DNA of 64,000 nt from Sphingomonas sp. NFR04. Its GTDB lineage: Bacteria > Pseudomonadota > Alphaproteobacteria > Sphingomonadales > Sphingomonadaceae. A program made the translations under genes and the position numbers. Location of the stretch: assembly GCF_900114095.1 (NCBI RefSeq), contig NZ_FORV01000001.1, positions 310,001-374,000 on the forward strand. Reading direction: 5' to 3'. Of this stretch, positions 1 through 64,000 are shown one piece after another (the stretch's first letter is position 1; every line of letters starts with the position of its first letter). Below the pieces are notes generated by a model. That model did no database searches and was not told the DNA's origin. It was given only the letters and a program-made list of their open reading frames with translations.

Positions 1-1
1 C

Positions 2-55
2 CTCGTGCTCGGGGCGATCAGCCTCGGCCTCATCCACCTGCTGGGGCTGGCCTGA
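2..55 (+). CDS. C-terminal end of an unidentified, probably membrane, protein
   Basis: An open frame enters from the left edge and ends at TGA 53-55. The last 17 residues are Leu/Gly/Ile-rich and would suit the end of a transmembrane helix. Nothing else can be said without upstream sequence. Confidence 0.45.
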   Translation, partial: LVLGAISLGLIHLLGLA

Positions 56-330
56 CGCCCCTCCTGGGCCACAACGGCCATCATGGCGCCGCGCCTCCCC
101 TTCCCGGACTTGGCGTCGCGTGGGCCGGTCGGTCCACTGGTCGCGCGCTCGCGGAAGCTTTCCCATGGCGGGCGTGTTGCTTCCAGCCCGCCAAGCATTT
201 ATGAGCCGCAGCATTCGCAAGGACCCGGTGAAATTCCGGGTGGCTATTCCGGCCGCCGATCCGCCGGACAACAACACGCACCCATCCTGTCGGCGCTGCT
301 TGGCGCCCTGTGCCCTGTTGTGGATATTCA

Positions 331-1827
331 ATGACCTTCGATTTTACCGCGTACCGCCGCCAGTGGTTCACTGACGGCATCACCGCTCGCCGAGACCTGC
401 TGGCCGGCATCGTCGTCGCCCTGGCGTTGATCCCGGAAGCGATCGGCTTCTCCATCATCGCCGGCGTCGACCCGCGCGTGGGACTCTACGCATCTGTCGC
501 AATCGCGATGACCATAGCCCTGATCGGGGGGCGTCCCGGCATGATATCGGCCGCGACAGCGGCAGTCGCCGTCCTTGTCGGGCCGCTCGTGCGCCAGCAC
601 GGCGTCGAATATCTCCTCGCGGCGACGATCCTGATGGGCGTGATCCAGATCGTAGCCGGCCTGCTGCGGCTCGATCTGGTCATGCAGTTCGTCTCGCGCT
701 CGGTCATCACCGGCTTCGTCAACGCGCTCGCCATTCTGATCTTCCTGGCCCAGCTCCCCCAGCTGACGAATGTCGGCTGGCAGACCTACGCCATGGTCGC
801 CGCCGGGCTGGCGATCATCTACGGCCTTCCACGCATCACGAAAGCGGTGCCGTCGCCGCTGATCGCCATCCTCGTGCTGAGCGCGGTCAGCATCGCCCTG
901 TCGCTGCCGGTGCATACGGTGGGCGACATGGGCAAGCTGCCGCAGGGGCTGCCGAGCTTCGCCTTGCCGCACGTCCCGCTAAGCCTCGAGACGCTCCGGA
1001 TCATCCTGCCCTATTCGCTCACCATGGCGGCGGTGGGACTGCTGGAATCGCTGCTCACGGCCCAGATCGTCGATGACATGACCGACACCGAGAGCGACAA
1101 GCGCGGGGAATGTGCCGGACAAGGTGGATCAAATATCGTCGCGGCCCTGTTCGGCGGGATGGGCGGCTGCGCGATGATCGGCCAGTCGGTCATCAACGTC
1201 ACGTCGGGAGGGCGTGGGCGCTTGTCCACCTTCGTGGCCGGCGCCTTCCTGCTCTTCCTCCTCGCCGTGCTAGGCCCCTATGTCGGGCGCGTCCCGATGG
1301 CGGCGCTCGTAGCGGTGATGATCATGGTATCGATCGGCACCTTCAGCTGGAATTCGATCCCGAACCTTCGCCGTCACCCGCCGACCTCGTCCATCGTGAT
1401 GCTGATCACCGTGGTGGTGGTCGTCGCGACGCACGACCTGTCGCTGGGCGTCCTTGCGGGCGTCCTGCTTTCCGGGATCTTCTTCGCCGGCAAGGTGCAG
1501 CGCATGTTCTCGGTGGAGCGCGATCTCTCCGCAGACGGCACGCGCGCCGTCTACCGGGTCACCGGCGAGATCTTCTTCGCCTCGGTGAACCGCTTCACCC
1601 GCGCCTTTCAGGCAGAAGATCGCGCGGACCGGGTGGTGATCGACGTGACGGCAGCCCATTTCTGGGACATCTCCGCCGTTGGCGCGCTCGACAAGATCGT
1701 TGCACGGCTACGTCGCGATGGCCGCGCGGTCGACGTGGTCGGCTACAATCGAGCGAGCGCCGATATCGTGGATCGCTTCGCGCTCCACGACAAGACCGGC
1801 GTCGAACTGGGACTGGCGCCACACTGA
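331..1827 (+). CDS. SulP-family inorganic anion transporter with STAS domain
   Basis: This 498-aa inner-membrane protein has the SLC26/SulP layout: about ten to twelve hydrophobic segments over residues 20-390, then a cytoplasmic STAS domain at about 400-495. The N-terminal motif [22 protein letters not shown] is the SulP signature around helix 1, and [20 protein letters not shown] is the STAS core. Family members move sulfate, bicarbonate or other oxyanions with a cation. No carbonic anhydrase gene adjoins it, so the substrate cannot be assigned. ATG 331 ([10 protein letters not shown]) is preferred to GTG 310 because the seven extra residues are atypical. The next gene starts 156 bp downstream on the same strand. 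Confidence 0.9.
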
Positions 1828-1982
1828 GCGGGTCGGCGGCTCTCCAGGCACGTGTGCCGAGCGCCGCCCTCCGCCACCCAGCAGATCAGCGGCGACTTGC
1901 CGCACGATCCGATCCGCTGGGGGAAAGGCTGACGGACTGGCGCCGCGGGAGCGATCGGCGGGCGGAAGGCGTTGGCAGAGAC

Positions 1983-3542
1983 ATGAACATCAGGAAGCTT
2001 CGTCTCTGCTCCGCGCTTGCGGCTTGCACCGCCTTGTCGTGCGCCTCCCCGGTCCTTGCCATGCAGGCAAGCTCGAGCGGTGCTGCGCAACATTCGGCAG
2101 AAGCCACGGCCGCCTCGCTGCGGGCGCTGGCCGCGGAGCCGGACGTGCAGCGCTTCTATGCGCGCATGGGCTGGCGACCGGTGTGGACCGAAGCCGCCGT
2201 GCAAGCACTGGAAGCTGCGATTGCCCGGCGCGCCGACCACGGGCTGGACCGTCTCCAGTTCCTGCCCGAAACGGCCCACGCCGGAGCGCCCGCCGCCCGC
2301 GAACTAGCCTTGACGCGCGCCGCGCTTCTCTATGCCGGTGCACTGGCGAAGGGGGTGGTGGATCCCAAGGCGCTGCATGGTGTCTACACGCTGCCCCGCC
2401 CCGACATCGATCTCGTCCAGGAACTGGCCAAGGCGATCGAACGCGGTGACCTGCAACCTTGGCTGGCCGGGCTGGCCCCTGGCGACACCGACTATGCCCG
2501 CCTGTCCGAAGCATATCGTGCCGCCGTCGCAGAGCAGCGCGCCGCCAGCGGGCATATGATCCCCATCGCCGCAGTGGGGCTGATCCGCCCCGGCGACCAT
2601 GACGATCGAATCCCGGCGATCGCCAAGCAACTCGCGGCCGAGGGCTATTTGCTCGAACCCACAACAGGGCAGCCGGAGGCCGCCGCCGCTCCCGGCCTCT
2701 ATACCGACGCAATTGCCGACGCGGTGCGGTCCCTGCAGCGCGACTATGGTCTGTCCGAAGACGGCGTGATCGGGCCACGCACCGTCGAAGTGCTCAATCT
2801 CGGCCCCGCGGATCGCGCCCGGGCGCTCGCCGTCGCGCTCGAGCGGCTGCGCTGGCTGGCGCGCAATCCACCGGCGACGCGCATCGACGTCAACATCGCG
2901 GCCGCGCGCCTCTATTACTATCGGAACGGCGTGCTGGCCGACACGCGCAAGGTGATCGTCGGCAAGCCCGGGCGGGAGACGCCGCTTCTCTATGCGCCGA
3001 TCTACCGCCTGGTCGCCAACCCCACCTGGACGATCCCCAAGTCGATCGAGAATAGCGAGCTGGCGCATGTCGGCCCCGACTATCTCGCCAGCCACAACAT
3101 GGTGCGTCGGGGCGGCTATATCGTCCAGCAGCCGGGGCCGGACAATGCGCTGGGGATGGTCAAGTTCGACATGATCGACGATGAGGCGATCTATCTTCAC
3201 GATACCAGTGCACCGGGCCTGTTCGAGCGCAGCCAGCGGCATCTCAGCCATGGCTGCGTGCGGGTGGAGGATGCGCTAGGCTTTGCGCAACTGCTCGCCG
3301 AGGACGAGGGCGTGGCCGATCGCTGGCAGGCGGCGAGCGCGAGTGGCGAGCAGACCTTTGTGCCGTTGCCGACGCGCATTCCGGTGCGGCTGCTCTACCA
3401 GAATGCCTTTGTCGACGAGACGGGCCGGGTGACGGTCCGCACCGATCCCTATGACTGGAACGGCCCGGTAGCGCGGGCGCTGGGCTTCGACGACGGTACA
3501 CACACCAGGACGCAGGCCGACGCCATCGACATCGGCCCCTGA
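1983..3542 (+). CDS. YcbB-type L,D-transpeptidase (peptidoglycan crosslinking)
   Basis: This 519-aa exported protein starts with a signal peptide ending near ASPVLA. It has a scaffold region (residues 40-230), a peptidoglycan-binding domain (about 240-280, with SLQRDYGLSEDGVIGPRT) and a C-terminal YkuD catalytic domain. The active-site cysteine lies in HLSHGCVRVEDA near residue 424, the canonical SHGCxR motif. Family members form 3-3 crosslinks between meso-DAP residues in the periplasm. The size and domain order match LdtD/YcbB rather than small Ldts. The frame stays open far upstream, but ATG 1983 is the only start that gives a signal peptide. Its stop nearly abuts the convergent antiporter gene. 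Confidence 0.9.
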   Translation: MNIRKLRLCSALAACTALSCASPVLAMQASSSGAAQHSAEATAASLRALAAEPDVQRFYARMGWRPVWTEAAVQALEAAIARRADHGLDRLQFLPETAHAGAPAARELALTRAALLYAGALAKGVVDPKALHGVYTLPRPDIDLVQELAKAIERGDLQPWLAGLAPGDTDYARLSEAYRAAVAEQRAASGHMIPIAAVGLIRPGDHDDRIPAIAKQLAAEGYLLEPTTGQPEAAAAPGLYTDAIADAVRSLQRDYGLSEDGVIGPRTVEVLNLGPADRARALAVALERLRWLARNPPATRIDVNIAAARLYYYRNGVLADTRKVIVGKPGRETPLLYAPIYRLVANPTWTIPKSIENSELAHVGPDYLASHNMVRRGGYIVQQPGPDNALGMVKFDMIDDEAIYLHDTSAPGLFERSQRHLSHGCVRVEDALGFAQLLAEDEGVADRWQAASASGEQTFVPLPTRIPVRLLYQNAFVDETGRVTVRTDPYDWNGPVARALGFDDGTHTRTQADAIDIGP

Positions 3543-3544
3543 GG

Positions 3545-4744
3545 TCAATGCTCGGCATCCTCTGCGCCGGTCAGCTTCCAGCGGCGAAGCAGCGGCGGCA
3601 TGGTGAGGCCTTGCGCGAAGATCGAGAAGGCGACGACACCGAAGGTGACCACCACGATCGCGCCGCGCTCTGCGACGCTCTCCGGCACCGCCAGCGCCAG
3701 CGCCAGCCCCACCGCGCCGCGCAGCCCGCCCCAGACCAGCACATGCTGATAGGTGGCGGGCAGCCGCAATCTGGTGCGCGCGAACAGCGCCGCCAGCGGA
3801 TAGACCGCCGCTGCCCGACCGAGCAGCGTGAGCAGGATTCCCGCGACCAGCGCGCCGCTCACCAATGCGATCGGCTGATGCGCCTCGTGGCTGCCGATCA
3901 GCAGGAAGAGGCAGGAGTTGGCGAGAAAGGCTGCATAGGCCCAGAAATCCTGGACATGCTGGCGACCGGCAACCGAGATCGAGCCGCGCGGCCCGATCGC
4001 CCCGACGATGATCCCGGCGGCGAGCGCCGCGAACACGCCCGAGGCATGGACATGCTCGGCGAGCAGGAAGCTCGCCCAGGCGATGACGGTGGTCAACGTC
4101 ACCTCGACCAGATGGTCCTCGGTCCGCCCCGCCACCGTCAGCACCACGAAAGCGATCGCGGCGCCGATCGCCACGCCACCGAACACCGTCCAGAGCATCG
4201 ACGTTGCAATACCGCCAACGCTGAGCCCCCCGCCCTCCGCCACCGCGATCAGGATCGCGAAGCCCACCGCGGCCACGCCGTCGTTGAGCAGGCTTTCCGA
4301 TTCCACGACCATGCTCAGCCGCGGCTCGGCCTTCATCTCCTTGAAGGCGGCGATCACCGAGACCGGGTCTGTCGCGGCGATCAGCACGCCGAAGAACGCC
4401 GCGCCCAGCCAGCTCCAGCCGAGCAGCCAGTGCATACCCGCGGTGACCAGCAGCGCGGAAATGGCGACGCCGAGAAACGCCAGCACCACGGTGAGCGGCA
4501 GCTCCTCGCGGAAGCGCCGCCAGCGCAGCTGCAACGCCGCCTCGAAGATCAGCGGCGGCAGAAAGACGTTGAAGATCAGCTCGCGCGACAGGGGCAGGTT
4601 CGCGCCGACCGGCAGGAAGGCAAGCGCAATCCCGGCCAGCACCAGCCCGGCGGTATAGGGCAGCCCTATGCGCCGCGAGATCATCGCCACCATGGACGCG
4701 ACGATCAGCAAGGTGCCGAGTTCGGGAAGACCGATATGGTTCAA
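3545..4744 (-). CDS. CPA1-family Na+/H+ antiporter
   Basis: This 399-aa polytopic protein has about 11-12 transmembrane segments. The CPA1 signatures are visible: FLPPLIFEAALQ near residue 64, and ATDPVSVIAAF followed by ESESLLNDGVA, whose acidic residues bind cations in NhaP/NHE proteins. It lacks the long cytoplasmic tail of many homologues, ending shortly after the last helix. It would exchange Na+ or K+ for H+ across the inner membrane. It shares a strand with the DUF389 gene 44 bp upstream and may be co-transcribed with it. Confidence 0.88.
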   Translation of the reverse strand: MNHIGLPELGTLLIVASMVAMISRRIGLPYTAGLVLAGIALAFLPVGANLPLSRELIFNVFLPPLIFEAALQLRWRRFREELPLTVVLAFLGVAISALLVTAGMHWLLGWSWLGAAFFGVLIAATDPVSVIAAFKEMKAEPRLSMVVESESLLNDGVAAVGFAILIAVAEGGGLSVGGIATSMLWTVFGGVAIGAAIAFVVLTVAGRTEDHLVEVTLTTVIAWASFLLAEHVHASGVFAALAAGIIVGAIGPRGSISVAGRQHVQDFWAYAAFLANSCLFLLIGSHEAHQPIALVSGALVAGILLTLLGRAAAVYPLAALFARTRLRLPATYQHVLVWGGLRGAVGLALALAVPESVAERGAIVVVTFGVVAFSIFAQGLTMPPLLRRWKLTGAEDAEH

Positions 4745-4788
4745 AGCGGGCGCTCCTTGCGCGGGGGGCGGCTGGGCGAGATCAATCC

Positions 4789-6357
4789 CTAGGGCAGAAC
4801 CGGTGTGGGGACGAGGGCAAAGCGTTGGCCGGCGGGCGGCGCTGCACGGGCGACCAGGTCTGCGCGCCGCAGTTGCTCGGCAATGGCAAGCGCCCTGCGC
4901 TGCGTGAGATTGGGCTTTGCCGGCGGCGTACCGGGGGGCAGGCCCGGCACGCCGAGCGCCGCGATGTTCCAGCGCTTCGCCGCCCAGATCGACGCGGCCA
5001 CTGCCTCTGCAGCCCGCGGATCCAGCGTATCGACATTGTCCGCGAAGCCAATCTCCGGCAACGGCCCCTGGGGCGGGACGATCGCCACCGTCCAGTCGCC
5101 AGCGCGCTGTGCCGCCCGCGTCTCGAGCATGCGATAGGCCTCGATCCCCGCACCCGGCAGCGGCATCGCGGCGGCAGTGGCGCGGTGATGGTCGCGGTCG
5201 ACCGTGACGTCGTCGGGCTTCAGGCCGGCGATCAGCGCCACCATCTGCGCGATCTCCGTCGCGCGCTGCGTCTCCTGGTTCGAGGCCTCGCCCGCCCGTC
5301 GCAATTCTTCACGCTGCGCCGCCAGCGCGTCGGCGCCCGCGCCGAGCAGCACCTGGTCGAGATTGAGGCGCACCGGCCGGCCGAGCTGCGCCGCCATTGC
5401 CTTCTGGAGCGGCGCGGTCTTCTGCATCGCATCCTGGGGGGTGATCACCACCGCGCGCACCACGAGCGGCTCGCGGCTGAAATCGAGGTCGAGCTGCGTC
5501 ACCCGCGCCTTGGCGCCGAAACGCTCGGCGAGGAACGACCGTGCCTGGGTAACCGCCACCGCCTCACGACCGATGCGGTTGAGCGAGATGCCGAGCGGTA
5601 TCGCCATCCCGGCGAAGACGAGGATCAGGATCGTCGTCTGCGTCCAGGTCTGGCGGCTGGAGAGATGGTGTCCGAAGCCATAGAAGCGGGCCATCGCCGT
5701 AGCCGAGAGCGCGATGGTGATGAAATTGGTCACGAACAACGCCAGCGCCCCCATCCCCACCGGCGCGTTCCAGGTGGCGATGCCATAGCCGACGACCGCC
5801 AGCGGCGGCATCAGCGCAGTGGCGATGGCGACGCCGACGACCGTCTCGCCGCGGCCGCGGATGATCGCATAGGTACCCGCCAGCGCGGCGAACAGCGCGA
5901 CGGCAAGGTCGAACAGGTTGGGCCGGGTGCGCGCCACGATCTCCGAGGTCGGAGCCTGGAGCGGCGAGATGGTGACGATCAGCGCCGTGAACGCGACGGC
6001 GGCGAACGCGCCGATCGCCAGCGCCTTGAGCGACCTTCGCAGCTCGACGAAATCGAACAGCGCCAGACTGAAGCCGAAACCGAGGATCGGGTTCATCAGC
6101 GGCGAGATCAGCATCGCGCCGATCACCACGGCGGGGGAGGACAGCAGCAGGCCCAGCACCGCGATGCCGGCAGACATCATCGTCATGAAGGCGAAGCGCC
6201 CCGACCAGCCGCTGTCCTCGACGATCCGCGCAACGACCGCCGCATGGTCGATCGGTGCGACGACCGACTGACGCCACCAGCGGTACAAGGTCAGGTGCAA
6301 CAGGCGCTCGCGGAGCCGGGCACGGCGATCCGCTGCTGCTTCGATGGCGTCGTTCAA
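4789..6357 (-). CDS. DUF389 (TIGR00341-type) membrane protein
   Basis: This 522-aa protein has a DUF389 membrane domain at about residues 40-250, with several hydrophobic segments and the Gly/Pro-rich stretches GAMLISPLMNPILGFGFSLA and ATALMPPLAVVGYGIA. A C-terminal soluble region of about 270 residues contains QTRAQ-type helices and an OmpA-like closing segment (WNIAALGVPGLPPGTPPAKP). The function of DUF389 is not established. The strand and spacing suggest an operon with the CPA1 antiporter downstream. Confidence 0.82.
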   Translation of the reverse strand: MNDAIEAAADRRARLRERLLHLTLYRWWRQSVVAPIDHAAVVARIVEDSGWSGRFAFMTMMSAGIAVLGLLLSSPAVVIGAMLISPLMNPILGFGFSLALFDFVELRRSLKALAIGAFAAVAFTALIVTISPLQAPTSEIVARTRPNLFDLAVALFAALAGTYAIIRGRGETVVGVAIATALMPPLAVVGYGIATWNAPVGMGALALFVTNFITIALSATAMARFYGFGHHLSSRQTWTQTTILILVFAGMAIPLGISLNRIGREAVAVTQARSFLAERFGAKARVTQLDLDFSREPLVVRAVVITPQDAMQKTAPLQKAMAAQLGRPVRLNLDQVLLGAGADALAAQREELRRAGEASNQETQRATEIAQMVALIAGLKPDDVTVDRDHHRATAAAMPLPGAGIEAYRMLETRAAQRAGDWTVAIVPPQGPLPEIGFADNVDTLDPRAAEAVAASIWAAKRWNIAALGVPGLPPGTPPAKPNLTQRRALAIAEQLRRADLVARAAPPAGQRFALVPTPVLP

Positions 6358-6429
6358 GGCGGTCCTCGTCCCTTTTATACCCGTTGCGCGGACGCTAGGC
6401 GAACTTCACCCGGAACGCGAAATCGGTTC

Positions 6430-7539
6430 TCATTCGGCCGTGCGGATCACGGCCCGGGTCACATCGCCCATCAGTCGCATCCGCACCGGGATCGGCTGAC
6501 GCGTGCTGGCGATCATCACCGCAACCGCGTAGCGGTGCCCATTGGGCGCGGTGAGCAGGCCGACGTCGTTATAGCCGGTGGCGAGGTTGCCGAGTTCCTG
6601 GCCGGTGCCGGTCTTGTGCGCCATCTTCCACCCCGGCTGCAGGCCGGACTTCAGCCGCAACGGCCCCGTCTTGCTCGCGAGCATGATCCGGAACAGCCGA
6701 TCGGTGGATCCGTGGCTCAGCAGCTTGTCCCGGGCGAGTAGCGACAATCCCAGCGTGATGCCATTGGCGGTCGCGCCGTCATAGGGCGCAGCCAGGTAGC
6801 GATCGAGCGCCCTGCGGCGTTCGGCGGCGGGCATTGCAGCACGCGCCTGGAGAAAACCCTCGCCTCCCGCCCATTCCTTGCGCCAGGCCAGACCGGCGGT
6901 CTTTGCCTGGAGTTCGCGCTCGCCGGGGCCGAACCCGACGCCGTCGACGCCTTTCTCCTTCAGCATCCGGCGGATCGCCGTCGGGCCGCCGACCTTCCAC
7001 AGCAGCACGTCGTTGCAGGTATTGTCGCTGCGGGTCAGCGCGCATTCGAGCAGCGCGCCTATCGTGGTGCCATAGCCGGTTGGGCCGACCAGCGCGCGGA
7101 TCGGCTGGTGGAAGACGGTGAGGTCCGCACGGGTCACGGTCACCGGCGTGGCAAGCGACAGGCGCTGGTGATCGATCGCGTCGAACACCGCGATCGCCAC
7201 CCACAGCTTGCTGACGCTCTGCTGCGGATGCGGCCGCTCGCCGTTCCACGCGACCATCCAGCCGCGATCGACGTCGCGCACGGAGATCGCGACCTGCCCC
7301 TGGAACCCGGTGCCGAGCGCCTGCACCGCATTGAGCAGCGCCGCCGGAGGCTCGTCGGATCGCCTCGGCCTTGGTGTCGCGGAGGTTGCGTCGATCGGTG
7401 GTGCGACCAGCGCCGGCCGGGGTGGCGGCGACGGCGGAGCCTGGACGGCGGCAGGGGGCGCGGCAGGAACACAGGCAGCGAGCAGAACGATCGGCGCGAC
7501 GTGTGCGCCGATACGGGCGGCAGTGACGATGAACGGCAA
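6430..7539 (-). CDS. Class A beta-lactamase-like serine hydrolase, predicted lipoprotein
   Basis: This 369-aa protein begins with a lipoprotein-type signal (lipobox LLAAC, Cys23) and a Pro/Ala-rich linker to about residue 60. The penicillin-recognising fold follows: S108-V-S-K111 (SxxK), S171-D-N173 (SDN) and K309-T-G311. In the omega-loop, Glu207 fits Glu166 of class A enzymes, but the usual Asn170 appears to be Gln211. It is either a periplasmic, membrane-anchored beta-lactamase or a DD-peptidase relative. The hydrolysis spectrum cannot be inferred. The gene is 72 bp from the DUF389 gene. Confidence 0.85.
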   Translation of the reverse strand: MPFIVTAARIGAHVAPIVLLAACVPAAPPAAVQAPPSPPPRPALVAPPIDATSATPRPRRSDEPPAALLNAVQALGTGFQGQVAISVRDVDRGWMVAWNGERPHPQQSVSKLWVAIAVFDAIDHQRLSLATPVTVTRADLTVFHQPIRALVGPTGYGTTIGALLECALTRSDNTCNDVLLWKVGGPTAIRRMLKEKGVDGVGFGPGERELQAKTAGLAWRKEWAGGEGFLQARAAMPAAERRRALDRYLAAPYDGATANGITLGLSLLARDKLLSHGSTDRLFRIMLASKTGPLRLKSGLQPGWKMAHKTGTGQELGNLATGYNDVGLLTAPNGHRYAVAVMIASTRQPIPVRMRLMGDVTRAVIRTAE

Positions 7540-7622
7540 ACAACTCTCCCTTTGCCAGACCGCTTACAAGGGAAGGCCGCGAGATGCAGGGTGAAACCCC
7601 TCGGTTCGTCGCCCGACAGCCG

Positions 7623-8957
<1,335 letters not shown>

Positions 8958-9056
8958 GCCAGGTTCCGATCGAGCGCTGGCACAACGAACAGCATGCGTG
9001 CTTCTCCTTCCGCGCCCCAACGCATCCTCCGGCCGGAAGGCGCCGGGACCGATCGC

Positions 9057-10331
9057 CTATGCTCTTGACGATCCGCGCATTCTGTCTTCGAGCCGCAGCC
9101 GCTCATGCGCCAGGGCAGCCTGGGCGATCAGCGTGTGCAGCAGCAGTTTCTGCACCGCATTCACCGGGTCCCGGCCATCATCGCGCGCGATGCCGAGCAC
9201 GGCGAGCGTTCCCAGCGAGGTCTTCAGCGGATGGAACTGCCAGTCCGCTGCGCCGAGTACGGCGGTTCCCACACCGGCCGCCTCCCCTTCCGCCCACGCC
9301 CAGTCGAGCGCCGCCTGGTTGACCGGGCCGAGCCGGGTCTCGCTCGGGATCGAGGCAACGTGGCAAATCACGCCATCGACTTCGCGGTACATCGTCGCCT
9401 GCACGTCGAACAGGCGGTGGACGTGTTCGCACACCGTGCGCGCCGTCGTCTCCCAATCGGCGTCCCGCGTCAGCTTCTGGGCAAGCGCGGCGATGCTCGC
9501 ATTCTCGTGCGCGCTGCGGTCGCTGAGCACCAGCCGGCCGCGCAGCCGTGCGGTGATCGTGCTGGTATAGATCGCGACCGCCCCGAGGACCGCGCCCATC
9601 ACGACGTTGAGCGGGGCCTGCAGGCTGAATGCGTTCAGGGGGCGCATCAGGAAGTAGTTATAGCCGAGAACGGCAAGCGCCACCGCCAGCAGTGCCGGGC
9701 CAAGTCCAAGCCGCGCCGCCACCGCGATCACCGGAAACAGGAACAGCAGGTCCAGCGGCCGAAGCCCCACAAAGGCCTGCAACAAGCCGGCGATTACCAG
9801 GGTAAGCGCAACCGCAGCGGCGGAAAGCAGATAGTGGCGGACGGGCACGGAGGCCGCCGGCCGCGCGGCGCCGTTCAATCGGCCGCGGCTCTCCTCACGG
9901 GCATGGGTGAAGCGGTGGATCGCCAGCCCCTCTTCGTCCGCGAGCAGGCGGTCGGCGGTCCCGGGGCCGCGGAACCAGGTGCGACGTCCCTCCGCGGCGT
10001 GGCCCAGCACGAGATGCCGAATCGGCATGGTTCGAAGATGCGCCTGGATGCCATCGGCTGCAGACGCGGCGGGCACCCGCGCAATGGTGGCCCCCAGCCG
10101 CGCCGCCGTCGCAAGCGCCACCGCTGCCCGTTGCCCCCGCGGCGAATCGCGATCGGCTCTTGGCGTCTCGACATGCAGCGCTTCCCAGGGAACACCCAGC
10201 CGCGCCGCAAGCGCTTCCGCCTGCTCGACGAGCCACTCGGAATGCGGCGAACCACTGATGGCGACGGTGAGCATACCCACGCCGCCCGCATGGTAGGCAC
10301 GGGTGTCAACGGCGGATGGACGCGCGCTCAT
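9057..10331 (-). CDS. KdpD-like sensor module (USP + DUF4118 + GAF) lacking a histidine kinase domain
   Basis: This 424-aa protein matches the middle of KdpD. Residues 15-140 form a universal-stress-protein-like domain (LTVAISGSPHSEWLVEQA, with HLVLGHAAEGRR). Four transmembrane helices (about 165-270) have the DUF4118 pattern (LFLFPVIAVAARLGLGPALL). Residues 290-420 resemble a GAF domain. Neither the N-terminal ATP-binding KdpD domain nor the HisKA/HATPase domains are present, and the frame stops at the end of the GAF-like part. No kdpFABC or response regulator is nearby. It may sense K+ or envelope state without signalling by phosphorylation, or be a decayed kinase. Confidence 0.8.
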   Translation of the reverse strand: MSARPSAVDTRAYHAGGVGMLTVAISGSPHSEWLVEQAEALAARLGVPWEALHVETPRADRDSPRGQRAAVALATAARLGATIARVPAASAADGIQAHLRTMPIRHLVLGHAAEGRRTWFRGPGTADRLLADEEGLAIHRFTHAREESRGRLNGAARPAASVPVRHYLLSAAAVALTLVIAGLLQAFVGLRPLDLLFLFPVIAVAARLGLGPALLAVALAVLGYNYFLMRPLNAFSLQAPLNVVMGAVLGAVAIYTSTITARLRGRLVLSDRSAHENASIAALAQKLTRDADWETTARTVCEHVHRLFDVQATMYREVDGVICHVASIPSETRLGPVNQAALDWAWAEGEAAGVGTAVLGAADWQFHPLKTSLGTLAVLGIARDDGRDPVNAVQKLLLHTLIAQAALAHERLRLEDRMRGSSRA

Positions 10332-10401
10332 GGCAAACCCTCCGCCCACAACCTGCCGCTCGTCGGGCAGCACAGCGGCCCTTTGAGCGCCTTGTCCGGC
10401 G

Positions 10402-10692
10402 TCAGGACGGCAGGATGGGCGTGTCGCCGAGCCGCTCCGCGCCTGAAAACAGGCCTTCCAACCTGCGCCGGAGATGCGCCGCAAACGCCGCGTCGTGCCG
10501 ACGCGCGGGGGCAGCCTGCTCCATCAGCTCGTTGAACATGGAGTCGCGCACGCGATCGATCGCATCGGGAGATAGAAGCTTCGCCGCTTCGAGCTCCCGG
10601 CAAAGCTGCAACAGGCCGGCGGCGGTCGCCAGCGCGCGGAAACCCGCGAGATTGAGGGAATGATGCAGTTCGGTCTTGGAGTCCTCTGCCAT
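10402..10692 (-). CDS. Hypothetical 96-aa protein
   Basis: A small, soluble, mainly helical protein starting at ATG 10692 (MAEDSKTELHHS). The frame remains open upstream, but those residues look non-coding. No family is recognised. It lies 70 bp upstream of the KdpD-like gene on the same strand. Confidence 0.5.
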   Translation of the reverse strand: MAEDSKTELHHSLNLAGFRALATAAGLLQLCRELEAAKLLSPDAIDRVRDSMFNELMEQAAPARRHDAAFAAHLRRRLEGLFSGAERLGDTPILPS

Positions 10693-11316
10693 GGGCCTTC
10701 CCGGATCTCTGCCGTGGATGATGGTCACACCCGCTGCTCGCGAGAGACATGCTCCTTCCAAGCCGGGCCGAACAAAGGATATGCCCAGCAACCTCTTGAT
10801 ACCATTGCAGGAAGCACAATCGCGGGTGCGCCTCGCGGAAGAGTACGCCCGCCACCGGGGCCCACCATCCGCCGGGCATATTGTCACAGCGACCGGTCAC
10901 ATCTTCCCCTTCAACCCAGCTTGGATCGACCACCAGTCCACGCAGTTGCTGGTAGAAAGCCCGCCAGCGCCGCCGGTTGCATGGCGAACCAGAACTTTGG
11001 CGATGCGAGCGAAAACGCCCATTCGGCGCGACGCTTGCGCCGCCCATCGATCGGCTGGTCGATATGGTGCCCGAAGAGGGCCGGCAGCGCTCCCCATGCG
11101 GGACCTCCCTTCGGTCCATTCGCGCCCGCGTTTGGAATGCAAAAGGACCTGCCTGGGTGCCAGTCCCTCGCGAAGGGAATGGGCCTACGCGATATCTCGG
11201 TTCCGACGCTTACGGACCGCGGCAACGCTGGCGCGAATGCTCGCCATCGCTCGCACGGCGCGCCCCCTGCACCCGCGAAATCTCGCTCAAGAGATAAAGC
11301 CTTAGCGCCTGAGTAA
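10693..11316. other. 624-bp region without a supportable gene
   Basis: Overlapping open frames run on both strands, but their translations are Arg/Pro-rich or low in hydrophobic content, start without convincing ribosome-binding sites, and resemble no family I know. The stretch ends at the left attachment repeat. It may contain decayed DNA from earlier insertions next to the tRNA gene. Confidence 0.4.
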
Positions 11317-11364
11317 TGGTGACCCGGAGAGGATTCGAACCTCCGACCTCTCGATTAGGAATCG
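11317..11364 (+). repeat. attL: left copy of tRNA-Arg 3' half
   Basis: Read on the minus strand this is a tRNA 3' half (anticodon arm, T arm, acceptor, CCA) without a 5' half. Just inside the element the sequence continues so that arms cctctcga and tcgagagg flank the 7-bp ttaggaa. This looks like paired core-type integrase binding sites around a 7-bp overlap that coincides with the anticodon loop. The only mismatch with the right copy is at 11322 (a versus g), which would give a G-U pair in the acceptor stem. Confidence 0.88.
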
Positions 11365-11590
11365 AGAGGAAAGCCTTATTTTTCAACATTGCTTTCTACA
11401 TATTCACGCTCCGTTCCCGTACGGTATCCTGCGGCGTTCCGGGATTTGTCAAAACGCCGATCCCTGCCGATGTTCTACCACTGTTCCGAAACTGAGCCAA
11501 TCGCCAGCTCGGCGCCCGTTGACCGAGGACGGGCGGAGGCACCATCATGTCGCGGGGGCCTAAGCGCTCCCGGCTAAACAGGGGAACATC

Positions 11591-11818
11591 ATGCCATTGA
11601 TCTCGATCGACGCTTTGCCGAGGGGCCAAGTCATCATCAACACGGACCAGATCATCCAGGCCCGCGAAACCGATGGCGGCATCGTGATCTCACTCGCCGA
11701 TGATAATGAAGTGAGAGTGCCGCATGGCACCGTTGCCGACCTCTTCGAAGATCTGATCGAGGGGATCCAGAACGCGCAGAGCGGCTATAACACCGGGCAC
11801 TCCGACGCTCTAGACTAA
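11591..11818 (+). CDS. Small acidic hypothetical protein of the element
   Basis: This 75-aa protein follows a purine-rich ribosome-binding site (gggga, 5 bp before ATG 11591). It has alternating beta-like hydrophobics (QVIINTDQIIQARE, GIVISLADDNEVRV) and an acidic C-terminal helix. It has no cysteines or signal peptide. It resembles small phage or element proteins of unknown role. Confidence 0.6.
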   Translation: MPLISIDALPRGQVIINTDQIIQARETDGGIVISLADDNEVRVPHGTVADLFEDLIEGIQNAQSGYNTGHSDALD

Positions 11819-12003
11819 CGGTCACGACGTGGCTGGGCTCGCGCCGTGAGAACGCATGCAACTTTCTGAGAAGCCATTGCTGCTGGCCCGGCACCTACCG
11901 GCCTACAGCAGGTTTTTGGCCGGATACCGTCGCTATGCCGCGGCCGCTCTGCGACGATACCCCCACCGATACCCCCACGCTATACAAGCTGGGACCGAGG
12001 CGA

Positions 12004-12630
12004 TCACACCGAAACCCACCTGCCAGCGGTGAACATCTTGATTCGGCCGTCGGCGCTGCCTGGGATGATGCCGCCGGCAATCAGGTCTACCACCCGGATC
12101 AGACACGCTTTTGTGGGAAACGTCAGCGCGGACATTTCCCGGAGCGCCACCTCCAAACCGCCGGCAGCCAATCTCTGGCGGCGCTTAAGATCGAAGGCGA
12201 TCGCCTCCCCCTCATCCTCGCTCCAGGCCCACCAACTGTGAAGGCTCTGGTTTCTATGGGTAAGCGCGGCTTCGTGAAGCTCCTGCGTCATCGAGATACG
12301 GCCGTCCAGTATTTGATCTATCCCCGCGGCAGCCTTCGCCAATCGGGCGAGAAGCTGGCCGAACTGTTGCCCCTCGATCTTGCGAAATTGATCGTAATCG
12401 AGCCCTTCGAGGCCCTTGATCGATGCAGCGACGCTCACTTTACACTGGGCTTCCAACTGCGAGAACAGGCCCAGCTGCGCGAGCTCGCTGTCGCTTAGCG
12501 GAACGTCAGTGGCGGAGAACGGACGCCAACTCCACTCTGGCTCGGACAACTTCCGGTGAGCAGTTGAGGTCTGGCCATTCGGCCCCAGTATCAGCGTCAA
12601 GTGCACCCTCCCCATCTGGCTGCTCCCCAA
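12004..12630 (-). CDS. Hypothetical 208-aa element protein
   Basis: A soluble, helix-rich protein without a signal peptide or a motif I recognise. MGSSQMGRVHL gives alternative starts at 12630 and 12615. It includes WAWSEDEGEAIAFDLKRRQR and a Trp-rich N-terminal part. Its strand is opposite to the HTH genes. Coding is supported by length and balanced composition only. Confidence 0.5.
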   Translation of the reverse strand: MGSSQMGRVHLTLILGPNGQTSTAHRKLSEPEWSWRPFSATDVPLSDSELAQLGLFSQLEAQCKVSVAASIKGLEGLDYDQFRKIEGQQFGQLLARLAKAAAGIDQILDGRISMTQELHEAALTHRNQSLHSWWAWSEDEGEAIAFDLKRRQRLAAGGLEVALREMSALTFPTKACLIRVVDLIAGGIIPGSADGRIKMFTAGRWVSV

Positions 12631-13001
12631 GCTTGGTGCGCTGCCGCCAGCAACCTAGCATGATGAGCGCTTCCGCGGGACGATTCGAGCCGGATCGAGC
12701 CGCCTATTGGATCGAGAGGGAGCCCGTCGAACTGGTGACGCTGCGCCGCAGATTACCGTCGTTTCTGCCGCCAGCGGCTGAAATGATACCCCGACTTGTA
12801 CCCCGAGGCTGAAACGGCGCTTTCGGGACCTCGAACCGGGCGGCGCGCGCGACCATGCCGCGCCAAGTCGGCCGGTCGACTGGCGATTCGAATTGCCGTC
12901 CCGTCCCGGAGCGGCACGCCTCAGGGGCCGCGCGCAGGTGGAACACATCCAGAACGACCGCTATATAGATCCGATAAGAACGAGATCGGGGCGCGCGCAC
13001 C
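12631..13001. other. 371-bp region upstream of the first HTH gene
   Basis: No gene is supported. A minus-strand stretch near 12782-12805 carries two spaced GGGGTA motifs that resemble the longer pair at 11950-11975. An A/T-rich segment at 12959-12985 could hold the promoter of the HTH gene. Confidence 0.35.
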
Positions 13002-13298
13002 ATGGGACCATCGCCGGACGTCATTCGCCAGCGCATTGCGGAGCAGTGCGCCAGCACCGGCCTCTCCTACGCGCAGCTGTCCCGGATCCTCGGCCGCCCC
13101 GAAGGTTACATCGCCCGGCACATCCGCGAGCAGGTCCCATATGAGCTGGCGCAGACCGAGCGCGCCCGTGCTGCCGAGTTCTTTGGGGTGCCTGGTCCCT
13201 ACCTGGACGCCCCGCCGCGCAAGAGCGAGCGGCAGGCACGCGCGGAGCAGCGCCGCTTCCGTCCGAACTATCGGACCGTGTTGCGCCGCGCGACCTGA
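13002..13298 (+). CDS. Small XRE-like helix-turn-helix protein
   Basis: This 98-aa protein has an N-terminal helix-turn-helix at about residues 6-45 (IAEQCASTGLSYAQLSRILG then RPEGYIARHI), with a basic C-terminal tail. It lacks the S24 peptidase domain of classical prophage repressors. Its position just before the palindromic operators makes it a candidate regulator of the element, which is inference. Confidence 0.65.
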   Translation: MGPSPDVIRQRIAEQCASTGLSYAQLSRILGRPEGYIARHIREQVPYELAQTERARAAEFFGVPGPYLDAPPRKSERQARAEQRRFRPNYRTVLRRAT

Positions 13299-13312
13299 CC
13301 GCGCAGAAAAAC

Positions 13313-13325
13313 ATAACTGAGTTAT
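13313..13325 (+). promoter_or_regulatory. Operator-like palindrome O1 (ATAACTGAGTTAT)
   Basis: A perfect 6-bp dyad around a central G, identical to the copy at 13347-13359, with 34 bp between centres. It lies just after one HTH gene and upstream of another, in the style of lambdoid repressor operators. Confidence 0.6.
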
Positions 13326-13333
13326 ATTTCAGC

Positions 13334-13362
13334 TTGCGCACTCAGTATAACTGAGTTATAGA
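13334..13362 (+). promoter_or_regulatory. Predicted sigma70-type promoter overlapping operator O2
   Basis: TTGCGC (13334-13339) is followed after 17 bp by TATAGA (13357-13362). The -10 box overlaps the right end of operator O2, so a bound repressor would block it. Transcription would start near 13369, at the foot of the leader hairpin. Confidence 0.45.
13347..13359 (+). promoter_or_regulatory. Operator-like palindrome O2 (ATAACTGAGTTAT)
   Basis: Second exact copy of the 13-bp dyad, lying between the predicted -35 and -10 boxes and reaching into the -10. Confidence 0.6.
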
Positions 13363-13365
13363 ACA

Positions 13366-13396
13366 TTCGTCGGCGGGGATGGTCCCCACCGACGAA
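13366..13396 (+). other. Strong leader hairpin
   Basis: Arms TTCGTCGG (13366-13373) and CCGACGAA (13389-13396) pair perfectly. After one mismatch, GGGGA pairs with TCCCC around a 3-nt loop. No U-tract follows on either strand, so it is more likely an RNA stability or translation-control element than a terminator. Confidence 0.55.
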
Positions 13397-13411
13397 AAAC
13401 GGAGTGAAGAG

Positions 13412-13480
13412 ATGCTCTTACATCTCAAACTCCGGTTCAAATGGAAGCGGATCAGACTGATCCTCGAAATCCGCTTCTAA
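13412..13480 (+). CDS. Micro-ORF: 22-aa cationic amphipathic peptide
   Basis: ATG 13412 has a good Shine-Dalgarno sequence (ggag 8-11 bp upstream) and runs 22 codons to TAA 13478-13480. The peptide is dominated by Leu/Ile/Phe and Lys/Arg. Its 3' half folds into a 9-bp hairpin (13444-13452 with 13469-13477) that also contains a 6-bp dyad, GGATCA/TGATCC. It could be a leader peptide or a small membrane-active peptide. Evidence is positional only. Confidence 0.35.
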   Translation: MLLHLKLRFKWKRIRLILEIRF

Positions 13481-13548
13481 AGTGACCGGTCCTCGGAACC
13501 GCCAGAAGAAGCGGGACGGGGGCCGGGCCTTAAAATAGAGGGCTTGGC

Positions 13549-13890
13549 GTGACGATGCAACCGGAAGAGCTGAAGCAGCTGCGCACCGCCCGCGGCGTTT
13601 CTCAGAAGGAATTTGGTACCGCGATCGGACTGTCGGCCGTGTTCATCGGGATGATGGAGCGCGGCGAGAAGCCGATCGAGCTGCGCACGGCGCTGGCGGC
13701 CAAGCAGTGGGCGGCGGGGATGGATAGAATAGGCCTCAAGGCCACCGACCCCGAAGAGCGGGCTGCTCGAAAGCTATGCGAGTATTACGGGCATTTTCCT
13801 GACAGCGAGACGAAGGATGGCCCGGCCTGGCGGGCGTACCTGCCAGTCGTGCGATTGGTGCTCGATGCGGCTAGGCCAGTGGAGGATTGA
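13549..13890 (+). CDS. XRE-family helix-turn-helix protein
   Basis: This 113-aa protein has a clear Cro/CI-type HTH at residues 5-45 (LKQLRTARGVSQKEFGTAIG then VFIGMMERGEKPIE) and a C-terminal helical extension. Starts at GTG 13549 and ATG 13555 are both possible. It lies downstream of the two ATAACTGAGTTAT operators and may be expressed from that promoter and bind the sites. Confidence 0.75.
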   Translation: MTMQPEELKQLRTARGVSQKEFGTAIGLSAVFIGMMERGEKPIELRTALAAKQWAAGMDRIGLKATDPEERAARKLCEYYGHFPDSETKDGPAWRAYLPVVRLVLDAARPVED

Positions 13891-13892
13891 TC

Positions 13893-14351
13893 CTAGTCCC
13901 CCCGCGCTGCGCGAAGCGCATCGAGGAATGCTGTCGATCGCTCGACACCAACCGCGCGCGTGATCGCATTCACGGCCGCCGTCATCTCCTGGCTGCGGCC
14001 GAACGCATCGGCGCCCTGCCCTACCTCCGACCGACCAACCGCGGCTTTCCAGAATTGGTCGATCCAGTTCCGCTCCGCGCCGCATAGGTGCAGGAACGCG
14101 AGCCCCAGCCGGAGCCCGGCCGTCGGCGGCACGGGCCCGGATCGGGCGCGCTCCTGCGCCTCGTCCACCACGCACAGCGCGTGAAAGATCGCTCGGTCTT
14201 TGGCGACTCGCGTCTGCGGAACATGACGAGAACGGATGACCGCGTCTACATTGGAAACAATCCTGGAATCTATTCTGTTGCTTCCATCGTAAGTAACACT
14301 TATTTTAACATCGCAGTGAACAAAGCGCCTCAGGCGACTCAGACCAAGCAT
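13893..14351 (-). CDS. Hypothetical element protein
   Basis: Up to 152 aa, soluble, ending 3 bp from the convergent HTH gene. The first 40 codons fall in an unusually A/T-rich stretch (14230-14345) that could be promoter DNA, so the true start may lie further in. Residues FLHLCGAERNWIDQFWKAAVGRS look protein-like. No family is recognised. Confidence 0.45.
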   Translation of the reverse strand: MLGLSRLRRFVHCDVKISVTYDGSNRIDSRIVSNVDAVIRSRHVPQTRVAKDRAIFHALCVVDEAQERARSGPVPPTAGLRLGLAFLHLCGAERNWIDQFWKAAVGRSEVGQGADAFGRSQEMTAAVNAITRAVGVERSTAFLDALRAARGD

Positions 14352-14380
14352 GGGGCAGACTAGCTTTTTGGAGAAATGAG

Positions 14381-14566
14381 ATGAACTTCGCGTTTCGCGA
14401 GTCGCGGCCGGGGCTAGTCTCTCGCATTTTGGCGACTATTACTCGCAAAACGATCGCTTCGCGGACCGCCGTCACGCCTGAGAAGTGCATCACTCCTGAT
14501 TGCCCCTCTGTCGGCTGCGTAGAACACGGCGAGTGTGACGACTGCTACTTCTCTCGTCAGCTCTGA
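14381..14566 (+). CDS. Small Cys-rich protein
   Basis: This 61-aa protein follows a ggag ribosome-binding site. The N-terminal half is basic; the C-terminal half holds five cysteines within about 22 residues (CITPDCPSVGC, then C and CDDC spacing), suggesting a zinc-binding knuckle. It lies between the HTH region and the convergent surface-protein genes. Function unknown. Confidence 0.5.
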   Translation: MNFAFRESRPGLVSRILATITRKTIASRTAVTPEKCITPDCPSVGCVEHGECDDCYFSRQL

Positions 14567-14607
14567 TAGGTAGCGGCGCTCTCTAAGACCTGCCTGAGGC
14601 TACCTAT
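14566..14607. terminator. Convergent hairpin between the Cys-rich gene and the beta-helix gene
   Basis: A 9-bp stem ATAGGTAGC/GCTACCTAT with a 24-nt loop spans both stop codons of the convergent genes. There is no U-tract, so termination is a positional inference. Confidence 0.35.
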
Positions 14608-15626
14608 TGCCCAGCCACCCCGCCGACGTAGTTGCCCGCCGGCAGCGATTTGACGGTGCTATTCACGTAGAAGACCGGCGCTACGTTGCCCTCGACTACT
14701 GCACCGGGGTCGTTGATCTTGATCCACGGCGTCACGCCCGGGCAGGCATCGATGCGGTTGAACCGAACGATCGTACCTCGGGCCTGGGTCACATAGAGCG
14801 CGATGGCCTGCCAGTTGACGCACCTGAACAGGTTTCCCGCGATCTCGATGTTCGTGTAATCGCCGCGCTTTTCCTCGTCCCCAAACCAGATGCCCTGCGG
14901 GTAGACATAGGCTGACCCTGGCTGCGCATCGCCGATGAACTGGTTGGAGATGATGCGGATGTTCTTGCAGGCCGCAGGCATCCCCGTCGTCCAGCACTGA
15001 ATGCCGTCCGGGTGGTACGTGCCGATGGTGCGAAATTTGGAGAACTTGTTCCAGGCGATCAGGGCCCCGGCAACGCCGGGGATCTCGATCGCGTCGACGC
15101 CGATCCAGCTGATGTCGTTGTCGCGGATGACGATGTTGGTGCTCTGCTTGGCGTTGATGCCGACCCCGATCTCGACGATGCGCGAACCAGAGAGCGTGAA
15201 GCCGTCGCTCTGCGCCACCATGACCCCGTTGCGCTCGTCCACCACCCCATCGAGGAGGCCGTGAATGAAGAGCTTGTCGAGCGTGATGCCCGACCCACCA
15301 TTGACCCGGATCAGGTAGTCATAGATCCGCGTGACCGACGTCACCTCAAGGTTGGAGAAGGTGATGTTGGCCGAGCGGTTGAGGACGATCTGCGCGATCA
15401 CCGCCGGCCGCGCCAGGTCCGCGCTGGTGATCATCACCGGCTTCGCGAACACCTGGTCGTTGATGACCAGCGCCCCGTAAGCGCCGGGGGCAAGCGCGAT
15501 GGTATCGCCGGGCTTTGCCGCCTTGATCGCGGCGGTGAGCTGCGCGGGCGTGGCGACGGGGATCGTTGCCGCGTGTGCGGCGGCGGGCGCCATGAGCAGG
15601 ATCATGGCGAGGAGGAAACGGAGCAT
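14604..15626 (-). CDS. Exported right-handed beta-helix protein
   Basis: This 340-aa protein has a signal peptide (MLRFLLAMILLMAPAAAHA) and a start typical of parallel beta-helix polysaccharide lyases (VATPAQLTAAIKAAKPGDTIALAPGAY). Repeated Asn-rich turns follow (ANITFSNLEVTS, TNIVIRDNDISWIG, KNIRIISNQFIGDA). The fold resembles pectate-lyase/chondroitinase-B-like proteins and phage tail spikes, but no catalytic residues can be assigned. It lies 32 bp after the 932-aa gene on the same strand, so both are probably expressed together. Confidence 0.7.
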   Translation of the reverse strand: MLRFLLAMILLMAPAAAHAATIPVATPAQLTAAIKAAKPGDTIALAPGAYGALVINDQVFAKPVMITSADLARPAVIAQIVLNRSANITFSNLEVTSVTRIYDYLIRVNGGSGITLDKLFIHGLLDGVVDERNGVMVAQSDGFTLSGSRIVEIGVGINAKQSTNIVIRDNDISWIGVDAIEIPGVAGALIAWNKFSKFRTIGTYHPDGIQCWTTGMPAACKNIRIISNQFIGDAQPGSAYVYPQGIWFGDEEKRGDYTNIEIAGNLFRCVNWQAIALYVTQARGTIVRFNRIDACPGVTPWIKINDPGAVVEGNVAPVFYVNSTVKSLPAGNYVGGVAGQ

Positions 15627-15658
15627 GGTGATTTCCTTCTGGAGCTGGAGCGGCGGCG

Positions 15659-18457
15659 TCAGGATGCTCGCTCATACGCACCCACGGCGCCGCTGCCGTC
15701 GGTGCGCCGGGTGACGCCAAGGATGTCGAACTTTCGCGCCTGCCGCGACGCGCGGTTGACGATCACCGAGCCGGCGACCGGGCGGAAGTCGCCCACGGTT
15801 TCGGCCTGGTTGGCCGCGTTGGTCACGCCGGTCGTGTCGCTGACGAACTGCGACGAGAAGGTGCTCGTCCCACCCAGCGCGAAATAGGTCGAGGACGGGT
15901 CGATCCACATGCCCAGATAGCTGCTGATCCCGGGCGCATTCCCGGATTCCGAACCGTTCAGGTTGACGTTCAGCGCCGACGCAACGCCATATACCGGCCA
16001 ATAGTTCTGGCAGCGCGAGCCGGCGGGCGGATTGTTGCCGTGACCCGTGCTGTCCCAGACGATATTATCCGTGGTCGAGAGATTGAAACCGCGGAATAAT
16101 TGCGTGTGATAGGGCCCATTGCTGTCGTTATAGGCAAGGTTGTGGCGCTGCCCCAAGAATGAGTTGTACGCCTCGACCAGGTTATAGATCGGCACCGAGG
16201 AGCCATCCGCGCCGATCTGCGCGACCTTGCAGCCGACATAATAGGCGGACTTCGCCAGGTTGCCGTCCAGCGACATGCCGAGAACCGGATAGCCATAATT
16301 GCCGCCGGCATTGTACGTGTAGAGGAAGATTAGGACGCCGCCGTTCGAGTTAACCGGCCCGTGAATACGGTTGTCCCGGATCACCGAGAACATCACCGGC
16401 ACGGTCGGTGCAGCGAAGTCGCGGATAGCGGTCAGCAGGAAGATCGTGTTGCCGATGGTGTTCGGCGTGCTGACATAGCCGCCGTTCGGGCCATTGAGAT
16501 TGTTCCCGGCAACAAGGGCATAGCCGGACTGCTGCTGCTTCGGCTCGCCGATCACCGCCGCGTTGAGGATGCTGCTATTCAGCAGCCACACCCAACCGTT
16601 CCGCCACTGCAAGCCGAACGTGGTGTCGAAAGCTGTGTAGGTCACGCCGCTGATCACCAGCTCGCCGGTCGCCTGCTTCACGATCGCGGTGTTGTCGGTC
16701 GCGCGGTCGAAGAAGATGTTGGCCGAGCTTGTCGCGGTCGCGGTCATGGTCACGCCGTCGCCGAACCACATGCGCGGGTGCCCGGCCTTCACCGGACCAT
16801 TCCCGAAGATGACGGTGCCGGGCGCAGCTGACGGGTCCGCCTGCAGGTAGAACCACACGCTGCCTCGCGTCCTGGTGCCCATCGCGGTGCCGAAGCCGTT
16901 GTGGGTGCCCGCCTTCATGTAGGCATGCCCGCCGCCGCTGTCGTTGTGCGTGGTCAGGCCGCCGCTTGCCGTGTTGTGGTAGCTCTGCAGCGCCGTCTCC
17001 GCTGCCGCAGGGGTGGCGTAGCAATTCGACAGCGTGCCCTTGGCAGCATCGGCCGCGGCAAAGGTGCTGAACACGCCCGTGGTGCCCGTCGCGGTTCCCG
17101 AAGGATCGATGAAGCAATAGCCGATCTTCAGGAGGTTGGATGGGTCGTTGTAGAAGTGCCAGCGCGCCTGGATGTTGCGGCTGTTCACGATCAGGTTGTC
17201 GCTGCCGATATAGGCCCAGGTGCACGTCCCGTCGGTCACGTCGGTTGACACGATCGTGCCGGTTGGCCCGCCAGAGGAGGCGGAGACGCCGGCCGTCTTC
17301 AGCTGATAATAGTTCGAGCCGTTGCGGACGATGGTGCCGACGAAGGTATAGGCCTGCGACGCGCGCCAGTCGGCGCCCTCGCCACCAAACCTCGTGTTGA
17401 ACGACGTTCCCAGCCAGGGGCACACCTCGAGCTCGATGAAACAGTCGCCGGCGGGGAGCGAGGACGTGTTGAACGTCAGCGGGAAAACCTCGACCGCGCA
17501 ACCTCCTGGCCCGGACGTCGTGTACTGGGTCGACAGCTCGGTATCGACGACATCGGCCAGCACCACGCTTGCGGTGCGTGCCATGTTCCAAGCGGTGGCC
17601 CGGATGCCGGCAACCGGCCGGCGGCCACCGATGTGGATCCCCCATCCATGATCGACGACAACCTCAACACGGAGCGTGCCGGTCGACCGCTGATGCGGCG
17701 GCGTGATGATCGTCACGATCGGCGATGGATAGGGCATGGTCGACAGGTTGGTGACGGTTGCGCCGGACCCGATCGAGGCGAGCGAGGCCGCGATGCCCGA
17801 CACATAGGCACCAGCCCCCAGGCTGACGCTCTTGATGACCGTGCTCTTGTAGATGGGCATGTCCGTCATGACGTGCGCGATCACGTCGCCGCTAGATTGC
17901 TGCTCGATATAGCCGGTGTCCTGGGTCAGCGGGATCAGCTTCCACAGGACACCGCCGTCGGAAACGGTCTGGCCGTCGGCCGAGTGCGTCGGCGCCGTCG
18001 TACCCTTGGTACCGCCCAGCTCGGTGTAATATGCCCGCGTCACTCCCCCCGAGGTGACCGAAGAGCAATAAGAGCGCGCCGGCACAGTAGAACCAAGGCT
18101 CAGCCAGTCCTTGGGCCACGGGCGCTTAGCGGGCAACGTGCCCCTGACCGCGCGGGTAATACGCTGCTCGGTGATTACGCCGCCAATGACGTCATAAGAC
18201 ACATCTTCGACCAGCATCACCAGCTTGGTCGCATCCAGCGGCGGGTCGTTGATCGGATGCCGGAGCGGCATGTTGTTGATCGTCAGCGCAACCGCGCAGC
18301 CGGTGAGATCAGGGAACGAGCCGTTGTCGTTGGCGACGGCGCCAGCCACCGAGGATAGCGCCACCAGGCCGTCGATCACCGGCGCGGCGGGCAGCGCCGG
18401 CCGCGCCGCGAACAGAGCCCGGCTGGAGACAGACAGATTCAAGGCGCTAAGGCGCAT
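15659..18457 (-). CDS. Large phage-type structural or surface protein
   Basis: This 932-aa protein has no signal peptide. The N-terminal 300 residues contain virion-like Gly/Ser/Thr-rich segments (YYTELGGTKGTTAPTHSADG with DGGVLWKLI, a motif also seen in tail or decoration proteins). The C-terminal half is rich in Asn/Gly turns consistent with a beta-helix (IRDNRIHGPVNSNGGVLIFL). The C-terminus (RRTDGSGAVGAYE) matches the ends of many beta-helix repeat proteins. Tail spike or host-binding protein is the best guess; no tail-assembly genes accompany it. Confidence 0.6.
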   Translation of the reverse strand: MRLSALNLSVSSRALFAARPALPAAPVIDGLVALSSVAGAVANDNGSFPDLTGCAVALTINNMPLRHPINDPPLDATKLVMLVEDVSYDVIGGVITEQRITRAVRGTLPAKRPWPKDWLSLGSTVPARSYCSSVTSGGVTRAYYTELGGTKGTTAPTHSADGQTVSDGGVLWKLIPLTQDTGYIEQQSSGDVIAHVMTDMPIYKSTVIKSVSLGAGAYVSGIAASLASIGSGATVTNLSTMPYPSPIVTIITPPHQRSTGTLRVEVVVDHGWGIHIGGRRPVAGIRATAWNMARTASVVLADVVDTELSTQYTTSGPGGCAVEVFPLTFNTSSLPAGDCFIELEVCPWLGTSFNTRFGGEGADWRASQAYTFVGTIVRNGSNYYQLKTAGVSASSGGPTGTIVSTDVTDGTCTWAYIGSDNLIVNSRNIQARWHFYNDPSNLLKIGYCFIDPSGTATGTTGVFSTFAAADAAKGTLSNCYATPAAAETALQSYHNTASGGLTTHNDSGGGHAYMKAGTHNGFGTAMGTRTRGSVWFYLQADPSAAPGTVIFGNGPVKAGHPRMWFGDGVTMTATATSSANIFFDRATDNTAIVKQATGELVISGVTYTAFDTTFGLQWRNGWVWLLNSSILNAAVIGEPKQQQSGYALVAGNNLNGPNGGYVSTPNTIGNTIFLLTAIRDFAAPTVPVMFSVIRDNRIHGPVNSNGGVLIFLYTYNAGGNYGYPVLGMSLDGNLAKSAYYVGCKVAQIGADGSSVPIYNLVEAYNSFLGQRHNLAYNDSNGPYHTQLFRGFNLSTTDNIVWDSTGHGNNPPAGSRCQNYWPVYGVASALNVNLNGSESGNAPGISSYLGMWIDPSSTYFALGGTSTFSSQFVSDTTGVTNAANQAETVGDFRPVAGSVIVNRASRQARKFDILGVTRRTDGSGAVGAYERAS

Positions 18458-18516
18458 GGCCGCGCTCCTATGTTGGGGTGAGGGAGAGAGTGCCGTGCGC
18501 CGCGGCGGTCAGCTGA

Positions 18517-18882
18517 TCAGGGCTTCTTCGCGATCTCAATCGACCAGTCGCGGACGTACTGGACGGCCGATCGGCAGAGCTTCTTGTCGGCGCGCTCGCG
18601 CACCACGAACACGGCCGTAGCCTCGTCGCGGTCGAGCAACATATCGAAGTCGACGACATCCAGCGGCGCGGCCAGGATCCGCTTTGCGCCGCTGGCGTCG
18701 GTCACCTGGGTGCCTGCCGGGATGGTCACCGGCAGCAGCGGCGGCAGCACGGGGAACGTCTCGTCGGTTGCTGGGCAGGCGGCGAGCTTCGCGGGATCCG
18801 GAGTGACGGGGATCGCGCGCGGGGTACTACAGGCCGTTATGCAGGCCATCGAGAGCAGAGCTGCGATTGCGGCGCGCTTCAT
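18517..18882 (-). CDS. Rz1-like outer-membrane spanin / small lipoprotein
   Basis: This 121-aa protein has a lipoprotein signal (MKRAAIAALLSMACITACS; lipobox region ITAC) and a Pro-rich stretch (FPVLPPLLPVTIPAG). The gene overlaps the preceding membrane coiled-coil gene by 56 bp in another frame, the typical Rz/Rz1 embedding. It is longer than classical Rz1. The role is inferred from context. Confidence 0.55.
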   Translation of the reverse strand: MKRAAIAALLSMACITACSTPRAIPVTPDPAKLAACPATDETFPVLPPLLPVTIPAGTQVTDASGAKRILAAPLDVVDFDMLLDRDEATAVFVVRERADKKLCRSAVQYVRDWSIEIAKKP

Positions 18883-19153
18883 GGGCACGTTCCTCCTGTT
18901 GGGCTTGGTCGTCACGGATCTCGGTGTCGCGGTTGGCCTGGGCGGCGCCGGCCGCGCGCTCGGCGCGGACCTGCCGCTGCCCGACCTCGGCGTTCGCCGC
19001 GGCGCGGTCGTTCGTGACCACGCGGCGATCATGGAAGTGCAGCCAGAGCCACAGGCCAGCCGCTAGGACGATGAGGCCGGCGAACGCGCCGGCGCCGATG
19101 GCGACGCGCTTGGCGTAGCGCTCGCCGACGAGGGGGATCAGCCAGCCGATCAT
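18827..19153 (-). CDS. Rz-like inner-membrane spanin
   Basis: This 108-aa protein has one N-terminal transmembrane segment (VAIGAGAFAGLIVLAAGLWL) and a charged coiled-coil periplasmic part rich in Ala, Glu, Gln and Arg, as in i-spanins that disrupt the outer membrane during lysis. It sits between a holin-like gene and a lipoprotein gene. Confidence 0.55.
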   Translation of the reverse strand: MIGWLIPLVGERYAKRVAIGAGAFAGLIVLAAGLWLWLHFHDRRVVTNDRAAANAEVGQRQVRAERAAGAAQANRDTEIRDDQAQQEERAHEARRNRSSALDGLHNGL

Positions 19154-19407
19154 GCCGAGGCCTCCGTCTCTGCCTTGGCCTTGGCGACCTGGCGGTCTTT
19201 GATGGCGATCGCGCCCGCGGTGGCCGTGATGCAGGCGGCGAGGCCGGCCGGATAGGCAACGCAGAACTCCGTGATCGACACCTGCACCTTGCCCGCCCAG
19301 ATCAGCGCCGGCGGCGTGACGATGTAGGTCAGCGTGCCGAAGGCGCCGAGGACGCGTTGCACCTCGTACTCGCCGTTGATGCCGCGCAGGGCATTGAGGA
19401 TGCTCAT
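19150..19407 (-). CDS. Holin-like small membrane protein
   Basis: This 85-aa protein has two hydrophobic segments (about residues 20-40 and 48-68) and a charged C-terminus (DRQVAKAKAETEASA). Its ATG overlaps the stop of the endolysin fragment (ATGA), and its own stop overlaps the next gene by 4 bp. Two-helix small proteins next to endolysins are often holins; the sequence itself is not diagnostic. Confidence 0.5.
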   Translation of the reverse strand: MSILNALRGINGEYEVQRVLGAFGTLTYIVTPPALIWAGKVQVSITEFCVAYPAGLAACITATAGAIAIKDRQVAKAKAETEASA

Positions 19408-19688
19408 GACCACCCCCCAGCGGTCAGCGCCGCTTGGAACTTGATGGCATAGGCCGCGATCATGTCGGCGCGGTCGGTTCCATTGATGATGCGGCGGGCG
19501 GCGGCGAACTGATCGGCCGCGCCCGTCTGACCCGGCAGATAGTCGCGCAGCGCCTTACCGGTGAACCATCCCTCCTCCATGCCGCGCACGAGGATGAGCA
19601 AGCCCGCGCGCACAACATCATTCGCATCGCGGCACGGCAGATGGACGAGCACTTCCGCCGCCGCAACATGGTTCCGGCCTGTCCCCAC
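19404..19688 (-). pseudogene. C-terminal fragment of a phage endolysin (GH19/chitinase-like)
   Basis: The 94-codon frame holds only the C-terminal part of a lysozyme/chitinase-like endolysin: GMEEGWFTGKALRDYL, FAAARRIINGTD and AAYAIKFQAALTAGGW match the end of such enzymes. The catalytic N-terminal part is missing. Its place is taken by DNA leading into the excisionase/integrase module, so a deletion or recombination joint probably lies near 19640-19690. Confidence 0.55.
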
Positions 19689-19828
19689 TGCCAGACGGGA
19701 ATTCCCAGAAGACGTGGGCCAAATGGCGAGCGTCAGCCGCGAATGGGAGCAGGCGCGGCGGAACAGAGAGGCTGAGCAAGGGCGCAGCTGAAAAGATCGA
19801 CGGCCCCCTGCCCTTCTGGCCCGCCGCG

Positions 19829-20026
19829 ATGACGCGCGCGATGTCGCTGGCCTATACCAGCGTGTCCGAGGCTCAGATGCGCCAGTGGGAGCGCGAGGGC
19901 ACCGTGCGCTTCCGGGCGCGCGGGCCGCACGGTTCGATGATCACCGAGCGCGCGCAGCTGGACGGGGCGCTCCGCAAGCTGTTCGGCGAGGTCGCCGACG
20001 ACATGGACTTCGGCGATGGCGACTGA
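19829..20026 (+). CDS. Excisionase-like small DNA-binding protein
   Basis: A 65-aa (or longer, if a CTG at 19772 is used) MerR/excisionase-type HTH: AYTSVSEAQMRQWEREGTVR followed by a wing (RARGPHGSMITERAQLDGAL). It overlaps the start of the integrase gene by 11 bp, typical of xis-int pairs. It would bend DNA and set the direction of integrase action. Confidence 0.6.
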   Translation: MTRAMSLAYTSVSEAQMRQWEREGTVRFRARGPHGSMITERAQLDGALRKLFGEVADDMDFGDGD

Positions 20027-21286
20027 ACGGCTGCCCGCCTATGTGAACGTGCGTCGGCTCGCCGGCGGCCAGCGCGCCTATTTCTGGTGCCGCCCCGCCT
20101 GGGCAGATCCGAAGCTCGCCACCTCCCCCGACGAGAAGGTCCGCCGCAAGGCGCTGCGGAACGGCAAGACGTGCCCGGTCGCCAGCACGCCGCTCGGCAC
20201 CGACGTCGCCGAGGTGATCGTTCGCGCACGCGTGCTGAACGAGGCGTTCGCAGCCTGGCGCTTGGGCGATCAGAAGGAGATCCCGCACGGCACGATCGCG
20301 TGGCTCTTCGACTGGTATCGCAAGCAGGATCGCTTCACCGAGAAGCGCCACCAGACGCGGATCGGCTACGAGCGCGCCATGCGGTACGTCGAGGAGATGG
20401 AGATGAAGACCGGCACGTTCGGCCAGCGCCAGGCGGGCGCCGTCGACGGGCCGGCGGCCGACAAGCTTTACCAGCGCGCGATGGCCAAGCACGGCGAGCG
20501 TCAGGGCTCCTACATGATGCAGGTCTGCCGCCTGGTGTGGAGCCTCGCCTGCCGGCCGGGCTATTCGAAGCACACCGGCGTGAAGGTGAACCCCTTCAAG
20601 GGCATGGGCATCAAGATCAGCACCGGCGTCGGCAAGGGCAACCGGGCGGCCACGCGCGAGGAGTACGACCTCTATCGCGAGACTGCGCGCGCGATGGGCC
20701 GCCAGTCGATGGCGACCGCCGCGGCGCTCTGCTTCGAGACCTGCCAGCGCGTCACGGACGTGTTCGGGTTCGAGGATCCGGACAAGAAGGTCGTGCGAGG
20801 CTTCTACTGGGGCGATTATCGCCCGGGCGAGCAGATCGCCGTCATTCAGTCGAAGACGGGTAAGTCGATCACGCTGCCGCTGGTCGACGGCAAGGGGGCG
20901 GATGCGGTCGAGCTATACCCCGAGCTTGAGGCCGAGCTGGCGCGCACGCCGCGCACCGAAGGCGCCGAGCGCGAGATGATCGTGCGGGATGAGCGGACCG
21001 GCAAGGCATACGGCATCGACTACATGCAGAAGCTGCACAAGCGCATCCGGATCAAAGCCGGGCTGCCGAAGGACCTGCGGTTCACCAGCTTCCGGCAGGC
21101 GGCCTCACCGAGCTGGGTGATTCGGGTGAGGTCGATATTCGCGCGGTGCCCGGCCACACCGAGATCAAGACGACGAAGATCTACGACAAGGCGAACCGGG
21201 AGAAGGCCCTCCGGATCGCACGAGCCCGGCGAGAACACATCGCGCGCGTCCTTAATAGCGAGACGCTTGCTGCCCTCGCCGATTGA
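20016..21286 (+). pseudogene. Tyrosine integrase, disrupted by a frameshift
   Basis: The gene reads as a phage-type tyrosine recombinase: a core-binding helical region (about residues 85-200), then the catalytic domain with the first Arg in FETCQRVTDVFGF and the beta-hairpin Lys in QSKTGKSITLPL. The frame breaks right after the second Arg region (LRFTSFR, 21093-21095). One base appears lost near 21097; adding it restores GLTELGDSGEVDIRAV, then PGHTEIKTTKIYDKA with the nucleophilic Tyr, ending at TGA 21284-21286. The unrepaired frame runs to 21311 with an unrelated Arg-rich tail. Confidence 0.82.
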
Positions 21287-21291
21287 CGATG

Positions 21292-21969
21292 TTATGGGGC
21301 GGACGAGCTAGCTTTGGCGAGGCCAACTTGCTCTAGGCGGAGCGCTGGCTCAAGCGCCGATTCGATCACTGTAACGGCGTTCGTGATCGCTTCTGAGATT
21401 TCGTTCGGCTCCCCATCTCTCGGTTCGATCTCGTACATTGCCCGACGAATTCTAATAGTGAAGGCAGGGTCGGTGCCATTCCAATCATTCGCATAAGCCT
21501 CATACCAAGTGCGAAGTGCCCAAAACTGCTGCCTAATTATTTCTAGGGAATTCTCCACGCTCTCACCGAACATAGCTCGTGCGAGCGGAAGGCAGTCATC
21601 CAATGCTTCCACTTGCGGCCGGCAGTTCACCACCCTGTTGAGATAAGCTTGAGCAAGAGGCATCCGTTCTCTTCTCTCACGTGGCCAATCCGAGTAGCCT
21701 TCGAATTTCTTCAATTCCTCTAGTGCCTTATCGATCTCGCCACCGAACATCATAGGTGTGCGGATATATGAGAGCGCGGCGCGGCCTTTGTGAGTGGCGG
21801 TGAGGATGCGCTCGGCCATTTCCAACCGCCGCTCTGCCAACTTCTGTTGACGCCAGGCATTTGCGCCGATGTGCGCTCCGATAATCACCGCAGCGACGCC
21901 AGCAAGTGTGCCGATCCCTTGCAGCATAGAGCCTGTCGCGGCCCAATCGATCGAATTCGAACAGTGCAT
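21292..21969 (-). CDS. Hypothetical single-pass membrane protein (element cargo)
   Basis: This 225-aa protein has one N-terminal transmembrane segment (IGTLAGVAAVIIGAHIGANAW), a predicted coiled coil (QQKLAERRLEMAERIL) and a helical C-terminal domain. It is encoded convergently to the integrase in DNA less GC-rich than its surroundings. Genes in this slot of tRNA-inserted elements are often accessory cargo; no family is recognised. Confidence 0.6.
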   Translation of the reverse strand: MHCSNSIDWAATGSMLQGIGTLAGVAAVIIGAHIGANAWRQQKLAERRLEMAERILTATHKGRAALSYIRTPMMFGGEIDKALEELKKFEGYSDWPRERRERMPLAQAYLNRVVNCRPQVEALDDCLPLARAMFGESVENSLEIIRQQFWALRTWYEAYANDWNGTDPAFTIRIRRAMYEIEPRDGEPNEISEAITNAVTVIESALEPALRLEQVGLAKASSSAP

Positions 21970-22096
21970 CTTCGCCCCCCGAGCGACATGATATCGCAGG
22001 CGGAGAACGAAGCAAGAATATCAAAACGCGTGTCAAAACGCTCCGGCGCTGAGGTGCGCCGGACGTGCAAAAAGCGAGGTTTTATGCGGCTTTGCG

Positions 22097-22144
22097 TGGT
22101 GGCCCGGAGAGGATTCGAACCTCCGACCTCTCGATTAGGAATCG
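22097..22144 (+). repeat. attR: right copy of the 48-bp repeat
   Basis: Forms the 3' half of the present tRNA-Arg(CCT) gene. It is identical to the left copy except at 22102, where it restores a Watson-Crick acceptor pair. Confidence 0.88.
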
Positions 22145-22173
22145 CTTGCTCTATCCTGCTGAGCTACCGGGCC
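22097..22173 (-). tRNA. tRNA-Arg, anticodon CCT
   Basis: A 77-nt cloverleaf with encoded CCA. The acceptor stem GGCCCGG/CCGGGCC is perfect, the D arm is GCTC/GAGC, the anticodon loop is TTCCTAA and the T loop TTCGAAT. The anticodon stem AGCGA/TCGAG pairs only at its three loop-proximal positions; the two basal positions are A-G and G-A. The gene hosts the element's attachment site. Confidence 0.88.
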
Positions 22174-22207
22174 ACGCGAGCGCTCGTACCGGCCTATGCC
22201 GCCCAAA

Positions 22208-22645
22208 TCAATTGCGCGCCGCAGGCGGGACGACGGGAACCAGCAGCGGCGCGACGGGCACGCCGTCCTCGACCAGCGACTTCGCCTCCGCGAGTGTCGC
22301 CTGGCCGTGGATCGGTGCCTCCGGCGCGTCCCCCAGATGCATGGCGCGCGCCTTTTCGGCGAACGCGCCGCCCACCCAGGTCGAGGTTTCGAGCTGCTTG
22401 GCCTGGAGCTGCGCGATCGCAGCCAGCGCGGCCTTGAACGCGGCCGGAGCGACCGGCGGCTTGTCGGGCGCCTGGTTGCCCTTGGCCGCCACTGCCGGTG
22501 CCATCACCGCCTTGTTCACGTTGACGTCGCCGCAGAAGGGGCATGCGATCAGCCCCTGCGTGCGTTGTTCCTCATAGGCGCCGCTCGACTTGAACCACGC
22601 CTCGAACACATGATCGCCGCCGCACTTCAGGTCGAAGACGATCAC
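22208..22645 (-). CDS. DUF1178 protein
   Basis: A 145-aa soluble protein of the alpha/beta-proteobacterial DUF1178 family. It starts MIVFDLKCGGDHVFEAWF and has a zinc-knuckle-like ACPFCGD. Its start overlaps the nitrilase-family gene's stop by 4 bp, so it is probably last in a comF-grxC-nitrilase-DUF1178 operon. Function unknown. Confidence 0.85.
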   Translation of the reverse strand: MIVFDLKCGGDHVFEAWFKSSGAYEEQRTQGLIACPFCGDVNVNKAVMAPAVAAKGNQAPDKPPVAPAAFKAALAAIAQLQAKQLETSTWVGGAFAEKARAMHLGDAPEAPIHGQATLAEAKSLVEDGVPVAPLLVPVVPPAARN

Positions 22646-23466
22646 GCCGTCCTCGCCTCTGGGATCGCGCGCCGATGGCGGAGCACCGGCACGCGGGTCC
22701 GCACATCCTCCAGCCGCGCGATGTCGAGCTCGGCGAAGCCAAGCCCCGCCGCCTCGCCCATGTCGAGCAACACGTCGCCCCAGGAATCGATGGCGAGGCT
22801 GTGGCCATAGGTGGCGCGGCCGTCTTCATGTTCGCCGGTCTGCGCCGCGGCGATCACGAACGCCGCCGCCTCGATCGCGCGGGCGCGCAGCAGCACGTGC
22901 CAATGCGCCGCGCCGGTCGGCCGCGTGAACGCCGCCGGCACCGCCAGGATGGTCGCACCCGCATCGCTCATCGTGCGGAACAGGTCCGGGAAGCGCAGGT
23001 CGTAGCAGATGGCGAGGCCGAGCTTGCCCAGCGGCGTATCGACCACCACCGGGCCCGCACCCGCCGTATAGCTGTTCGACTCGCGCCAGCTCTCGCCGGT
23101 CGGCAGGTCGACATCGAACAAATGCATCTTGTCGTAGCGCGCGCGGATCTCGCCCTGGTCGTCGATGACGAAGGCGCGGTTGGCGAGTTTGCCGTCCTCG
23201 CGCAGCACCGCAAGGCTGCCGAGATGCACCCAGATGCCCTGCTTCGCGGCGGCATCGCGGACGGCGGAAAGTACATGATCGTCGCGCTCATGCGCATAGT
23301 GGCGTTGGGCGCGCTCGCGGTTGCCGTCGACCAGGCCGGACATTTCGGGGGTGAACAGCATCGCCGCCCCGCCCGCCCTGGCCTGCGCCACCGCCTCGAC
23401 CAGCGCGGCCGCGTTCACGGCGGGATCGATCCCGCTGGTCATCTGGAGCAGCGCGGCGCGGCTCAT
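22642..23466 (-). CDS. Carbon-nitrogen hydrolase (Nit/omega-amidase family)
   Basis: This 274-aa cytoplasmic protein has the catalytic triad Glu41 (LFTPEMSG), Lys113 (RYDKMHLFDVD) and Cys154 (LAICYDLRFPDLFR). The closest type is Nit1/Nit2, which hydrolyse deaminated glutathione or omega-amides. Its placement next to a glutaredoxin gene fits a link to glutathione chemistry. It overlaps its neighbours by 4 bp on both sides. Confidence 0.9.
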   Translation of the reverse strand: MSRAALLQMTSGIDPAVNAAALVEAVAQARAGGAAMLFTPEMSGLVDGNRERAQRHYAHERDDHVLSAVRDAAAKQGIWVHLGSLAVLREDGKLANRAFVIDDQGEIRARYDKMHLFDVDLPTGESWRESNSYTAGAGPVVVDTPLGKLGLAICYDLRFPDLFRTMSDAGATILAVPAAFTRPTGAAHWHVLLRARAIEAAAFVIAAAQTGEHEDGRATYGHSLAIDSWGDVLLDMGEAAGLGFAELDIARLEDVRTRVPVLRHRRAIPEARTA

Positions 23467-23720
23467 GCGGCGAGCAGCGGGTCCAGTCCGCCCTTGCGAT
23501 CGAGCGCGGCGAGATCGTCCGAGCCGCCGATATGCTGCCCGTGGATGAAGATCTGCGGCACCGTCGTGCGGCCCGGCGCGCGCTCCAGCATCTCGGCGCG
23601 CTTGGGCCCGCCCATGGTGATGTCATACTCCTCATAGTCCGCGCCCTTGGCGGTGAGGAGCTGCTTGGCGCGCGTGCAATAGGGGCAGAACGCCTTGGTG
23701 TAGATTTCGACCTTTGCCAT
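23463..23720 (-). CDS. grxC: Glutaredoxin 3
   Basis: An 85-aa dithiol glutaredoxin with the active site C12-P-Y-C15 and glutathione-binding residues in TVPQIFIHGQHIGGSDDL. It reduces disulfides with glutathione in the cytoplasm. ATG 23720 (MAKVEIYTKAF) gives the standard family length. It overlaps the nitrilase gene by 4 bp. Confidence 0.93.
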   Translation of the reverse strand: MAKVEIYTKAFCPYCTRAKQLLTAKGADYEEYDITMGGPKRAEMLERAPGRTTVPQIFIHGQHIGGSDDLAALDRKGGLDPLLAA

Positions 23721-23755
23721 AATGCCTCCAGAGGTGTGCGCGGGGTCCCGGCTTG

Positions 23756-24487
23756 TCAATCCGTAGCGTCCTCGGCGAGAACGCGTGCCCAGCAAAGAAC
23801 CACAACGCGCGAAGCCCCGCCGCGTTTGAGCAGCCGGGCGCAGGCATCGCCCGTCGCACCGCTGGTATGGACGTCGTCGACCAGCAGCACCGTCCGCCCC
23901 TGGAGCCGCGCCCGCCCATCGGGCGCCAGCGCAAAGGCGCCCGCGACCACCTTGGCCCGCGCCCGCCGCCCGAGCCCCTGGAGCTTGGGCGTCGCCTTCA
24001 CCCGGCGCAGCAGATCGGTCTCGACCGGCAGCCCGCGCCCCTTAGCCACGCTCCGCGCGATCAGCACCGCCTGGTTGAACCCGCGCGACCAGAGCCGCCA
24101 ACGGTGGAGCGGCACCGGCACCACCAGATCGACGCCGTCGGGCACCAGCCGCGCCATCGCCCGTGCCATCGTCTCCGCCACCGCCAATCGCCCGCCATAT
24201 TTGAGCTTGAGCGCCAGCCGTCGCGCGACATCCCCATAGGCCACCGCCGCGCGCACCCCGTCATGCGGCGGCGGATGGGCGAGGCAGTCGCCGCACTGCG
24301 CCCCCGCCCCGCGGTCGTACTCGAACGGCAGATGGCAGGTCGCACACCAGGGCGGCCCCAGAAAATGCAGGCTGTCCCAGCAGCTTGCACAGAAACGATG
24401 ATCGGCCTCGACGATCGCGCCGCAGCCCGGGCAGCGCGGCGGCAGCGCCAGGTCGAGGATACGGAGGAAAGGCGCGCGCGGATCCAC
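23756..24487 (-). CDS. comF: ComF-family phosphoribosyltransferase-like protein
   Basis: About 243 aa. The N-terminal zinc ribbon has paired CPGC, CASC, CATC and CGDC motifs; the C-terminal PRTase domain contains the PRPP-binding motif VLLVDDVHTSGAT. ComF proteins assist DNA uptake in competent bacteria, but elsewhere the role is unclear. GTG 24487 is chosen; GTG 24520 would add 11 residues. The frame stays open far upstream only because it lies opposite a methyltransferase gene. Confidence 0.85.
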   Translation of the reverse strand: MDPRAPFLRILDLALPPRCPGCGAIVEADHRFCASCWDSLHFLGPPWCATCHLPFEYDRGAGAQCGDCLAHPPPHDGVRAAVAYGDVARRLALKLKYGGRLAVAETMARAMARLVPDGVDLVVPVPLHRWRLWSRGFNQAVLIARSVAKGRGLPVETDLLRRVKATPKLQGLGRRARAKVVAGAFALAPDGRARLQGRTVLLVDDVHTSGATGDACARLLKRGGASRVVVLCWARVLAEDATD

Positions 24488-24529
24488 GCGCCTCTTGTTC
24501 CAAGCCCCGCGCCGCTGCACAAGCGCGCC

Positions 24530-25357
24530 GTGTCCGACTCCGAAATCTTCGACCGCGCGCTGCGCCGCAAGCGCCGGGATCGCGCCGCGCGCAGCTACGA
24601 GAGCTTCCTGCGCGATCACATGCTCGATGGGCTGTACGAGCGGCTGGAAGGCGTGAAGCGCGAATTCCGCAATGTGCTCGACCTGGGCAGCGCTGACGGC
24701 AGCTTCGTCTGGCCCGGTGCCACCATCACCCGGCTCGAGGCCGGCGCGGCCTTCGCCGCCGCGAGCGGCGCGATCCACGCCGACGAGGACATGCACCCCT
24801 TCCCCGAGGCGAGCTTCGACCTGGTGATCTCCGCCGGCGTGCTCGACACGGTGAACGACGTCCCCGGCGCGCTCGCCCTCGCCCGCCGCGCGCTCAAGCC
24901 CGACGGGCTGTTCCTCGGCGCGTTCCTGGGCGCCGGCAGCCTCGCGACGCTGCGCGCCTGCCTGCTCGCCGCCGAGGCCGACCGGCCGGTCGCGCGCTTC
25001 CACCCGCAGATCGACGTGCGCGCCGCCGGCGACCTGCTGTCGCGCGCCGGCTTCACCCTGCCGGTCGCCGATGTCGAGACGCTGACGGTGCGCTATGGCG
25101 GCCTGGGCGGGCTGATCCGCGACCTGCGCGGCATGGCGGCGACGAACCTGCTGCCAAACACCCCGCCGCTCCGCCGCGAGACCCTCCTCGGCACCGCCGC
25201 CGCCTTCGCCGAGCGCGCCGACCCGGACGGCCGCACGCCCGAGAAATATTCGATCGTCTACCTGACCGGCTGGGCCCCCGACCCGTCCCAGCCCAAGCCC
25301 GCCCGCCCGGGCAGCGCGACCGCCTCGCTGGCCGACGCGCTCAAGCCGAAGAGCTAG
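24530..25357 (+). CDS. SAM-dependent methyltransferase (NDUFAF5/BioC-like)
   Basis: This 275-aa protein has class I motif I NVLDLGSADGSFVW and a mid motif ASFDLVISAGVLDTVNDVPGAL. The start MSDSEIFDRALRRKRRDRAA is typical of the alphaproteobacterial NDUFAF5-like group. The substrate may be a protein arginine or a biotin/quinone intermediate; homology does not settle it. GTG 24530 lies 42 bp from comF, divergently. Confidence 0.85.
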   Translation: MSDSEIFDRALRRKRRDRAARSYESFLRDHMLDGLYERLEGVKREFRNVLDLGSADGSFVWPGATITRLEAGAAFAAASGAIHADEDMHPFPEASFDLVISAGVLDTVNDVPGALALARRALKPDGLFLGAFLGAGSLATLRACLLAAEADRPVARFHPQIDVRAAGDLLSRAGFTLPVADVETLTVRYGGLGGLIRDLRGMAATNLLPNTPPLRRETLLGTAAAFAERADPDGRTPEKYSIVYLTGWAPDPSQPKPARPGSATASLADALKPKS

Positions 25358-25374
25358 ACGGTGGCGAGGCGTCG

Positions 25375-25959
25375 GTGACCAACGACGACGCCTCCGCCGG
25401 CTGGGACGCGGTCGCGGACCGGTTCGCGGCGCTGCGCTCGGATGTCGGCACCGACATCGTCCTCCACTGGTCCCGCCACCTGCCACGCGGCGGCGCGGTG
25501 CTCGACATCGGCTGCGGCACCGGGGTGCCGATCGGTGCCTGCCTGGCGGCCGAAGGCTTCACGCTGTTCGGCATCGACCCCGCAACGCGGATGATCGCGG
25601 CTTTCCGCGACAACGTGCCCGAGGCGACCGCGGCCTGCGAGCCGGCGGAAACCAGCCGCTTCTTCGACCGCCGATTCGACGGCGTAGTGGCGGTGGGCAT
25701 ATTGTTCCTGCTGCCGGAGGCCGCCCAGGCCGCGGTGATCGCCCGCGTCGCCCGCGCGCTATGCCCCCGCGGCCGCTTCCTGTTCAGCGCGCCCCGCGAG
25801 CGCTGCGCATGGCAGGACAGCCTTACCGGCCGGCGCTCGCGGTCGCTGGGCGAAGCGGCGTACGGCAAGCTGCTCCGTGCGGCGGGATGCGAAATAGTGG
25901 GGTGCCATCGGGATGGTGGGGGCAATGACTATTTTGACGCCGTGGCGCTCGGGGCGTGA
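25375..25959 (+). CDS. Class I SAM-dependent methyltransferase
   Basis: This 194-aa protein has glycine-rich motif I AVLDIGCGTGVPIG, acidic motif II (LFGIDPATRM) and a post-motif RFDGVVAVGILFLLP. It starts at GTG 25375, 17 bp after the preceding methyltransferase. Small-molecule substrate unknown. Confidence 0.85.
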   Translation: MTNDDASAGWDAVADRFAALRSDVGTDIVLHWSRHLPRGGAVLDIGCGTGVPIGACLAAEGFTLFGIDPATRMIAAFRDNVPEATAACEPAETSRFFDRRFDGVVAVGILFLLPEAAQAAVIARVARALCPRGRFLFSAPRERCAWQDSLTGRRSRSLGEAAYGKLLRAAGCEIVGCHRDGGGNDYFDAVALGA

Positions 25960-26181
25960 GGTTCGCCGGCGAGACCAGCCATCTAGTGTCTAGAATCCGC
26001 TCAACAGCGGGCGGGAATTGCTTCGTTGAGCGAGGGCATCTTTTCGGATCGCGGGCCACGAGGTTGAATGTCCGCTGGTGCGCGAGTTGCCATTCGCCAA
26101 GCTCGCCGCGAACGACAGCTTCGTCCCAAAAGCCCCGGCAGCAATCCACGGTGTGCTGCAATTTCTCCGCATGCGCTAACG

Positions 26182-28977
26182 CTATGGGCGGACAATGATC
26201 GTCGCGCGCAGGGCTCGGCCGAATTCTGGCCGGGCGAAGAAGTAGCCACTGCCCCGGCCGTCTGCATTGAAGGACCCGCCTCTCGGGTTCCCTTCAGTCA
26301 GCCCGAGCGTGTTCGTCAGGTTCGTGATGCGGACGACGAGCTTCAGCCTCTCCGAGAGCTGGGCGTCCACGTGGAGATTGAGGAGCGAAAAGGGCGGCAG
26401 GCGCTGAGTGTTGGCGATATCCGCGAAGCGCTCGGAATAATGGACGATTTCGGATGCGAGACGAAGATCGCCGCCAAACAGGACGAGGCTTGGGGTTGCG
26501 CGGACCGCAAGCTTCGGCACGCGGATCAGATGGTTGCCGGTCACATCGAAGGTTACCGGCGCGCCGTCCACGAGATCGACATAGCGGAAATTGCGGTAGC
26601 GCGGGTCTTGCAGCGTTGCCTGCACATCCAGATGTACCGGTCCCACGAGTTCGGCATGGCCGTCCAGCTCAAGGCCCCGCGTCGTGGTATCGGCGATCGA
26701 GGTCCGTTCGACATAGCTGTAGGACGCAGGATCGAAGCGATAGTCGGCGAAGGGCAGCCGTGTGAAATGGGTCCGGAATGCCACGGCGGATAGGTTCCAG
26801 CGCCGGTGCCGCAGCAGCAGCCCCGCCTCGATCATGGCGATCGGAACCGCCGCTTCGTCGGCTCGGTTGGGATTTCCGTTGAATTCGGTTGCGCTCGGCA
26901 GCCGTGCGATCCGCGACACACGCGCGAACATGCCGCTGCGGGGCGTGGGATTGAAGTTTGCGCCAGCGGTCCAACTCACGCCAGAAAAGCTGCGGTGGAT
27001 CGGCGTGATCGCACCTGTTCCGGTCAGCACCGCGTCGTCCGCCAAGGTCGCCGGATCGCCGAGATCCACCGCCACCGCGCCTTCGACGCCCCCGCCTATC
27101 CGGGTACGCTCCCAGCGCGCGCCCAGATCCAGCCGCCAGCGCGACGACAGCTTCCATTCGTCCGCCCCATAGATCGCGACGTCCGACGCGCGCAGGTCGA
27201 CATGGTCGAACAGCGAGCCGTAGCGGAGAAATCCATTGTCGGTGAGCGCGCCGAGCAGCTGCCCCGTCCCGTCGAGCGCCACGACATCCAGACGCTGCGC
27301 CCGGCCGCGCACGTCCAGCAGCACCGAGCCCATTTCCCGATCGAAGCCAAGCCGCATGTGATCATAGCTTAGGCCAACCGCCGCTTCGTGGCTGCCCAGC
27401 GCATCCAGTCGCTGCGTCAGACGCGTGTCGGAGACGAACTCGGTCATCGGCATCCGCACTGAAAGCAGGTTTGCGCTCACGACAAGGCCGTTGCCGTTGC
27501 TATCTGGAAGGAACGGCATGCTGCTGCCCGTGTAGCGGATCTGAGTCGCGGCGGTGCCGGGAAAGGCAGACACCAGCTGGGTGCGGACGCCGTCGAGATA
27601 GGCGGCGCCGGACATCGGGCGTCCGATCGGGAACAGCCCATTGCGCAGGGTGCTTCCAGTGCGCAGGCGCGCCTTGCTCTCCAGCGCAAGCCCCTGCCCC
27701 AGCGCCAGCCGTGCGGTAAACGTGTAGAACGTGACGCGGCTGTGCGTGCCTTCGGAAAGATCGAAGTCCGTGGTGCCGGCAGCGGTCTTCATGGGCACGT
27801 GCACCGCCTGCGGGCCGGCCAGCGTGTCGAACAATGGATCAAAGCCGGGAATGGCGCGGATGGCACCGTCAGCACCGGCCTGGAGCGGCACCGGCAGGTA
27901 CAGGATGACACGGTCGTCGAGGTGCTTGACGTTGAACGCAAGGCGCACGCCCCCGTCGTCATACTCGATGGCGCCGCGAAGCTGGCCGCCGCGGTCGGCG
28001 GGATAGCCCGGATCGCGCAAACCATCGTCGCGGCGGTAAAAGCCTCCCACCGACAGACCGAGATGCGGCGCGAGGGCGGCGCCTGCGAAGCCGTCGATCC
28101 GCTGGTAGCCGAAGCTTCCCAGCGTGGCGGAAAGCGTCGTGCCCGGCCTATGCAGGCCGGAGCGCGTAAGGAAATTGACGCTGCCGCCGGGTGCATTGGG
28201 CATGAATACCGCAGAGGGGCCGCCGCGGACCGCCTCCACCCTGTCGATCGTCGAGTCGGCGCGAAAAACCTGATCGGTGTTGAGATATCCCAGCCCTCCG
28301 TCATATTGGACCGGTAGCCCGTCCTCGAGCAGCGCGACCGACGAATAGCCGTCGGTGGGGATGCCACGCGAACGCACATTGTTGCTCGCCTCGCCGCCCG
28401 TGGACTCGACCCAGAAGCCGGGAATCTGCCTGAACAGGTCTGCCGTGGATCGCGGCCCGGCCCGTGCCAGCGTGTCGGCGTCGATCGGCGTCACCGCGTA
28501 GCTGAGCGCGGTATCGCGTAGCGGCGTGCCGGCAGCGCGCCCGGTGACCACAAGCTCCTCGGGCGGGGGGAGCGGTTCCGGGGGCATTGCTGGTTTGGGT
28601 CGAGCCTGCGGCTTGGGAATGGGCCGGGTGCTCCGTGCCGGCGCCGCCCGCAGGATGACGACGCGATCGGACATGCGTGCGACCGCAAGACCGCTGTTGC
28701 GCAGCAGTCGATCGAGCGCCGCGCGGGCCGTCATCCTGCCGCGCACGCCGGCGCAATGGCGAGGGGCAGCCAGGCGGTATGGGTAGAGGATCTGCACGCC
28801 CGCCTGCCGAGCGAAGCTATCCAGAGCGGTCGCCAGGCTTTGTGCCGGGATGTCGAACAGGGCTTCCCGCTGCGGCTGCGCCTGTGCGGGCGCGACCACG
28901 ACCACCGCCGCGCCGCACGCCAGCCGGCAGGCACGCAAGGGCATGCGGATGGGAAACAGGCTCCGACTCAGGCGCAT
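26182..28977 (-). CDS. TonB-dependent receptor with N-terminal STN signalling domain (FecA-like)
   Basis: This 931-aa outer-membrane receptor has a signal peptide ending near APAQAQ and an STN domain (residues 35-115: FDIPAQSLATALDSFARQAG and ARAALDRLLRNSGLAV). A Pro-rich linker, the plug (from ELVVTGRA, about 140-260) and a 22-strand beta-barrel ending in Phe-containing GRALRATIIVRP-type strands follow. The STN domain contacts a FecR anti-sigma factor, and fecR- and fecI-like genes lie directly upstream on this strand. It is closely related to the receptor at 30813. Confidence 0.92.
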   Translation of the reverse strand: MRLSRSLFPIRMPLRACRLACGAAVVVVAPAQAQPQREALFDIPAQSLATALDSFARQAGVQILYPYRLAAPRHCAGVRGRMTARAALDRLLRNSGLAVARMSDRVVILRAAPARSTRPIPKPQARPKPAMPPEPLPPPEELVVTGRAAGTPLRDTALSYAVTPIDADTLARAGPRSTADLFRQIPGFWVESTGGEASNNVRSRGIPTDGYSSVALLEDGLPVQYDGGLGYLNTDQVFRADSTIDRVEAVRGGPSAVFMPNAPGGSVNFLTRSGLHRPGTTLSATLGSFGYQRIDGFAGAALAPHLGLSVGGFYRRDDGLRDPGYPADRGGQLRGAIEYDDGGVRLAFNVKHLDDRVILYLPVPLQAGADGAIRAIPGFDPLFDTLAGPQAVHVPMKTAAGTTDFDLSEGTHSRVTFYTFTARLALGQGLALESKARLRTGSTLRNGLFPIGRPMSGAAYLDGVRTQLVSAFPGTAATQIRYTGSSMPFLPDSNGNGLVVSANLLSVRMPMTEFVSDTRLTQRLDALGSHEAAVGLSYDHMRLGFDREMGSVLLDVRGRAQRLDVVALDGTGQLLGALTDNGFLRYGSLFDHVDLRASDVAIYGADEWKLSSRWRLDLGARWERTRIGGGVEGAVAVDLGDPATLADDAVLTGTGAITPIHRSFSGVSWTAGANFNPTPRSGMFARVSRIARLPSATEFNGNPNRADEAAVPIAMIEAGLLLRHRRWNLSAVAFRTHFTRLPFADYRFDPASYSYVERTSIADTTTRGLELDGHAELVGPVHLDVQATLQDPRYRNFRYVDLVDGAPVTFDVTGNHLIRVPKLAVRATPSLVLFGGDLRLASEIVHYSERFADIANTQRLPPFSLLNLHVDAQLSERLKLVVRITNLTNTLGLTEGNPRGGSFNADGRGSGYFFARPEFGRALRATIIVRP

Positions 28978-29042
28978 GAAGCGTCCGTGCCGCCCGCACG
29001 CGACAGCTTCGTGTCACGCGCCGCTTGCGGAATAGTCGTGCG

Positions 29043-30002
29043 TCAGTTGGAACGGCGGAACAGCTCGATCCGATCACCCGCGCGGCGGTGATCGATCGCG
29101 AAGCCTTCGCGCAAGGCGAGCAGAAAGCTGTCCGGATCGTCGATCTGGAACGCGCCGCCCAGTCGGGTGCCGGCAAGATCGGCCTGTCGCAGCACCATCT
29201 TCTCCGGCAGGTAGCGATTGAACTCGGCGATCGCACGGTCCAGCCGCATGCCGTCAAATATGATCCGGCCCTGCTCCCAGGCCGTCGCGGCCGCGAGCGC
29301 GTCGGGCAACCATCGGCTCACCTGCGCCTTGCCATCGGCGACGGTCAGCGCGCTGCCGGCTCCAATCGTCTCGCTCGGCGCACCCCGATAAGCCGCTGTC
29401 GCGCTACCGGTGACGACGAGCAGCTGCCCACCTTCCGGGGCAAGCCGAAGGTTGAACCTGCCGTCGCTGAGCCCTGCTTCTATGGGATCGCTGTAGAGGC
29501 GGACCGGCGTTGCCCCCGCCCGGACCAGCAGCGCCGCCTCGCCGCGCTCGACCCACAATTGCCGATCGCGGCCGAACCGCCATGCCAGCTGTGTATCGGT
29601 ATTCAGCATCGCCAGGCTGCCATCGGGCAGGCGCAGGGTGCGCCGTTCGCCCACCGCCGTCGCGGCATAGCTCCGGCGCGGCCAGGCGAGGAACGCGCCC
29701 GCACCACCCACGCCCAGCAACGCTGCCGCGCCCGCCGTCACGGCCCGGCGCGACACGCGATGCGGTGCAACCGGCGCAGCCATTGGCGGCGGCGGCGCTA
29801 TCGGATCTATCAGCATGGCAAGTTGCGGATCGGCGGTTCGCCGCCATGTCGCGGCGACCTGCGCGAAGACCGAAGCGTGGCGGGGGTCGGAATCGCGCCA
29901 GGCGGCGAATGCCTGCTCGTCGGCGGTGCCGCAATCGAGCGCCACCAGCCAATCGATCGCCTGCGCCTTCAGATCCGCTCCAGCCTTTCCTTCGTCTCCC
30001 AA
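29043..30002 (-). CDS. FecR-type anti-sigma factor
   Basis: This 319-aa protein has an N-terminal cytoplasmic DUF4880 domain (AIDWLVALDCGTADEQAFAAW), one transmembrane segment preceded by SRRAV (residues 85-108), and a periplasmic FecR domain (about 115-215) with a C-terminal STN-contact region. It would hold the sigma factor inactive until the STN-type receptor signals substrate binding. It overlaps the sigma gene by 34 bp and precedes the receptor by 65 bp. Confidence 0.9.
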   Translation of the reverse strand: MGDEGKAGADLKAQAIDWLVALDCGTADEQAFAAWRDSDPRHASVFAQVAATWRRTADPQLAMLIDPIAPPPPMAAPVAPHRVSRRAVTAGAAALLGVGGAGAFLAWPRRSYAATAVGERRTLRLPDGSLAMLNTDTQLAWRFGRDRQLWVERGEAALLVRAGATPVRLYSDPIEAGLSDGRFNLRLAPEGGQLLVVTGSATAAYRGAPSETIGAGSALTVADGKAQVSRWLPDALAAATAWEQGRIIFDGMRLDRAIAEFNRYLPEKMVLRQADLAGTRLGGAFQIDDPDSFLLALREGFAIDHRRAGDRIELFRRSN

Positions 30003-30544
30003 GATGCGTGCTCCGTCTTCGCCCGTGCTTCCGTTCGGTTCAGCCGCTGCATCAACAGGCGAAGGGCCTTTACCAGATGTGTCTCCACCGTGGAGACGGA
30101 GATGTTCATTCTCTCCGCTACTTGCGCCGGGGGCAAGCCGTCGATTCTCCGCAGAATCATCGCCTCGCGCATCCGCGGCGGCATTTCCTGCAGCACACGG
30201 GCGACATGCTGGAGCTCCGATCGGTCCATCGCCACCACGTCGGGCGTCGGATCCTGGTCCGTGGTCTCCAGAGCCTGGAGCAGCGCGCCCTGGGCGAGCT
30301 GCACCACTTCCGCGCGACGGAACCGCTCGATCGCGAGGTTCCGCACGATCCGGATCGTGAAGGCGTGCGGGTTGGCGATGGCCGCCCAGCCATCAAGCGC
30401 GAACAGCCGCGCATAGGCTTCCTGCACCAGTTCCTCGGCCTCGTCGGCCCGGCGAACCAGGCGCGTCGCGTAGCGGAGCGTCTGCGCGTGATACGCAAAG
30501 ACGTGATCGGCAAACCAGACGTCGATGTCGCGTAGCCATGCCAT
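29969..30544 (-). CDS. ECF sigma factor, FecI type
   Basis: This 191-aa protein has sigma region 2 (residues 18-80: TRLVRRADEAEELVQEAYAR and FTIRIVRNLAIERFRR) and region 4 (about 120-172: MPPRMREAMILRRIDGLPPA then QVAERMNISVSTVETHLVKA). It is co-encoded with FecR. Likely targets are the receptor genes on either side. No clear FecI-type promoter could be recognised in the 268 bp upstream of the receptor at 30813. Confidence 0.92.
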   Translation of the reverse strand: MAWLRDIDVWFADHVFAYHAQTLRYATRLVRRADEAEELVQEAYARLFALDGWAAIANPHAFTIRIVRNLAIERFRRAEVVQLAQGALLQALETTDQDPTPDVVAMDRSELQHVARVLQEMPPRMREAMILRRIDGLPPAQVAERMNISVSTVETHLVKALRLLMQRLNRTEARAKTEHASWETKERLERI

Positions 30545-30812
30545 CCCGTGTCGCCCTCCGTCGCTTCAGCCGCCGGGCTGCGACTAGGACCCGCGTATGA
30601 CAGGGAATTGACAGGGGTGCCGTCGCCACTGCGTTTTCGCGGACGCACAAAAAATTTCGCCGCCGAGTAGCGGAACCGTCCGCCCAAGCCGTCTTCGTCG
30701 CGAAAGCACCTTGCAACGCATCCCCCGACGCGCGGTCGCGCGGTGGGCCAACCGATCGCGCATCCGGCGCGGCCGGAGGATGTCGCGCGTCCGCAATCCA
30801 AAAGGGAACATC

Positions 30813-33281
30813 ATGAAGCCTTCGCTGCTCAGCGCGTCACTGCTCGCCATCCTCTGCGCAACCGCCGCGCCCACCTGGGCGCAGGATCAGCGCCCGGAGG
30901 CGGCAGACGAGGCCGCGCCCGGCGAGGCGATCATCGTCACCGGGCGCGCCGGTACCGGTGAGCGGACCAAGGCCGAGATGAGCTATTCGGTCACCCGCAT
31001 CGACGAAGAAGCGCTGCGCCTCCAGGCCCCGACCAGCGTCACCGAGGCGCTGAAGTCCGTCCCGGGCTTCTGGGTCGAGGCATCCGGCGGCGAGGCGAGC
31101 GGCAACGTCCGCGCACGCGGCGTGCCGGTCGACGGCTATGGCTCGATCCAGCTGCTCGAGGACGGCGTTCCCGTCCAGCACGATCCCGCGCTCGGCTATC
31201 TCAACGGCGACCAGGTGTTCCGCCTCGACGAGACGATCGAGCGGATCGAGGTGGTTCGCGGCGGCCCCGCCTCGCTCTTCTACTCGAACGCACCCGCCGG
31301 CGCGGTCAATTTCATCCCGCGCCAGGTGGGCGACACCGCATCCGGCATCGTCAAGGCGACGGTCGGTGCGGACAGCATGTACCGCATGGATTTCTGGGTG
31401 GGCGCGCCGGTCGGCGAGTGGAAGCTCGCGCTGGGTGGCTTCTACCGCTCCGAAGGTGGAGTGCGCGATCCGGGCTTCACGGCAAACCATGGCGGCCAGC
31501 TGCGCGCGACGGTGTCCCGCGATTGGGAGCGCGCCAAGTTCAGCCTCGACGTCAAGCATATGGACGACATTGTCGGCTTCTACACCGGCATCCCGATGCG
31601 GACCTATCCGGACGGCAAGATCCGCGCGGTACCGGGGTTCGATGGCCATTATGGCACGGTTGCAGGGCCCGAGACCGAGCGCGTGAAGATGATCATGGGC
31701 GACGGCAGCACCTATGATTTCGACAACAGCGTCGGCACGCAGGTCAAGCGTACCCAGGTGACCGGCAAGTTCGCGTTCGAGCCGTGGGACGACTGGAAGA
31801 TCACCAACACCTCGCGCTACAACGACACGACCACCCAGCGGAACGGCGTCTATCCCAACACGCTGCAGAGCGCGTCCAGCCTGCTGGCCCAATCGGCATC
31901 GCTGCTGGGCCAGGCGCCCGGCGCGACTGCGCTGCAGCTGCGCTATGCGACGACGCCGACCCAGCGCTTCGACACCGCCAACCAGAACGGCAACGGACTG
32001 GCGATCGTCGGCGGCCTGCGCGGGCTCACGCTTCCGGTAAAGGAATTCATGAGCGACACCCGCGTGTCGCACCGCTTCGACCTGGGTTCGACCACGCACG
32101 ACGTGACCTTCGGCTATTATTTCGCCCATATCGACGAGACGTTCGGCCGCTATTCGTCGACCGCGCTGCTGGATGTGCAGGACAATGCGCGGCTGCTCGA
32201 TCTGGTCGCGGTCGACGGGGCGGGAAATGTCGTGCGGACGTTCACCGATCACGGCATCTACAAATATGGCTATGAGTGGGAAGACGCACATGGCGAGCAG
32301 ACCTCGCATGCGCTGTATCTCGCCGACGAATGGCAGGTGACGCCGCGGCTCCGCATCGACGGCGGCGTGCGCTGGGAGACGATGCGCACCCGCGGCACGG
32401 TCGCACTCAAGAAGACCGTCAACCTCGGCACCTTCGCGACCTCGTCGATCCAGACGGAAAGCGGCGTTTACGCCAATCATGACGACAATTTCAGCCACGC
32501 GACCTGGACGCTGGGCGTCGACTATCAGTTCGGGCGCAACGCCGGCCTGTTCGCCCGCTACACCTCGGCCAATCGCCTGCCGAGCCTCGGCAACTATATC
32601 ACCAGCCCCACCGCCAAGCCGATCATCCAGACGATGGACCTGGGCGAAGTGGGCGTGAAATATGCGAGCGCGCTGGTCTCGCTCTATGCGACCGGCTTCT
32701 GGACCAAGTATAACAACGTCTCGTTCACCAACTATCGCTTCGACCTGAACGGACCGGCGGTGAGCGAGGCGCGCTACGCCGACACCCAGACCTTCGGCCT
32801 GGAACTGGAAGGGACGCTGCGCCCGATGCGCTGGTTCGACCTGTCCGGCACCGCCACGCTGCAGGATCCCAAGTACAAGGGGCTCACCTATGTCGATGCG
32901 ACCGGCAAGAATTTCGATTTCGACGGCAATCGCCTGATCCGCATTCCGACCGTCAGCCTGCGTCTCGTCCCCGGCCTCAACCTGCTGGGCGACCGTCTGC
33001 GCCTGCAGGCGTCGTGGGAATATGAAGGCAAGCGCTATGTCGACACCGCCAATTCGGTGCGGCTGCCGGCCTATGCCACCGTCAATCTGAGCGCGCGGTT
33101 CAACGTGTCGCAGGCATTGTCGCTGTACGGCTATGTCGACAACCTCAACAATTCGCTGGGTCTCACCGAAGGCAATCCGCGCGCGGGCGAGCTCCAGAAC
33201 GGCGATGCGGGTGCCAACACCTTCATCGCGCGTCCGTTGATCGGCCGGAATTTCCGGGCCGCGCTGATGTACAAGTTCTGA
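30813..33281 (+). CDS. TonB-dependent receptor paired with a CehA/McbA hydrolase
   Basis: This 822-aa receptor has a signal peptide (LLAILCATAAPTWA), plug (EAIIVTGRAG onward) and beta-barrel ending RNFRAALMYKF. There is no STN domain. The plug is plainly paralogous to the STN receptor at 26182: compare SVPGFWVEASGGEASGNVR here with QIPGFWVESTGGEASNNVR there. ATG 30813 has a good ribosome-binding site (aaaggga). The hydrolase starts 3 bp after the stop, so the pair is translationally linked. Confidence 0.92.
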   Translation: MKPSLLSASLLAILCATAAPTWAQDQRPEAADEAAPGEAIIVTGRAGTGERTKAEMSYSVTRIDEEALRLQAPTSVTEALKSVPGFWVEASGGEASGNVRARGVPVDGYGSIQLLEDGVPVQHDPALGYLNGDQVFRLDETIERIEVVRGGPASLFYSNAPAGAVNFIPRQVGDTASGIVKATVGADSMYRMDFWVGAPVGEWKLALGGFYRSEGGVRDPGFTANHGGQLRATVSRDWERAKFSLDVKHMDDIVGFYTGIPMRTYPDGKIRAVPGFDGHYGTVAGPETERVKMIMGDGSTYDFDNSVGTQVKRTQVTGKFAFEPWDDWKITNTSRYNDTTTQRNGVYPNTLQSASSLLAQSASLLGQAPGATALQLRYATTPTQRFDTANQNGNGLAIVGGLRGLTLPVKEFMSDTRVSHRFDLGSTTHDVTFGYYFAHIDETFGRYSSTALLDVQDNARLLDLVAVDGAGNVVRTFTDHGIYKYGYEWEDAHGEQTSHALYLADEWQVTPRLRIDGGVRWETMRTRGTVALKKTVNLGTFATSSIQTESGVYANHDDNFSHATWTLGVDYQFGRNAGLFARYTSANRLPSLGNYITSPTAKPIIQTMDLGEVGVKYASALVSLYATGFWTKYNNVSFTNYRFDLNGPAVSEARYADTQTFGLELEGTLRPMRWFDLSGTATLQDPKYKGLTYVDATGKNFDFDGNRLIRIPTVSLRLVPGLNLLGDRLRLQASWEYEGKRYVDTANSVRLPAYATVNLSARFNVSQALSLYGYVDNLNNSLGLTEGNPRAGELQNGDAGANTFIARPLIGRNFRAALMYKF

Positions 33282-33284
33282 GCG

Positions 33285-34808
33285 ATGACGGTGCGTACCG
33301 CCTCCGCCGCGCTTGCCCTGCTTTTCGCCCTCGCCGTTCCTGCACATGCGCAGGGCGGCCGGATGGAGACGCCGCCATCGCGCGAGGAGGCGCGTGTGCC
33401 CTGGCGCGTGATCAAGGGCAGACTCACCCGTGCGGCGTATGAACGCTACACGGAGCTGCCGTTCGACCTGCCGGAAGGCGTCGCGCGCCTGACGATCCGG
33501 TTTCGCTATGGCGGCAAGGAACAGCGCTCGGTGATCGATCTGGGCCTGCGCGATCCGCACCGCTTTCGCGGCTGGAGCGGCGGCACGCGCAGCAGCATGA
33601 CGCTCAGCACCGAGGATGCGACGCCAGGCTATCTTCCCGGCCCGCTGCCCGCCGGGTGCTGGAACCTGATCCTCGGCGCGCCCAATATCCGCGAAGGTGC
33701 CGAGGCGCCCTATGAAGCGGCGATCTTCATCGAGCGGCAGCCGACCGCCATCGAATTCGCCGATGCGCCGATCTCGGCCACCGCCGGCTGGTACCGCGGT
33801 GACCTGCACCTCCATAGCGGCGACAGCGATGGGCGGTGCAAGGCCCAGTCGGGGGCGAGCATTGCCTGCCCCGTCTACCGCACGGTAGAGGCTGCGGCGG
33901 CACGCGGGCTCGATTTCATCGCGCTCAGCGATCACAACACCACCGCCCATTACAACGCGCTCCGCGAGCTGCAGGGCGCGTTCGACAAGATGCTGCTGAT
34001 CCCCGGCCGCGAGATCACCACCTTCTGGGGCCATGCCAACGTGTTCGGGCCCACCGATTTCCTCGATTTCCGCATGGTAGGGCCGACCTGGAGCGAGGCG
34101 CGCAAGTGGATCGATCCCGTCCACCGCGAAGGCGGGATCGTCTCGGTCAATCACCCCGGCGCGCCCTCCGGCGAAATCTGCATGGGCTGCGGGTGGCGTT
34201 TCGGCGACCTGCCGGACGGTGCAGTGGATTCGATCGAGGTGGTCAATGGCGGTACGATGCGCGAGACGCGATCCGCCGACGGTGCGCTGCAAGGCTTCGC
34301 CGCCTGGAACAGCTTGTTGAACGCGGGCCATCACGTCACCGGCATCGGCGGAAGCGACAGCCACGAGGCCGACCGCCCTGCCGCCGAGGCGGGTTCGATC
34401 GGCAGCCCCACCACCGTGGTCTACATGCGGGACCTGTCGGTGCGGGGATTCCTCGACGGCGTTCGCGCCGGCCGCGTATTCATCGACGTCGAGGGTACAC
34501 GCGATCGCGTCCTGGACCTGGTGGCAACCATAGACGGCCGCCGCGCGACCATGGGGCAGACGCTACAAGCCCGTGCAGGCGAGACGATCCTCTTCACCGC
34601 GTCGCTCCAGGGCATGACGGAGGGGGTCGTGCAGCTGGTCATCGACGGCAAGGCCGACGCGCCCTTCCGCACCACCTTTGCCAGGGACCGTCCAGCATCT
34701 CCCTGGCTTTGGCGCACCGATGGCCGCACCCACTGGATCCGCGCTGAGGTGCGAGACGGTGACGGGCGCCTTCTCCTCATCGGCAACCCGATCTACTTCA
34801 CGGACTAG
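33285..34808 (+). CDS. Exported CehA/McbA-family metallohydrolase (PHP-like fold)
   Basis: This 507-aa protein has a signal peptide (ALLFALAVPAHAQ), an N-terminal beta-rich region (residues 45-165) and a PHP/polymerase-histidinol-phosphatase-like metal site: DLHLHSGDSDG near residue 173, FIALSDHNTTAHYN, GREITTFWGHANVFG, and a later GGSDSHEADRP. Family members include the carbaryl hydrolases CehA and McbA, but most natural substrates are unknown. It probably acts in the periplasm on a compound brought in by the linked receptor. Confidence 0.88.
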   Translation: MTVRTASAALALLFALAVPAHAQGGRMETPPSREEARVPWRVIKGRLTRAAYERYTELPFDLPEGVARLTIRFRYGGKEQRSVIDLGLRDPHRFRGWSGGTRSSMTLSTEDATPGYLPGPLPAGCWNLILGAPNIREGAEAPYEAAIFIERQPTAIEFADAPISATAGWYRGDLHLHSGDSDGRCKAQSGASIACPVYRTVEAAAARGLDFIALSDHNTTAHYNALRELQGAFDKMLLIPGREITTFWGHANVFGPTDFLDFRMVGPTWSEARKWIDPVHREGGIVSVNHPGAPSGEICMGCGWRFGDLPDGAVDSIEVVNGGTMRETRSADGALQGFAAWNSLLNAGHHVTGIGGSDSHEADRPAAEAGSIGSPTTVVYMRDLSVRGFLDGVRAGRVFIDVEGTRDRVLDLVATIDGRRATMGQTLQARAGETILFTASLQGMTEGVVQLVIDGKADAPFRTTFARDRPASPWLWRTDGRTHWIRAEVRDGDGRLLLIGNPIYFTD

Positions 34809-35110
34809 GGATGGTCCCATACCTTCCGGTCGATGCGTGGGACCTGCGCCTGTCATCGTTGCCGCCCAGCATCGCCGCTTGGCGCCGGCGATCTGCATGT
34901 CGGAGACAGCGGCAAAAAAGGTCCTTCACCGTTGTTGATGGGAGCAATGGCCCTCCCTGGAATCCGTTGCTCTGAATAAACCGTCGACCACCGGGGGGGC
35001 AGGTCATTTGCCTGGGCGCGAAAAGCTCCTTCGATCACATTGATTTGCGATGTCCTGGGTATATGGTTGCTCGTCGAAAGACGATATCTCGTAAGGCAAC
35101 AGGGGGCCTG
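34809..35110. other. 302-bp intergenic region
   Basis: No gene, terminator with U-tract or repeat recognised. The segment from 35040 to 35100 is A/T-richer and probably carries the promoter of the PEP-CTERM gene. Confidence 0.35.
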
Positions 35111-35788
35111 ATGAAAAAGAAATTTTATATCGCCATCGCGTGTATCATCTCCCTCGGATGTGCCAGCCAGGCTGGCGCTGCGCCTGTGTTGCAAAGCATC
35201 CATGGCAGTGGGAAAATTGTTTCAGGATATCTGACGGACGAGTGCTGCGAGTACAACTACTACAACGCAGACCTGGCTGGTCTCTCGTTCTCTTTTGCGT
35301 ATGATATTCAGAACGATCCTGTGGATCCGATGATCATATTCAATTTCAAGATGGATCCGCCCGCTGTGACGGTGACCACGCCATTTTTGCCGGGTTCTGA
35401 GCCCTATGACTGCAACTGCGGCGATAGCTATTCGCAGTTATTGACGTATGATTTCTATTCAGGGTCGCAGCCGACTGTTGTTGGCAAGCAGTTCAGTTTT
35501 TCCGACGCCGGCTATAATTTCAACTTTTCACTCGCTGGCGTCGTAAATAGCACTGGATCACAAGGCTACCAGGCTACCGCCTTGACTGGGCACCTCAATG
35601 GGTGGCTTGGCGGCGCGGCGCAAATCAGGTCTGTTGAACTCGCGATGACGGATGTCACGATTACCTTTGTCAATTCCAATGCAGTCCCGGAACCCCAGTC
35701 TTGGGCCACGCTCATTGGCGGCATCGCACTTGCTGGCGGCGCAATGCGCCGGCGACGGGCAGGGCCGCGAACTGCCGTCGCCAATTAA
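35111..35788 (+). CDS. PEPxxWA-CTERM exported protein
   Basis: This 225-aa protein has a signal peptide ending ASQAGA, a beta-rich body with four Cys (CCEYNYY; CNCG) and a C-terminal PEP-CTERM sorting signal: VPEPQSWATLIGGIALAGG followed by an Arg-rich tail. Such tails are processed by an exosortase/XrtA system, not present in this window. Its codons are A/T-richer than the neighbours', suggesting recent acquisition or low expression. Confidence 0.8.
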   Translation: MKKKFYIAIACIISLGCASQAGAAPVLQSIHGSGKIVSGYLTDECCEYNYYNADLAGLSFSFAYDIQNDPVDPMIIFNFKMDPPAVTVTTPFLPGSEPYDCNCGDSYSQLLTYDFYSGSQPTVVGKQFSFSDAGYNFNFSLAGVVNSTGSQGYQATALTGHLNGWLGGAAQIRSVELAMTDVTITFVNSNAVPEPQSWATLIGGIALAGGAMRRRRAGPRTAVAN

Positions 35789-35804
35789 GAGAGGAGGGCG
35801 TCGT

Positions 35805-36008
35805 CTAATAGTCGCAATCGACGACACCCTGGGCGCCGAAGTTGCGGTTGGTGACAGCATGCTGATCCCGAGCCGTCTCCCCTCCCCGCAGTTGCGCGCT
35901 ACTGCCGCTCGCCCATCGAGCAGCTGGGATCACCGAAAGAGCAGACACGAGCGCGGGTACGGCCGCGAACAGGAAGCCATACGCCGTATCATGCTGAGCG
36001 AAGAGCAA
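35805..36008 (-). pseudogene. Possible small exported protein, start unclear or frameshifted
   Basis: From a possible TTG start at 36008, a 67-codon frame has a signal-like core (FLFAAVPALVSALSVIPAARWA) and a C-terminus ending RNFGAQGVVDCDY. An ATG in another frame (35993-35991) gives MIRRMA, which would make a more natural signal peptide start if one base were shifted. Either TTG is used or the gene is broken. Confidence 0.3.
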
Positions 36009-36069
36009 CTCTGCCGCGCCTGAGATAGACCAGTCACTCCGTCGAACATCCTGCGCTTTCAGGCGGGCC

Positions 36070-36486
36070 TTAGCGAATGAGCACCGGCGCCAATACCTCC
36101 AGGAACGGCAAATCCGCCGGCGGCATCGGCAGGCGCTGCAGCGTCGCCATGTCCGCCCACGCCAGCGCGCTGGCATGGCGGGGCTCCGGCACCCCCTCCC
36201 AGCGATCCAGCCGGTAGAGCAGCAGCACCAGGTGCCGGTCGGCGAGCGGTACGCTGGCGAAAGTGAGCGGCACCAGCGCGGCGGGATCGACGGTGACGCC
36301 CAGTTCCTCGTCCAGCTCGCGGGCGAGCGCGGCCTCGGGGCTTTCGCCCGGCTCGATCTTGCCGCCGGGGAACTCCCACAGTCCCGCCAGCGCCGTGCCC
36401 TCCGGGCGCTGCTGCACCAGCACGCGTCCGTCCTCGATCATCGCCGCTGCCACCACCAGCAGCATCGGCCCTGCCGCGCTCACCAC
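36070..36486 (-). CDS. MutT-like Nudix hydrolase
   Basis: A 138-aa protein with a complete Nudix box, GGKIEPGESPEAALARELDEELGV region (GX5EX7REUXEEXGU), preceded by LAGLWEFP as in MutT. Probably an 8-oxo-dGTP diphosphatase that clears oxidised nucleotides. The start is GTG 36486 or GTG 36483. Confidence 0.88.
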   Translation of the reverse strand: MVSAAGPMLLVVAAAMIEDGRVLVQQRPEGTALAGLWEFPGGKIEPGESPEAALARELDEELGVTVDPAALVPLTFASVPLADRHLVLLLYRLDRWEGVPEPRHASALAWADMATLQRLPMPPADLPFLEVLAPVLIR

Positions 36487-36559
36487 CGCCTCTCGCTAAT
36501 CACTTCGCAACCAAATCCTGACAGAATCTCCAGCGGTTATTGACTGAGATTGGTTGTCG

Positions 36560-36745
36560 ATGCGAGCCTTGATCCACGCCCTGCGCGCGCTTTTCCACGC
36601 CGATCGCGGCGCCACCGCCGTCGAATACGGACTGATCATCGCGATGATCGTGCTGGCGATGGTCGGCGCGCTCAGCCTGTTCGGCAACACCGCGACCTCG
36701 ATGTGGAACAATGTTTCGCAACAGGTTCAGGACGCCGGGCACTAA
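36560..36745 (+). CDS. flp: Flp/Fap-type pilin 1
   Basis: A 61-aa class IVb pilin: short basic leader, processing site before ATAVEYGLIIAMIVLAM (the Flp motif with Glu5-Tyr6), then a short C-terminus. ATG 36560 is preferred to TTG 36554. It diverges from the two downstream copies after the helix (GALSLFGNTATSMWNNV). No tadABC or cpa genes occur in the window. Confidence 0.88.
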   Translation: MRALIHALRALFHADRGATAVEYGLIIAMIVLAMVGALSLFGNTATSMWNNVSQQVQDAGH

Positions 36746-36871
36746 ACCGCGTAAACCATTCGGTAAGCACGCGATTTAGCTGGTTCTTAACCCCTCTTCT
36801 CTAAGGTCGCATGGCCCTGTCGGTGTCCCGACGGGCCGGTGTTTGAAGTTTCTGGGACGATGGAGACGGCT

Positions 36872-37036
36872 ATGCTTAAGATTCGCAAGTTCATCAAGAA
36901 TTCCAAGGCCGCCACGGCCATCGAGTACGGCCTGATCGCCGCGCTGATCGCCGTCGCCGCGATCGCCGCGATGAAGGGTCTGGGCAGCAGCCTCAACAAC
37001 ACCTTCACGACCGTCAGCAACAGCATGAAGGGCTGA
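36872..37036 (+). CDS. flp: Flp-type pilin 2
   Basis: This 54-aa Flp pilin has the processed region TAIEYGLIAALIAVAAIA and a C-terminus NNTFTTVSNSMKG. ATG 36872 has a ggag ribosome-binding site 7 bp upstream. It is nearly identical in its C-terminal half to pilin 3. Confidence 0.9.
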   Translation: MLKIRKFIKNSKAATAIEYGLIAALIAVAAIAAMKGLGSSLNNTFTTVSNSMKG

Positions 37037-37115
37037 TCGCCGTCATTTCGATCGATCCGGTGATGGAGGCGCTGCCGGGCATCTCCTCACCGCGATCACG
37101 AGAAAGGTTTTTCGG

Positions 37116-37283
37116 ATGAAGACGCTTCGCAAGCTGGTCGCCCAACGCAAGGGCGCGACGGCGATCGAATATGGCCTGATCGCCGCCCTGATCGCCGTTG
37201 CGGCGATTGCCGCGATGCAGGGTTTGGGCGGCAGCCTCAACAACACCTTCACGACGGTCAGCAACGAAATGAAGCCGTCCTAA
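37116..37283 (+). CDS. flp: Flp-type pilin 3
   Basis: A 55-aa pilin, MKTLRKLVAQRKGATAIEYG then LIAALIAVAAIAAMQGLGGS, ending EMKPS. A ribosome-binding site (agaaagg) precedes ATG 37116. It arose by tandem duplication with pilin 2, with several changes, and a strong bidirectional terminator follows. Confidence 0.9.
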   Translation: MKTLRKLVAQRKGATAIEYGLIAALIAVAAIAAMQGLGGSLNNTFTTVSNEMKPS

Positions 37284-37305
37284 GCGACGCCTTCGCTTCG
37301 ACGGA

Positions 37306-37337
37306 AAAAGGGGCTGAGCAGCGCGTCAGCCCCTTTT
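37306..37337. terminator. Bidirectional rho-independent terminator
   Basis: A 12-bp perfect stem AAAAGGGGCTGA/TCAGCCCCTTTT with an 8-nt loop gives U-tracts in both directions. It closes the pilin cluster on the plus strand and accA on the minus strand. Confidence 0.85.
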
Positions 37338-37343
37338 CTGTTT

Positions 37344-38291
37344 TCAGAGGCGGCCCATCGCCAGGAACTTGGCGCGGCGGGCCTGGCGCAGCGACTCGGG
37401 CGACATCGCCGCGAGGTCGGCCAGCGCCTTCTCGATCGCGTCGCCCAGCCCCTGCACCGCCTGGCCCGGCGCGCGATGCGCCCCGCCCAGCGGCTCGGGG
37501 ACGATGCCGTCGATCACCTTCAGCTCCTTCAGGTGCTGCGCGGTGACCTTCATCGCCTCGGCGGCGTCGGCCGCCTTGTCGGCGGTGCGCCACAGGATCG
37601 AGGCGCAGCCCTCCGGCGAGATCACCGAATAGACCGCATGCTCCATCATCAGCACCTGGTTGCCCGCGGCGAGCGCCACCGCGCCGCCCGAGCCGCCCTC
37701 GCCGAGGATCGAGGCGACCAGCGGCACGCCCAGCGACAGGCAGGTCTCGGTCGAGCGCGCGATCGCCTCGGCCTGGCCGCGCTCTTCGGCCTGGACGCCG
37801 GGGAACGCGCCCGAGGTGTCGACCAAAGTGATCACCGGGATGCCGAAACGGTCGGCGAGCTTCATCAGGCGGATCGCCTTGCGATAGCCCTCGGGCTTGC
37901 CCATGCCGAAATTATGCTTGAGCCGGCTGGCGGTATCGTCGCCCTTCTCATGCCCGATCACCATCACGCGGCGGCCGCGGAACCGGCCGAGCCCGCCGAT
38001 GATCGCAGCGTCGTCGGCAAAGGCGCGGTCGCCGCCCAGCGGCATGAAGTCTTCGATCAGCCCGGCGACATAATGCTTGAAGTGCGGGCGCTCGGGATGG
38101 CGGGCGACCTGCGTCTTCTGCCACGGCGTCAGCCGGGCATAGGTGTCGAGCAGCAGCTTGTCCGACTTGGCCTGGAGCGGGGCGATCTCGGCGGCGATGT
38201 CCACGTCGCCGCCCTGGGCGGCGCTGCGCAGCTCGTCGATCTTGCCCTGGAGCTCGGCGATCGGCTTCTCGAAGTCGAGGAATGTCGTCAT
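37344..38291 (-). CDS. accA: Acetyl-CoA carboxylase carboxyltransferase subunit alpha
   Basis: This 315-aa cytoplasmic enzyme starts [21 protein letters not shown]. The conserved [36 protein letters not shown] and [11 protein letters not shown] blocks of AccA are present. With AccD it transfers the carboxyl group from biotin to acetyl-CoA, the first step of fatty acid synthesis. The frame is open upstream, but ATG 38291 is the conserved start. Confidence 0.95.
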
Positions 38292-38366
38292 GCCGCAGGC
38301 GCTAACGGCCGCCGCGCTTCGCGTCAACGCGGGGCGCAGACGCACGGCCGCCCCCGATCGCAAAAC

Positions 38367-39278
38367 CTACCTGTTTCGGTGAGTCCCTTTCGCCAGCGCC
38401 TCGCCCAGCGGGTGCCGCGCATTGACCAGTTCGACCAGGCGGCGGCTGTCGACATGGGTATAGATTTCGGTCGTCGCGATATCGGCATGGCCGAGCATCG
38501 CCTGGAGCGCGCGCAGGTCGGCGCCCCCTTCCAGCAGATGCGTGGCGAAAGCGTGGCGGAGGACGTGCGGGCTCGCGCGCTCGGGCGGAATTCCCGCCAT
38601 CGCCGCCAGTGCGCGGACGATCTGGTAGAGGCGGACGCGCGTGAGGTGCTTCTTGCCCGAGGGGAACAGCCAGGGGCTGTCCGGCGGCACCTGCCCCCGC
38701 CACAACGCGACGGCGGCACGCGCGCGATCGGAGATCGGCACCAGCCGCTCGCGCCCGCCCTTGCCCTTGAGGATCAGGAACGGTCGATCGGGATGGATCG
38801 CGTTGCGCGGCAGCGACACCAGCTCGGTGGCGCGAAGCCCGGAGCCGTAGAGCAGCTCGATCAGCGCGGCGAGCCGCAGGTCGAGCGGATCGGGCGGCAC
38901 CCGCGCCTGACGCTCGGCGATCGCGGCGAACATCGCCTCGACATCGCCGGTGCTGAGGATCTTGGGCAGCCGCCGCGCGGCCCCGGGGCGCGGAAGCGCG
39001 GCGCCAGGATCGTCGGCGCGGTGCCCCTCCTCCGCGAGGAAGGCAAAGAAACGCCGCAACGCCGAGGACTTGCGCGCCACCGTCGCGCGCGCGAGCTCGG
39101 CCCAGCCGCCGGCGAGCCGCTCGATCTCCGCGCGGCCTGCACCGGCCAAGTCACCGCCCAGTGTCTCCGAGGCGAGGCGCAGGTCCGTGCCGTACGCGGC
39201 GATCGTGTTCGCCGCCGCCCCGGTCTCGGCGCGCAGCATTTCGAGGAAACGCTCGATCAGATCGCGATCGGCGCTCAC
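38367..39278 (-). CDS. xerD: Tyrosine recombinase XerD
   Basis: This 303-aa protein has an N-terminal SAM-like core-binding domain and a catalytic domain with GSGLRATELVSL (Arg I), LKGKGGRERLVPI (Lys), HVLRHAFATHLL (HxxR) and LGHADIATTEIYTHV (His and nucleophilic Tyr). XerC/XerD resolve chromosome dimers at dif. GTG 39278 overlaps the upstream stop by 4 bp (GTGA). Confidence 0.93.
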   Translation of the reverse strand: MSADRDLIERFLEMLRAETGAAANTIAAYGTDLRLASETLGGDLAGAGRAEIERLAGGWAELARATVARKSSALRRFFAFLAEEGHRADDPGAALPRPGAARRLPKILSTGDVEAMFAAIAERQARVPPDPLDLRLAALIELLYGSGLRATELVSLPRNAIHPDRPFLILKGKGGRERLVPISDRARAAVALWRGQVPPDSPWLFPSGKKHLTRVRLYQIVRALAAMAGIPPERASPHVLRHAFATHLLEGGADLRALQAMLGHADIATTEIYTHVDSRRLVELVNARHPLGEALAKGTHRNR

Positions 39279-41086
39279 TCGGCGCGCGTGACCGCCTCCA
39301 CGGCGATCATCCGGGCGTAATTGGCCATCCCCGCCGCCCGCATCGCCGCGACGATGTGGTAGAGGGCCTCGGGCGTTACCTGATCCCAGCGCGGCGACTG
39401 CATGCCGACCCCGGCGAGCAGCGCGACCATGCCGGGCTGGTTGGCCGCGCCCGCGCGATCGATCGCCTGGGTCCAGGCGTTGACGCCGCCGATGCCGACC
39501 TTGGTCGCCTCCGCCCCGCGCTGCGCATCGGAAGAGGACAACCGACCGAGCCCCGCCAGCCCGGCGAGCAGCATCGCCGCCTTGCGTGGGCTGGCAGCGC
39601 CTGCGTAGCGCTCGAAATCGCTGTAGCCGATCGGGCCACCGCCCTCGGCGAGCGCGAGCAGCGCCCAGCCCTCGCTGCCCGGCGCGACCACGCCGCGCCA
39701 CTGGAGCGCGGCCGAATCATAGCCGGCAGAGAGCATCGACGCGATCAGCCGGTCGGGCTCGGCGGCGTTCTTGTTCGCCGGGATCCAGGCAGCTGCCTTG
39801 GCGGTCAGCACCAGCCGGGCGTAGCGCAGACGCGGGCTATCGGGAGCGTCCCACAGGCTCTTCATCGCCTGCACCCGCTCGGCCGCCGAGCCGGTATAGG
39901 CGGCACGCAGGGCGCGCACGGTCTTCTGCAGCGGATCGGGCACATCGCTCGCCTGGTCGAGCTCGGCATAGAGATCGACCAGCGCGGCGTTGGACAGCAC
40001 GCCCGCCGCCGCCGCCAGTTCGGCCGCGCCGGCGCGGTTCACCGGCGACACCGCGGGCGACAGCGCCTGCCAGTAGCGGAATTCCGGACCCACCGTGGCA
40101 AAGAGATTGTCAGGGATGTCCACCCCCGCCGCGGTCGCCATGCCGAAGCGCCAGGCGGAGAGCGCGGGCACGCCCACCCAGTCGATCGTCACCGCGCGCC
40201 GCGAATCGGCGCCCATGCCCACCACCTTGGTGGCGAGCAGCGTATCAAGGTCGTTGCGAGGCTTGCCCTTGCTTGCCGCATCGAGCCGCTGGTCCGCCTC
40301 GCTTGGCTTGCCGGCCAGCCCTGCGCAGATCGCCTGCGCCAGCGCCCAGCCACGATCGGGAATGTTGGACGCCGCATCGTCGACAATCGGGCAGACCGAC
40401 GCCGGATCGCCGGTCGCCAGCGCGACCTGCATCGCGACGCGATCGAGCGCATTGGTGTAATCGTCGATGTCGACATAGCTGACGAGCCCGCGCGCGGCGG
40501 TTGCCTCGCCCATGCGGAGCAGCAGCCAGGCACGCTCGGCGGCATAGTCGGCGCCGTCGACCCCGCGCGGGGTATCGAGCGGCGACATCAGCGCGCGGCG
40601 CAGCGCGATCGACACCCAGCGCGAAGCGACCGGCGCGTCGAGCCGGCGCATCAGCGTCACCTGGGTGGCGCCCGCCACGTCCCCGAACGCATCGGCCGGG
40701 AACGGCGCATTGCCCGCCGCCAGGATACCGATGCGGTTCAGCGGCCGACGCACGCCCTTGGGCAGGTCATATTGCGAGAGGTCGACCGCGGGCGCCGCCA
40801 CGGCGGTGGCGTTGCTTTCCTCCACGTCGAACGCGTCGGGCCCCATGTCGACGCCGACCGGCGCCACGTCACCGCTCGGCGACGGCGCCGCGGCCGGTGC
40901 TGCGCTGGACGTGGGACTCGGGCTCGGACGCGCAGAAGGCTGCGGCCGCGGCGTCGGCTGGTCGAAGCCGGGCGGCAACAGCGATTCGGGCGCTTTCTGC
41001 TGCTGGCTGAACGCCGGCACGCCGATCGCGGCGAGCAGCGCCGCGGCGATCGCGAGCCGGGACGCCCTAGTTGGCGAGGTTTTCAA
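39275..41086 (-). CDS. Periplasmic helical-repeat-like protein
   Basis: This 603-aa protein has a signal peptide (LAIAAALLAAIGVPAFS), a Pro/Ala/Ser-rich linker (residues 35-75) and an all-helical Ala/Leu-rich body suggesting TPR-like repeats. It starts at TTG 41086, 20 bp inside the end of the 45-aa membrane gene, and its stop overlaps xerD. No family name can be given. Co-transcription with xerD is likely. Confidence 0.75.
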   Translation of the reverse strand: MKTSPTRASRLAIAAALLAAIGVPAFSQQQKAPESLLPPGFDQPTPRPQPSARPSPSPTSSAAPAAAPSPSGDVAPVGVDMGPDAFDVEESNATAVAAPAVDLSQYDLPKGVRRPLNRIGILAAGNAPFPADAFGDVAGATQVTLMRRLDAPVASRWVSIALRRALMSPLDTPRGVDGADYAAERAWLLLRMGEATAARGLVSYVDIDDYTNALDRVAMQVALATGDPASVCPIVDDAASNIPDRGWALAQAICAGLAGKPSEADQRLDAASKGKPRNDLDTLLATKVVGMGADSRRAVTIDWVGVPALSAWRFGMATAAGVDIPDNLFATVGPEFRYWQALSPAVSPVNRAGAAELAAAAGVLSNAALVDLYAELDQASDVPDPLQKTVRALRAAYTGSAAERVQAMKSLWDAPDSPRLRYARLVLTAKAAAWIPANKNAAEPDRLIASMLSAGYDSAALQWRGVVAPGSEGWALLALAEGGGPIGYSDFERYAGAASPRKAAMLLAGLAGLGRLSSSDAQRGAEATKVGIGGVNAWTQAIDRAGAANQPGMVALLAGVGMQSPRWDQVTPEALYHIVAAMRAAGMANYARMIAVEAVTRAE

Positions 41087-41204
41087 GCGCGACCGCCTTC
41101 TCCATGCGCACCGGCTCCTTGACGGTGTTGCGGCCGGCCAGCGCGAACATGCCGCCCACCAGAACCACCAGAATCACGAGCAACACGACAAGCATACGCG
41201 GCAT
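41067..41204 (-). CDS. 45-aa single-pass membrane protein
   Basis: ATG 41204 opens a 45-codon frame: MPRMLVVLLVILVVLVGG forms one transmembrane helix, followed by a basic/polar tail ending ALENLAN. The next gene starts 20 bp before its stop in another frame. Coding is supported by the overlap and the clear helix. Confidence 0.65.
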   Translation of the reverse strand: MPRMLVVLLVILVVLVGGMFALAGRNTVKEPVRMEKAVALENLAN

Positions 41205-41278
41205 GAAAAACAGTCCATTCCTTGAGCGGTACGGGCCTTTTGCCCGAGACGGGTCCTCGCTGTATAGCCCTTCGCACG

Positions 41279-41818
41279 ATGTTACAAACGCATGCGCAAT
41301 TGAACAGCTGGACCGGCAAGCCGATCGTATTGGTGGGGCTGATGGGTGCCGGCAAAACCACGGTGGGGCGCCGCCTCGCCCAGCGCCTGCGGCTGCCCTT
41401 CGTCGATGCCGATGCGGAAATCGAATCGGCGGCGGGCATGTCGGTCTCGGACATCTTCGCCAAATTCGGCGAACCGCATTTCCGCGACGGCGAACGGCGG
41501 GTGATCGCCCGGCTGGTCGACGGCACGCCCAAGGTGATCGCCACCGGCGGCGGCGCGTTCATCAACGACGAGACGCGGGCGCTGATCCTCGACCAGGCGA
41601 TTTCGATCTGGCTCGATGCCGAGCCTTCGGTGCTGGCGGACCGGGTGCGGCGGCGGGATACGCGCCCGCTACTCCGCGGCAAGGACCCGCTGGCGACGCT
41701 GACCGAGCTCGCCAGGGCACGAAACCCGTTTTACGCGCTTGCGCAGATCCGCGTCTCCAGCGTAGCCGCACCGCACGAAACCACCGTCGAAGCGATCCTG
41801 AAGGCCCTGCGCAAGTGA
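41279..41818 (+). CDS. aroK: Shikimate kinase
   Basis: A 179-aa P-loop kinase with Walker A GLMGAGKTT (residues 20-28), shikimate-binding residues in FVDADAEIESAAGMSVSDIF and ATGGGAF, and the lid RRRDTRPLLRG. It phosphorylates shikimate in aromatic amino acid synthesis. Its stop overlaps aroB (GTGA). Confidence 0.95.
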   Translation: MLQTHAQLNSWTGKPIVLVGLMGAGKTTVGRRLAQRLRLPFVDADAEIESAAGMSVSDIFAKFGEPHFRDGERRVIARLVDGTPKVIATGGGAFINDETRALILDQAISIWLDAEPSVLADRVRRRDTRPLLRGKDPLATLTELARARNPFYALAQIRVSSVAAPHETTVEAILKALRK

Positions 41819-42915
41819 CCACCATCCCCGTAGCCCTGGGCGCACGCAGCTATGACGTGCGCATCGAACCCGGCTTGCTCGCGCGTGCCGGCGAAGTCCT
41901 CGCCCCGCTGTCGCGCGGTCGTGCGATGCCGATCATCACCGACACCAACCTGTCGGCGCATTGCGAGACGCTGGTCGCGAGCCTCGCCGCGGCGGGTGTG
42001 AGCGCGCCGGTGCTGACGCTCCCGGCGGGCGAAAGCACCAAGAGCTGGGCACAACTCGAATCGGTGACCGACTGGCTGCTCGAACAGGGCGTGGTCCGCA
42101 GCGATCACGTGATCGCGCTGGGCGGCGGCGTGATCGGCGATCTGGTCGGCTTCGCGACGAGCATCCTCAAGCGCGGCTGCAACTTCGTCCAGATCCCCAC
42201 CACGCTGCTGGCGCAGGTCGACAGCTCCGTGGGCGGCAAGACAGCGATCAATTCCAGGGCGGGCAAGAACCTGATCGGCGCATTCCACCAGCCCTCGGTG
42301 GTGCTGATCGACCCGCAGGTGCTCGACAGCCTGCCCCAGCGCGAGCTGCGCGCGGGCTATGCCGAAGTGGCGAAATACGGGCTGATCGACGATGCCGGGT
42401 TCTTCGCCTGGTGCGAGGCCAATGCCGCCGCGCTGTTCGCGGGCGATCCGGCGGCGCGAGCGCATGCGATCGGCCATTCGGTAGCCGCCAAGGCGCGGAT
42501 CGTCGCCGCTGACGAGCGCGAGACGACCGGCACGCGGGCACTGCTCAACCTGGGCCATACCTTCGGGCATGCGCTGGAGGCCGAGACCGGCTTCTCCGAC
42601 AAGCTGCTCCACGGCGAGGCGGTAGCGGCGGGTATGGCGCTCGCCTTCGCCTTCTCGGCGGAGATGGGCCTGTGCCCGGCGGAGGACGCCGAGCGCGTGG
42701 CGGCACATCTGCAGTCGGTGGGGCTGCCGGACGGGCTTGCCGCGGCGGGCGTAACAGCGGACGGCGCGACGCTGGTCGGGCACATGCTCCACGACAAGAA
42801 GATGGAGGGCAGCACCCTGCCCTTCCTGCTCGCCCGCGGCCTCGGGCGGACCTATCTCGACAAGACCGTGGACCTGACCAAGGTCGCGGCCTTCCTGGAC
42901 ACGCAGCGCCCCTGA
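41815..42915 (+). CDS. aroB: 3-dehydroquinate synthase
   Basis: This 366-aa enzyme has the NAD-binding block ALGGGVIGDLVGFATSILKRG, metal ligands in NLGHTFGHALEAETG and LLHGEAVAAGMALA, and PTTLLAQVDSSVGGKTAIN. It converts DAHP to 3-dehydroquinate. GTG 41815 is fixed by the 4-bp overlap with aroK, the usual aroKB order. Confidence 0.96.
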   Translation: MTTIPVALGARSYDVRIEPGLLARAGEVLAPLSRGRAMPIITDTNLSAHCETLVASLAAAGVSAPVLTLPAGESTKSWAQLESVTDWLLEQGVVRSDHVIALGGGVIGDLVGFATSILKRGCNFVQIPTTLLAQVDSSVGGKTAINSRAGKNLIGAFHQPSVVLIDPQVLDSLPQRELRAGYAEVAKYGLIDDAGFFAWCEANAAALFAGDPAARAHAIGHSVAAKARIVAADERETTGTRALLNLGHTFGHALEAETGFSDKLLHGEAVAAGMALAFAFSAEMGLCPAEDAERVAAHLQSVGLPDGLAAAGVTADGATLVGHMLHDKKMEGSTLPFLLARGLGRTYLDKTVDLTKVAAFLDTQRP

Positions 42916-42918
42916 ATT

Positions 42919-43080
42919 CCTCCCCGGTACGGGGAGGGGGACCAAGACGCGCAGCGGCTTGGTGGAGGGGCCGCCGCGCCAGCGGCGGGGTTCCCGCGGG
43001 TGGAGCGCGCCCCGCGCCTGACGGCGCGGCCCCTCCACCCCGCGGCTACGCCGCGCGGTCCCCCTCCCCGTACCGGGAAG
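42919..43080. repeat. Long imperfect palindrome (REP-like) after aroB
   Basis: A 20-bp exact inverted repeat (42924-42943 with 43057-43076) closes a 113-nt inner region that is itself rich in inverted GC blocks. It sits between convergent genes and may act as a terminator or RNA stabiliser. Confidence 0.7.
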
Positions 43081-43084
43081 GATT

Positions 43085-44056
43085 TTAGCGGCGCCCTCGC
43101 TCGATCACCGCCGTCACCAGCGCGATGCGCTCCACATCCGCATAGGCTGCCGTCTCCAGCTCCTCGCCGAACACATCGGGGTCGATCTCTTCGTAGCGTA
43201 GCCGGCAGCCTTCCGCTGCGGCGAGCTGCATGAGCCGATCGTGCAACCCGTCCGCCCCGCGCACGATCGCGCTGCCGGTGTAGAGCAGGAACCGCCCGCC
43301 CGCGGCCAACCGCGGCACCGCCTCGCACGCCATCGCCAGCGCCACGCCGGCGCCGTGCAGATCCCCGCCGTCGCGATAGGCACGGCCGGCGGGATCGATG
43401 ATGTAGGGCGGGTTGGCCAGCACCAGATCGAGTTCGCCCGTGATACCGGACAGATCTTCGCCCTCCACGAACCGCGCCTCGATGCCCGCCGCCCGTGCAT
43501 TCACCCGCGCCAGCCGCAGCGCCGCCGGGTTGATGTCGGTCATCACGATGTCGACCTTCGGGCAGCGATGTGCGGCGGCGATTGCTCCCGCCCCAGCGCC
43601 CGTGCCGATATCGACCAGCGTCGAACCTTCGCGCTCGGGACACCGCCTTAGCTCGTTGGCGATGAAGCGGGTGAAGCGGTAGCTGTCCGGCCCGAAGAAC
43701 ACCGCATCGGTGTCGTCGGTCGGATAGGCGGAATGTACCAGCAGGTCGGGACCCAGCGTCGAGACGCGGACCTTGCTGCGCAGAAGCGCGCCCGCCCCCT
43801 CGATCAGCCCAGCCGCCTCCAGCGCCTCCAGCAGCGATGCGTCGAGCAGATCACGCGCAAAGGGCAGGCTCCAGCCGAAGACGTCGCGCAGGTCGGTGGC
43901 GCGCTGCCGGTCTGCCCGGGCGAGCACCCGCGCATGGGTGGCGGGCGTCGGGGTGATGAAGTGGTAGTCCTGCTGCTTGAGGTAAGCGATCAGGTCGCCC
44001 AACACGGTCGCCTCGTCCTCCGCCGCCACCGGCCGCTCCGCCACCATCGTTACCAT
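43085..44056 (-). CDS. HemK/PrmC-like class I methyltransferase
   Basis: This 323-aa protein has motif I VDIGTGAGAGAIAAA, motif II DIVMTDINPAALRLA and the N-methyltransferase motif LANPPYIIDPAGRAY, whose NPPY marks methylation of planar nitrogen (Gln, Asn, nucleobase). The N-terminal about 120 residues differ from PrmC, so the target is uncertain. Alternative starts are 44047 and 44083. Confidence 0.82.
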   Translation of the reverse strand: MVTMVAERPVAAEDEATVLGDLIAYLKQQDYHFITPTPATHARVLARADRQRATDLRDVFGWSLPFARDLLDASLLEALEAAGLIEGAGALLRSKVRVSTLGPDLLVHSAYPTDDTDAVFFGPDSYRFTRFIANELRRCPEREGSTLVDIGTGAGAGAIAAAHRCPKVDIVMTDINPAALRLARVNARAAGIEARFVEGEDLSGITGELDLVLANPPYIIDPAGRAYRDGGDLHGAGVALAMACEAVPRLAAGGRFLLYTGSAIVRGADGLHDRLMQLAAAEGCRLRYEEIDPDVFGEELETAAYADVERIALVTAVIERGRR

Positions 44057-44174
44057 GCGTACCCCCTGAATATCGTTGCGCATCAACGTTACGGGTTCGC
44101 AGAGGGTCCGGCGCCATGTGATTGATCCATGGCAAGCGCTTGCCCCCCGCCGCCCCAAGGCCTAGCTCCGTGCC

Positions 44175-46052
44175 ATGCGCATTCTAGCTCTCGCCCTCGC
44201 CGCTTCGACCATGCTCGTCTCCCCCGCCTTCGCCCAGCAGACCGCCCCCGCGCCGATCCTCACCACGCCCGAGGCGAAGGACGTGTGGACCTATGCGAAG
44301 CCCGAAGTCGCCCGCGTCACCCATGTCGCGCTCGACCTGAAAGCGGATTTCGCGCGCAAGACGCTCAGCGGTACCGCGACGCTCGACATCCTCGCCGCGG
44401 CGAACGCGACCGAGATCGTGCTCGACGACGACGGGCTCGTCATCGCCAAGGTGACCGACGCCACCGGCAAACCGCTGCCCTTCGCGATCGGCGCGGCCAA
44501 GCCCGATCTCGGGGCGCCGCTGACGGTGCAGCTGCAGGGCGCGCGCAGGATCGTGCTTCACTATGCGACTGCGCCCGGTGCCTCGGCGCTGCAATGGCTC
44601 GCGCCCGCGCTCACCGCGGGCAAGAAGAAACCCTACCTGTTCAGCCAGGGCCAGCCGATCAACAACCGCAGCTGGATCCCCACCCAGGACAGCCCCGGCA
44701 TCCGCCAGACCTGGTCCACCACGCTCACCGTCCCCGCCGATCTCGTCGCGGTGGCGAGCGGTACGCGGCTCGACGGCGCCAAGGGCGTACCGGCGGCCAA
44801 GGGCTGGCACAGCTTCCGCTTCCGCATGGACAAGCCGGTGCCGCCGTACCTGATCGCCTTCGCGGTCGGCGACCTCGCCTTCCAGCCCGTCGGCCCGCGC
44901 GCCGGCGTGTGGACCGAGCCGAGCATGCTCGCCGCCGCCGCGAAGGAGGTCGCCGATGTCGAGAAGATGATCGACGCGGCGCAGGCGCTCTACGGCCCCT
45001 ATCGCTGGGGCCGCTACGACATGCTCGTCCTACCGCCGAGCTTCCCCTATGGTGGCATGGAGAACCCCACCCTCACCTTCCTGACGCCGACGATCCTCAC
45101 CGGCGACCGCTCGAACGTCGACGTGGTGGCGCACGAGCTTGCGCATAGCTGGTCGGGCAATCTCGTCACCAACGCGACCTGGTCGGATTCGTGGCTCAAC
45201 GAGGGGTTCACGACCTATTTCGAGAACCGCATCATGGAGGCGGTGTACGGCAAGGAGCGCGCCGCGACCGACGCCGATCTGGAATGGGACGGCCTCCAGA
45301 AGGACATCGCCGATGCCGGCGGCATGGAGGCGCCGACGACGCGGCTGCACGGCGATCCCGGCGCGACCTTCGGCCAGCTCGACTATTTCAAGGGCTCCAC
45401 CTTCCTGCGCACGATCGAGCGAACGGTGGGCCGTACACGCTGGGACGTGTATCTGCGCGGCTATTTCGACCGCCACGCCTTCCAGCCGCAGACCACCGCG
45501 GGCTTCCTGGCGGACCTGCGCGCCAACCTGGTGAAGGGCGATGCCGGGCTCGAGGCCAATCTCCAGCTCGACAAATGGGCCTATGCCGCCGGGCTGCCGA
45601 ACAACGCGGTGCACGTCCAGTCGGCGACGCTGAAGGCGGTCGATGCCGCGCTCGCCGCGGTGAACGCCGGTGGGCCGATCTCGGCGGTGCATCCGCAGGG
45701 CTGGGCGACCCAGCAATGGCTGCGCTTCCTCAACGGCCTGAACCGCCAGCAGACGCCGGCGCGGCTCAAGGAGCTGGACGAGACGCTGGGGCTGTCGGCG
45801 TCGAACAACGCCTATGTCCGCTCGGCCTGGGGCGAGCTGGCGATCGCCAACCGCTATGATCCGGCCGTGCCGAGCATCGAAAAGCTGGTCGGCAGCGTCG
45901 GCCGCGGGCTGCTCATCTACCCGATCTACAAGGACCTGATGGCGCAGGGCGACTGGGGCAAGCCGATCGCGCGGCGCTTCTACGAGGCCTCGAAGGCGAG
46001 CTACCACCCCACCGTCGCGGCGGGCGTGGCCAAGATCGTCGGGGCGGAGTGA
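44175..46052 (+). CDS. Exported M1-family aminopeptidase
   Basis: This 625-aa protein has a signal peptide ending SPAFAQ. The M1 features are complete: [10 protein letters not shown] (substrate N-terminus binding), HELAH near residue 318 and the third zinc ligand in [11 protein letters not shown]. The C-terminal helical domain resembles leukotriene A4 hydrolase. It trims N-terminal residues from periplasmic peptides. Confidence 0.93.
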
Positions 46053-46056
46053 TCCC

Positions 46057-46215
46057 ATGCCGCGCGGCGTCGCCAAGCGGGATCTGCCCACCAAGACCTG
46101 CCCGGTCTGCCAGCGCCCCTTCGCCTGGCGGAAGAAGTGGGAGCGGGACTGGGCGAATGTCGTCTACTGCTCCGACAGGTGCAGGCGCACGCGCCCGGCC
46201 GGCACCGACAGCTGA
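46057..46215 (+). CDS. DUF2256 zinc-ribbon-like small protein
   Basis: A 52-aa protein with CPVC and YCSDRC pairs around [13 protein letters not shown], the DUF2256 pattern. It begins 4 bp after the M1 gene, so it is probably translated from the same mRNA. Function unknown. Confidence 0.85.
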
Positions 46216-46252
46216 GCCAGGATCGCTCGACAGCGTCGAACGATCCTGGCTC
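46214..46252. terminator. Hairpin between convergent genes
   Basis: A 12-bp perfect stem (GAGCCAGGATCG with its complement at 46241-46252) encloses a second small dyad. There is no U-tract. It overlaps the stop of the DUF2256 gene and precedes the convergent methyltransferase stop. Confidence 0.5.
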
Positions 46253-46262
46253 GCCACGCGTC

Positions 46263-47237
46263 TTATTTGGCGATGACGACCGACCCGGCGAAGTCCGGCA
46301 GCGGCACGAAGCTGGCGCCCCTCTCCTCGACGAATTCGTCGACGGCCTTGCGCACGCCCAGGTAGCGAACGTTGTTGTAATCGTGGACGAAGATGAAACC
46401 GCCCGCGCTCAACCGCTCGTAGAACCAGTGCAGACCCGCCCGGATGGGGTCGTAGAGGTCGACGTCGAGGCTGACGAATGCGAAGGTTTCTTCGAGGCCG
46501 GCCGCGGTGTCCGGGAAGAAGCCCTGCATCACGCGGGCCTGCTCCCGGTGCGGCAGCTTGCCCAGGACGAGGTCGACGCTGGTATTTTCGAAATCGCCGG
46601 TCACCGCCCCCGACAAGCCGTTGTCACGTTCGGCCCCGAGGTCCTGCGCTGCGAATCCGGTAAAGGTATCGAACAGATACAGCGTCCGGTCGGGGAACAG
46701 GCGATTGATCAGTTGGGCCTGGTAGCCGCGGTATACGCCAAGCTCTGCAACTGCGCCCTGTACATCACGATCCCGAATTTGGCGTGCAGCAAGCGCAAAT
46801 GCCTTGTTGCGCACGAAATCCGCTGCTTCCCCCTCCCCTGAATCCACCCGCTCGACCGCTGCGGTTCGGTCCAGATACATGGTCGCCAGGCCAATCGGTG
46901 CAATGGGTACGCCGATCTTGTTCAGCAGCGCAATGTCGCGATTGGCCTCCGAAGCCAAGGTAGCACTATAGCTTGGATAAAATGCAACGATTCGATCGAA
47001 GGAAATTTCCCGGTCAATTAACTGCTGGCGTATTCCATCCACATCCCGCGCCGCGATGACTATGTAATCCGCACCGCAATCAGCGATTTCCTCCGGAGGC
47101 AGGACCATACGCCCATCAACCTGGCGACCATGCTTGGCCGAATCGTTGTCGAAAAGCCCGACGATTTCAACATCACTGGGAACGATGCTTAAAAAATCTT
47201 TGGCGGCACTTCCGATACCAAAAACAGCAATTTTCAT
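46263..47237 (-). CDS. Rossmann-domain/TylF-type O-methyltransferase fusion
   Basis: This 324-aa protein has an N-terminal nucleotide-binding fold of about 100 residues (IAVFGIGSAAKDFL, then EIVGLFDNDSAKHG), as in sugar-nucleotide-modifying enzymes. A TylF/macrocin-O-methyltransferase domain (about 140-324) follows, with AELGVYRGYQAQLINRLFPD, SLDVDLYDPI and FVHDYNNVR. TylF-type enzymes methylate sugars of surface polysaccharides or antibiotics. It stands alone here, with A/T-rich DNA upstream. Confidence 0.82.
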   Translation of the reverse strand: MKIAVFGIGSAAKDFLSIVPSDVEIVGLFDNDSAKHGRQVDGRMVLPPEEIADCGADYIVIAARDVDGIRQQLIDREISFDRIVAFYPSYSATLASEANRDIALLNKIGVPIAPIGLATMYLDRTAAVERVDSGEGEAADFVRNKAFALAARQIRDRDVQGAVAELGVYRGYQAQLINRLFPDRTLYLFDTFTGFAAQDLGAERDNGLSGAVTGDFENTSVDLVLGKLPHREQARVMQGFFPDTAAGLEETFAFVSLDVDLYDPIRAGLHWFYERLSAGGFIFVHDYNNVRYLGVRKAVDEFVEERGASFVPLPDFAGSVVIAK

Positions 47238-47475
47238 AATCGTGCAGCCCCTCTCCATCGCATACATCGCGATCGACGCAGACCGACACTTGATGAAATA
47301 TGTTGAAATATCAATGGTTAGTTCGTTACACCTGCAGCACGAAATAGATCGGCTAAAATCCCATTAACCTTTGATAGCCTGCTAATTACCGCCTTGATCA
47401 TAGAGGCACTGTGGCGGGGATAGCCTTGTTTTCAGAATCCCCCTCACGCGACGCCGAGAAACTGCTGCATTTCGC

Positions 47476-47835
47476 TCACTGGTAGCGCAGCATTTTGCCG
47501 AAGCCTGTGTTGCTTGCGGCCATCTTGATCAGCTTGCGCAGATAGGTTTTCACCTCGCGCTCGAACCGCTGCTCGCTACGCACCCCGGCACGGTAGAAGT
47601 CGTCCTTCGCCAGCAGCGCCTTGAGTGCCTCGCCGAGCCGCGCCTGGTCCTCGATCGCGTCGCTGTGCCGCAATTGCTCGCACACCCATTCCTCGGCGGC
47701 GGCCTTGTCATAGTCGTCCTCGCGGTCGCGGCCGTAGCGATCCGCGACGTCCTGGTCCGAGCGGGCGGCCTTGATGCGGCGCTCGAGCCAGAGGCGGACC
47801 TGCGCCGGATCCCACGGCGCCTGCGGGGCGCTCAT
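47476..47835 (-). CDS. Conserved hypothetical 119-aa protein
   Basis: A charged, soluble protein with a strongly helical C-terminus (FEREVKTYLRKLIKMAASN). Its ATG overlaps the stop of the DUF423 gene (ATGA), implying coupled translation. No family is recognised. Confidence 0.65.
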   Translation of the reverse strand: MSAPQAPWDPAQVRLWLERRIKAARSDQDVADRYGRDREDDYDKAAAEEWVCEQLRHSDAIEDQARLGEALKALLAKDDFYRAGVRSEQRFEREVKTYLRKLIKMAASNTGFGKMLRYQ

Positions 47836-48173
47836 TTCGTCACCTTCGAGGCGAGCACCCAGGCCAGCCACAGCCAACCCGCGATCAACGCCGCCCCGCC
47901 GATCGGCGTCACCGCGCCAAGCCAGCGCGGCAAGCCCAGCGCCATCAGGTAGAGCGTGCCGGCGAAGACGAACCCGCCGCCGACGAACAGCGCCGCAGGC
48001 CCACGCGCGCCGAGCTGCAGCGCGACGAGCGCCGCGACCGCGTGCACCAGTTGATAGTGCCCGCCGGTCTTGAGCCACTCGACCGCCTGCCCCTGCGCGC
48101 CGTGCGCACCGAAGGCACCCGCCGCCACCGCCATCGCGCCCGAGAGCGCCGCCAGCACCGCGATCCAGTTCAT
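47832..48173 (-). CDS. DUF423 (YgdD-like) membrane protein
   Basis: A 113-aa protein with four transmembrane helices and the typical opening AVAAGAFGAHG and motif WLKTGGHYQLVHA. Role unknown. It lies 15 bp downstream of the KefB-type gene. Confidence 0.88.
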   Translation of the reverse strand: MNWIAVLAALSGAMAVAAGAFGAHGAQGQAVEWLKTGGHYQLVHAVAALVALQLGARGPAALFVGGGFVFAGTLYLMALGLPRWLGAVTPIGGAALIAGWLWLAWVLASKVTK

Positions 48174-48188
48174 GCGCCCGCTCCCCGA

Positions 48189-49970
48189 TCAACCATCGCC
48201 GCGATCCTGCCCCGCCGCGGCTGCGGCCGCCCCCTGGCTGAACAGGCCGTCACGCCCGGCATAGAGGTCGCCGGTTTCCTTCTGCGCCTTCAGCCGAGCG
48301 ATATCGGTCCGGCGATATTCGGCCTCGGTCCGGTCGATCTCGGCACCGTCGACGCCGACGGCGTCCATCGCGCGCCGCGCCATCACGATCGCGCTCTCCA
48401 GCACCTCGCGCACGATCCCGGCCAACGGCGCACCCTTGAGCTTTATCACGCTGCGGCGATCATAGGCGCGCACGAAGATGCTCGCATTCGGGAAGGCGGC
48501 ATGCACGCCCTCCACCACCTCGGTGTCCATCGCGTCGCCGTCCTGGCAGAACAGGATCAGCTCGGCCTCCGCTGCGCCGGCCTGACGAAGCAGATCGATG
48601 CGGGTGCCGTCGCCATAATAGACCTTCATGCCGAAGCTGCCGGCGGTCTCGATCATCTCCACGTCGCGGTCGATGATCGTCACGGGAATTCCTTGCGCGA
48701 TCAGCATCTGCGCTACCGTCTGGCCGAAGCGGCCATAGCCGACGACCACGGCATTGGCGCCTTCCTGGCGCGGCCCATCGGGCGTCGCACCAGCCTTGAC
48801 CGGCTCCGCACGCAGCCGCCTGGTGGCCATCATCAGGAACGGCGTGGTCGCCATCGAGAGCGTGACGATCGCGCTGAACACGCTGGCAGCCTGCGGTTCG
48901 ATCAGGAGCGCCTTCTGCGCCTGGGCGAACAGCACGAAGCCGAACTCACCACCCTGGGACAGCAGCACGCCCAGCGCGAACGCGCCGCGCGGCTTCATCC
49001 CGAACAGGAGCGCGAGTCCCATGATCAGCGCGGCCTTGGCGGCGATCAGCGCCAGCGCCATGCCCGCGACGAAGAAGGGCCGCTCGGCGATGGCGTGGAG
49101 GTCGAGCGTCATGCCCACCGCGACGAAGAACAGCCCGAGCAGGATCGCGCGAAACGGCTCGACATCGGCCTCGATCTCGTGGCGGAAGGGCGAGTCCGCG
49201 AGCATCACGCCCGCGATGAATGCGCCGAGCGCGGCGGAGAGGCCCAGCGCCTCCATTACTGCGGCGCTGGCGATCACGGTCAGCAGCCCGGCGAAGACGA
49301 ACATCTCGCGCTCGTCGAGATTGCCGATCAGCCGGAACAGCGGGCGCAGCAGGAAGCGTCCCGCCACCACCAGCCCGACGATCGCGCCGACGGTGTAGAG
49401 CCCGAGCAGCCACCCCGGCGGCCCGCCCTGGTCGGCCGGGTTGCGCGACAATGCCGCGACGATCGTGATCAGCGGCACGATCGACAGGTCCTGGAACAGC
49501 AGGATCGCGAAGGCGCGCTCGCCGAAGGGGGTGCGAAGGCGACCGGCGGATTGCAGCAGCGGCAGCACCTGCGCGGTCGACGACAGCCCCATCGGCAGGC
49601 CCAGCGACAGCGCCGCCGCCAGCGTGGAGCCCGTCACCGCCCACACGATCGCCGCGATCGCGATGCCGCACAGGGCAACCTGCAGGAAGCCGAGACCGAA
49701 GATGTCGCGCCGCATGCGCCACAGACGCGTCGGGCTCAGTTCGAGCCCGACGAGAAACAGCAGGAGCGCGATGCCGAGCTCGGCGATGCCCATCTTGCCC
49801 TCGGCGTCACCGACCAGCCGCAGCACATGCGGCCCCACCAGCGCGCCGGCAACGAGGAAGCCAAGCGTCGCACCGAGTCCGAGCCGCCGGAACAGCAGCA
49901 CGAAGAACAGCGCGAAGCCCAGCATCGGCACCGCATCCGCGAGCACCGAGCCGTCCGAAGCATGCTCCAT
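48189..49970 (-). CDS. KefB/KefC-type K+/H+ antiporter (CPA2)
   Basis: This 593-aa protein has 12 hydrophobic segments in residues 1-385 (including LLLFLVGLELSPTRLWRMRR) and a cytoplasmic RCK/TrkA-N domain (about 405-520) with Rossmann motif VVVGYGRFGQTVAQML. It exports K+ in exchange for H+, classically gated by glutathione adducts. No KefF/KefG partner is seen. The start overlaps the upstream stop by 1 bp (TGATG). Confidence 0.9.
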   Translation of the reverse strand: MEHASDGSVLADAVPMLGFALFFVLLFRRLGLGATLGFLVAGALVGPHVLRLVGDAEGKMGIAELGIALLLFLVGLELSPTRLWRMRRDIFGLGFLQVALCGIAIAAIVWAVTGSTLAAALSLGLPMGLSSTAQVLPLLQSAGRLRTPFGERAFAILLFQDLSIVPLITIVAALSRNPADQGGPPGWLLGLYTVGAIVGLVVAGRFLLRPLFRLIGNLDEREMFVFAGLLTVIASAAVMEALGLSAALGAFIAGVMLADSPFRHEIEADVEPFRAILLGLFFVAVGMTLDLHAIAERPFFVAGMALALIAAKAALIMGLALLFGMKPRGAFALGVLLSQGGEFGFVLFAQAQKALLIEPQAASVFSAIVTLSMATTPFLMMATRRLRAEPVKAGATPDGPRQEGANAVVVGYGRFGQTVAQMLIAQGIPVTIIDRDVEMIETAGSFGMKVYYGDGTRIDLLRQAGAAEAELILFCQDGDAMDTEVVEGVHAAFPNASIFVRAYDRRSVIKLKGAPLAGIVREVLESAIVMARRAMDAVGVDGAEIDRTEAEYRRTDIARLKAQKETGDLYAGRDGLFSQGAAAAAAGQDRGDG

Positions 49971-50404
49971 CAGACCCGGGCCTCCGCCGCCTGTGCCGCC
50001 GCCTCGGCCGCGGCCTCGAAGGCGAGCCGGATCGAGGCGTGGCGGCCGCGGTGCGGCAGCGCGGGGACGAACAGTTCCATGCCGGGCCAGTCGGGGAGCG
50101 CATCGCGTTCCCCGGCGAGCCAGGCAGTGAGTTGGTCGCGCGCAGTAGAGAGTTCGGCGGGCGTGCGGCCGAGCACCGCCTCCCCCATCAGCGCCGCCGA
50201 GGCCTGGCCCAGCGCACAAGCGCGGACCAGCATGCCGACCTCCGCCACCTTGCCGGCTTCATCGACGGCGATGTCGACGGTGACCCGGCTGCCGCACACC
50301 GGCGAACGTTTCTCGGACGTGCCGCCGGGCCGTTCCAGCCGTTCATGGTGCGGGATCGCGGCCGCGAGGCGCAGGATTTCCATATTGTAGAGCGGGGCGT
50401 TCAT
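49970..50404 (-). CDS. NifU/IscU-like iron-sulfur scaffold family protein
   Basis: This 144-aa protein keeps two of the three scaffold cysteines (SPVCGSRV, VRACALGQAS). The third ligand position (near LPHRGRHASIRL) has no Cys. The start YNMEILRLAAAIPHHERL is typical of a divergent alphaproteobacterial group. It may bind Fe or assist cluster repair rather than build clusters. Confidence 0.75.
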   Translation of the reverse strand: MNAPLYNMEILRLAAAIPHHERLERPGGTSEKRSPVCGSRVTVDIAVDEAGKVAEVGMLVRACALGQASAALMGEAVLGRTPAELSTARDQLTAWLAGERDALPDWPGMELFVPALPHRGRHASIRLAFEAAAEAAAQAAEARV

Positions 50405-50503
50405 GCCCTTTGATCTAGGATAGCCGTCCCGCAGTTGCGAGCGCCAATTGCCCGCCTATCGTATGGGTTGCACGGGCGGCGCACGCATGTCGCCAGACTC
50501 GAT

Positions 50504-50631
50504 CCTCCCTTGCAGGGGAGGTGGCGCGCAGCGCCGGAGGGGTGTCACCGCTTCGATAGAGCCCTGCCGCTGCAACGGGGACACCCCTCCGTCAGGCCTT
50601 CGGCCTGCCACCTCCCCTTGCAGGGGAGGAT
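50504..50631. repeat. Imperfect palindromic repeat (REP-like)
   Basis: Outer arms (near 50504-50524 and 50609-50631) each contain a dyad around ttgcaggggag, and inner blocks ggaggggtgt/acacccctcc pair too. It lies between the NifU-like gene and cvpA. Confidence 0.65.
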
Positions 50632-50637
50632 AGTAGG

Positions 50638-51216
50638 TCAATCCACCTTGCGCTTGCGCGGCCGGACCTCGTCGCTACCCTCTGCCCCCGTGCTCGCATT
50701 GTCCCCGCCGAACACCGGCTCGCCCTTGCGGCGACGGTCGACGAAATCGCCGATCGCCGCGCTGGTGGTGTCGAGCAGCGGATAGGTAACGGACCTGGTG
50801 ATCCATTTCGGCCGATGCGCCCGCCCGCCTTCGAACGTGTCGAGCACCAGCATCAGCACCAAAAAGCCCATGCTGACCAGGATCAGCCCCTTGGCGACAC
50901 CGAAGCCGACGCCCAGTGCGCGGTCGATCGGCCCGAGCACCGAGTTGCGCATCTGACCGCCCAGCGTGTTGGCGATCAGTCGCCCGCCGAAATAGCTGAT
51001 CCCGGCGAGCAGCGCGAACGCCAGCACCGCCGCCCCGCCCGCGGTGCCGATCATCGGCGCGAGCAATGCGGTAAAACCGGCATGGAAGAACTTCACTGCC
51101 ACCACGACGAGGATCCAGGCGAGGAAGGCAAGCACCTCCGTGGTGAAGCCGCGCAGGAAGCCGAGAATGGCCGCGCCTGCAATGATGAGAAGCGTGACGA
51201 TGTCGAGCCCGGTCAT
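50638..51216 (-). CDS. cvpA: CvpA family protein
   Basis: A 192-aa membrane protein with four hydrophobic segments and the CvpA pattern: LDIVTLLIIAGAAILGFLRG at the start and GPIDRALGVGFGVAKGLILV mid-protein. CvpA is linked to colicin V production and envelope stress. ATG 51216 is chosen. Divergent from radA. Confidence 0.88.
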   Translation of the reverse strand: MTGLDIVTLLIIAGAAILGFLRGFTTEVLAFLAWILVVVAVKFFHAGFTALLAPMIGTAGGAAVLAFALLAGISYFGGRLIANTLGGQMRNSVLGPIDRALGVGFGVAKGLILVSMGFLVLMLVLDTFEGGRAHRPKWITRSVTYPLLDTTSAAIGDFVDRRRKGEPVFGGDNASTGAEGSDEVRPRKRKVD

Positions 51217-51320
51217 GCCCGCTCCATAGCAGCCTCCCGCACCGGGAAAAGAGGCTGCGTGCGGGTGCGGGCGCCGCGCGCCCCGTTCCCTTTTCGTTTC
51301 CGTCGCGCTACAGCACCGCC

Positions 51321-52700
<1,380 letters not shown>

Positions 52701-52893
52701 CTCCATATCTGCATAAATGCGTAATTATGCTGGTGCAGGCATGGCCGTTTTGATACAGCTGGGAACAGATCGGGGATGCGGCAGCTCGTTATGGTGTTGC
52801 CGTCATGGCTCGAAGGAACTATTTAGCTGCTACTTGGTTCATTGTCGTTAATATTTGCCGCGTTTGCAAAAGAGTTAAGGGGGCTCTTCGCAA

Positions 52894-53664
52894 ATGCGAG
52901 CAACAGGGGGTGGGAGCAGTAACTTGAAGACAGGGAAGGAAACCTTCGGATCACGTGCGCTTCGCAGGCTAAGCGCTTCCGCAGCCACCATTTCGCTTCT
53001 TTCGGCGACCTCCGCCGGGATCGCGGTGCCCGTGGTTGCTGCCGCAGTGCAAGATGCCTCGAAAGCGCTTTCGGTCCTGTCGGCACGCTCGCCTGGCGTA
53101 CGCGAAGCGGGCGCCCACAGTGTGAAGGGCAAGCGGAAGTATAGTCGAGTCGCGAAGGGCCCGCGTGAAGGGATGACGCCCGACTCGCTGGCCAAGAACG
53201 GCGTAGCGACTCCCAAGGCGTTCGACCTCTCTGCCGATCAGGCGCCAATCCCGGCATCGCTGCCGCTACCGTCAGACGCGCCGATTGATCTGGCGGGCCT
53301 GCCCTCGAGCTTCGACTCGCTGTCGCCGTTCGCCGATGTCGGGACCGCACCGGGCCCGGCAAGCTTCACGGGCAATTCGCTTCCGCCCAGCGGCTTTGGC
53401 GGTCCCGGTGGCGCGCCGCCGCTCGGCATCCAAACGCCGACGCCGTCGCCCACTCCGACTCCGACGCCGGCCCCGACGCCGACGCCGACGCCGGCCCCCA
53501 CGCCGACGCCAACTCCCACGCCGCCGCCGCCACCGCCGCCGACGCCCACGCCGACCCCCTCTTCCCCGGTTCCGGAACCGGCGGAGTGGCTGATGCTGGT
53601 TACCGCGTTCGGACTGATCGGTGCCGAGATGCGGCGGCGAAACCGGATCGAAGCCAAGGCCTGA
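52894..53664 (+). CDS. PEP-CTERM protein with Thr-Pro repeat linker
   Basis: This 256-aa protein has a non-standard signal region (ATISLLSATSAGIAVPVVAA), a Ser/Pro-rich body, a (Thr-Pro)n/Pro-rich stretch at about residues 177-222 and a C-terminal VPEPAEWLMLVTAFGLIGAE with Arg-rich end, a PEP-CTERM sorting signal. The low-complexity segment may span the cell wall or be O-glycosylated. It shares a TGATG junction with the following L,D-transpeptidase. Confidence 0.75.
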   Translation: MRATGGGSSNLKTGKETFGSRALRRLSASAATISLLSATSAGIAVPVVAAAVQDASKALSVLSARSPGVREAGAHSVKGKRKYSRVAKGPREGMTPDSLAKNGVATPKAFDLSADQAPIPASLPLPSDAPIDLAGLPSSFDSLSPFADVGTAPGPASFTGNSLPPSGFGGPGGAPPLGIQTPTPSPTPTPTPAPTPTPTPAPTPTPTPTPPPPPPPTPTPTPSSPVPEPAEWLMLVTAFGLIGAEMRRRNRIEAKA

Positions 53665-54287
53665 TGCGCGGTCGATCGAAGCTCGGTATCTGGATCTCGC
53701 TGGGCGCGGCTTCGCTGTTGCTCGTCACGCTGGCCGCCAAGGCGTTCGTCCCGCGGTACGTCAAGCAGGATAGCCCAGCGGGCCGCATGATCCCGGCCTT
53801 GAATACCGAGCGCATTCGGTTCTCCGATGGGGACCAGCAGCAGTTGCGGATTGGGGACGGCAGCACGCGGGTGATCCGCAGCCTGCTGCGGGTGCCGGAT
53901 CACATGCAGTTCGGCGAGTTTGCCTGGAACGATCATGGCGTTCCCCCGGGGAGGATCTGGCTGCGCATCGACCTGACACGCCAGATCCTCTCGGTGTTTC
54001 GCGGTGAGGACGAGATTGCCACCAGCGTGATCCTCTACGGCCAGGACGAGACGCCGACGCCGATCGGCAACTTCCCGATCCGGGGGATGGAGAAGAACCA
54101 TCGCTCGAATACCTATGACGCGATGATGCCCTACACGCTGTGGCTGACCAGCGACGGCGTCGCGATCCACGGCAGCAACGTCCGCCAGGGGCTGGCGACG
54201 CATGGCTGCATCGGCGTGCCGCAGGATTTCGCACAGCGACTGTTCGGCGTGGTCAAGCGCGGCGACCTGGTAACCGTGGTGCGCTGA
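53664..54287 (+). CDS. Small L,D-transpeptidase (YkuD domain)
   Basis: A 207-aa protein with an N-terminal membrane anchor (LGAASLLLVTLAAKAFV) and a YkuD domain. The active site is AIHGSNVRQGLATHGCIGV, with the catalytic Cys in HGC. It would attach or crosslink peptidoglycan in the periplasm. Its ATG overlaps the TGA of the PEP-CTERM gene, so the two are coupled. Confidence 0.88.
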   Translation: MRGRSKLGIWISLGAASLLLVTLAAKAFVPRYVKQDSPAGRMIPALNTERIRFSDGDQQQLRIGDGSTRVIRSLLRVPDHMQFGEFAWNDHGVPPGRIWLRIDLTRQILSVFRGEDEIATSVILYGQDETPTPIGNFPIRGMEKNHRSNTYDAMMPYTLWLTSDGVAIHGSNVRQGLATHGCIGVPQDFAQRLFGVVKRGDLVTVVR

Positions 54288-54951
54288 TCGCGGCCTGTAC
54301 GGTCGAGGAGGAACGCAATCGCGACGCGCGTCGGGCTCGTGCCCGACGTGCAGCGGTGGGGTACCCCAGATCAAATCGACTGCCCGATTAGAAAAGCGCT
54401 TCCGGCCGTGGAAGGATCACGCAACGTCCGTGCATCGACAAAGCGCCTTCCATCACGTCCATGGCCGCGCTCGCTTCGCCTGTCGCAGTCGTAGCAACGA
54501 GATCACGGCGTGCTCCGTCCATGACGTCGGTCACCATGAATTTGTCGACATGCAATTCTCGACCTGCCGGGGCGCCAAAAACAAATGGCGCTGCATCTCT
54601 CGACCGACGCTGAAGGACAGCGTCACCTTGCGCTACAGGCACTGCGACCGGCGGAGGCAATTGGCGGCAAGGACCAAGCTGATCGCGTTGCTCGAGCGCC
54701 TTCTCGCCGCCTCCCGGATCAAAGAAGAAGAGCAGCCGATCACCGGTGGCATCGCCTTCTTTAGCACCCAGCCGGCCTGGTCCGACTATCTGTTCTACAG
54801 CGACACCTTCGTGCAGCCGAACGGGCTTCCGGACGCTCCCCGCGCTGTCAGGAAGATGCCGAGCGCGAAGCCGATATTGCGCTGATGCCCGGCGCCCGCC
54901 TGCGTCCGACAAAGACCGACGGCAATCGTCAACGCAAGGAAGCCCGAACGT
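54288..54951. other. Ambiguous 664-bp region, possible decayed gene
   Basis: Two overlapping frames are long but unconvincing: 54430-54885 on plus (151 aa, C-terminal half protein-like, with GGIAFFSTQPAWSDYLFYSD) and 54388-54912 on minus (174 aa, ending VILPRPEALF). Neither resembles a family, and GC at third positions is only moderate. An 8-bp hairpin at 54329-54348 follows the transpeptidase gene. Confidence 0.35.
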
Positions 54952-55779
54952 CTATTCCGAGTATCGCAGCCAAAGATGCGAGCGCCCGGCGATCGCTTCG
55001 ATAACGCGCGGCCGCATCGCACCCCACGCCGCGTCACCAACATTGTATAGCAATCTGAAATCGTCGGCGATTATGGCCGCTGCCGTTTCGTCGGGCAGCG
55101 TTTCTCGCCAAAAGCCCAGATACAACGCGCCCATGCCAATCAGATCATAGCCGTGCGCCGTATGGAAATGCCGGATGACTGCCAGATTGAGCGGCGGGCT
55201 GAGGTCGCACGAAAAATAGCCGTTGGGGAACGCAGCAAAAGCCGCTTCGCCGCTGCTCGCGGGTACGAGGACAGCGAAGACAACCTTTTCGAGCAGGGTC
55301 AGCGGATCGCGCTGGAACCCACACCATTTGTCCAGAGCGCTATCGTCGATCCCAAGGCCAAAACCGCAGGCATCCTCAAAGCCTGTGCCATCAGCAAGCC
55401 GATCGAGGCTCCGCATGCGAAAAGACAGCCGCTCTTTCGCCGTGAACCTCGTCCAATATTCCTCGATGTCGAACCCCTCTTCATACTCCCCGCTTCGAAT
55501 TACGGAGTTCTTGTCTTCCAGATCCAGGCTCATCTCCGTGTGCATGGAGGTGTAGCTAGCCTGCCACGGTTCATCGAGCGAAAGCAGAGGCCAGGCATCG
55601 GGATTCTCCCGGATGAACTTCCGCCGAGCCTCGATCAATTCGACAAAGTTCTGCACGTCGCGAATTTCATATTCGCTACAGAGGCCTTGCGTGAGATTGT
55701 CGTCATCGCGACCGATAAACCGAACGTCCACATCACCTCCCCTTCCCATCGCAGCGCAGCCAAAAATCAGCCCGATCAC
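54952..55779 (-). CDS. Hypothetical 275-aa protein
   Basis: An acidic, soluble-looking protein with a long central charged region and a C-terminal half containing HFHTAHGYDLIGMGALYLGF. No signal peptide is convincing. ATG 55779 or 55749 can serve as start. DNA is less GC-rich than the flanks, suggesting transfer. No family is recognised. Confidence 0.6.
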   Translation of the reverse strand: MIGLIFGCAAMGRGGDVDVRFIGRDDDNLTQGLCSEYEIRDVQNFVELIEARRKFIRENPDAWPLLSLDEPWQASYTSMHTEMSLDLEDKNSVIRSGEYEEGFDIEEYWTRFTAKERLSFRMRSLDRLADGTGFEDACGFGLGIDDSALDKWCGFQRDPLTLLEKVVFAVLVPASSGEAAFAAFPNGYFSCDLSPPLNLAVIRHFHTAHGYDLIGMGALYLGFWRETLPDETAAAIIADDFRLLYNVGDAAWGAMRPRVIEAIAGRSHLWLRYSE

Positions 55780-56010
55780 GCCGTGTCTTCCGGTGCTGCG
55801 ACAAATCCGACGCCCATCTCGCAGCTGTCCGGACGAAATTCGCTTGGCACATGATCGCGCCGCTGCTTGCGAACCGACCGCATGCCGCGTCCTGCGTCGG
55901 CAACCTGCAACGCTGAACGGCGCCTTGGGCCCCTGCGACCCGGCGCACCCTGCGCGCGCCTGACCGGACGCTGCGGGCCGCGCGCCACCGCTGTCGCTCC
56001 AGCGCCGCGC

Positions 56011-56673
56011 TTACCGCCCCTCGTTCTGCGCCAGCGTGGCGTAGACCGACATGCCGTTGCGGGTGCGGCTCACGTCGATCACGCACATATGCCCATAGGC
56101 GCTGTGGCTGCCGCAGCCGACCCCGGCATAGCGCAGCTCGCGGTTGAACAGCAGCTCGCGGTGGCCGCGATCCGGCACGCCATCGTCGATCACGAGCTGC
56201 CGCACCACTTCGTCGGCATCGGCATAGCCATAGGAGATGTCCTCCCCCACCAGCCGGCCGCCGCCGCGGCGCTGCACCCGGTCGCCGGGCGAAGCGCCGT
56301 CGGGCGAAAAATGGCCGCGGGTGCCGAGCGCGCCCTGCATCACGGCATGGTCCCGCGCCGCGAGGCCCAGCAACTCCGCCCGGCTCAGCGGTGGCAGCGG
56401 CGCCTGGAGTTCGAGGAAGGCGATCGCCTCTTCGACGGCGTCGACGCCTTCGCGCGTGACCAGCCCGCGCGGCCGATCCGGCAGGTACAGGGTGTTGCCG
56501 CGAAAATGCGGTCGCAGCTGACGAAGGCGGTCGGCATAGGCGGCAGGATTCTCGCGGAGATGGTTGATCCGATCGAGCACCTGGTCTTCAAGGCTCGGCG
56601 AATCATTTGCCGCGCACAGCAGCAATCCAGCCACAGACAAGATACCGCAACAAAGCAAACGCACAGAAGACAC
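56011..56673 (-). CDS. CAP-domain (SCP/PR-1-like) exported protein
   Basis: A 220-aa protein starting at GTG 56673 with a signal peptide (LLCCGILSVAGLLLCA). The CAP domain includes RINHLRENPAAYADRLR, HAVMQGALGTRGHFSPDG, VGEDISYGY and DRGHRELLFN. Bacterial CAP proteins are secreted; their functions are varied and mostly unknown. Confidence 0.85.
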   Translation of the reverse strand: MSSVRLLCCGILSVAGLLLCAANDSPSLEDQVLDRINHLRENPAAYADRLRQLRPHFRGNTLYLPDRPRGLVTREGVDAVEEAIAFLELQAPLPPLSRAELLGLAARDHAVMQGALGTRGHFSPDGASPGDRVQRRGGGRLVGEDISYGYADADEVVRQLVIDDGVPDRGHRELLFNRELRYAGVGCGSHSAYGHMCVIDVSRTRNGMSVYATLAQNEGR

Positions 56674-56915
56674 AACAGGCTCCGCACCAACCGGCTGTTG
56701 TCAGCCGAACAAGTGCAGTTCTTCTGTCGCAGATGGTGGAAATATCTGGTTCAGCACTATAGTTATCGGGTAAGGATAAGCGCTCGTTAACTATAGATTC
56801 TCGCCCGTTTACGGGTAAGTAGGAAGATCGTTACGGTATTTCACCGATCCCCGAAAAGTCGCGTAAATCGCCGCCGCACTGGCCCAGCCGGATCCACGAT
56901 GGCACAGCCTGTCAC

Positions 56916-57416
56916 ATGCCGGCTCCGATCCTCACCCCGCTGCAGCCCCGCCACCTTCCCCAGGCGCTTGCCCTGCAGGCACAGGCTTATCCCGCCTTCC
57001 TCGTCGAACCTGAGCCCGCCTTTGCCAGCCGACTCCATGTTGCCACGCCGTTCAACCTGGCGGCCGAGCACGGGGGCATCCTGCTCGCCTATCTGCTGGC
57101 GCATGGCTGGACGCGCGAATCGCCGCCGTCGGTGGGCGCGGTGCTCGATCCCACGACGCACGGCGACACGCTGTACCTGCACGACCTCGCCGTGTCGGCG
57201 GCAGCCCGCGGGACCGGCATCGGTCGCCTGCTGGTCGAGGCGGCCTTCAGGGACGCGGTTGCCGTGGGCCTCACCCGTGCCGAACTGATCGCGATCGACG
57301 GCGCCGCGGACTATTGGCGTCGGCTGGGTTTCGAGTCCGGCAGCCCCTCCGCCGCCCTCGCCGCCAAGGTGGCGCAGTACGGCCCGGCGGCGCAGTGGAT
57401 GTGGCGCGCTTTGTAG
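56916..57416 (+). CDS. GNAT-family N-acetyltransferase
   Basis: A 166-aa protein with acetyl-CoA motif LAVSAAARGTGIGRLLVEAA and the C-terminal YWRRLGFE typical of the family. Substrate unknown. Confidence 0.85.
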   Translation: MPAPILTPLQPRHLPQALALQAQAYPAFLVEPEPAFASRLHVATPFNLAAEHGGILLAYLLAHGWTRESPPSVGAVLDPTTHGDTLYLHDLAVSAAARGTGIGRLLVEAAFRDAVAVGLTRAELIAIDGAADYWRRLGFESGSPSAALAAKVAQYGPAAQWMWRAL

Positions 57417-57489
57417 GGCCAGACCCATGGATTCGGCGCGAGGGCGCCGCTAGGCTGGACTATCAACCATCTCCGGGGGGACCCTTTTC

Positions 57490-58995
57490 TTGCGCCACAG
57501 TACCCTGATCGCCGCATCTGTCGCCGCCCTGCTCCTCGCCCCGCAGGCACAAGCGCAGGACAAGAAGGCCGACGCCGCCGCCGAAAAGAGCGACGACAAG
57601 GCCGGCAAGACCGACCTGCCGCCGCTGCCCGACGACAAGACGATCGCGCAGACCGCGGTGATCGGCGGCAAGCCGATCCGCTATCAGGCGACCGTGGGCA
57701 AGCTGCCGGTCTATGACGCCAAGGGGAAGAAGATCGGCGAGGTGGTCTACACCGCCTATGTCGTGCCCGGCGGCGGCGCGCAGCGGCCGGTGACCTTCGC
57801 GTTCAATGGCGGCCCCGGCGCGTCGTCAGTCTATCTCAACCTCGGCGCGGTGGGTCCCAAGCGTGTCCAGTTCGGCGACAAGGGCGATGCGCCGTCCGAT
57901 GCCCCGCTGCTCGTCGACAATCCGGCCAGCTGGCTCGACATGACCGACCTGGTGTTCATCGACCCCATCGGCACCGGCTTCAGCCGCAGCCTGGTCGACG
58001 AAGACGCGACCAAGAAGGCGTTCTACGCCAACGAGCCGGACATCAAGTACCTGTCGCGCATCGTCTATGACTGGCTGGTCAAGAACGAACGGCTGCGCTC
58101 GCCCAAGTTCGTGATGGGCGAAAGCTATGGCGGCTATCGCGCGCCGCGCATCGCCTATGAACTGCAGACCCAGCTGGGCGTCGGCATCAACGGCATCGTG
58201 ATGGTCTCGCCCTATCTCGATCCGGCCGCGACCGCGGGATCGGATGCGCTGTCGCCGTTGCCGTGGATGATCACCCTGCCCTCGATGGCGGCAGGGCATC
58301 TCGAGCGCGCGGGCAAGCTCACGCCGCAGGCGATGGCGGGCGTGGAAGCCTATACCCGCGGCGGCTTCGCCACCGACCTGCTCGCCGGCCGCTCCGACCC
58401 GCAGGCGACCGCACGGCTGAGCGACAAGGTGACCGAGCTGACCGGCCTCGACCCGAAGCTGGTCCGTCGACTCGATGGGCGCATCGACGAGGGCACCTAT
58501 CTGCGCGAAGTCCACCGCGACGACGGCAAGATCGGCAGCGTGTACGATTCGAATGTCGATGCCTTCGACCCCTTCCCCAATGCCGCCGAGCGCAAGTCGG
58601 GCGACCCGATCCTGGAAGGCATCATCGCGCCGACCACCAGCGCGATGGTCGACTTCATCACCCGCGAAGTGGGTTGGAAGACCAGCGCACGCTACAATGC
58701 GCTGTCCTTCTCGGTGAATTCGGCCTGGGACCGCGGCACGCCCGACGACGCGCCGGTGAGCGATCTGCGCAAGGCGGTGGCGAACGACCCGAAGATGGGG
58801 GTGCTGATCGTCCATGGCTATAACGACCTGTCCTGCCCCTATTTCGGATCGCGGCTGATCATCGACCAGATGCCGCGCTTCGGCGTGGAGCAGCGGGTGA
58901 AGCTGGGGGTCTATCCCGGCGGGCACATGTTCTATTCGCGCAAGGCGAGCGCGGAGGCGTTCAAGGCCGATGCGCGGGTGCTGTATACGCGGTGA
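57490..58995 (+). CDS. S10-family serine carboxypeptidase-like protein
   Basis: A 501-aa exported alpha/beta hydrolase starting at TTG 57490 with a signal peptide ending APQAQAQ. It shows the S10 signatures FNGGPGASSVYLNLGAVGP and GESYGGYRAP (catalytic Ser near residue 212), an Asp in HGYNDLSCPY and His in YPGGHMFY. It probably removes C-terminal residues from periplasmic peptides. Confidence 0.9.
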   Translation: MRHSTLIAASVAALLLAPQAQAQDKKADAAAEKSDDKAGKTDLPPLPDDKTIAQTAVIGGKPIRYQATVGKLPVYDAKGKKIGEVVYTAYVVPGGGAQRPVTFAFNGGPGASSVYLNLGAVGPKRVQFGDKGDAPSDAPLLVDNPASWLDMTDLVFIDPIGTGFSRSLVDEDATKKAFYANEPDIKYLSRIVYDWLVKNERLRSPKFVMGESYGGYRAPRIAYELQTQLGVGINGIVMVSPYLDPAATAGSDALSPLPWMITLPSMAAGHLERAGKLTPQAMAGVEAYTRGGFATDLLAGRSDPQATARLSDKVTELTGLDPKLVRRLDGRIDEGTYLREVHRDDGKIGSVYDSNVDAFDPFPNAAERKSGDPILEGIIAPTTSAMVDFITREVGWKTSARYNALSFSVNSAWDRGTPDDAPVSDLRKAVANDPKMGVLIVHGYNDLSCPYFGSRLIIDQMPRFGVEQRVKLGVYPGGHMFYSRKASAEAFKADARVLYTR

Positions 58996-59013
58996 CGCCG
59001 ACATTTAAGCCCC

Positions 59014-59238
59014 TCCTCCTTGGAGGAGGGGTTGGGGTGGAGGGATTCAAGACCATAAGTTGGTCTCGGTGAGACACAGTCCCACCCTGCAGGGACGGCT
59101 ATCGCATAGGATAGCCAAGGTCTACGGCTTCAAAAAACCGTCGTCATTCCCGCGAAAGCGGGAATCCATTGCCCTGAGCGCCTGGGGAAAGAACCTCAGC
59201 ATCAGCGCCTATGGATCCCCGCCTTCGCGGGGATGACG
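59014..59238. repeat. REP-like inverted repeats downstream of the S10 peptidase
   Basis: Two repeat types sit side by side: a dyad cccctcctcc/ggaggagggg at the left, and arms at 59142-59168 and 59212-59238 that are inverted copies of one another, each with its own dyad (ttcccgcgaaagcgggaa; atccccgccttcgcggggat). The second type resembles dispersed palindromic repeats found in many sphingomonads. Confidence 0.65.
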
Positions 59239-59294
59239 TCCTATTCTGGGCATGTGCGATTGCCCAGCCCATGAAGAAGACCGGCTTCAGCGCC

Positions 59295-59513
59295 TCACCC
59301 CGCGTCCAGCTCGCTCTCCAGCTTGAGCGCCCGGCCTCCATCTTCCTGCTCGACCAGATAGGCCGGATTGTCCTTGGTCCCGTTGCGCACGATCTTCTCG
59401 CCCTTGATCGTGCGCTGCACGCGCCGCTCGAAGCGCTCGGCCACCTTGCCGTGCGCCTGGTGACCACCCCAGTTCCAGCGCACCGCGGCGCCCTTCGCGA
59501 AATGCTTGCTCAT
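59295..59513 (-). CDS. DUF2945 small protein
   Basis: A 72-aa basic protein: KGAAVRWNWGGHQAHGKVAE, IKGEKIVRNGTKDNPAYLVE. This is the DUF2945 (tudor-like, hypervirulence-associated) pattern. Function unknown. Confidence 0.85.
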   Translation of the reverse strand: MSKHFAKGAAVRWNWGGHQAHGKVAERFERRVQRTIKGEKIVRNGTKDNPAYLVEQEDGGRALKLESELDAG

Positions 59514-59551
59514 GCGAGGCTAATCGCGCGAGCGGGCCTCACGTTCCTCGC

Positions 59552-60760
59552 ATGGGACAAGTCGTCCGCTTGCCCGTCCCGCAACAGGCGGATAAGGCCC
59601 GAAGCCAAATGCAACCCTCCGATCTTCGCGTCGCGCTGTTCAGCGGCAATTACAATTACGTTCGCGACGGCGCGAACCAGGCGCTCAACAAGCTCGTCGG
59701 CTATCTGCTGGACCAGGGCGTGAGGGTCCGAATCTATTCGCCGACCACCGACACCCCTGCGTTCAAGCCGACCGGCGAGCTGGTGAGCGTACCCGCCTGG
59801 CCGGTGCCGGGCGGTCGCGCGGAGTACAAGTTCGCCACCGGCCTGCCCAAGAGCATCCGCGCCGATCTGGAAGCCTTCGCGCCCAACATGGTGCATGTCT
59901 CGGCGCCCGAATTCCTCTGCCACGGCGCGGTGCGCTGGGCGCGCAAGCACGACATCGCGACGCTCGCCTCGCTCCACACGCGCTTCGAGACCTACCCGGC
60001 CTATTACCATCTGGGCTTCATGGCGCCCGTGATCATCAAGCTGCTGACCCGGTTCTACAACCGTGTCGACCAGGTGGTGACACCCGGAAACTCCACCGCC
60101 GACCTCATCCGCGGCTGGGGCGTGACCACGCCGATCCGCATCTGGTCGCGCGGGGTGGATCACGATCGGTTCAACCCGGCGCGCCGCGACCTCGCCTGGC
60201 GCCGCGCACTCGGTATCGGCGACGAGGAGTTCGCCGTCGGCTTTCTGGGCCGGCTGGTGCTGGAGAAGGGCCTCGATATCTTCGCGCAGGTCTGCAACCG
60301 GCTGACCGAGCGCGGCGTGCCGCACAAGGTGCTGGTGATCGGCGAGGGCCCGGCGCGGCAATGGTTCGCCGATCAGGTGCCGGAGGCGGTGTTCACCGGC
60401 TTCCAGCGCGGCGACGATCTCGCCCGTGCGGTCGCCTCGATGGACGTGCTGTTCAATCCCTCGGTCACCGAGACCTTCGGCAACGTCACCTCGGAAGCGA
60501 TGGCCTGCGGCGTGCCGATCGTCGCCGCACGCGCGACGGGTGCGATCGACCTGGTAGAGGAAGGCGTCAACGGCTTCCTGGTGCCGCCGCGCGACGTCGA
60601 TGCCTATGCCGGCGCCATCGCCGGACTGATCGAGGATCCGGCGCTCGCCGCCGCCGCCGGTGCGGCCGGGCACGAAAAGGCGCAGGCCTATGTGTGGGAC
60701 CGCGTGAATCACGCGGTGCTTGACAGCTATTTCGAGATTCTCGCGCGCCGCGGACGGTGA
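59552..60760 (+). CDS. GT4-family glycosyltransferase
   Basis: A 402-aa retaining glycosyltransferase. N-terminal FSGNYNYVRDGANQALNKLV starts the acceptor domain, and the nucleotide-sugar domain has GRLVLEKGLDIFAQV and the EX7E motif in TETFGNVTSEAMACG. It resembles GDP-mannose-dependent alpha-mannosyltransferases of glycolipid synthesis. The start may be ATG 59552 or ATG 59609 (MQPSDLRVALF). Confidence 0.88.
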   Translation: MGQVVRLPVPQQADKARSQMQPSDLRVALFSGNYNYVRDGANQALNKLVGYLLDQGVRVRIYSPTTDTPAFKPTGELVSVPAWPVPGGRAEYKFATGLPKSIRADLEAFAPNMVHVSAPEFLCHGAVRWARKHDIATLASLHTRFETYPAYYHLGFMAPVIIKLLTRFYNRVDQVVTPGNSTADLIRGWGVTTPIRIWSRGVDHDRFNPARRDLAWRRALGIGDEEFAVGFLGRLVLEKGLDIFAQVCNRLTERGVPHKVLVIGEGPARQWFADQVPEAVFTGFQRGDDLARAVASMDVLFNPSVTETFGNVTSEAMACGVPIVAARATGAIDLVEEGVNGFLVPPRDVDAYAGAIAGLIEDPALAAAAGAAGHEKAQAYVWDRVNHAVLDSYFEILARRGR

Positions 60761-60841
60761 GCAGCAAGCACACGGCTCATTGCGCGACCTGCCGCAGCCA
60801 TGTTTCCGTAACATCTCCGATGCATACGAGCACATGTTAGC

Positions 60842-60852
60842 GCAAACGTTGC
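60842..60852 (+). promoter_or_regulatory. Possible LacI-type operator
   Basis: GCAAACGTTGC has GCAA/TTGC arms around a CG-centred core, as in LacI/GalR-family sites, 110 bp upstream of the receptor gene. A single site, so uncertain. Confidence 0.25.
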
Positions 60853-60961
60853 CATAATTTTGGCTCCGCACACGTACATGTCCTTATGACACGAGTTTCA
60901 ATGCTTTAACGCGCCCTGGCACAGTTCAACCCTAGAAACAATTGAGACAAATGGGGTTGCA

Positions 60962-63478
60962 ATGAATACTCGTTTCCGTTTGGCGCTGGCGCTGTCCGCC
61001 GCGGCGATCGCTCTTCCCGCGCATGCCCAGCAGGCTGCTGCCGGCGCCGACGCGGCCGCTGCACACAAGAGCGACTCGGTCGAGGCCAAGCCGCAGAAGC
61101 AGGCCTTCACCACCGGCGTCGCCAAGGGTCGCGACCTGCTCGATTCGGCCATTTCGGCGAGCTCGATCGACGAGGAGCAGATCCAGAAGATCGGCACCCG
61201 CTCGATCGCCGAAGTGCTGGGCAACATGCCGGGCATCCGCGCGGAAACCGCCGGCACCGACGGCTTGACCGCCGTGACGATCCGCGGTCTGCCGATGGCG
61301 GCGGATGGCTCCAAGTTCCTGCAGATCCAGGAAGACGGCCTGCCCGTCCTGGAATTCGGCGACATCCACTTCGCCTCGACGACCGCGTTCCTGCGCACCG
61401 ACCTGAGCCTGTCGCAGGTCCAGGCGATCCGCGGCGGATCGGCATCGACCTTCGCGTCGAACTCGCCGGGCGGCCTGGTCAACTTCATCTCCAAGACCGG
61501 CGAGGAAGACGGCGGCACGCTGCAGCTTTCGTCGGGCATCGACCATGAACTCGGCCGCGTCGACTTCGATTATGGCGGCCATCTGAGCAAGACGGTGCGC
61601 TTCAACGTCGGCGGGTTCTACCGCCAGGGCGAAGGCCCGCGCGCGACCGGCTATGACGCGTTCAAGGGCGGCCAGATCAAGATGAACGTCACCAAGACGT
61701 TCGGCAACGGCTATATCCGCCTGTACGGCAAGTATCTCGACGACCGCGAGCCCAATTACGCGATGGTGCCGGTGGCGGTGCGCGGCACCAATGCCGATCC
61801 CAGCTACAGCACGATCCCGGGCTTCGATCCGCGCAAGGACACGCTCTATTCGCGCTACAAGACCTCGATCCTCGCGCTAGACGGCAACAACAACGTCCAG
61901 AATCTGGATCTCCGCGAGGGCGATCGCAGCAAGGTCGCCTCGATCGGGCTGGAGGCGCAGTTCGATGTCGCGGGTTGGACGTTCAGCGATCGCATGCGCT
62001 ACGCCGCGATCTCGGGCACCTATAACGAGAGCAGCTCGATGGCGCTGCTGCCCGCCGCCGCGCTCGCACCGGCCTTTGCCGGCCCTGGCGCGACGCTGCG
62101 CTATGCCACCGGCCCGAACGCCGGCAAGACGATCGCCAATCCCGCGACGCTGAACGGCAACGGTTTGCTGATGTACGGGCTGGAGATCCATTCGGACCTG
62201 GAGAAGCTCGACAACTTCACCAATGATTTCCGCGGCAGCCGCGTGTGGGGCGTCGGTGACGGCAAGCTGACCACCACCGCCGGTTTCTATGCGTCGTCGC
62301 AGGCGATGGCGCAGAATCTGGACCTGCTGAACGACGTGTTCGACATCGCCTCGGGCGGCAATTCGGCCTATGTCGATGTGCTGACCGCCGGCGGCGTGCC
62401 GGTGACCCAGGGCGGCGTGCTGAACTACGGCATCCGCGGCGGCGCGGGCTATCGCCGGCGATACGACCTGCAATATCGCGTCTTCGCGCCTTATGGCTCG
62501 GTGAACTACCAGATTGGCGCGCTCTCGGTCGGCGGCAGCCTGCGCTATGATTTCGGCAAGGTCAGCGGCACGCTGTACGGCGCCGATCTCGGCGGCGGCC
62601 GCGTCGGCGTGGCGCCGGTCGACATGAACCGCGACGGCGCGATCTCGCTGCCCGAACGCAGCGTGGCGGTGCTGCCGCTGTCGCAGCCGGGCCTGGCGGA
62701 CTATAGCTACAAATACGCTTCCTACTCGGTCGGCGTGAACTATCGCATCGCCGAGCCGCTGTCGGTGTTCGCCCGCTACAGCCGCGGTGCCCGCGCCAGC
62801 GCCGAGCGCCTGTTCTTCTCGCCCGCGGTAAATCCGAATTCGGGCGAGCTGACCGATCCGGCAATGGCCTTTGGCCCGGTCAAGCAGGCCGAAGCGGGCG
62901 TCAAGTTTCGCAAGGACGGCGTGACGTTGTTCGCCACCGGCTTCTGGGCTTCGACCACCGACAAGAACCTGCAGATCGGCGCCGACGCGACCGGCCAGAC
63001 CGTGGTGCTGCAGATCGATCGCGACTACAGCGCCAAGGGTGTCGAGCTCGAAGGCCTGTTCGAGCATGGACCGCTCAGCCTGCGCCTCGGCGCCACCTAC
63101 ACCAAGGCCAAGATCGATGCGGACAAGGCGGACAAGACGCTGGTCGGCAACACGCCGCGCCACCAGCCGGACCTGATCTTCCAGGCGACCCCGCAGTTCG
63201 AGGTGAAGCGCTTCACCATCGGCACCAACGTGATCGGCACCACCAGCAGCTTCGCGCAGGACGGCAACCTGCTCAAGCAGCCGGGCTATGCCATCGTCAG
63301 CCCGTTCGTGCAGGTCCGCCCGGTGAACGGCGTGCAGATCGGCCTCAACGTCTACAACGTGTTCGACAAGCTCGCCTTCGTCTCGGTCAACTCGGCGGCG
63401 GTCCCCGCCTCGGGTGTCGCCACCGCGCAGACGCTGACCGGCCGCACCGTCACCGCATCGGTTCGCTTCAGCTTCTGA
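60962..63478 (+). CDS. TonB-dependent receptor
   Basis: This 838-aa receptor has a signal peptide ending ALPAHAQ, a plug domain (GTRSIAEVLGNMPGIRAETA, VTIRGLPMAADGSKFLQIQ) and a beta-barrel ending TGRTVTASVRFSF with the C-terminal Phe. There is no STN domain. It is not closely related to the receptors at 26-33 kb. A strong terminator follows. Confidence 0.93.
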   Translation: MNTRFRLALALSAAAIALPAHAQQAAAGADAAAAHKSDSVEAKPQKQAFTTGVAKGRDLLDSAISASSIDEEQIQKIGTRSIAEVLGNMPGIRAETAGTDGLTAVTIRGLPMAADGSKFLQIQEDGLPVLEFGDIHFASTTAFLRTDLSLSQVQAIRGGSASTFASNSPGGLVNFISKTGEEDGGTLQLSSGIDHELGRVDFDYGGHLSKTVRFNVGGFYRQGEGPRATGYDAFKGGQIKMNVTKTFGNGYIRLYGKYLDDREPNYAMVPVAVRGTNADPSYSTIPGFDPRKDTLYSRYKTSILALDGNNNVQNLDLREGDRSKVASIGLEAQFDVAGWTFSDRMRYAAISGTYNESSSMALLPAAALAPAFAGPGATLRYATGPNAGKTIANPATLNGNGLLMYGLEIHSDLEKLDNFTNDFRGSRVWGVGDGKLTTTAGFYASSQAMAQNLDLLNDVFDIASGGNSAYVDVLTAGGVPVTQGGVLNYGIRGGAGYRRRYDLQYRVFAPYGSVNYQIGALSVGGSLRYDFGKVSGTLYGADLGGGRVGVAPVDMNRDGAISLPERSVAVLPLSQPGLADYSYKYASYSVGVNYRIAEPLSVFARYSRGARASAERLFFSPAVNPNSGELTDPAMAFGPVKQAEAGVKFRKDGVTLFATGFWASTTDKNLQIGADATGQTVVLQIDRDYSAKGVELEGLFEHGPLSLRLGATYTKAKIDADKADKTLVGNTPRHQPDLIFQATPQFEVKRFTIGTNVIGTTSSFAQDGNLLKQPGYAIVSPFVQVRPVNGVQIGLNVYNVFDKLAFVSVNSAAVPASGVATAQTLTGRTVTASVRFSF

Positions 63479-63494
63479 TCCGTACGGCCAAGAC

Positions 63495-63533
63495 AAAAGG
63501 GGGCGGGAACCACGCGGTTCCCGCCCCCTTTTT
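63495..63533. terminator. Rho-independent terminator
   Basis: A 17-bp perfect stem (63495-63511 with 63516-63532) with a 4-nt loop, A-tract and T-tract. It ends the receptor gene and the convergent DUF2218 gene. Confidence 0.92.
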
Positions 63534-63539
63534 CGTGGC

Positions 63540-63863
63540 TCACTGCCAGTCGAACGTCAGCTCGCCCTCGCGGAACGCGAAGCGGTCGAGATGCCGGGCG
63601 ACGGCGCCCTTAAGCCCTTCCAGCTGCTCGGTGGACGTCGCGTCGATGCGCACCTCCAGCCCGGTCTCCGCTACGTCGAACGTCACCGCCGCATCGCCCG
63701 GATGATTGGCGCCGCGCGCGTCCTTGGGGAAGATCACGGTGCCGTTCTCGGGCGTGAAGGTCACCTGCAGGTTGTGCTGCCAGTGCTTGCACAGCTGCTG
63801 GAGATAGCGGCTGGCATGTTCGGTAGGCACCAGGGCGTGGCTGGTGAACGGGGCAATCGTCAT
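63540..63863 (-). CDS. DUF2218 protein
   Basis: A 107-aa protein of the DUF2218 pattern: HALVPTEHASRYLQQLCKHW, with VTFTPENGTVIFP and a C-terminal FREGELTFDWQ. In other bacteria it is found beside siderophore or iron genes. ATG 63863 fits the family length. Confidence 0.85.
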   Translation of the reverse strand: MTIAPFTSHALVPTEHASRYLQQLCKHWQHNLQVTFTPENGTVIFPKDARGANHPGDAAVTFDVAETGLEVRIDATSTEQLEGLKGAVARHLDRFAFREGELTFDWQ

Positions 63864-63935
63864 TCTGCTCTCCTTGGCCGCGGCGGGGACGAGCCCCAGA
63901 CGACGGCGTAACACCTCGATCCGGGGCATCGTTGC

Positions 63936-64000
63936 CTACAGCCGCTCGATCTTGCGCGCGGCTTCGTCGAGGATCTCGGCGATCGCGTGCAGGCGCTCGG
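63936..64000 (-). CDS. C-terminal end of an unidentified protein
   Basis: A minus-strand frame reading ERLHAIAEILDEAARKIERL ends at 63936-63938. The amphipathic helix could belong to a winged-helix regulator; only the end is visible. Confidence 0.4.
   Translation of the reverse strand, partial: ERLHAIAEILDEAARKIERL

What the first reader, a model, noticed from the sequence alone, without database searches (positions are those of the whole stretch)
26182..34808. Paralogous TBDR pair, FecIR and a CehA/McbA hydrolase: possible uptake and hydrolysis system
One receptor has an STN domain and is read from the sigma/anti-sigma strand; its paralogue lacks STN and is translationally linked to an exported CehA/McbA hydrolase. 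The STN receptor may act as the sensor while the second imports the same compound, which is cleaved in the periplasm. CehA/McbA enzymes act on carbamates such as carbaryl, but the natural substrate is unknown and could be a phosphate or ester compound.
Basis: partly seen in the sequence, partly recalled or inferred. Interest (0 to 1): 0.65.

Follow-up and report, generated by a model that had tools for sequence, protein, structure and literature searches.

The report
Phosphate-starvation-controlled nutrient uptake and hydrolysis genes
In Sphingomonas-type bacteria, five neighbouring genes look like a switch that opens only when phosphate is scarce and a particular phosphorus-containing food is present, then makes the gate that imports that food and the enzyme that cuts it, which suggests that an enzyme family named after pesticide breakdown may naturally serve to scavenge phosphorus.

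Summary
The genes are as described: STN-receptor A, FecR and FecI on one strand; STN-less receptor B and an exported CehA/McbA (PHP-fold) hydrolase H on the other.

(1) A Pho box upstream of fecI: conserved in 7 of 7 related loci and recovered by a matrix trained only on pstS promoters.
(2) A FecI-type promoter pattern (GG-N16-CGTC[CT]) upstream of the receptor-hydrolase unit in 11 of 11 loci with FecIR, 0 of 12 without, 0 of 7 FecR-A gaps.
(3) STN in exactly one receptor of each FecIR locus (11 of 11), in 0 of 20 receptors of loci without FecIR.
(4) PI-PLC-C1 genes beside H (8 of 57 loci), elsewhere GH92 or an AppA-like phytase; H and PI-PLC-C1 co-occur in 8 of 13 H genomes (296 sampled).

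Best reading: a PhoB-gated cell-surface signalling system that scavenges an organic phosphorus compound, perhaps an inositol-phosphate diester, rather than a carbamate. A and B are ancient paralogues. Published parallels exist (VreI/PhoB, Flavobacterium PUS loci); this combination was not seen in print. Substrate and regulation are unproven.

The parts
26182..28977 (-). Receptor A: TonB-dependent receptor with STN domain, proposed sensor
29000..29017 (-). Conserved element in the FecR-A gap, GTGACACGAAGCTGTCGC in A's sense; weakly Pho-box-like (pstS-trained matrix p<=0.05 in 4 of 7 loci, p 0.055 in the window)
29043..30002 (-). FecR-type anti-sigma factor (DUF4880 and FecR domains)
29969..30544 (-). 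FecI-type ECF sigma factor
30597..30614 (-). Pho box CTGTCAA-TTCC-CTGTCAT, 52 bp before the fecI start codon
30668..30697 (+). FecI-type promoter pattern TAGCGG-N16-CGTCTTCG before receptor B
30813..33281 (+). Receptor B: TonB-dependent receptor without STN, proposed importer
33285..34808 (+). H: exported CehA/McbA-family PHP-fold metallohydrolase

Best explanation
A phosphate-gated, substrate-induced scavenging system. When inorganic phosphate is short, PhoB binds the Pho box before fecI and turns on fecI-fecR-A. Receptor A, through its STN domain, reports the presence of an organic phosphorus compound to FecR, which frees FecI. FecI then transcribes the B-H operon from the GG-N16-CGTCT promoter: B imports the compound and H, a periplasmic PHP-fold metallohydrolase, cuts its phosphoester bond so that phosphate can be taken up. 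The most likely substrate class is an inositol-phosphate (di)ester such as the head group of phosphoinositides, glycerophosphoinositol or glycosyl-inositol-phosphates, perhaps after release by a PI-PLC-C1 enzyme, which in this genome is encoded elsewhere. Shown: gene content, conservation of order, the STN-FecIR link, the two promoter motifs, neighbourhoods and co-occurrence. Inferred: PhoB and FecI binding, direction of signalling, shared ligand, the chemistry of H and the substrate.
For: Pho box: the only exact CTGTCA-N5-CTGTCA in the genome; same strand and 51-55 bp (once 68) from the fecI start in 7 of 7 distinct loci, shuffles reaching the score 0-22 of 500; a CTA/TTA element 9 bp on in 7 of 7. 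A matrix from the 7 fecI boxes finds boxes upstream of pstS in 19 of 24 scored loci against 11 of 60 control genes (Fisher 2.8e-7). In reverse, a matrix from 17 pstS boxes alone hits fecI in 7 of 7, other H operons in 10 of 16 (Fisher 6.6e-5) and controls in 10 of 80; this genome's own PI-PLC also scores (p 0.005). Sigma-type promoter pattern: 11 of 11 FecIR loci, 0 of 12 without FecIR, 0 of 7 FecR-A gaps, 0 of 5 gaps after other FecR genes (Fisher 11/11 against 0/12, 7.4e-7). STN: one receptor per FecIR locus in 11 of 11, none of 20 elsewhere. Neighbours: PI-PLC-C1 on the same strand beside H in 8 of the 57 distinct loci with H called (PF16670 E 9e-116 to 2e-137 in the 3 scanned); B-type receptor, PI-PLC and GH92-like gene in a row in L144; AppA-like histidine phosphatase near H in Novosphingobium rosa. 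Co-occurrence of H and PI-PLC-C1: 8 of 13 H genomes, 0.9 expected, 296 genomes (Fisher 1.6e-7). H: PHP residues invariant in 39 of 39 except D216 (33 D, 6 E); best structural matches are PHP phosphoesterases, 3e38 Z 21.6 and 2anu Z 21.5, RNase AM E 6e-9.
Against: No expression or biochemical data. This genome's PI-PLC is unlinked. Within the genus H/PI-PLC co-occurrence is weak (4 of 8 H genomes, 5 of 21 other listed genomes; p 0.18; the list may be incomplete), and the 296-genome test ignores kinship. Several H loci have no related receptor called nearby (for example L042, L090, L102). No Pho box at 9 of 12 or better was found by this genome's phoX, and its pstS site matches only 8 of 12 of the strict string. 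Exact CTGTCA-N5-CTGTCA in 41 genus genomes lies by genes that do not look P-related. PI-PLC operons themselves have Pho-like boxes in only 5 of 15 (p 0.057). A and B split deeply, so their ligands may differ. The promoter pattern was found post hoc in the 7 block loci and by eye in three others; only L044 and the negatives were out of sample. The second CehA/McbA gene of this genome and H of L045 lie near sugar-acid-type genes. iolE is present only below cut-off.
Confidence: 0.66

Rival explanations
1. A phosphorus-scavenging system of the same design, but for a substrate without inositol: for example glycerophosphodiesters, nucleotides, teichoic-acid-like polymers or a phosphorylated sugar. 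PI-PLC-C1 is then only a frequent companion of phosphate-starvation genes.
For: The Pho box and FecIR evidence does not depend on inositol. PI-PLC adjoins H in only 8 of 57 loci and is unlinked here. The best structural matches include RNase AM and a nucleotide-binding PHP enzyme, 2yb1. Short CehA and H of L045 lie near sugar-acid-type genes.
Against: PI-PLC next to H in Xanthomonadales, Sphingomonadales and an acidobacterium, in different positions; a phytase-like gene and GH92 in the same neighbourhoods; co-occurrence in 8 of 13.
Confidence: 0.22
2. A carbamate, ester or amide catabolic system: receptor B imports a plant or microbial carbamate or ester which H, a true carbaryl-hydrolase relative, cleaves for carbon or detoxification.
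For: Family name NF038032; CehA and McbA hydrolyse carbamates, physostigmine is a natural carbamate substrate, and in Sphingomonas strain CDS-1 a TonB-dependent receptor lies upstream of cehA (PMC8292978, passages).
Against: Conserved chromosomal receptor operon in several phyla; Pho box before fecI and Pho-like boxes at 10 of 16 other H operons; PI-PLC and phosphatase neighbours.
Confidence: 0.07
3. A siderophore or metal-chelate uptake system of the classical FecIR kind, in which H is a periplasmic siderophore hydrolase.
For: FecI/FecR/STN architecture; receptors match siderophore-receptor models below cut-off.
Against: Far below the FecA and siderophore-receptor cut-offs; the gene between receptor and H in Xanthomonadales proved to be a PI-PLC-C1 and not a ferric reductase; a Pho box rather than iron control is seen (a Fur box was not searched for).
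Confidence: 0.05

Closest known systems
PUMA3 / VreA-VreI-VreR of Pseudomonas aeruginosa, PhoB-controlled cell-surface signalling (PMC4971064, passages seen)
   Same: Sigma and anti-sigma genes with a receptor-like protein, expressed under phosphate limitation through a pho box bound by PhoB
   Different: VreA lacks the barrel and seems to act in signalling only; vreAIR is one operon, and the sigma targets also need PhoB; it controls virulence functions. Here A is a full receptor and the proposed target is a second receptor plus a PHP hydrolase
Phosphate utilisation systems PUSI-IV of Flavobacterium johnsoniae (PMC8115612, passages seen)
   Same: TonB-dependent transporter clustered with periplasmic phosphodiesterases (PUSI: PF16670 PI-PLC and an ECF sigma factor; PUSIII: sigma and FecR), strongly induced by Pi depletion
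   Different: Bacteroidetes SusC/SusD pairs and another phosphodiesterase; no CehA/McbA hydrolase and no separate sensor receptor in the passages seen
FecA-FecR-FecI ferric citrate system of E. coli (recalled)
   Same: STN receptor, FecR anti-sigma, FecI sigma, sigma-driven transport genes
   Different: One receptor does both jobs and the ligand is ferric citrate; the FecA equivalog model is not met
CehA / McbA carbaryl hydrolases (PMC8292978, passages seen)
   Same: Family NF038032; exported or periplasmic metallohydrolases
   Different: CehA of Rhizobium AC100 lies in a transposon and acts on pesticides; H sits in a conserved receptor operon with phosphorus-type control
PhoB regulon of Caulobacter crescentus (PMC11208175, passages seen)
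   Same: Includes TonB-dependent receptors, a phytase, phospholipase C and phosphodiesterases
   Different: No FecI/FecR relay and no CehA/McbA hydrolase in the passages seen

Membership tests
Cell-surface signalling (FecI/FecR/STN receptor) system | ECF sigma factor with regions 2 and 4 | tested here: met
Cell-surface signalling (FecI/FecR/STN receptor) system | FecR-type anti-sigma factor | tested here: met
   PF04773 and PF16220 over cut-off
Cell-surface signalling (FecI/FecR/STN receptor) system | TonB-dependent receptor with STN domain | tested here: met
   over cut-off, E 5e-12; below cut-off
Cell-surface signalling (FecI/FecR/STN receptor) system | sigma-dependent promoter before target genes | tested here: inconclusive
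   pattern in 11 of 11 FecIR loci against 0 of 12; binding not shown
Cell-surface signalling (FecI/FecR/STN receptor) system | ligand-induced, TonB-dependent signalling | not testable with these tools
   needs experiments
Pho regulon | Pho box of 11-bp-spaced repeats before the operon, like that of pstS | tested here: met
Pho regulon | PhoB binding and induction by phosphate starvation | not testable with these tools
   needs experiments
CehA/McbA family metallohydrolase (NF038032) | score over the curated cut-off | tested here: met
   259 bits against 80
CehA/McbA family metallohydrolase (NF038032) | PHP-type metal-ligand residues (which residues these are is recalled) | tested here: met
   H175, H177, D182, H217, E243, H250, H290, D358, H360 in 39 of 39; D216 33 D, 6 E
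CehA/McbA family metallohydrolase (NF038032) | carbamate hydrolysis | not testable with these tools
   no assay
Bacteroidetes PUS / SusCD system | SusD-type lipoprotein partner in the cluster | tested here: not met
   Pfam scan of the five genes shows no SusD
FecA ferric citrate receptor | equivalog model NF041676 over cut-off | tested here: not met
   receptor A 55 bits against 1100

The most novel reading that the evidence does not exclude
Exported CehA/McbA-family enzymes linked to receptors are natural phosphorus-scavenging phosphodiesterases for inositol-phosphate compounds from plants, fungi or other microbes, and the pesticide carbamate hydrolases are a side branch. In one Sphingomonadaceae lineage the uptake system has become a two-key switch (PhoB AND ligand-activated FecI) in which one ancient receptor paralogue is a dedicated sensor and the other the importer.
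Probability: 0.35. Interest if true: 0.76.

Novelty: new variant of a known kind. Interest (0 to 1): 0.62.

Why it matters
If true, it gives a natural role to a widespread enzyme family that is annotated only by its action on a pesticide, shows how a Gram-negative soil bacterium combines nutrient need (PhoB) and substrate presence (FecI) in one circuit, and separates sensing from import between two paralogous receptors, a separation that can be tested directly because loci with one, two and no sensing receptor exist. Organic phosphorus, inositol phosphates included, is a large soil pool (recalled), so the substrate would matter for plant-associated bacteria. The two short promoter elements make the model cheap to test.

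Tried and rejected
Siderophore use of H: considered when a 337-387 aa gene appeared between receptor and H in Xanthomonadales; it proved to be PI-PLC-C1 (Pfam on one of these, L096). Recent A/B duplication: rejected by the tree (its three outgroup branches are long). Exact-string Pho box as stand-alone proof: rejected; 17 exact sites in 41 genus genomes against 4 for the reversed pattern, 13 of the 16 sites other than the window's own outside called genes, but beside genes that do not look P-related, such as HNH/gluQ-like (4 loci), DUF2490-like (2) and YVTN-like (2), names by eye. In the own genome 9 sites with at most one mismatch against 2 for the reversed pattern; in the window, two-mismatch matches are no more than chance (2 against 2.6). 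A scan of other H operons with a matrix of 7 fecI boxes plus this genome's pstS site gave 7 of 16 against 11 of 60, p 0.04; superseded by the pstS-trained matrix, whose 17 boxes I picked by eye from the 24 scored pstS loci. phoX as positive control failed. A Pho box before B on B's own strand: 1 of 7 at p<=0.05. Inositol catabolism: iolE only below cut-off. PDB sequence search for H: one weak hit, an exoribonuclease, E 0.0017. Rows dropped: duplicates L052, L085, L086, L092 and near-duplicate L055 (kept in the 62 and 57 loci counts, left out of the tree and the 7-locus counts); 5 of 62 loci where the gene caller found no H; 6 of 30 pstS loci where it found no gene. The gene caller also missed FecI and the N-terminus of the second receptor in L044, found by translation; FecI/FecR absence elsewhere was therefore rechecked by tblastn. 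For one of the five other FecR gaps (L155) the next gene was not identified. No Fur box search was made. Several control genes come from the same loci as the tests.
Full report
OBSERVATION. The five genes are real and as described. On the minus strand lie FecI (29969-30544), FecR (29043-30002) and receptor A (26182-28977; STN, plug, barrel); on the plus strand receptor B (30813-33281, no STN) and H (33285-34808, CehA/McbA NF038032, 259 bits against 80). B's stop and H's start are 3 bases apart. A is B's closest relative in the genome by far (40% identity; next 31%; 29 hits).

CONSERVATION OF ORDER. H relatives were found in 13 of 296 sampled genomes of the order (the window's own included) and in 53 loci of named genomes. 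With the 13 loci fetched from the sample and four duplicates removed, 62 distinct loci were examined, in 57 of which the gene caller found H. The block A-FecR-FecI / B-H is present in the window and in L034, L035, L036, L037, L051, L053 and L055 (L055 is nearly identical to L053 and left out of the 7-locus counts). In L038, L039 and L057 FecI-FecR-receptor-H stand in one row with a single STN receptor. In Qipengyuania (L044) the row is FecI-FecR-receptor-H-STN receptor. Many more loci have only receptor-H. Of the 13 loci from the sample, 12 have a receptor within two genes of H on the same strand; L042 does not. In Sphingomonas sp. BIN22 (L054) B and H remain while A, FecR and FecI are missing.

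SENSOR AND IMPORTER. A tree of 42 receptors groups the 39 that are linked to H or PI-PLC (98/98) and splits them deeply into an A clade (13 rows) and a B clade (26 rows); the three outgroup branches are long. STN was found in 10 of the 39 by profile and in an eleventh (L044) by reading its N-terminus. Each of the 11 FecIR loci has exactly one STN receptor; none of the 20 receptors from loci without a FecIR pair has STN (L064 has one weak sigma hit, 29% identity, without FecR). Both clades contain receptors standing directly beside H. A diverges faster than B (mean pairwise identity 66% against 80% in 7 loci).

SIGMA-TYPE PROMOTER. Upstream of B in 7 of 7 block loci is GG-N16-CGTCT. The pattern GG-N16-CGTC[CT] occurs once upstream of the receptor-H unit in 11 of 11 FecIR loci (in the FecR-receptor gap in L038, L039, L057 and L044), in 0 of 7 FecR-A gaps, in 0 of 12 upstream regions of loci without FecIR (L054 included) and in 0 of 5 gaps after other FecR genes (for L155 the next gene was not identified); 0 to 11% of shuffles contain it. 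The pattern was derived from the 7 loci and seen by eye in three more; L044 and the negatives were the test. So the sigma factor most likely drives the importer and the enzyme, not the sensor.

PHO BOX. Upstream of fecI lies CTGTCAA-TTCC-CTGTCAT (30597-30614, minus strand), the only exact CTGTCA-N5-CTGTCA in the genome. It is conserved on the same strand at 51-55 bp (once 68) from the fecI start in 7 of 7 loci and is followed 9 bp on by a CTA or TTA element in 7 of 7. To learn whether it is a Pho box in this group, pstS was fetched from relatives. A matrix made from the 7 fecI sites finds the same 11-bp repeats before pstS in 19 of 24 scored loci, against 11 of 60 control genes (Fisher 2.8e-7; the controls were scored with a matrix that also held this genome's pstS site). 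Conversely, a matrix made from 17 pstS boxes alone hits 7 of 7 fecI upstream regions (p<=0.01), 10 of 16 other H operons (Fisher 6.6e-5), 5 of 15 PI-PLC operons (p 0.057), 4 of 7 FecR-A gaps, 1 of 7 B upstream regions on B's strand, and 10 of 80 controls. This genome's own PI-PLC has a good box 86 bp upstream. Against: phoX has none, and the bare exact string stands before genes that do not look P-related in other genomes.

SUBSTRATE CLUES. A PI-PLC-C1 gene stands on the same strand beside H in 8 of the 57 loci, from Xanthomonadales, Sphingomonas, Novosphingobium, an acidobacterium and one unplaced proteobacterium, in different positions (3 of the 8 scanned by Pfam, E 9e-116 to 2e-137). Beside the H of Sphingomonas L036 a GH92 gene follows the PI-PLC. 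In N. rosa a B-type receptor is followed by PI-PLC and a GH92-like gene (L144, BLAST 71% to L036), and downstream of its block lies a second FecI-FecR-STN receptor set with an AppA-like histidine phosphatase (PF00328; NF007552 E 9e-71, below cut-off). In L160 a B-type receptor, a TetR-like gene, a short CehA/McbA gene and a PI-PLC gene stand together. Of 20 PI-PLC regions fetched, 14 have a receptor next door (12 of these by Pfam; L150 and L151 by eye), one has it three genes away, three have none, and in two the gene caller found no PI-PLC. H and PI-PLC-C1 co-occur in 8 of 13 H genomes (21 PI-PLC genomes of 296; Fisher 1.6e-7, not corrected for kinship; within the genus 4 of 8, p 0.18).

THE ENZYME. 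In 39 relatives H175, H177, D182, H217, E243, H250, H290, D358 and H360 and a Cys299-x-x-Cys302 pair are invariant; D216 is D in 33 and E in 6. The model (mean pLDDT 90.8) has an N-terminal beta-rich domain, a PHP domain and a C-terminal beta domain that matches FnIII-like modules. The best structural matches of the PHP part are 3e38 Z 21.6, 2anu Z 21.5, PsfC Z 17.4, RNase AM Z 16.0 and C. violaceum 2yb1 Z 14.7 (Foldseek RNase AM E 6e-9). A shared fold does not prove the activity.

MECHANISM. Phosphate starvation (PhoB) makes the sensing unit FecI-FecR-A; the compound at A frees FecI; FecI makes B and H; B imports and H cleaves. This is an AND gate of phosphate need and substrate presence. The inositol-phosphate identity of the substrate is the weakest step.

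AGAINST KNOWN SYSTEMS. It works like PUMA3 of Pseudomonas (PhoB-dependent VreA-VreI-VreR; PMC4971064, passages) and like the Pi-induced PUS loci of Flavobacterium, of which PUSI holds a PI-PLC and an ECF sigma gene and PUSIII sigma and FecR genes (PMC8115612, passages; the descriptions of Fjoh_4172 and Fjoh_4173 look swapped against their Pfam numbers there). By domain content it is a member of the FecI/FecR/STN signalling kind, not of the FecA family (55 bits against 1100) nor of the SusCD kind. A CehA/McbA hydrolase in such a circuit was not seen in the listings and passages of the searches, which cover open-licence papers only.

Noticed in passing
window 14604-18457 (-): A 932-aa protein without any Pfam hit followed by a 340-aa protein with a right-handed beta-helix.
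   Followed up: no
window 35105-35788 (+): A PEPxxWA-CTERM sorting-domain protein just downstream of H; no recurrent neighbour cluster of this kind appeared among relatives.
   Followed up: partly
window 60962-63478 (+): A third TonB-dependent receptor in the window, next to a glycosyltransferase gene.
   Followed up: no
L035 11562-17183 (same as L052): In Novosphingobium rosa a second FecI-FecR-STN receptor set with an AppA-like histidine phosphatase directly follows H: possibly a phytate system built on the same plan.
   Followed up: partly
L054 6461-10431: A natural loss: B and H kept, sensor, anti-sigma and sigma genes gone, and the sigma-type promoter pattern gone too.
   Followed up: partly
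L047 7070-8215 (G000:C13): The genome's second, shorter CehA/McbA protein lies next to GntR-like, symporter-like and 2-keto-3-deoxygalactonate-type genes (names by eye); H of L045 has similar neighbours, which hints at a sugar-linked substrate for part of the family.
   Followed up: no
L173 3197-3225: Three 11-bp-spaced Pho-like repeats between a PAP2-family gene and a DUF5690 gene in the same genome.
   Followed up: no
L181, L184, L188, L191: Exact CTGTCA-N5-CTGTCA sites recur between an HNH-endonuclease-like gene and a gluQ-like gene in four Sphingomonas genomes (names by eye); reason unknown.
   Followed up: no
L043, L144, L160: A TetR-like regulator accompanies the receptor subclade of these three loci (receptor with H, with PI-PLC and GH92-like gene, or with short CehA and PI-PLC), where FecIR is absent.
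   Followed up: no
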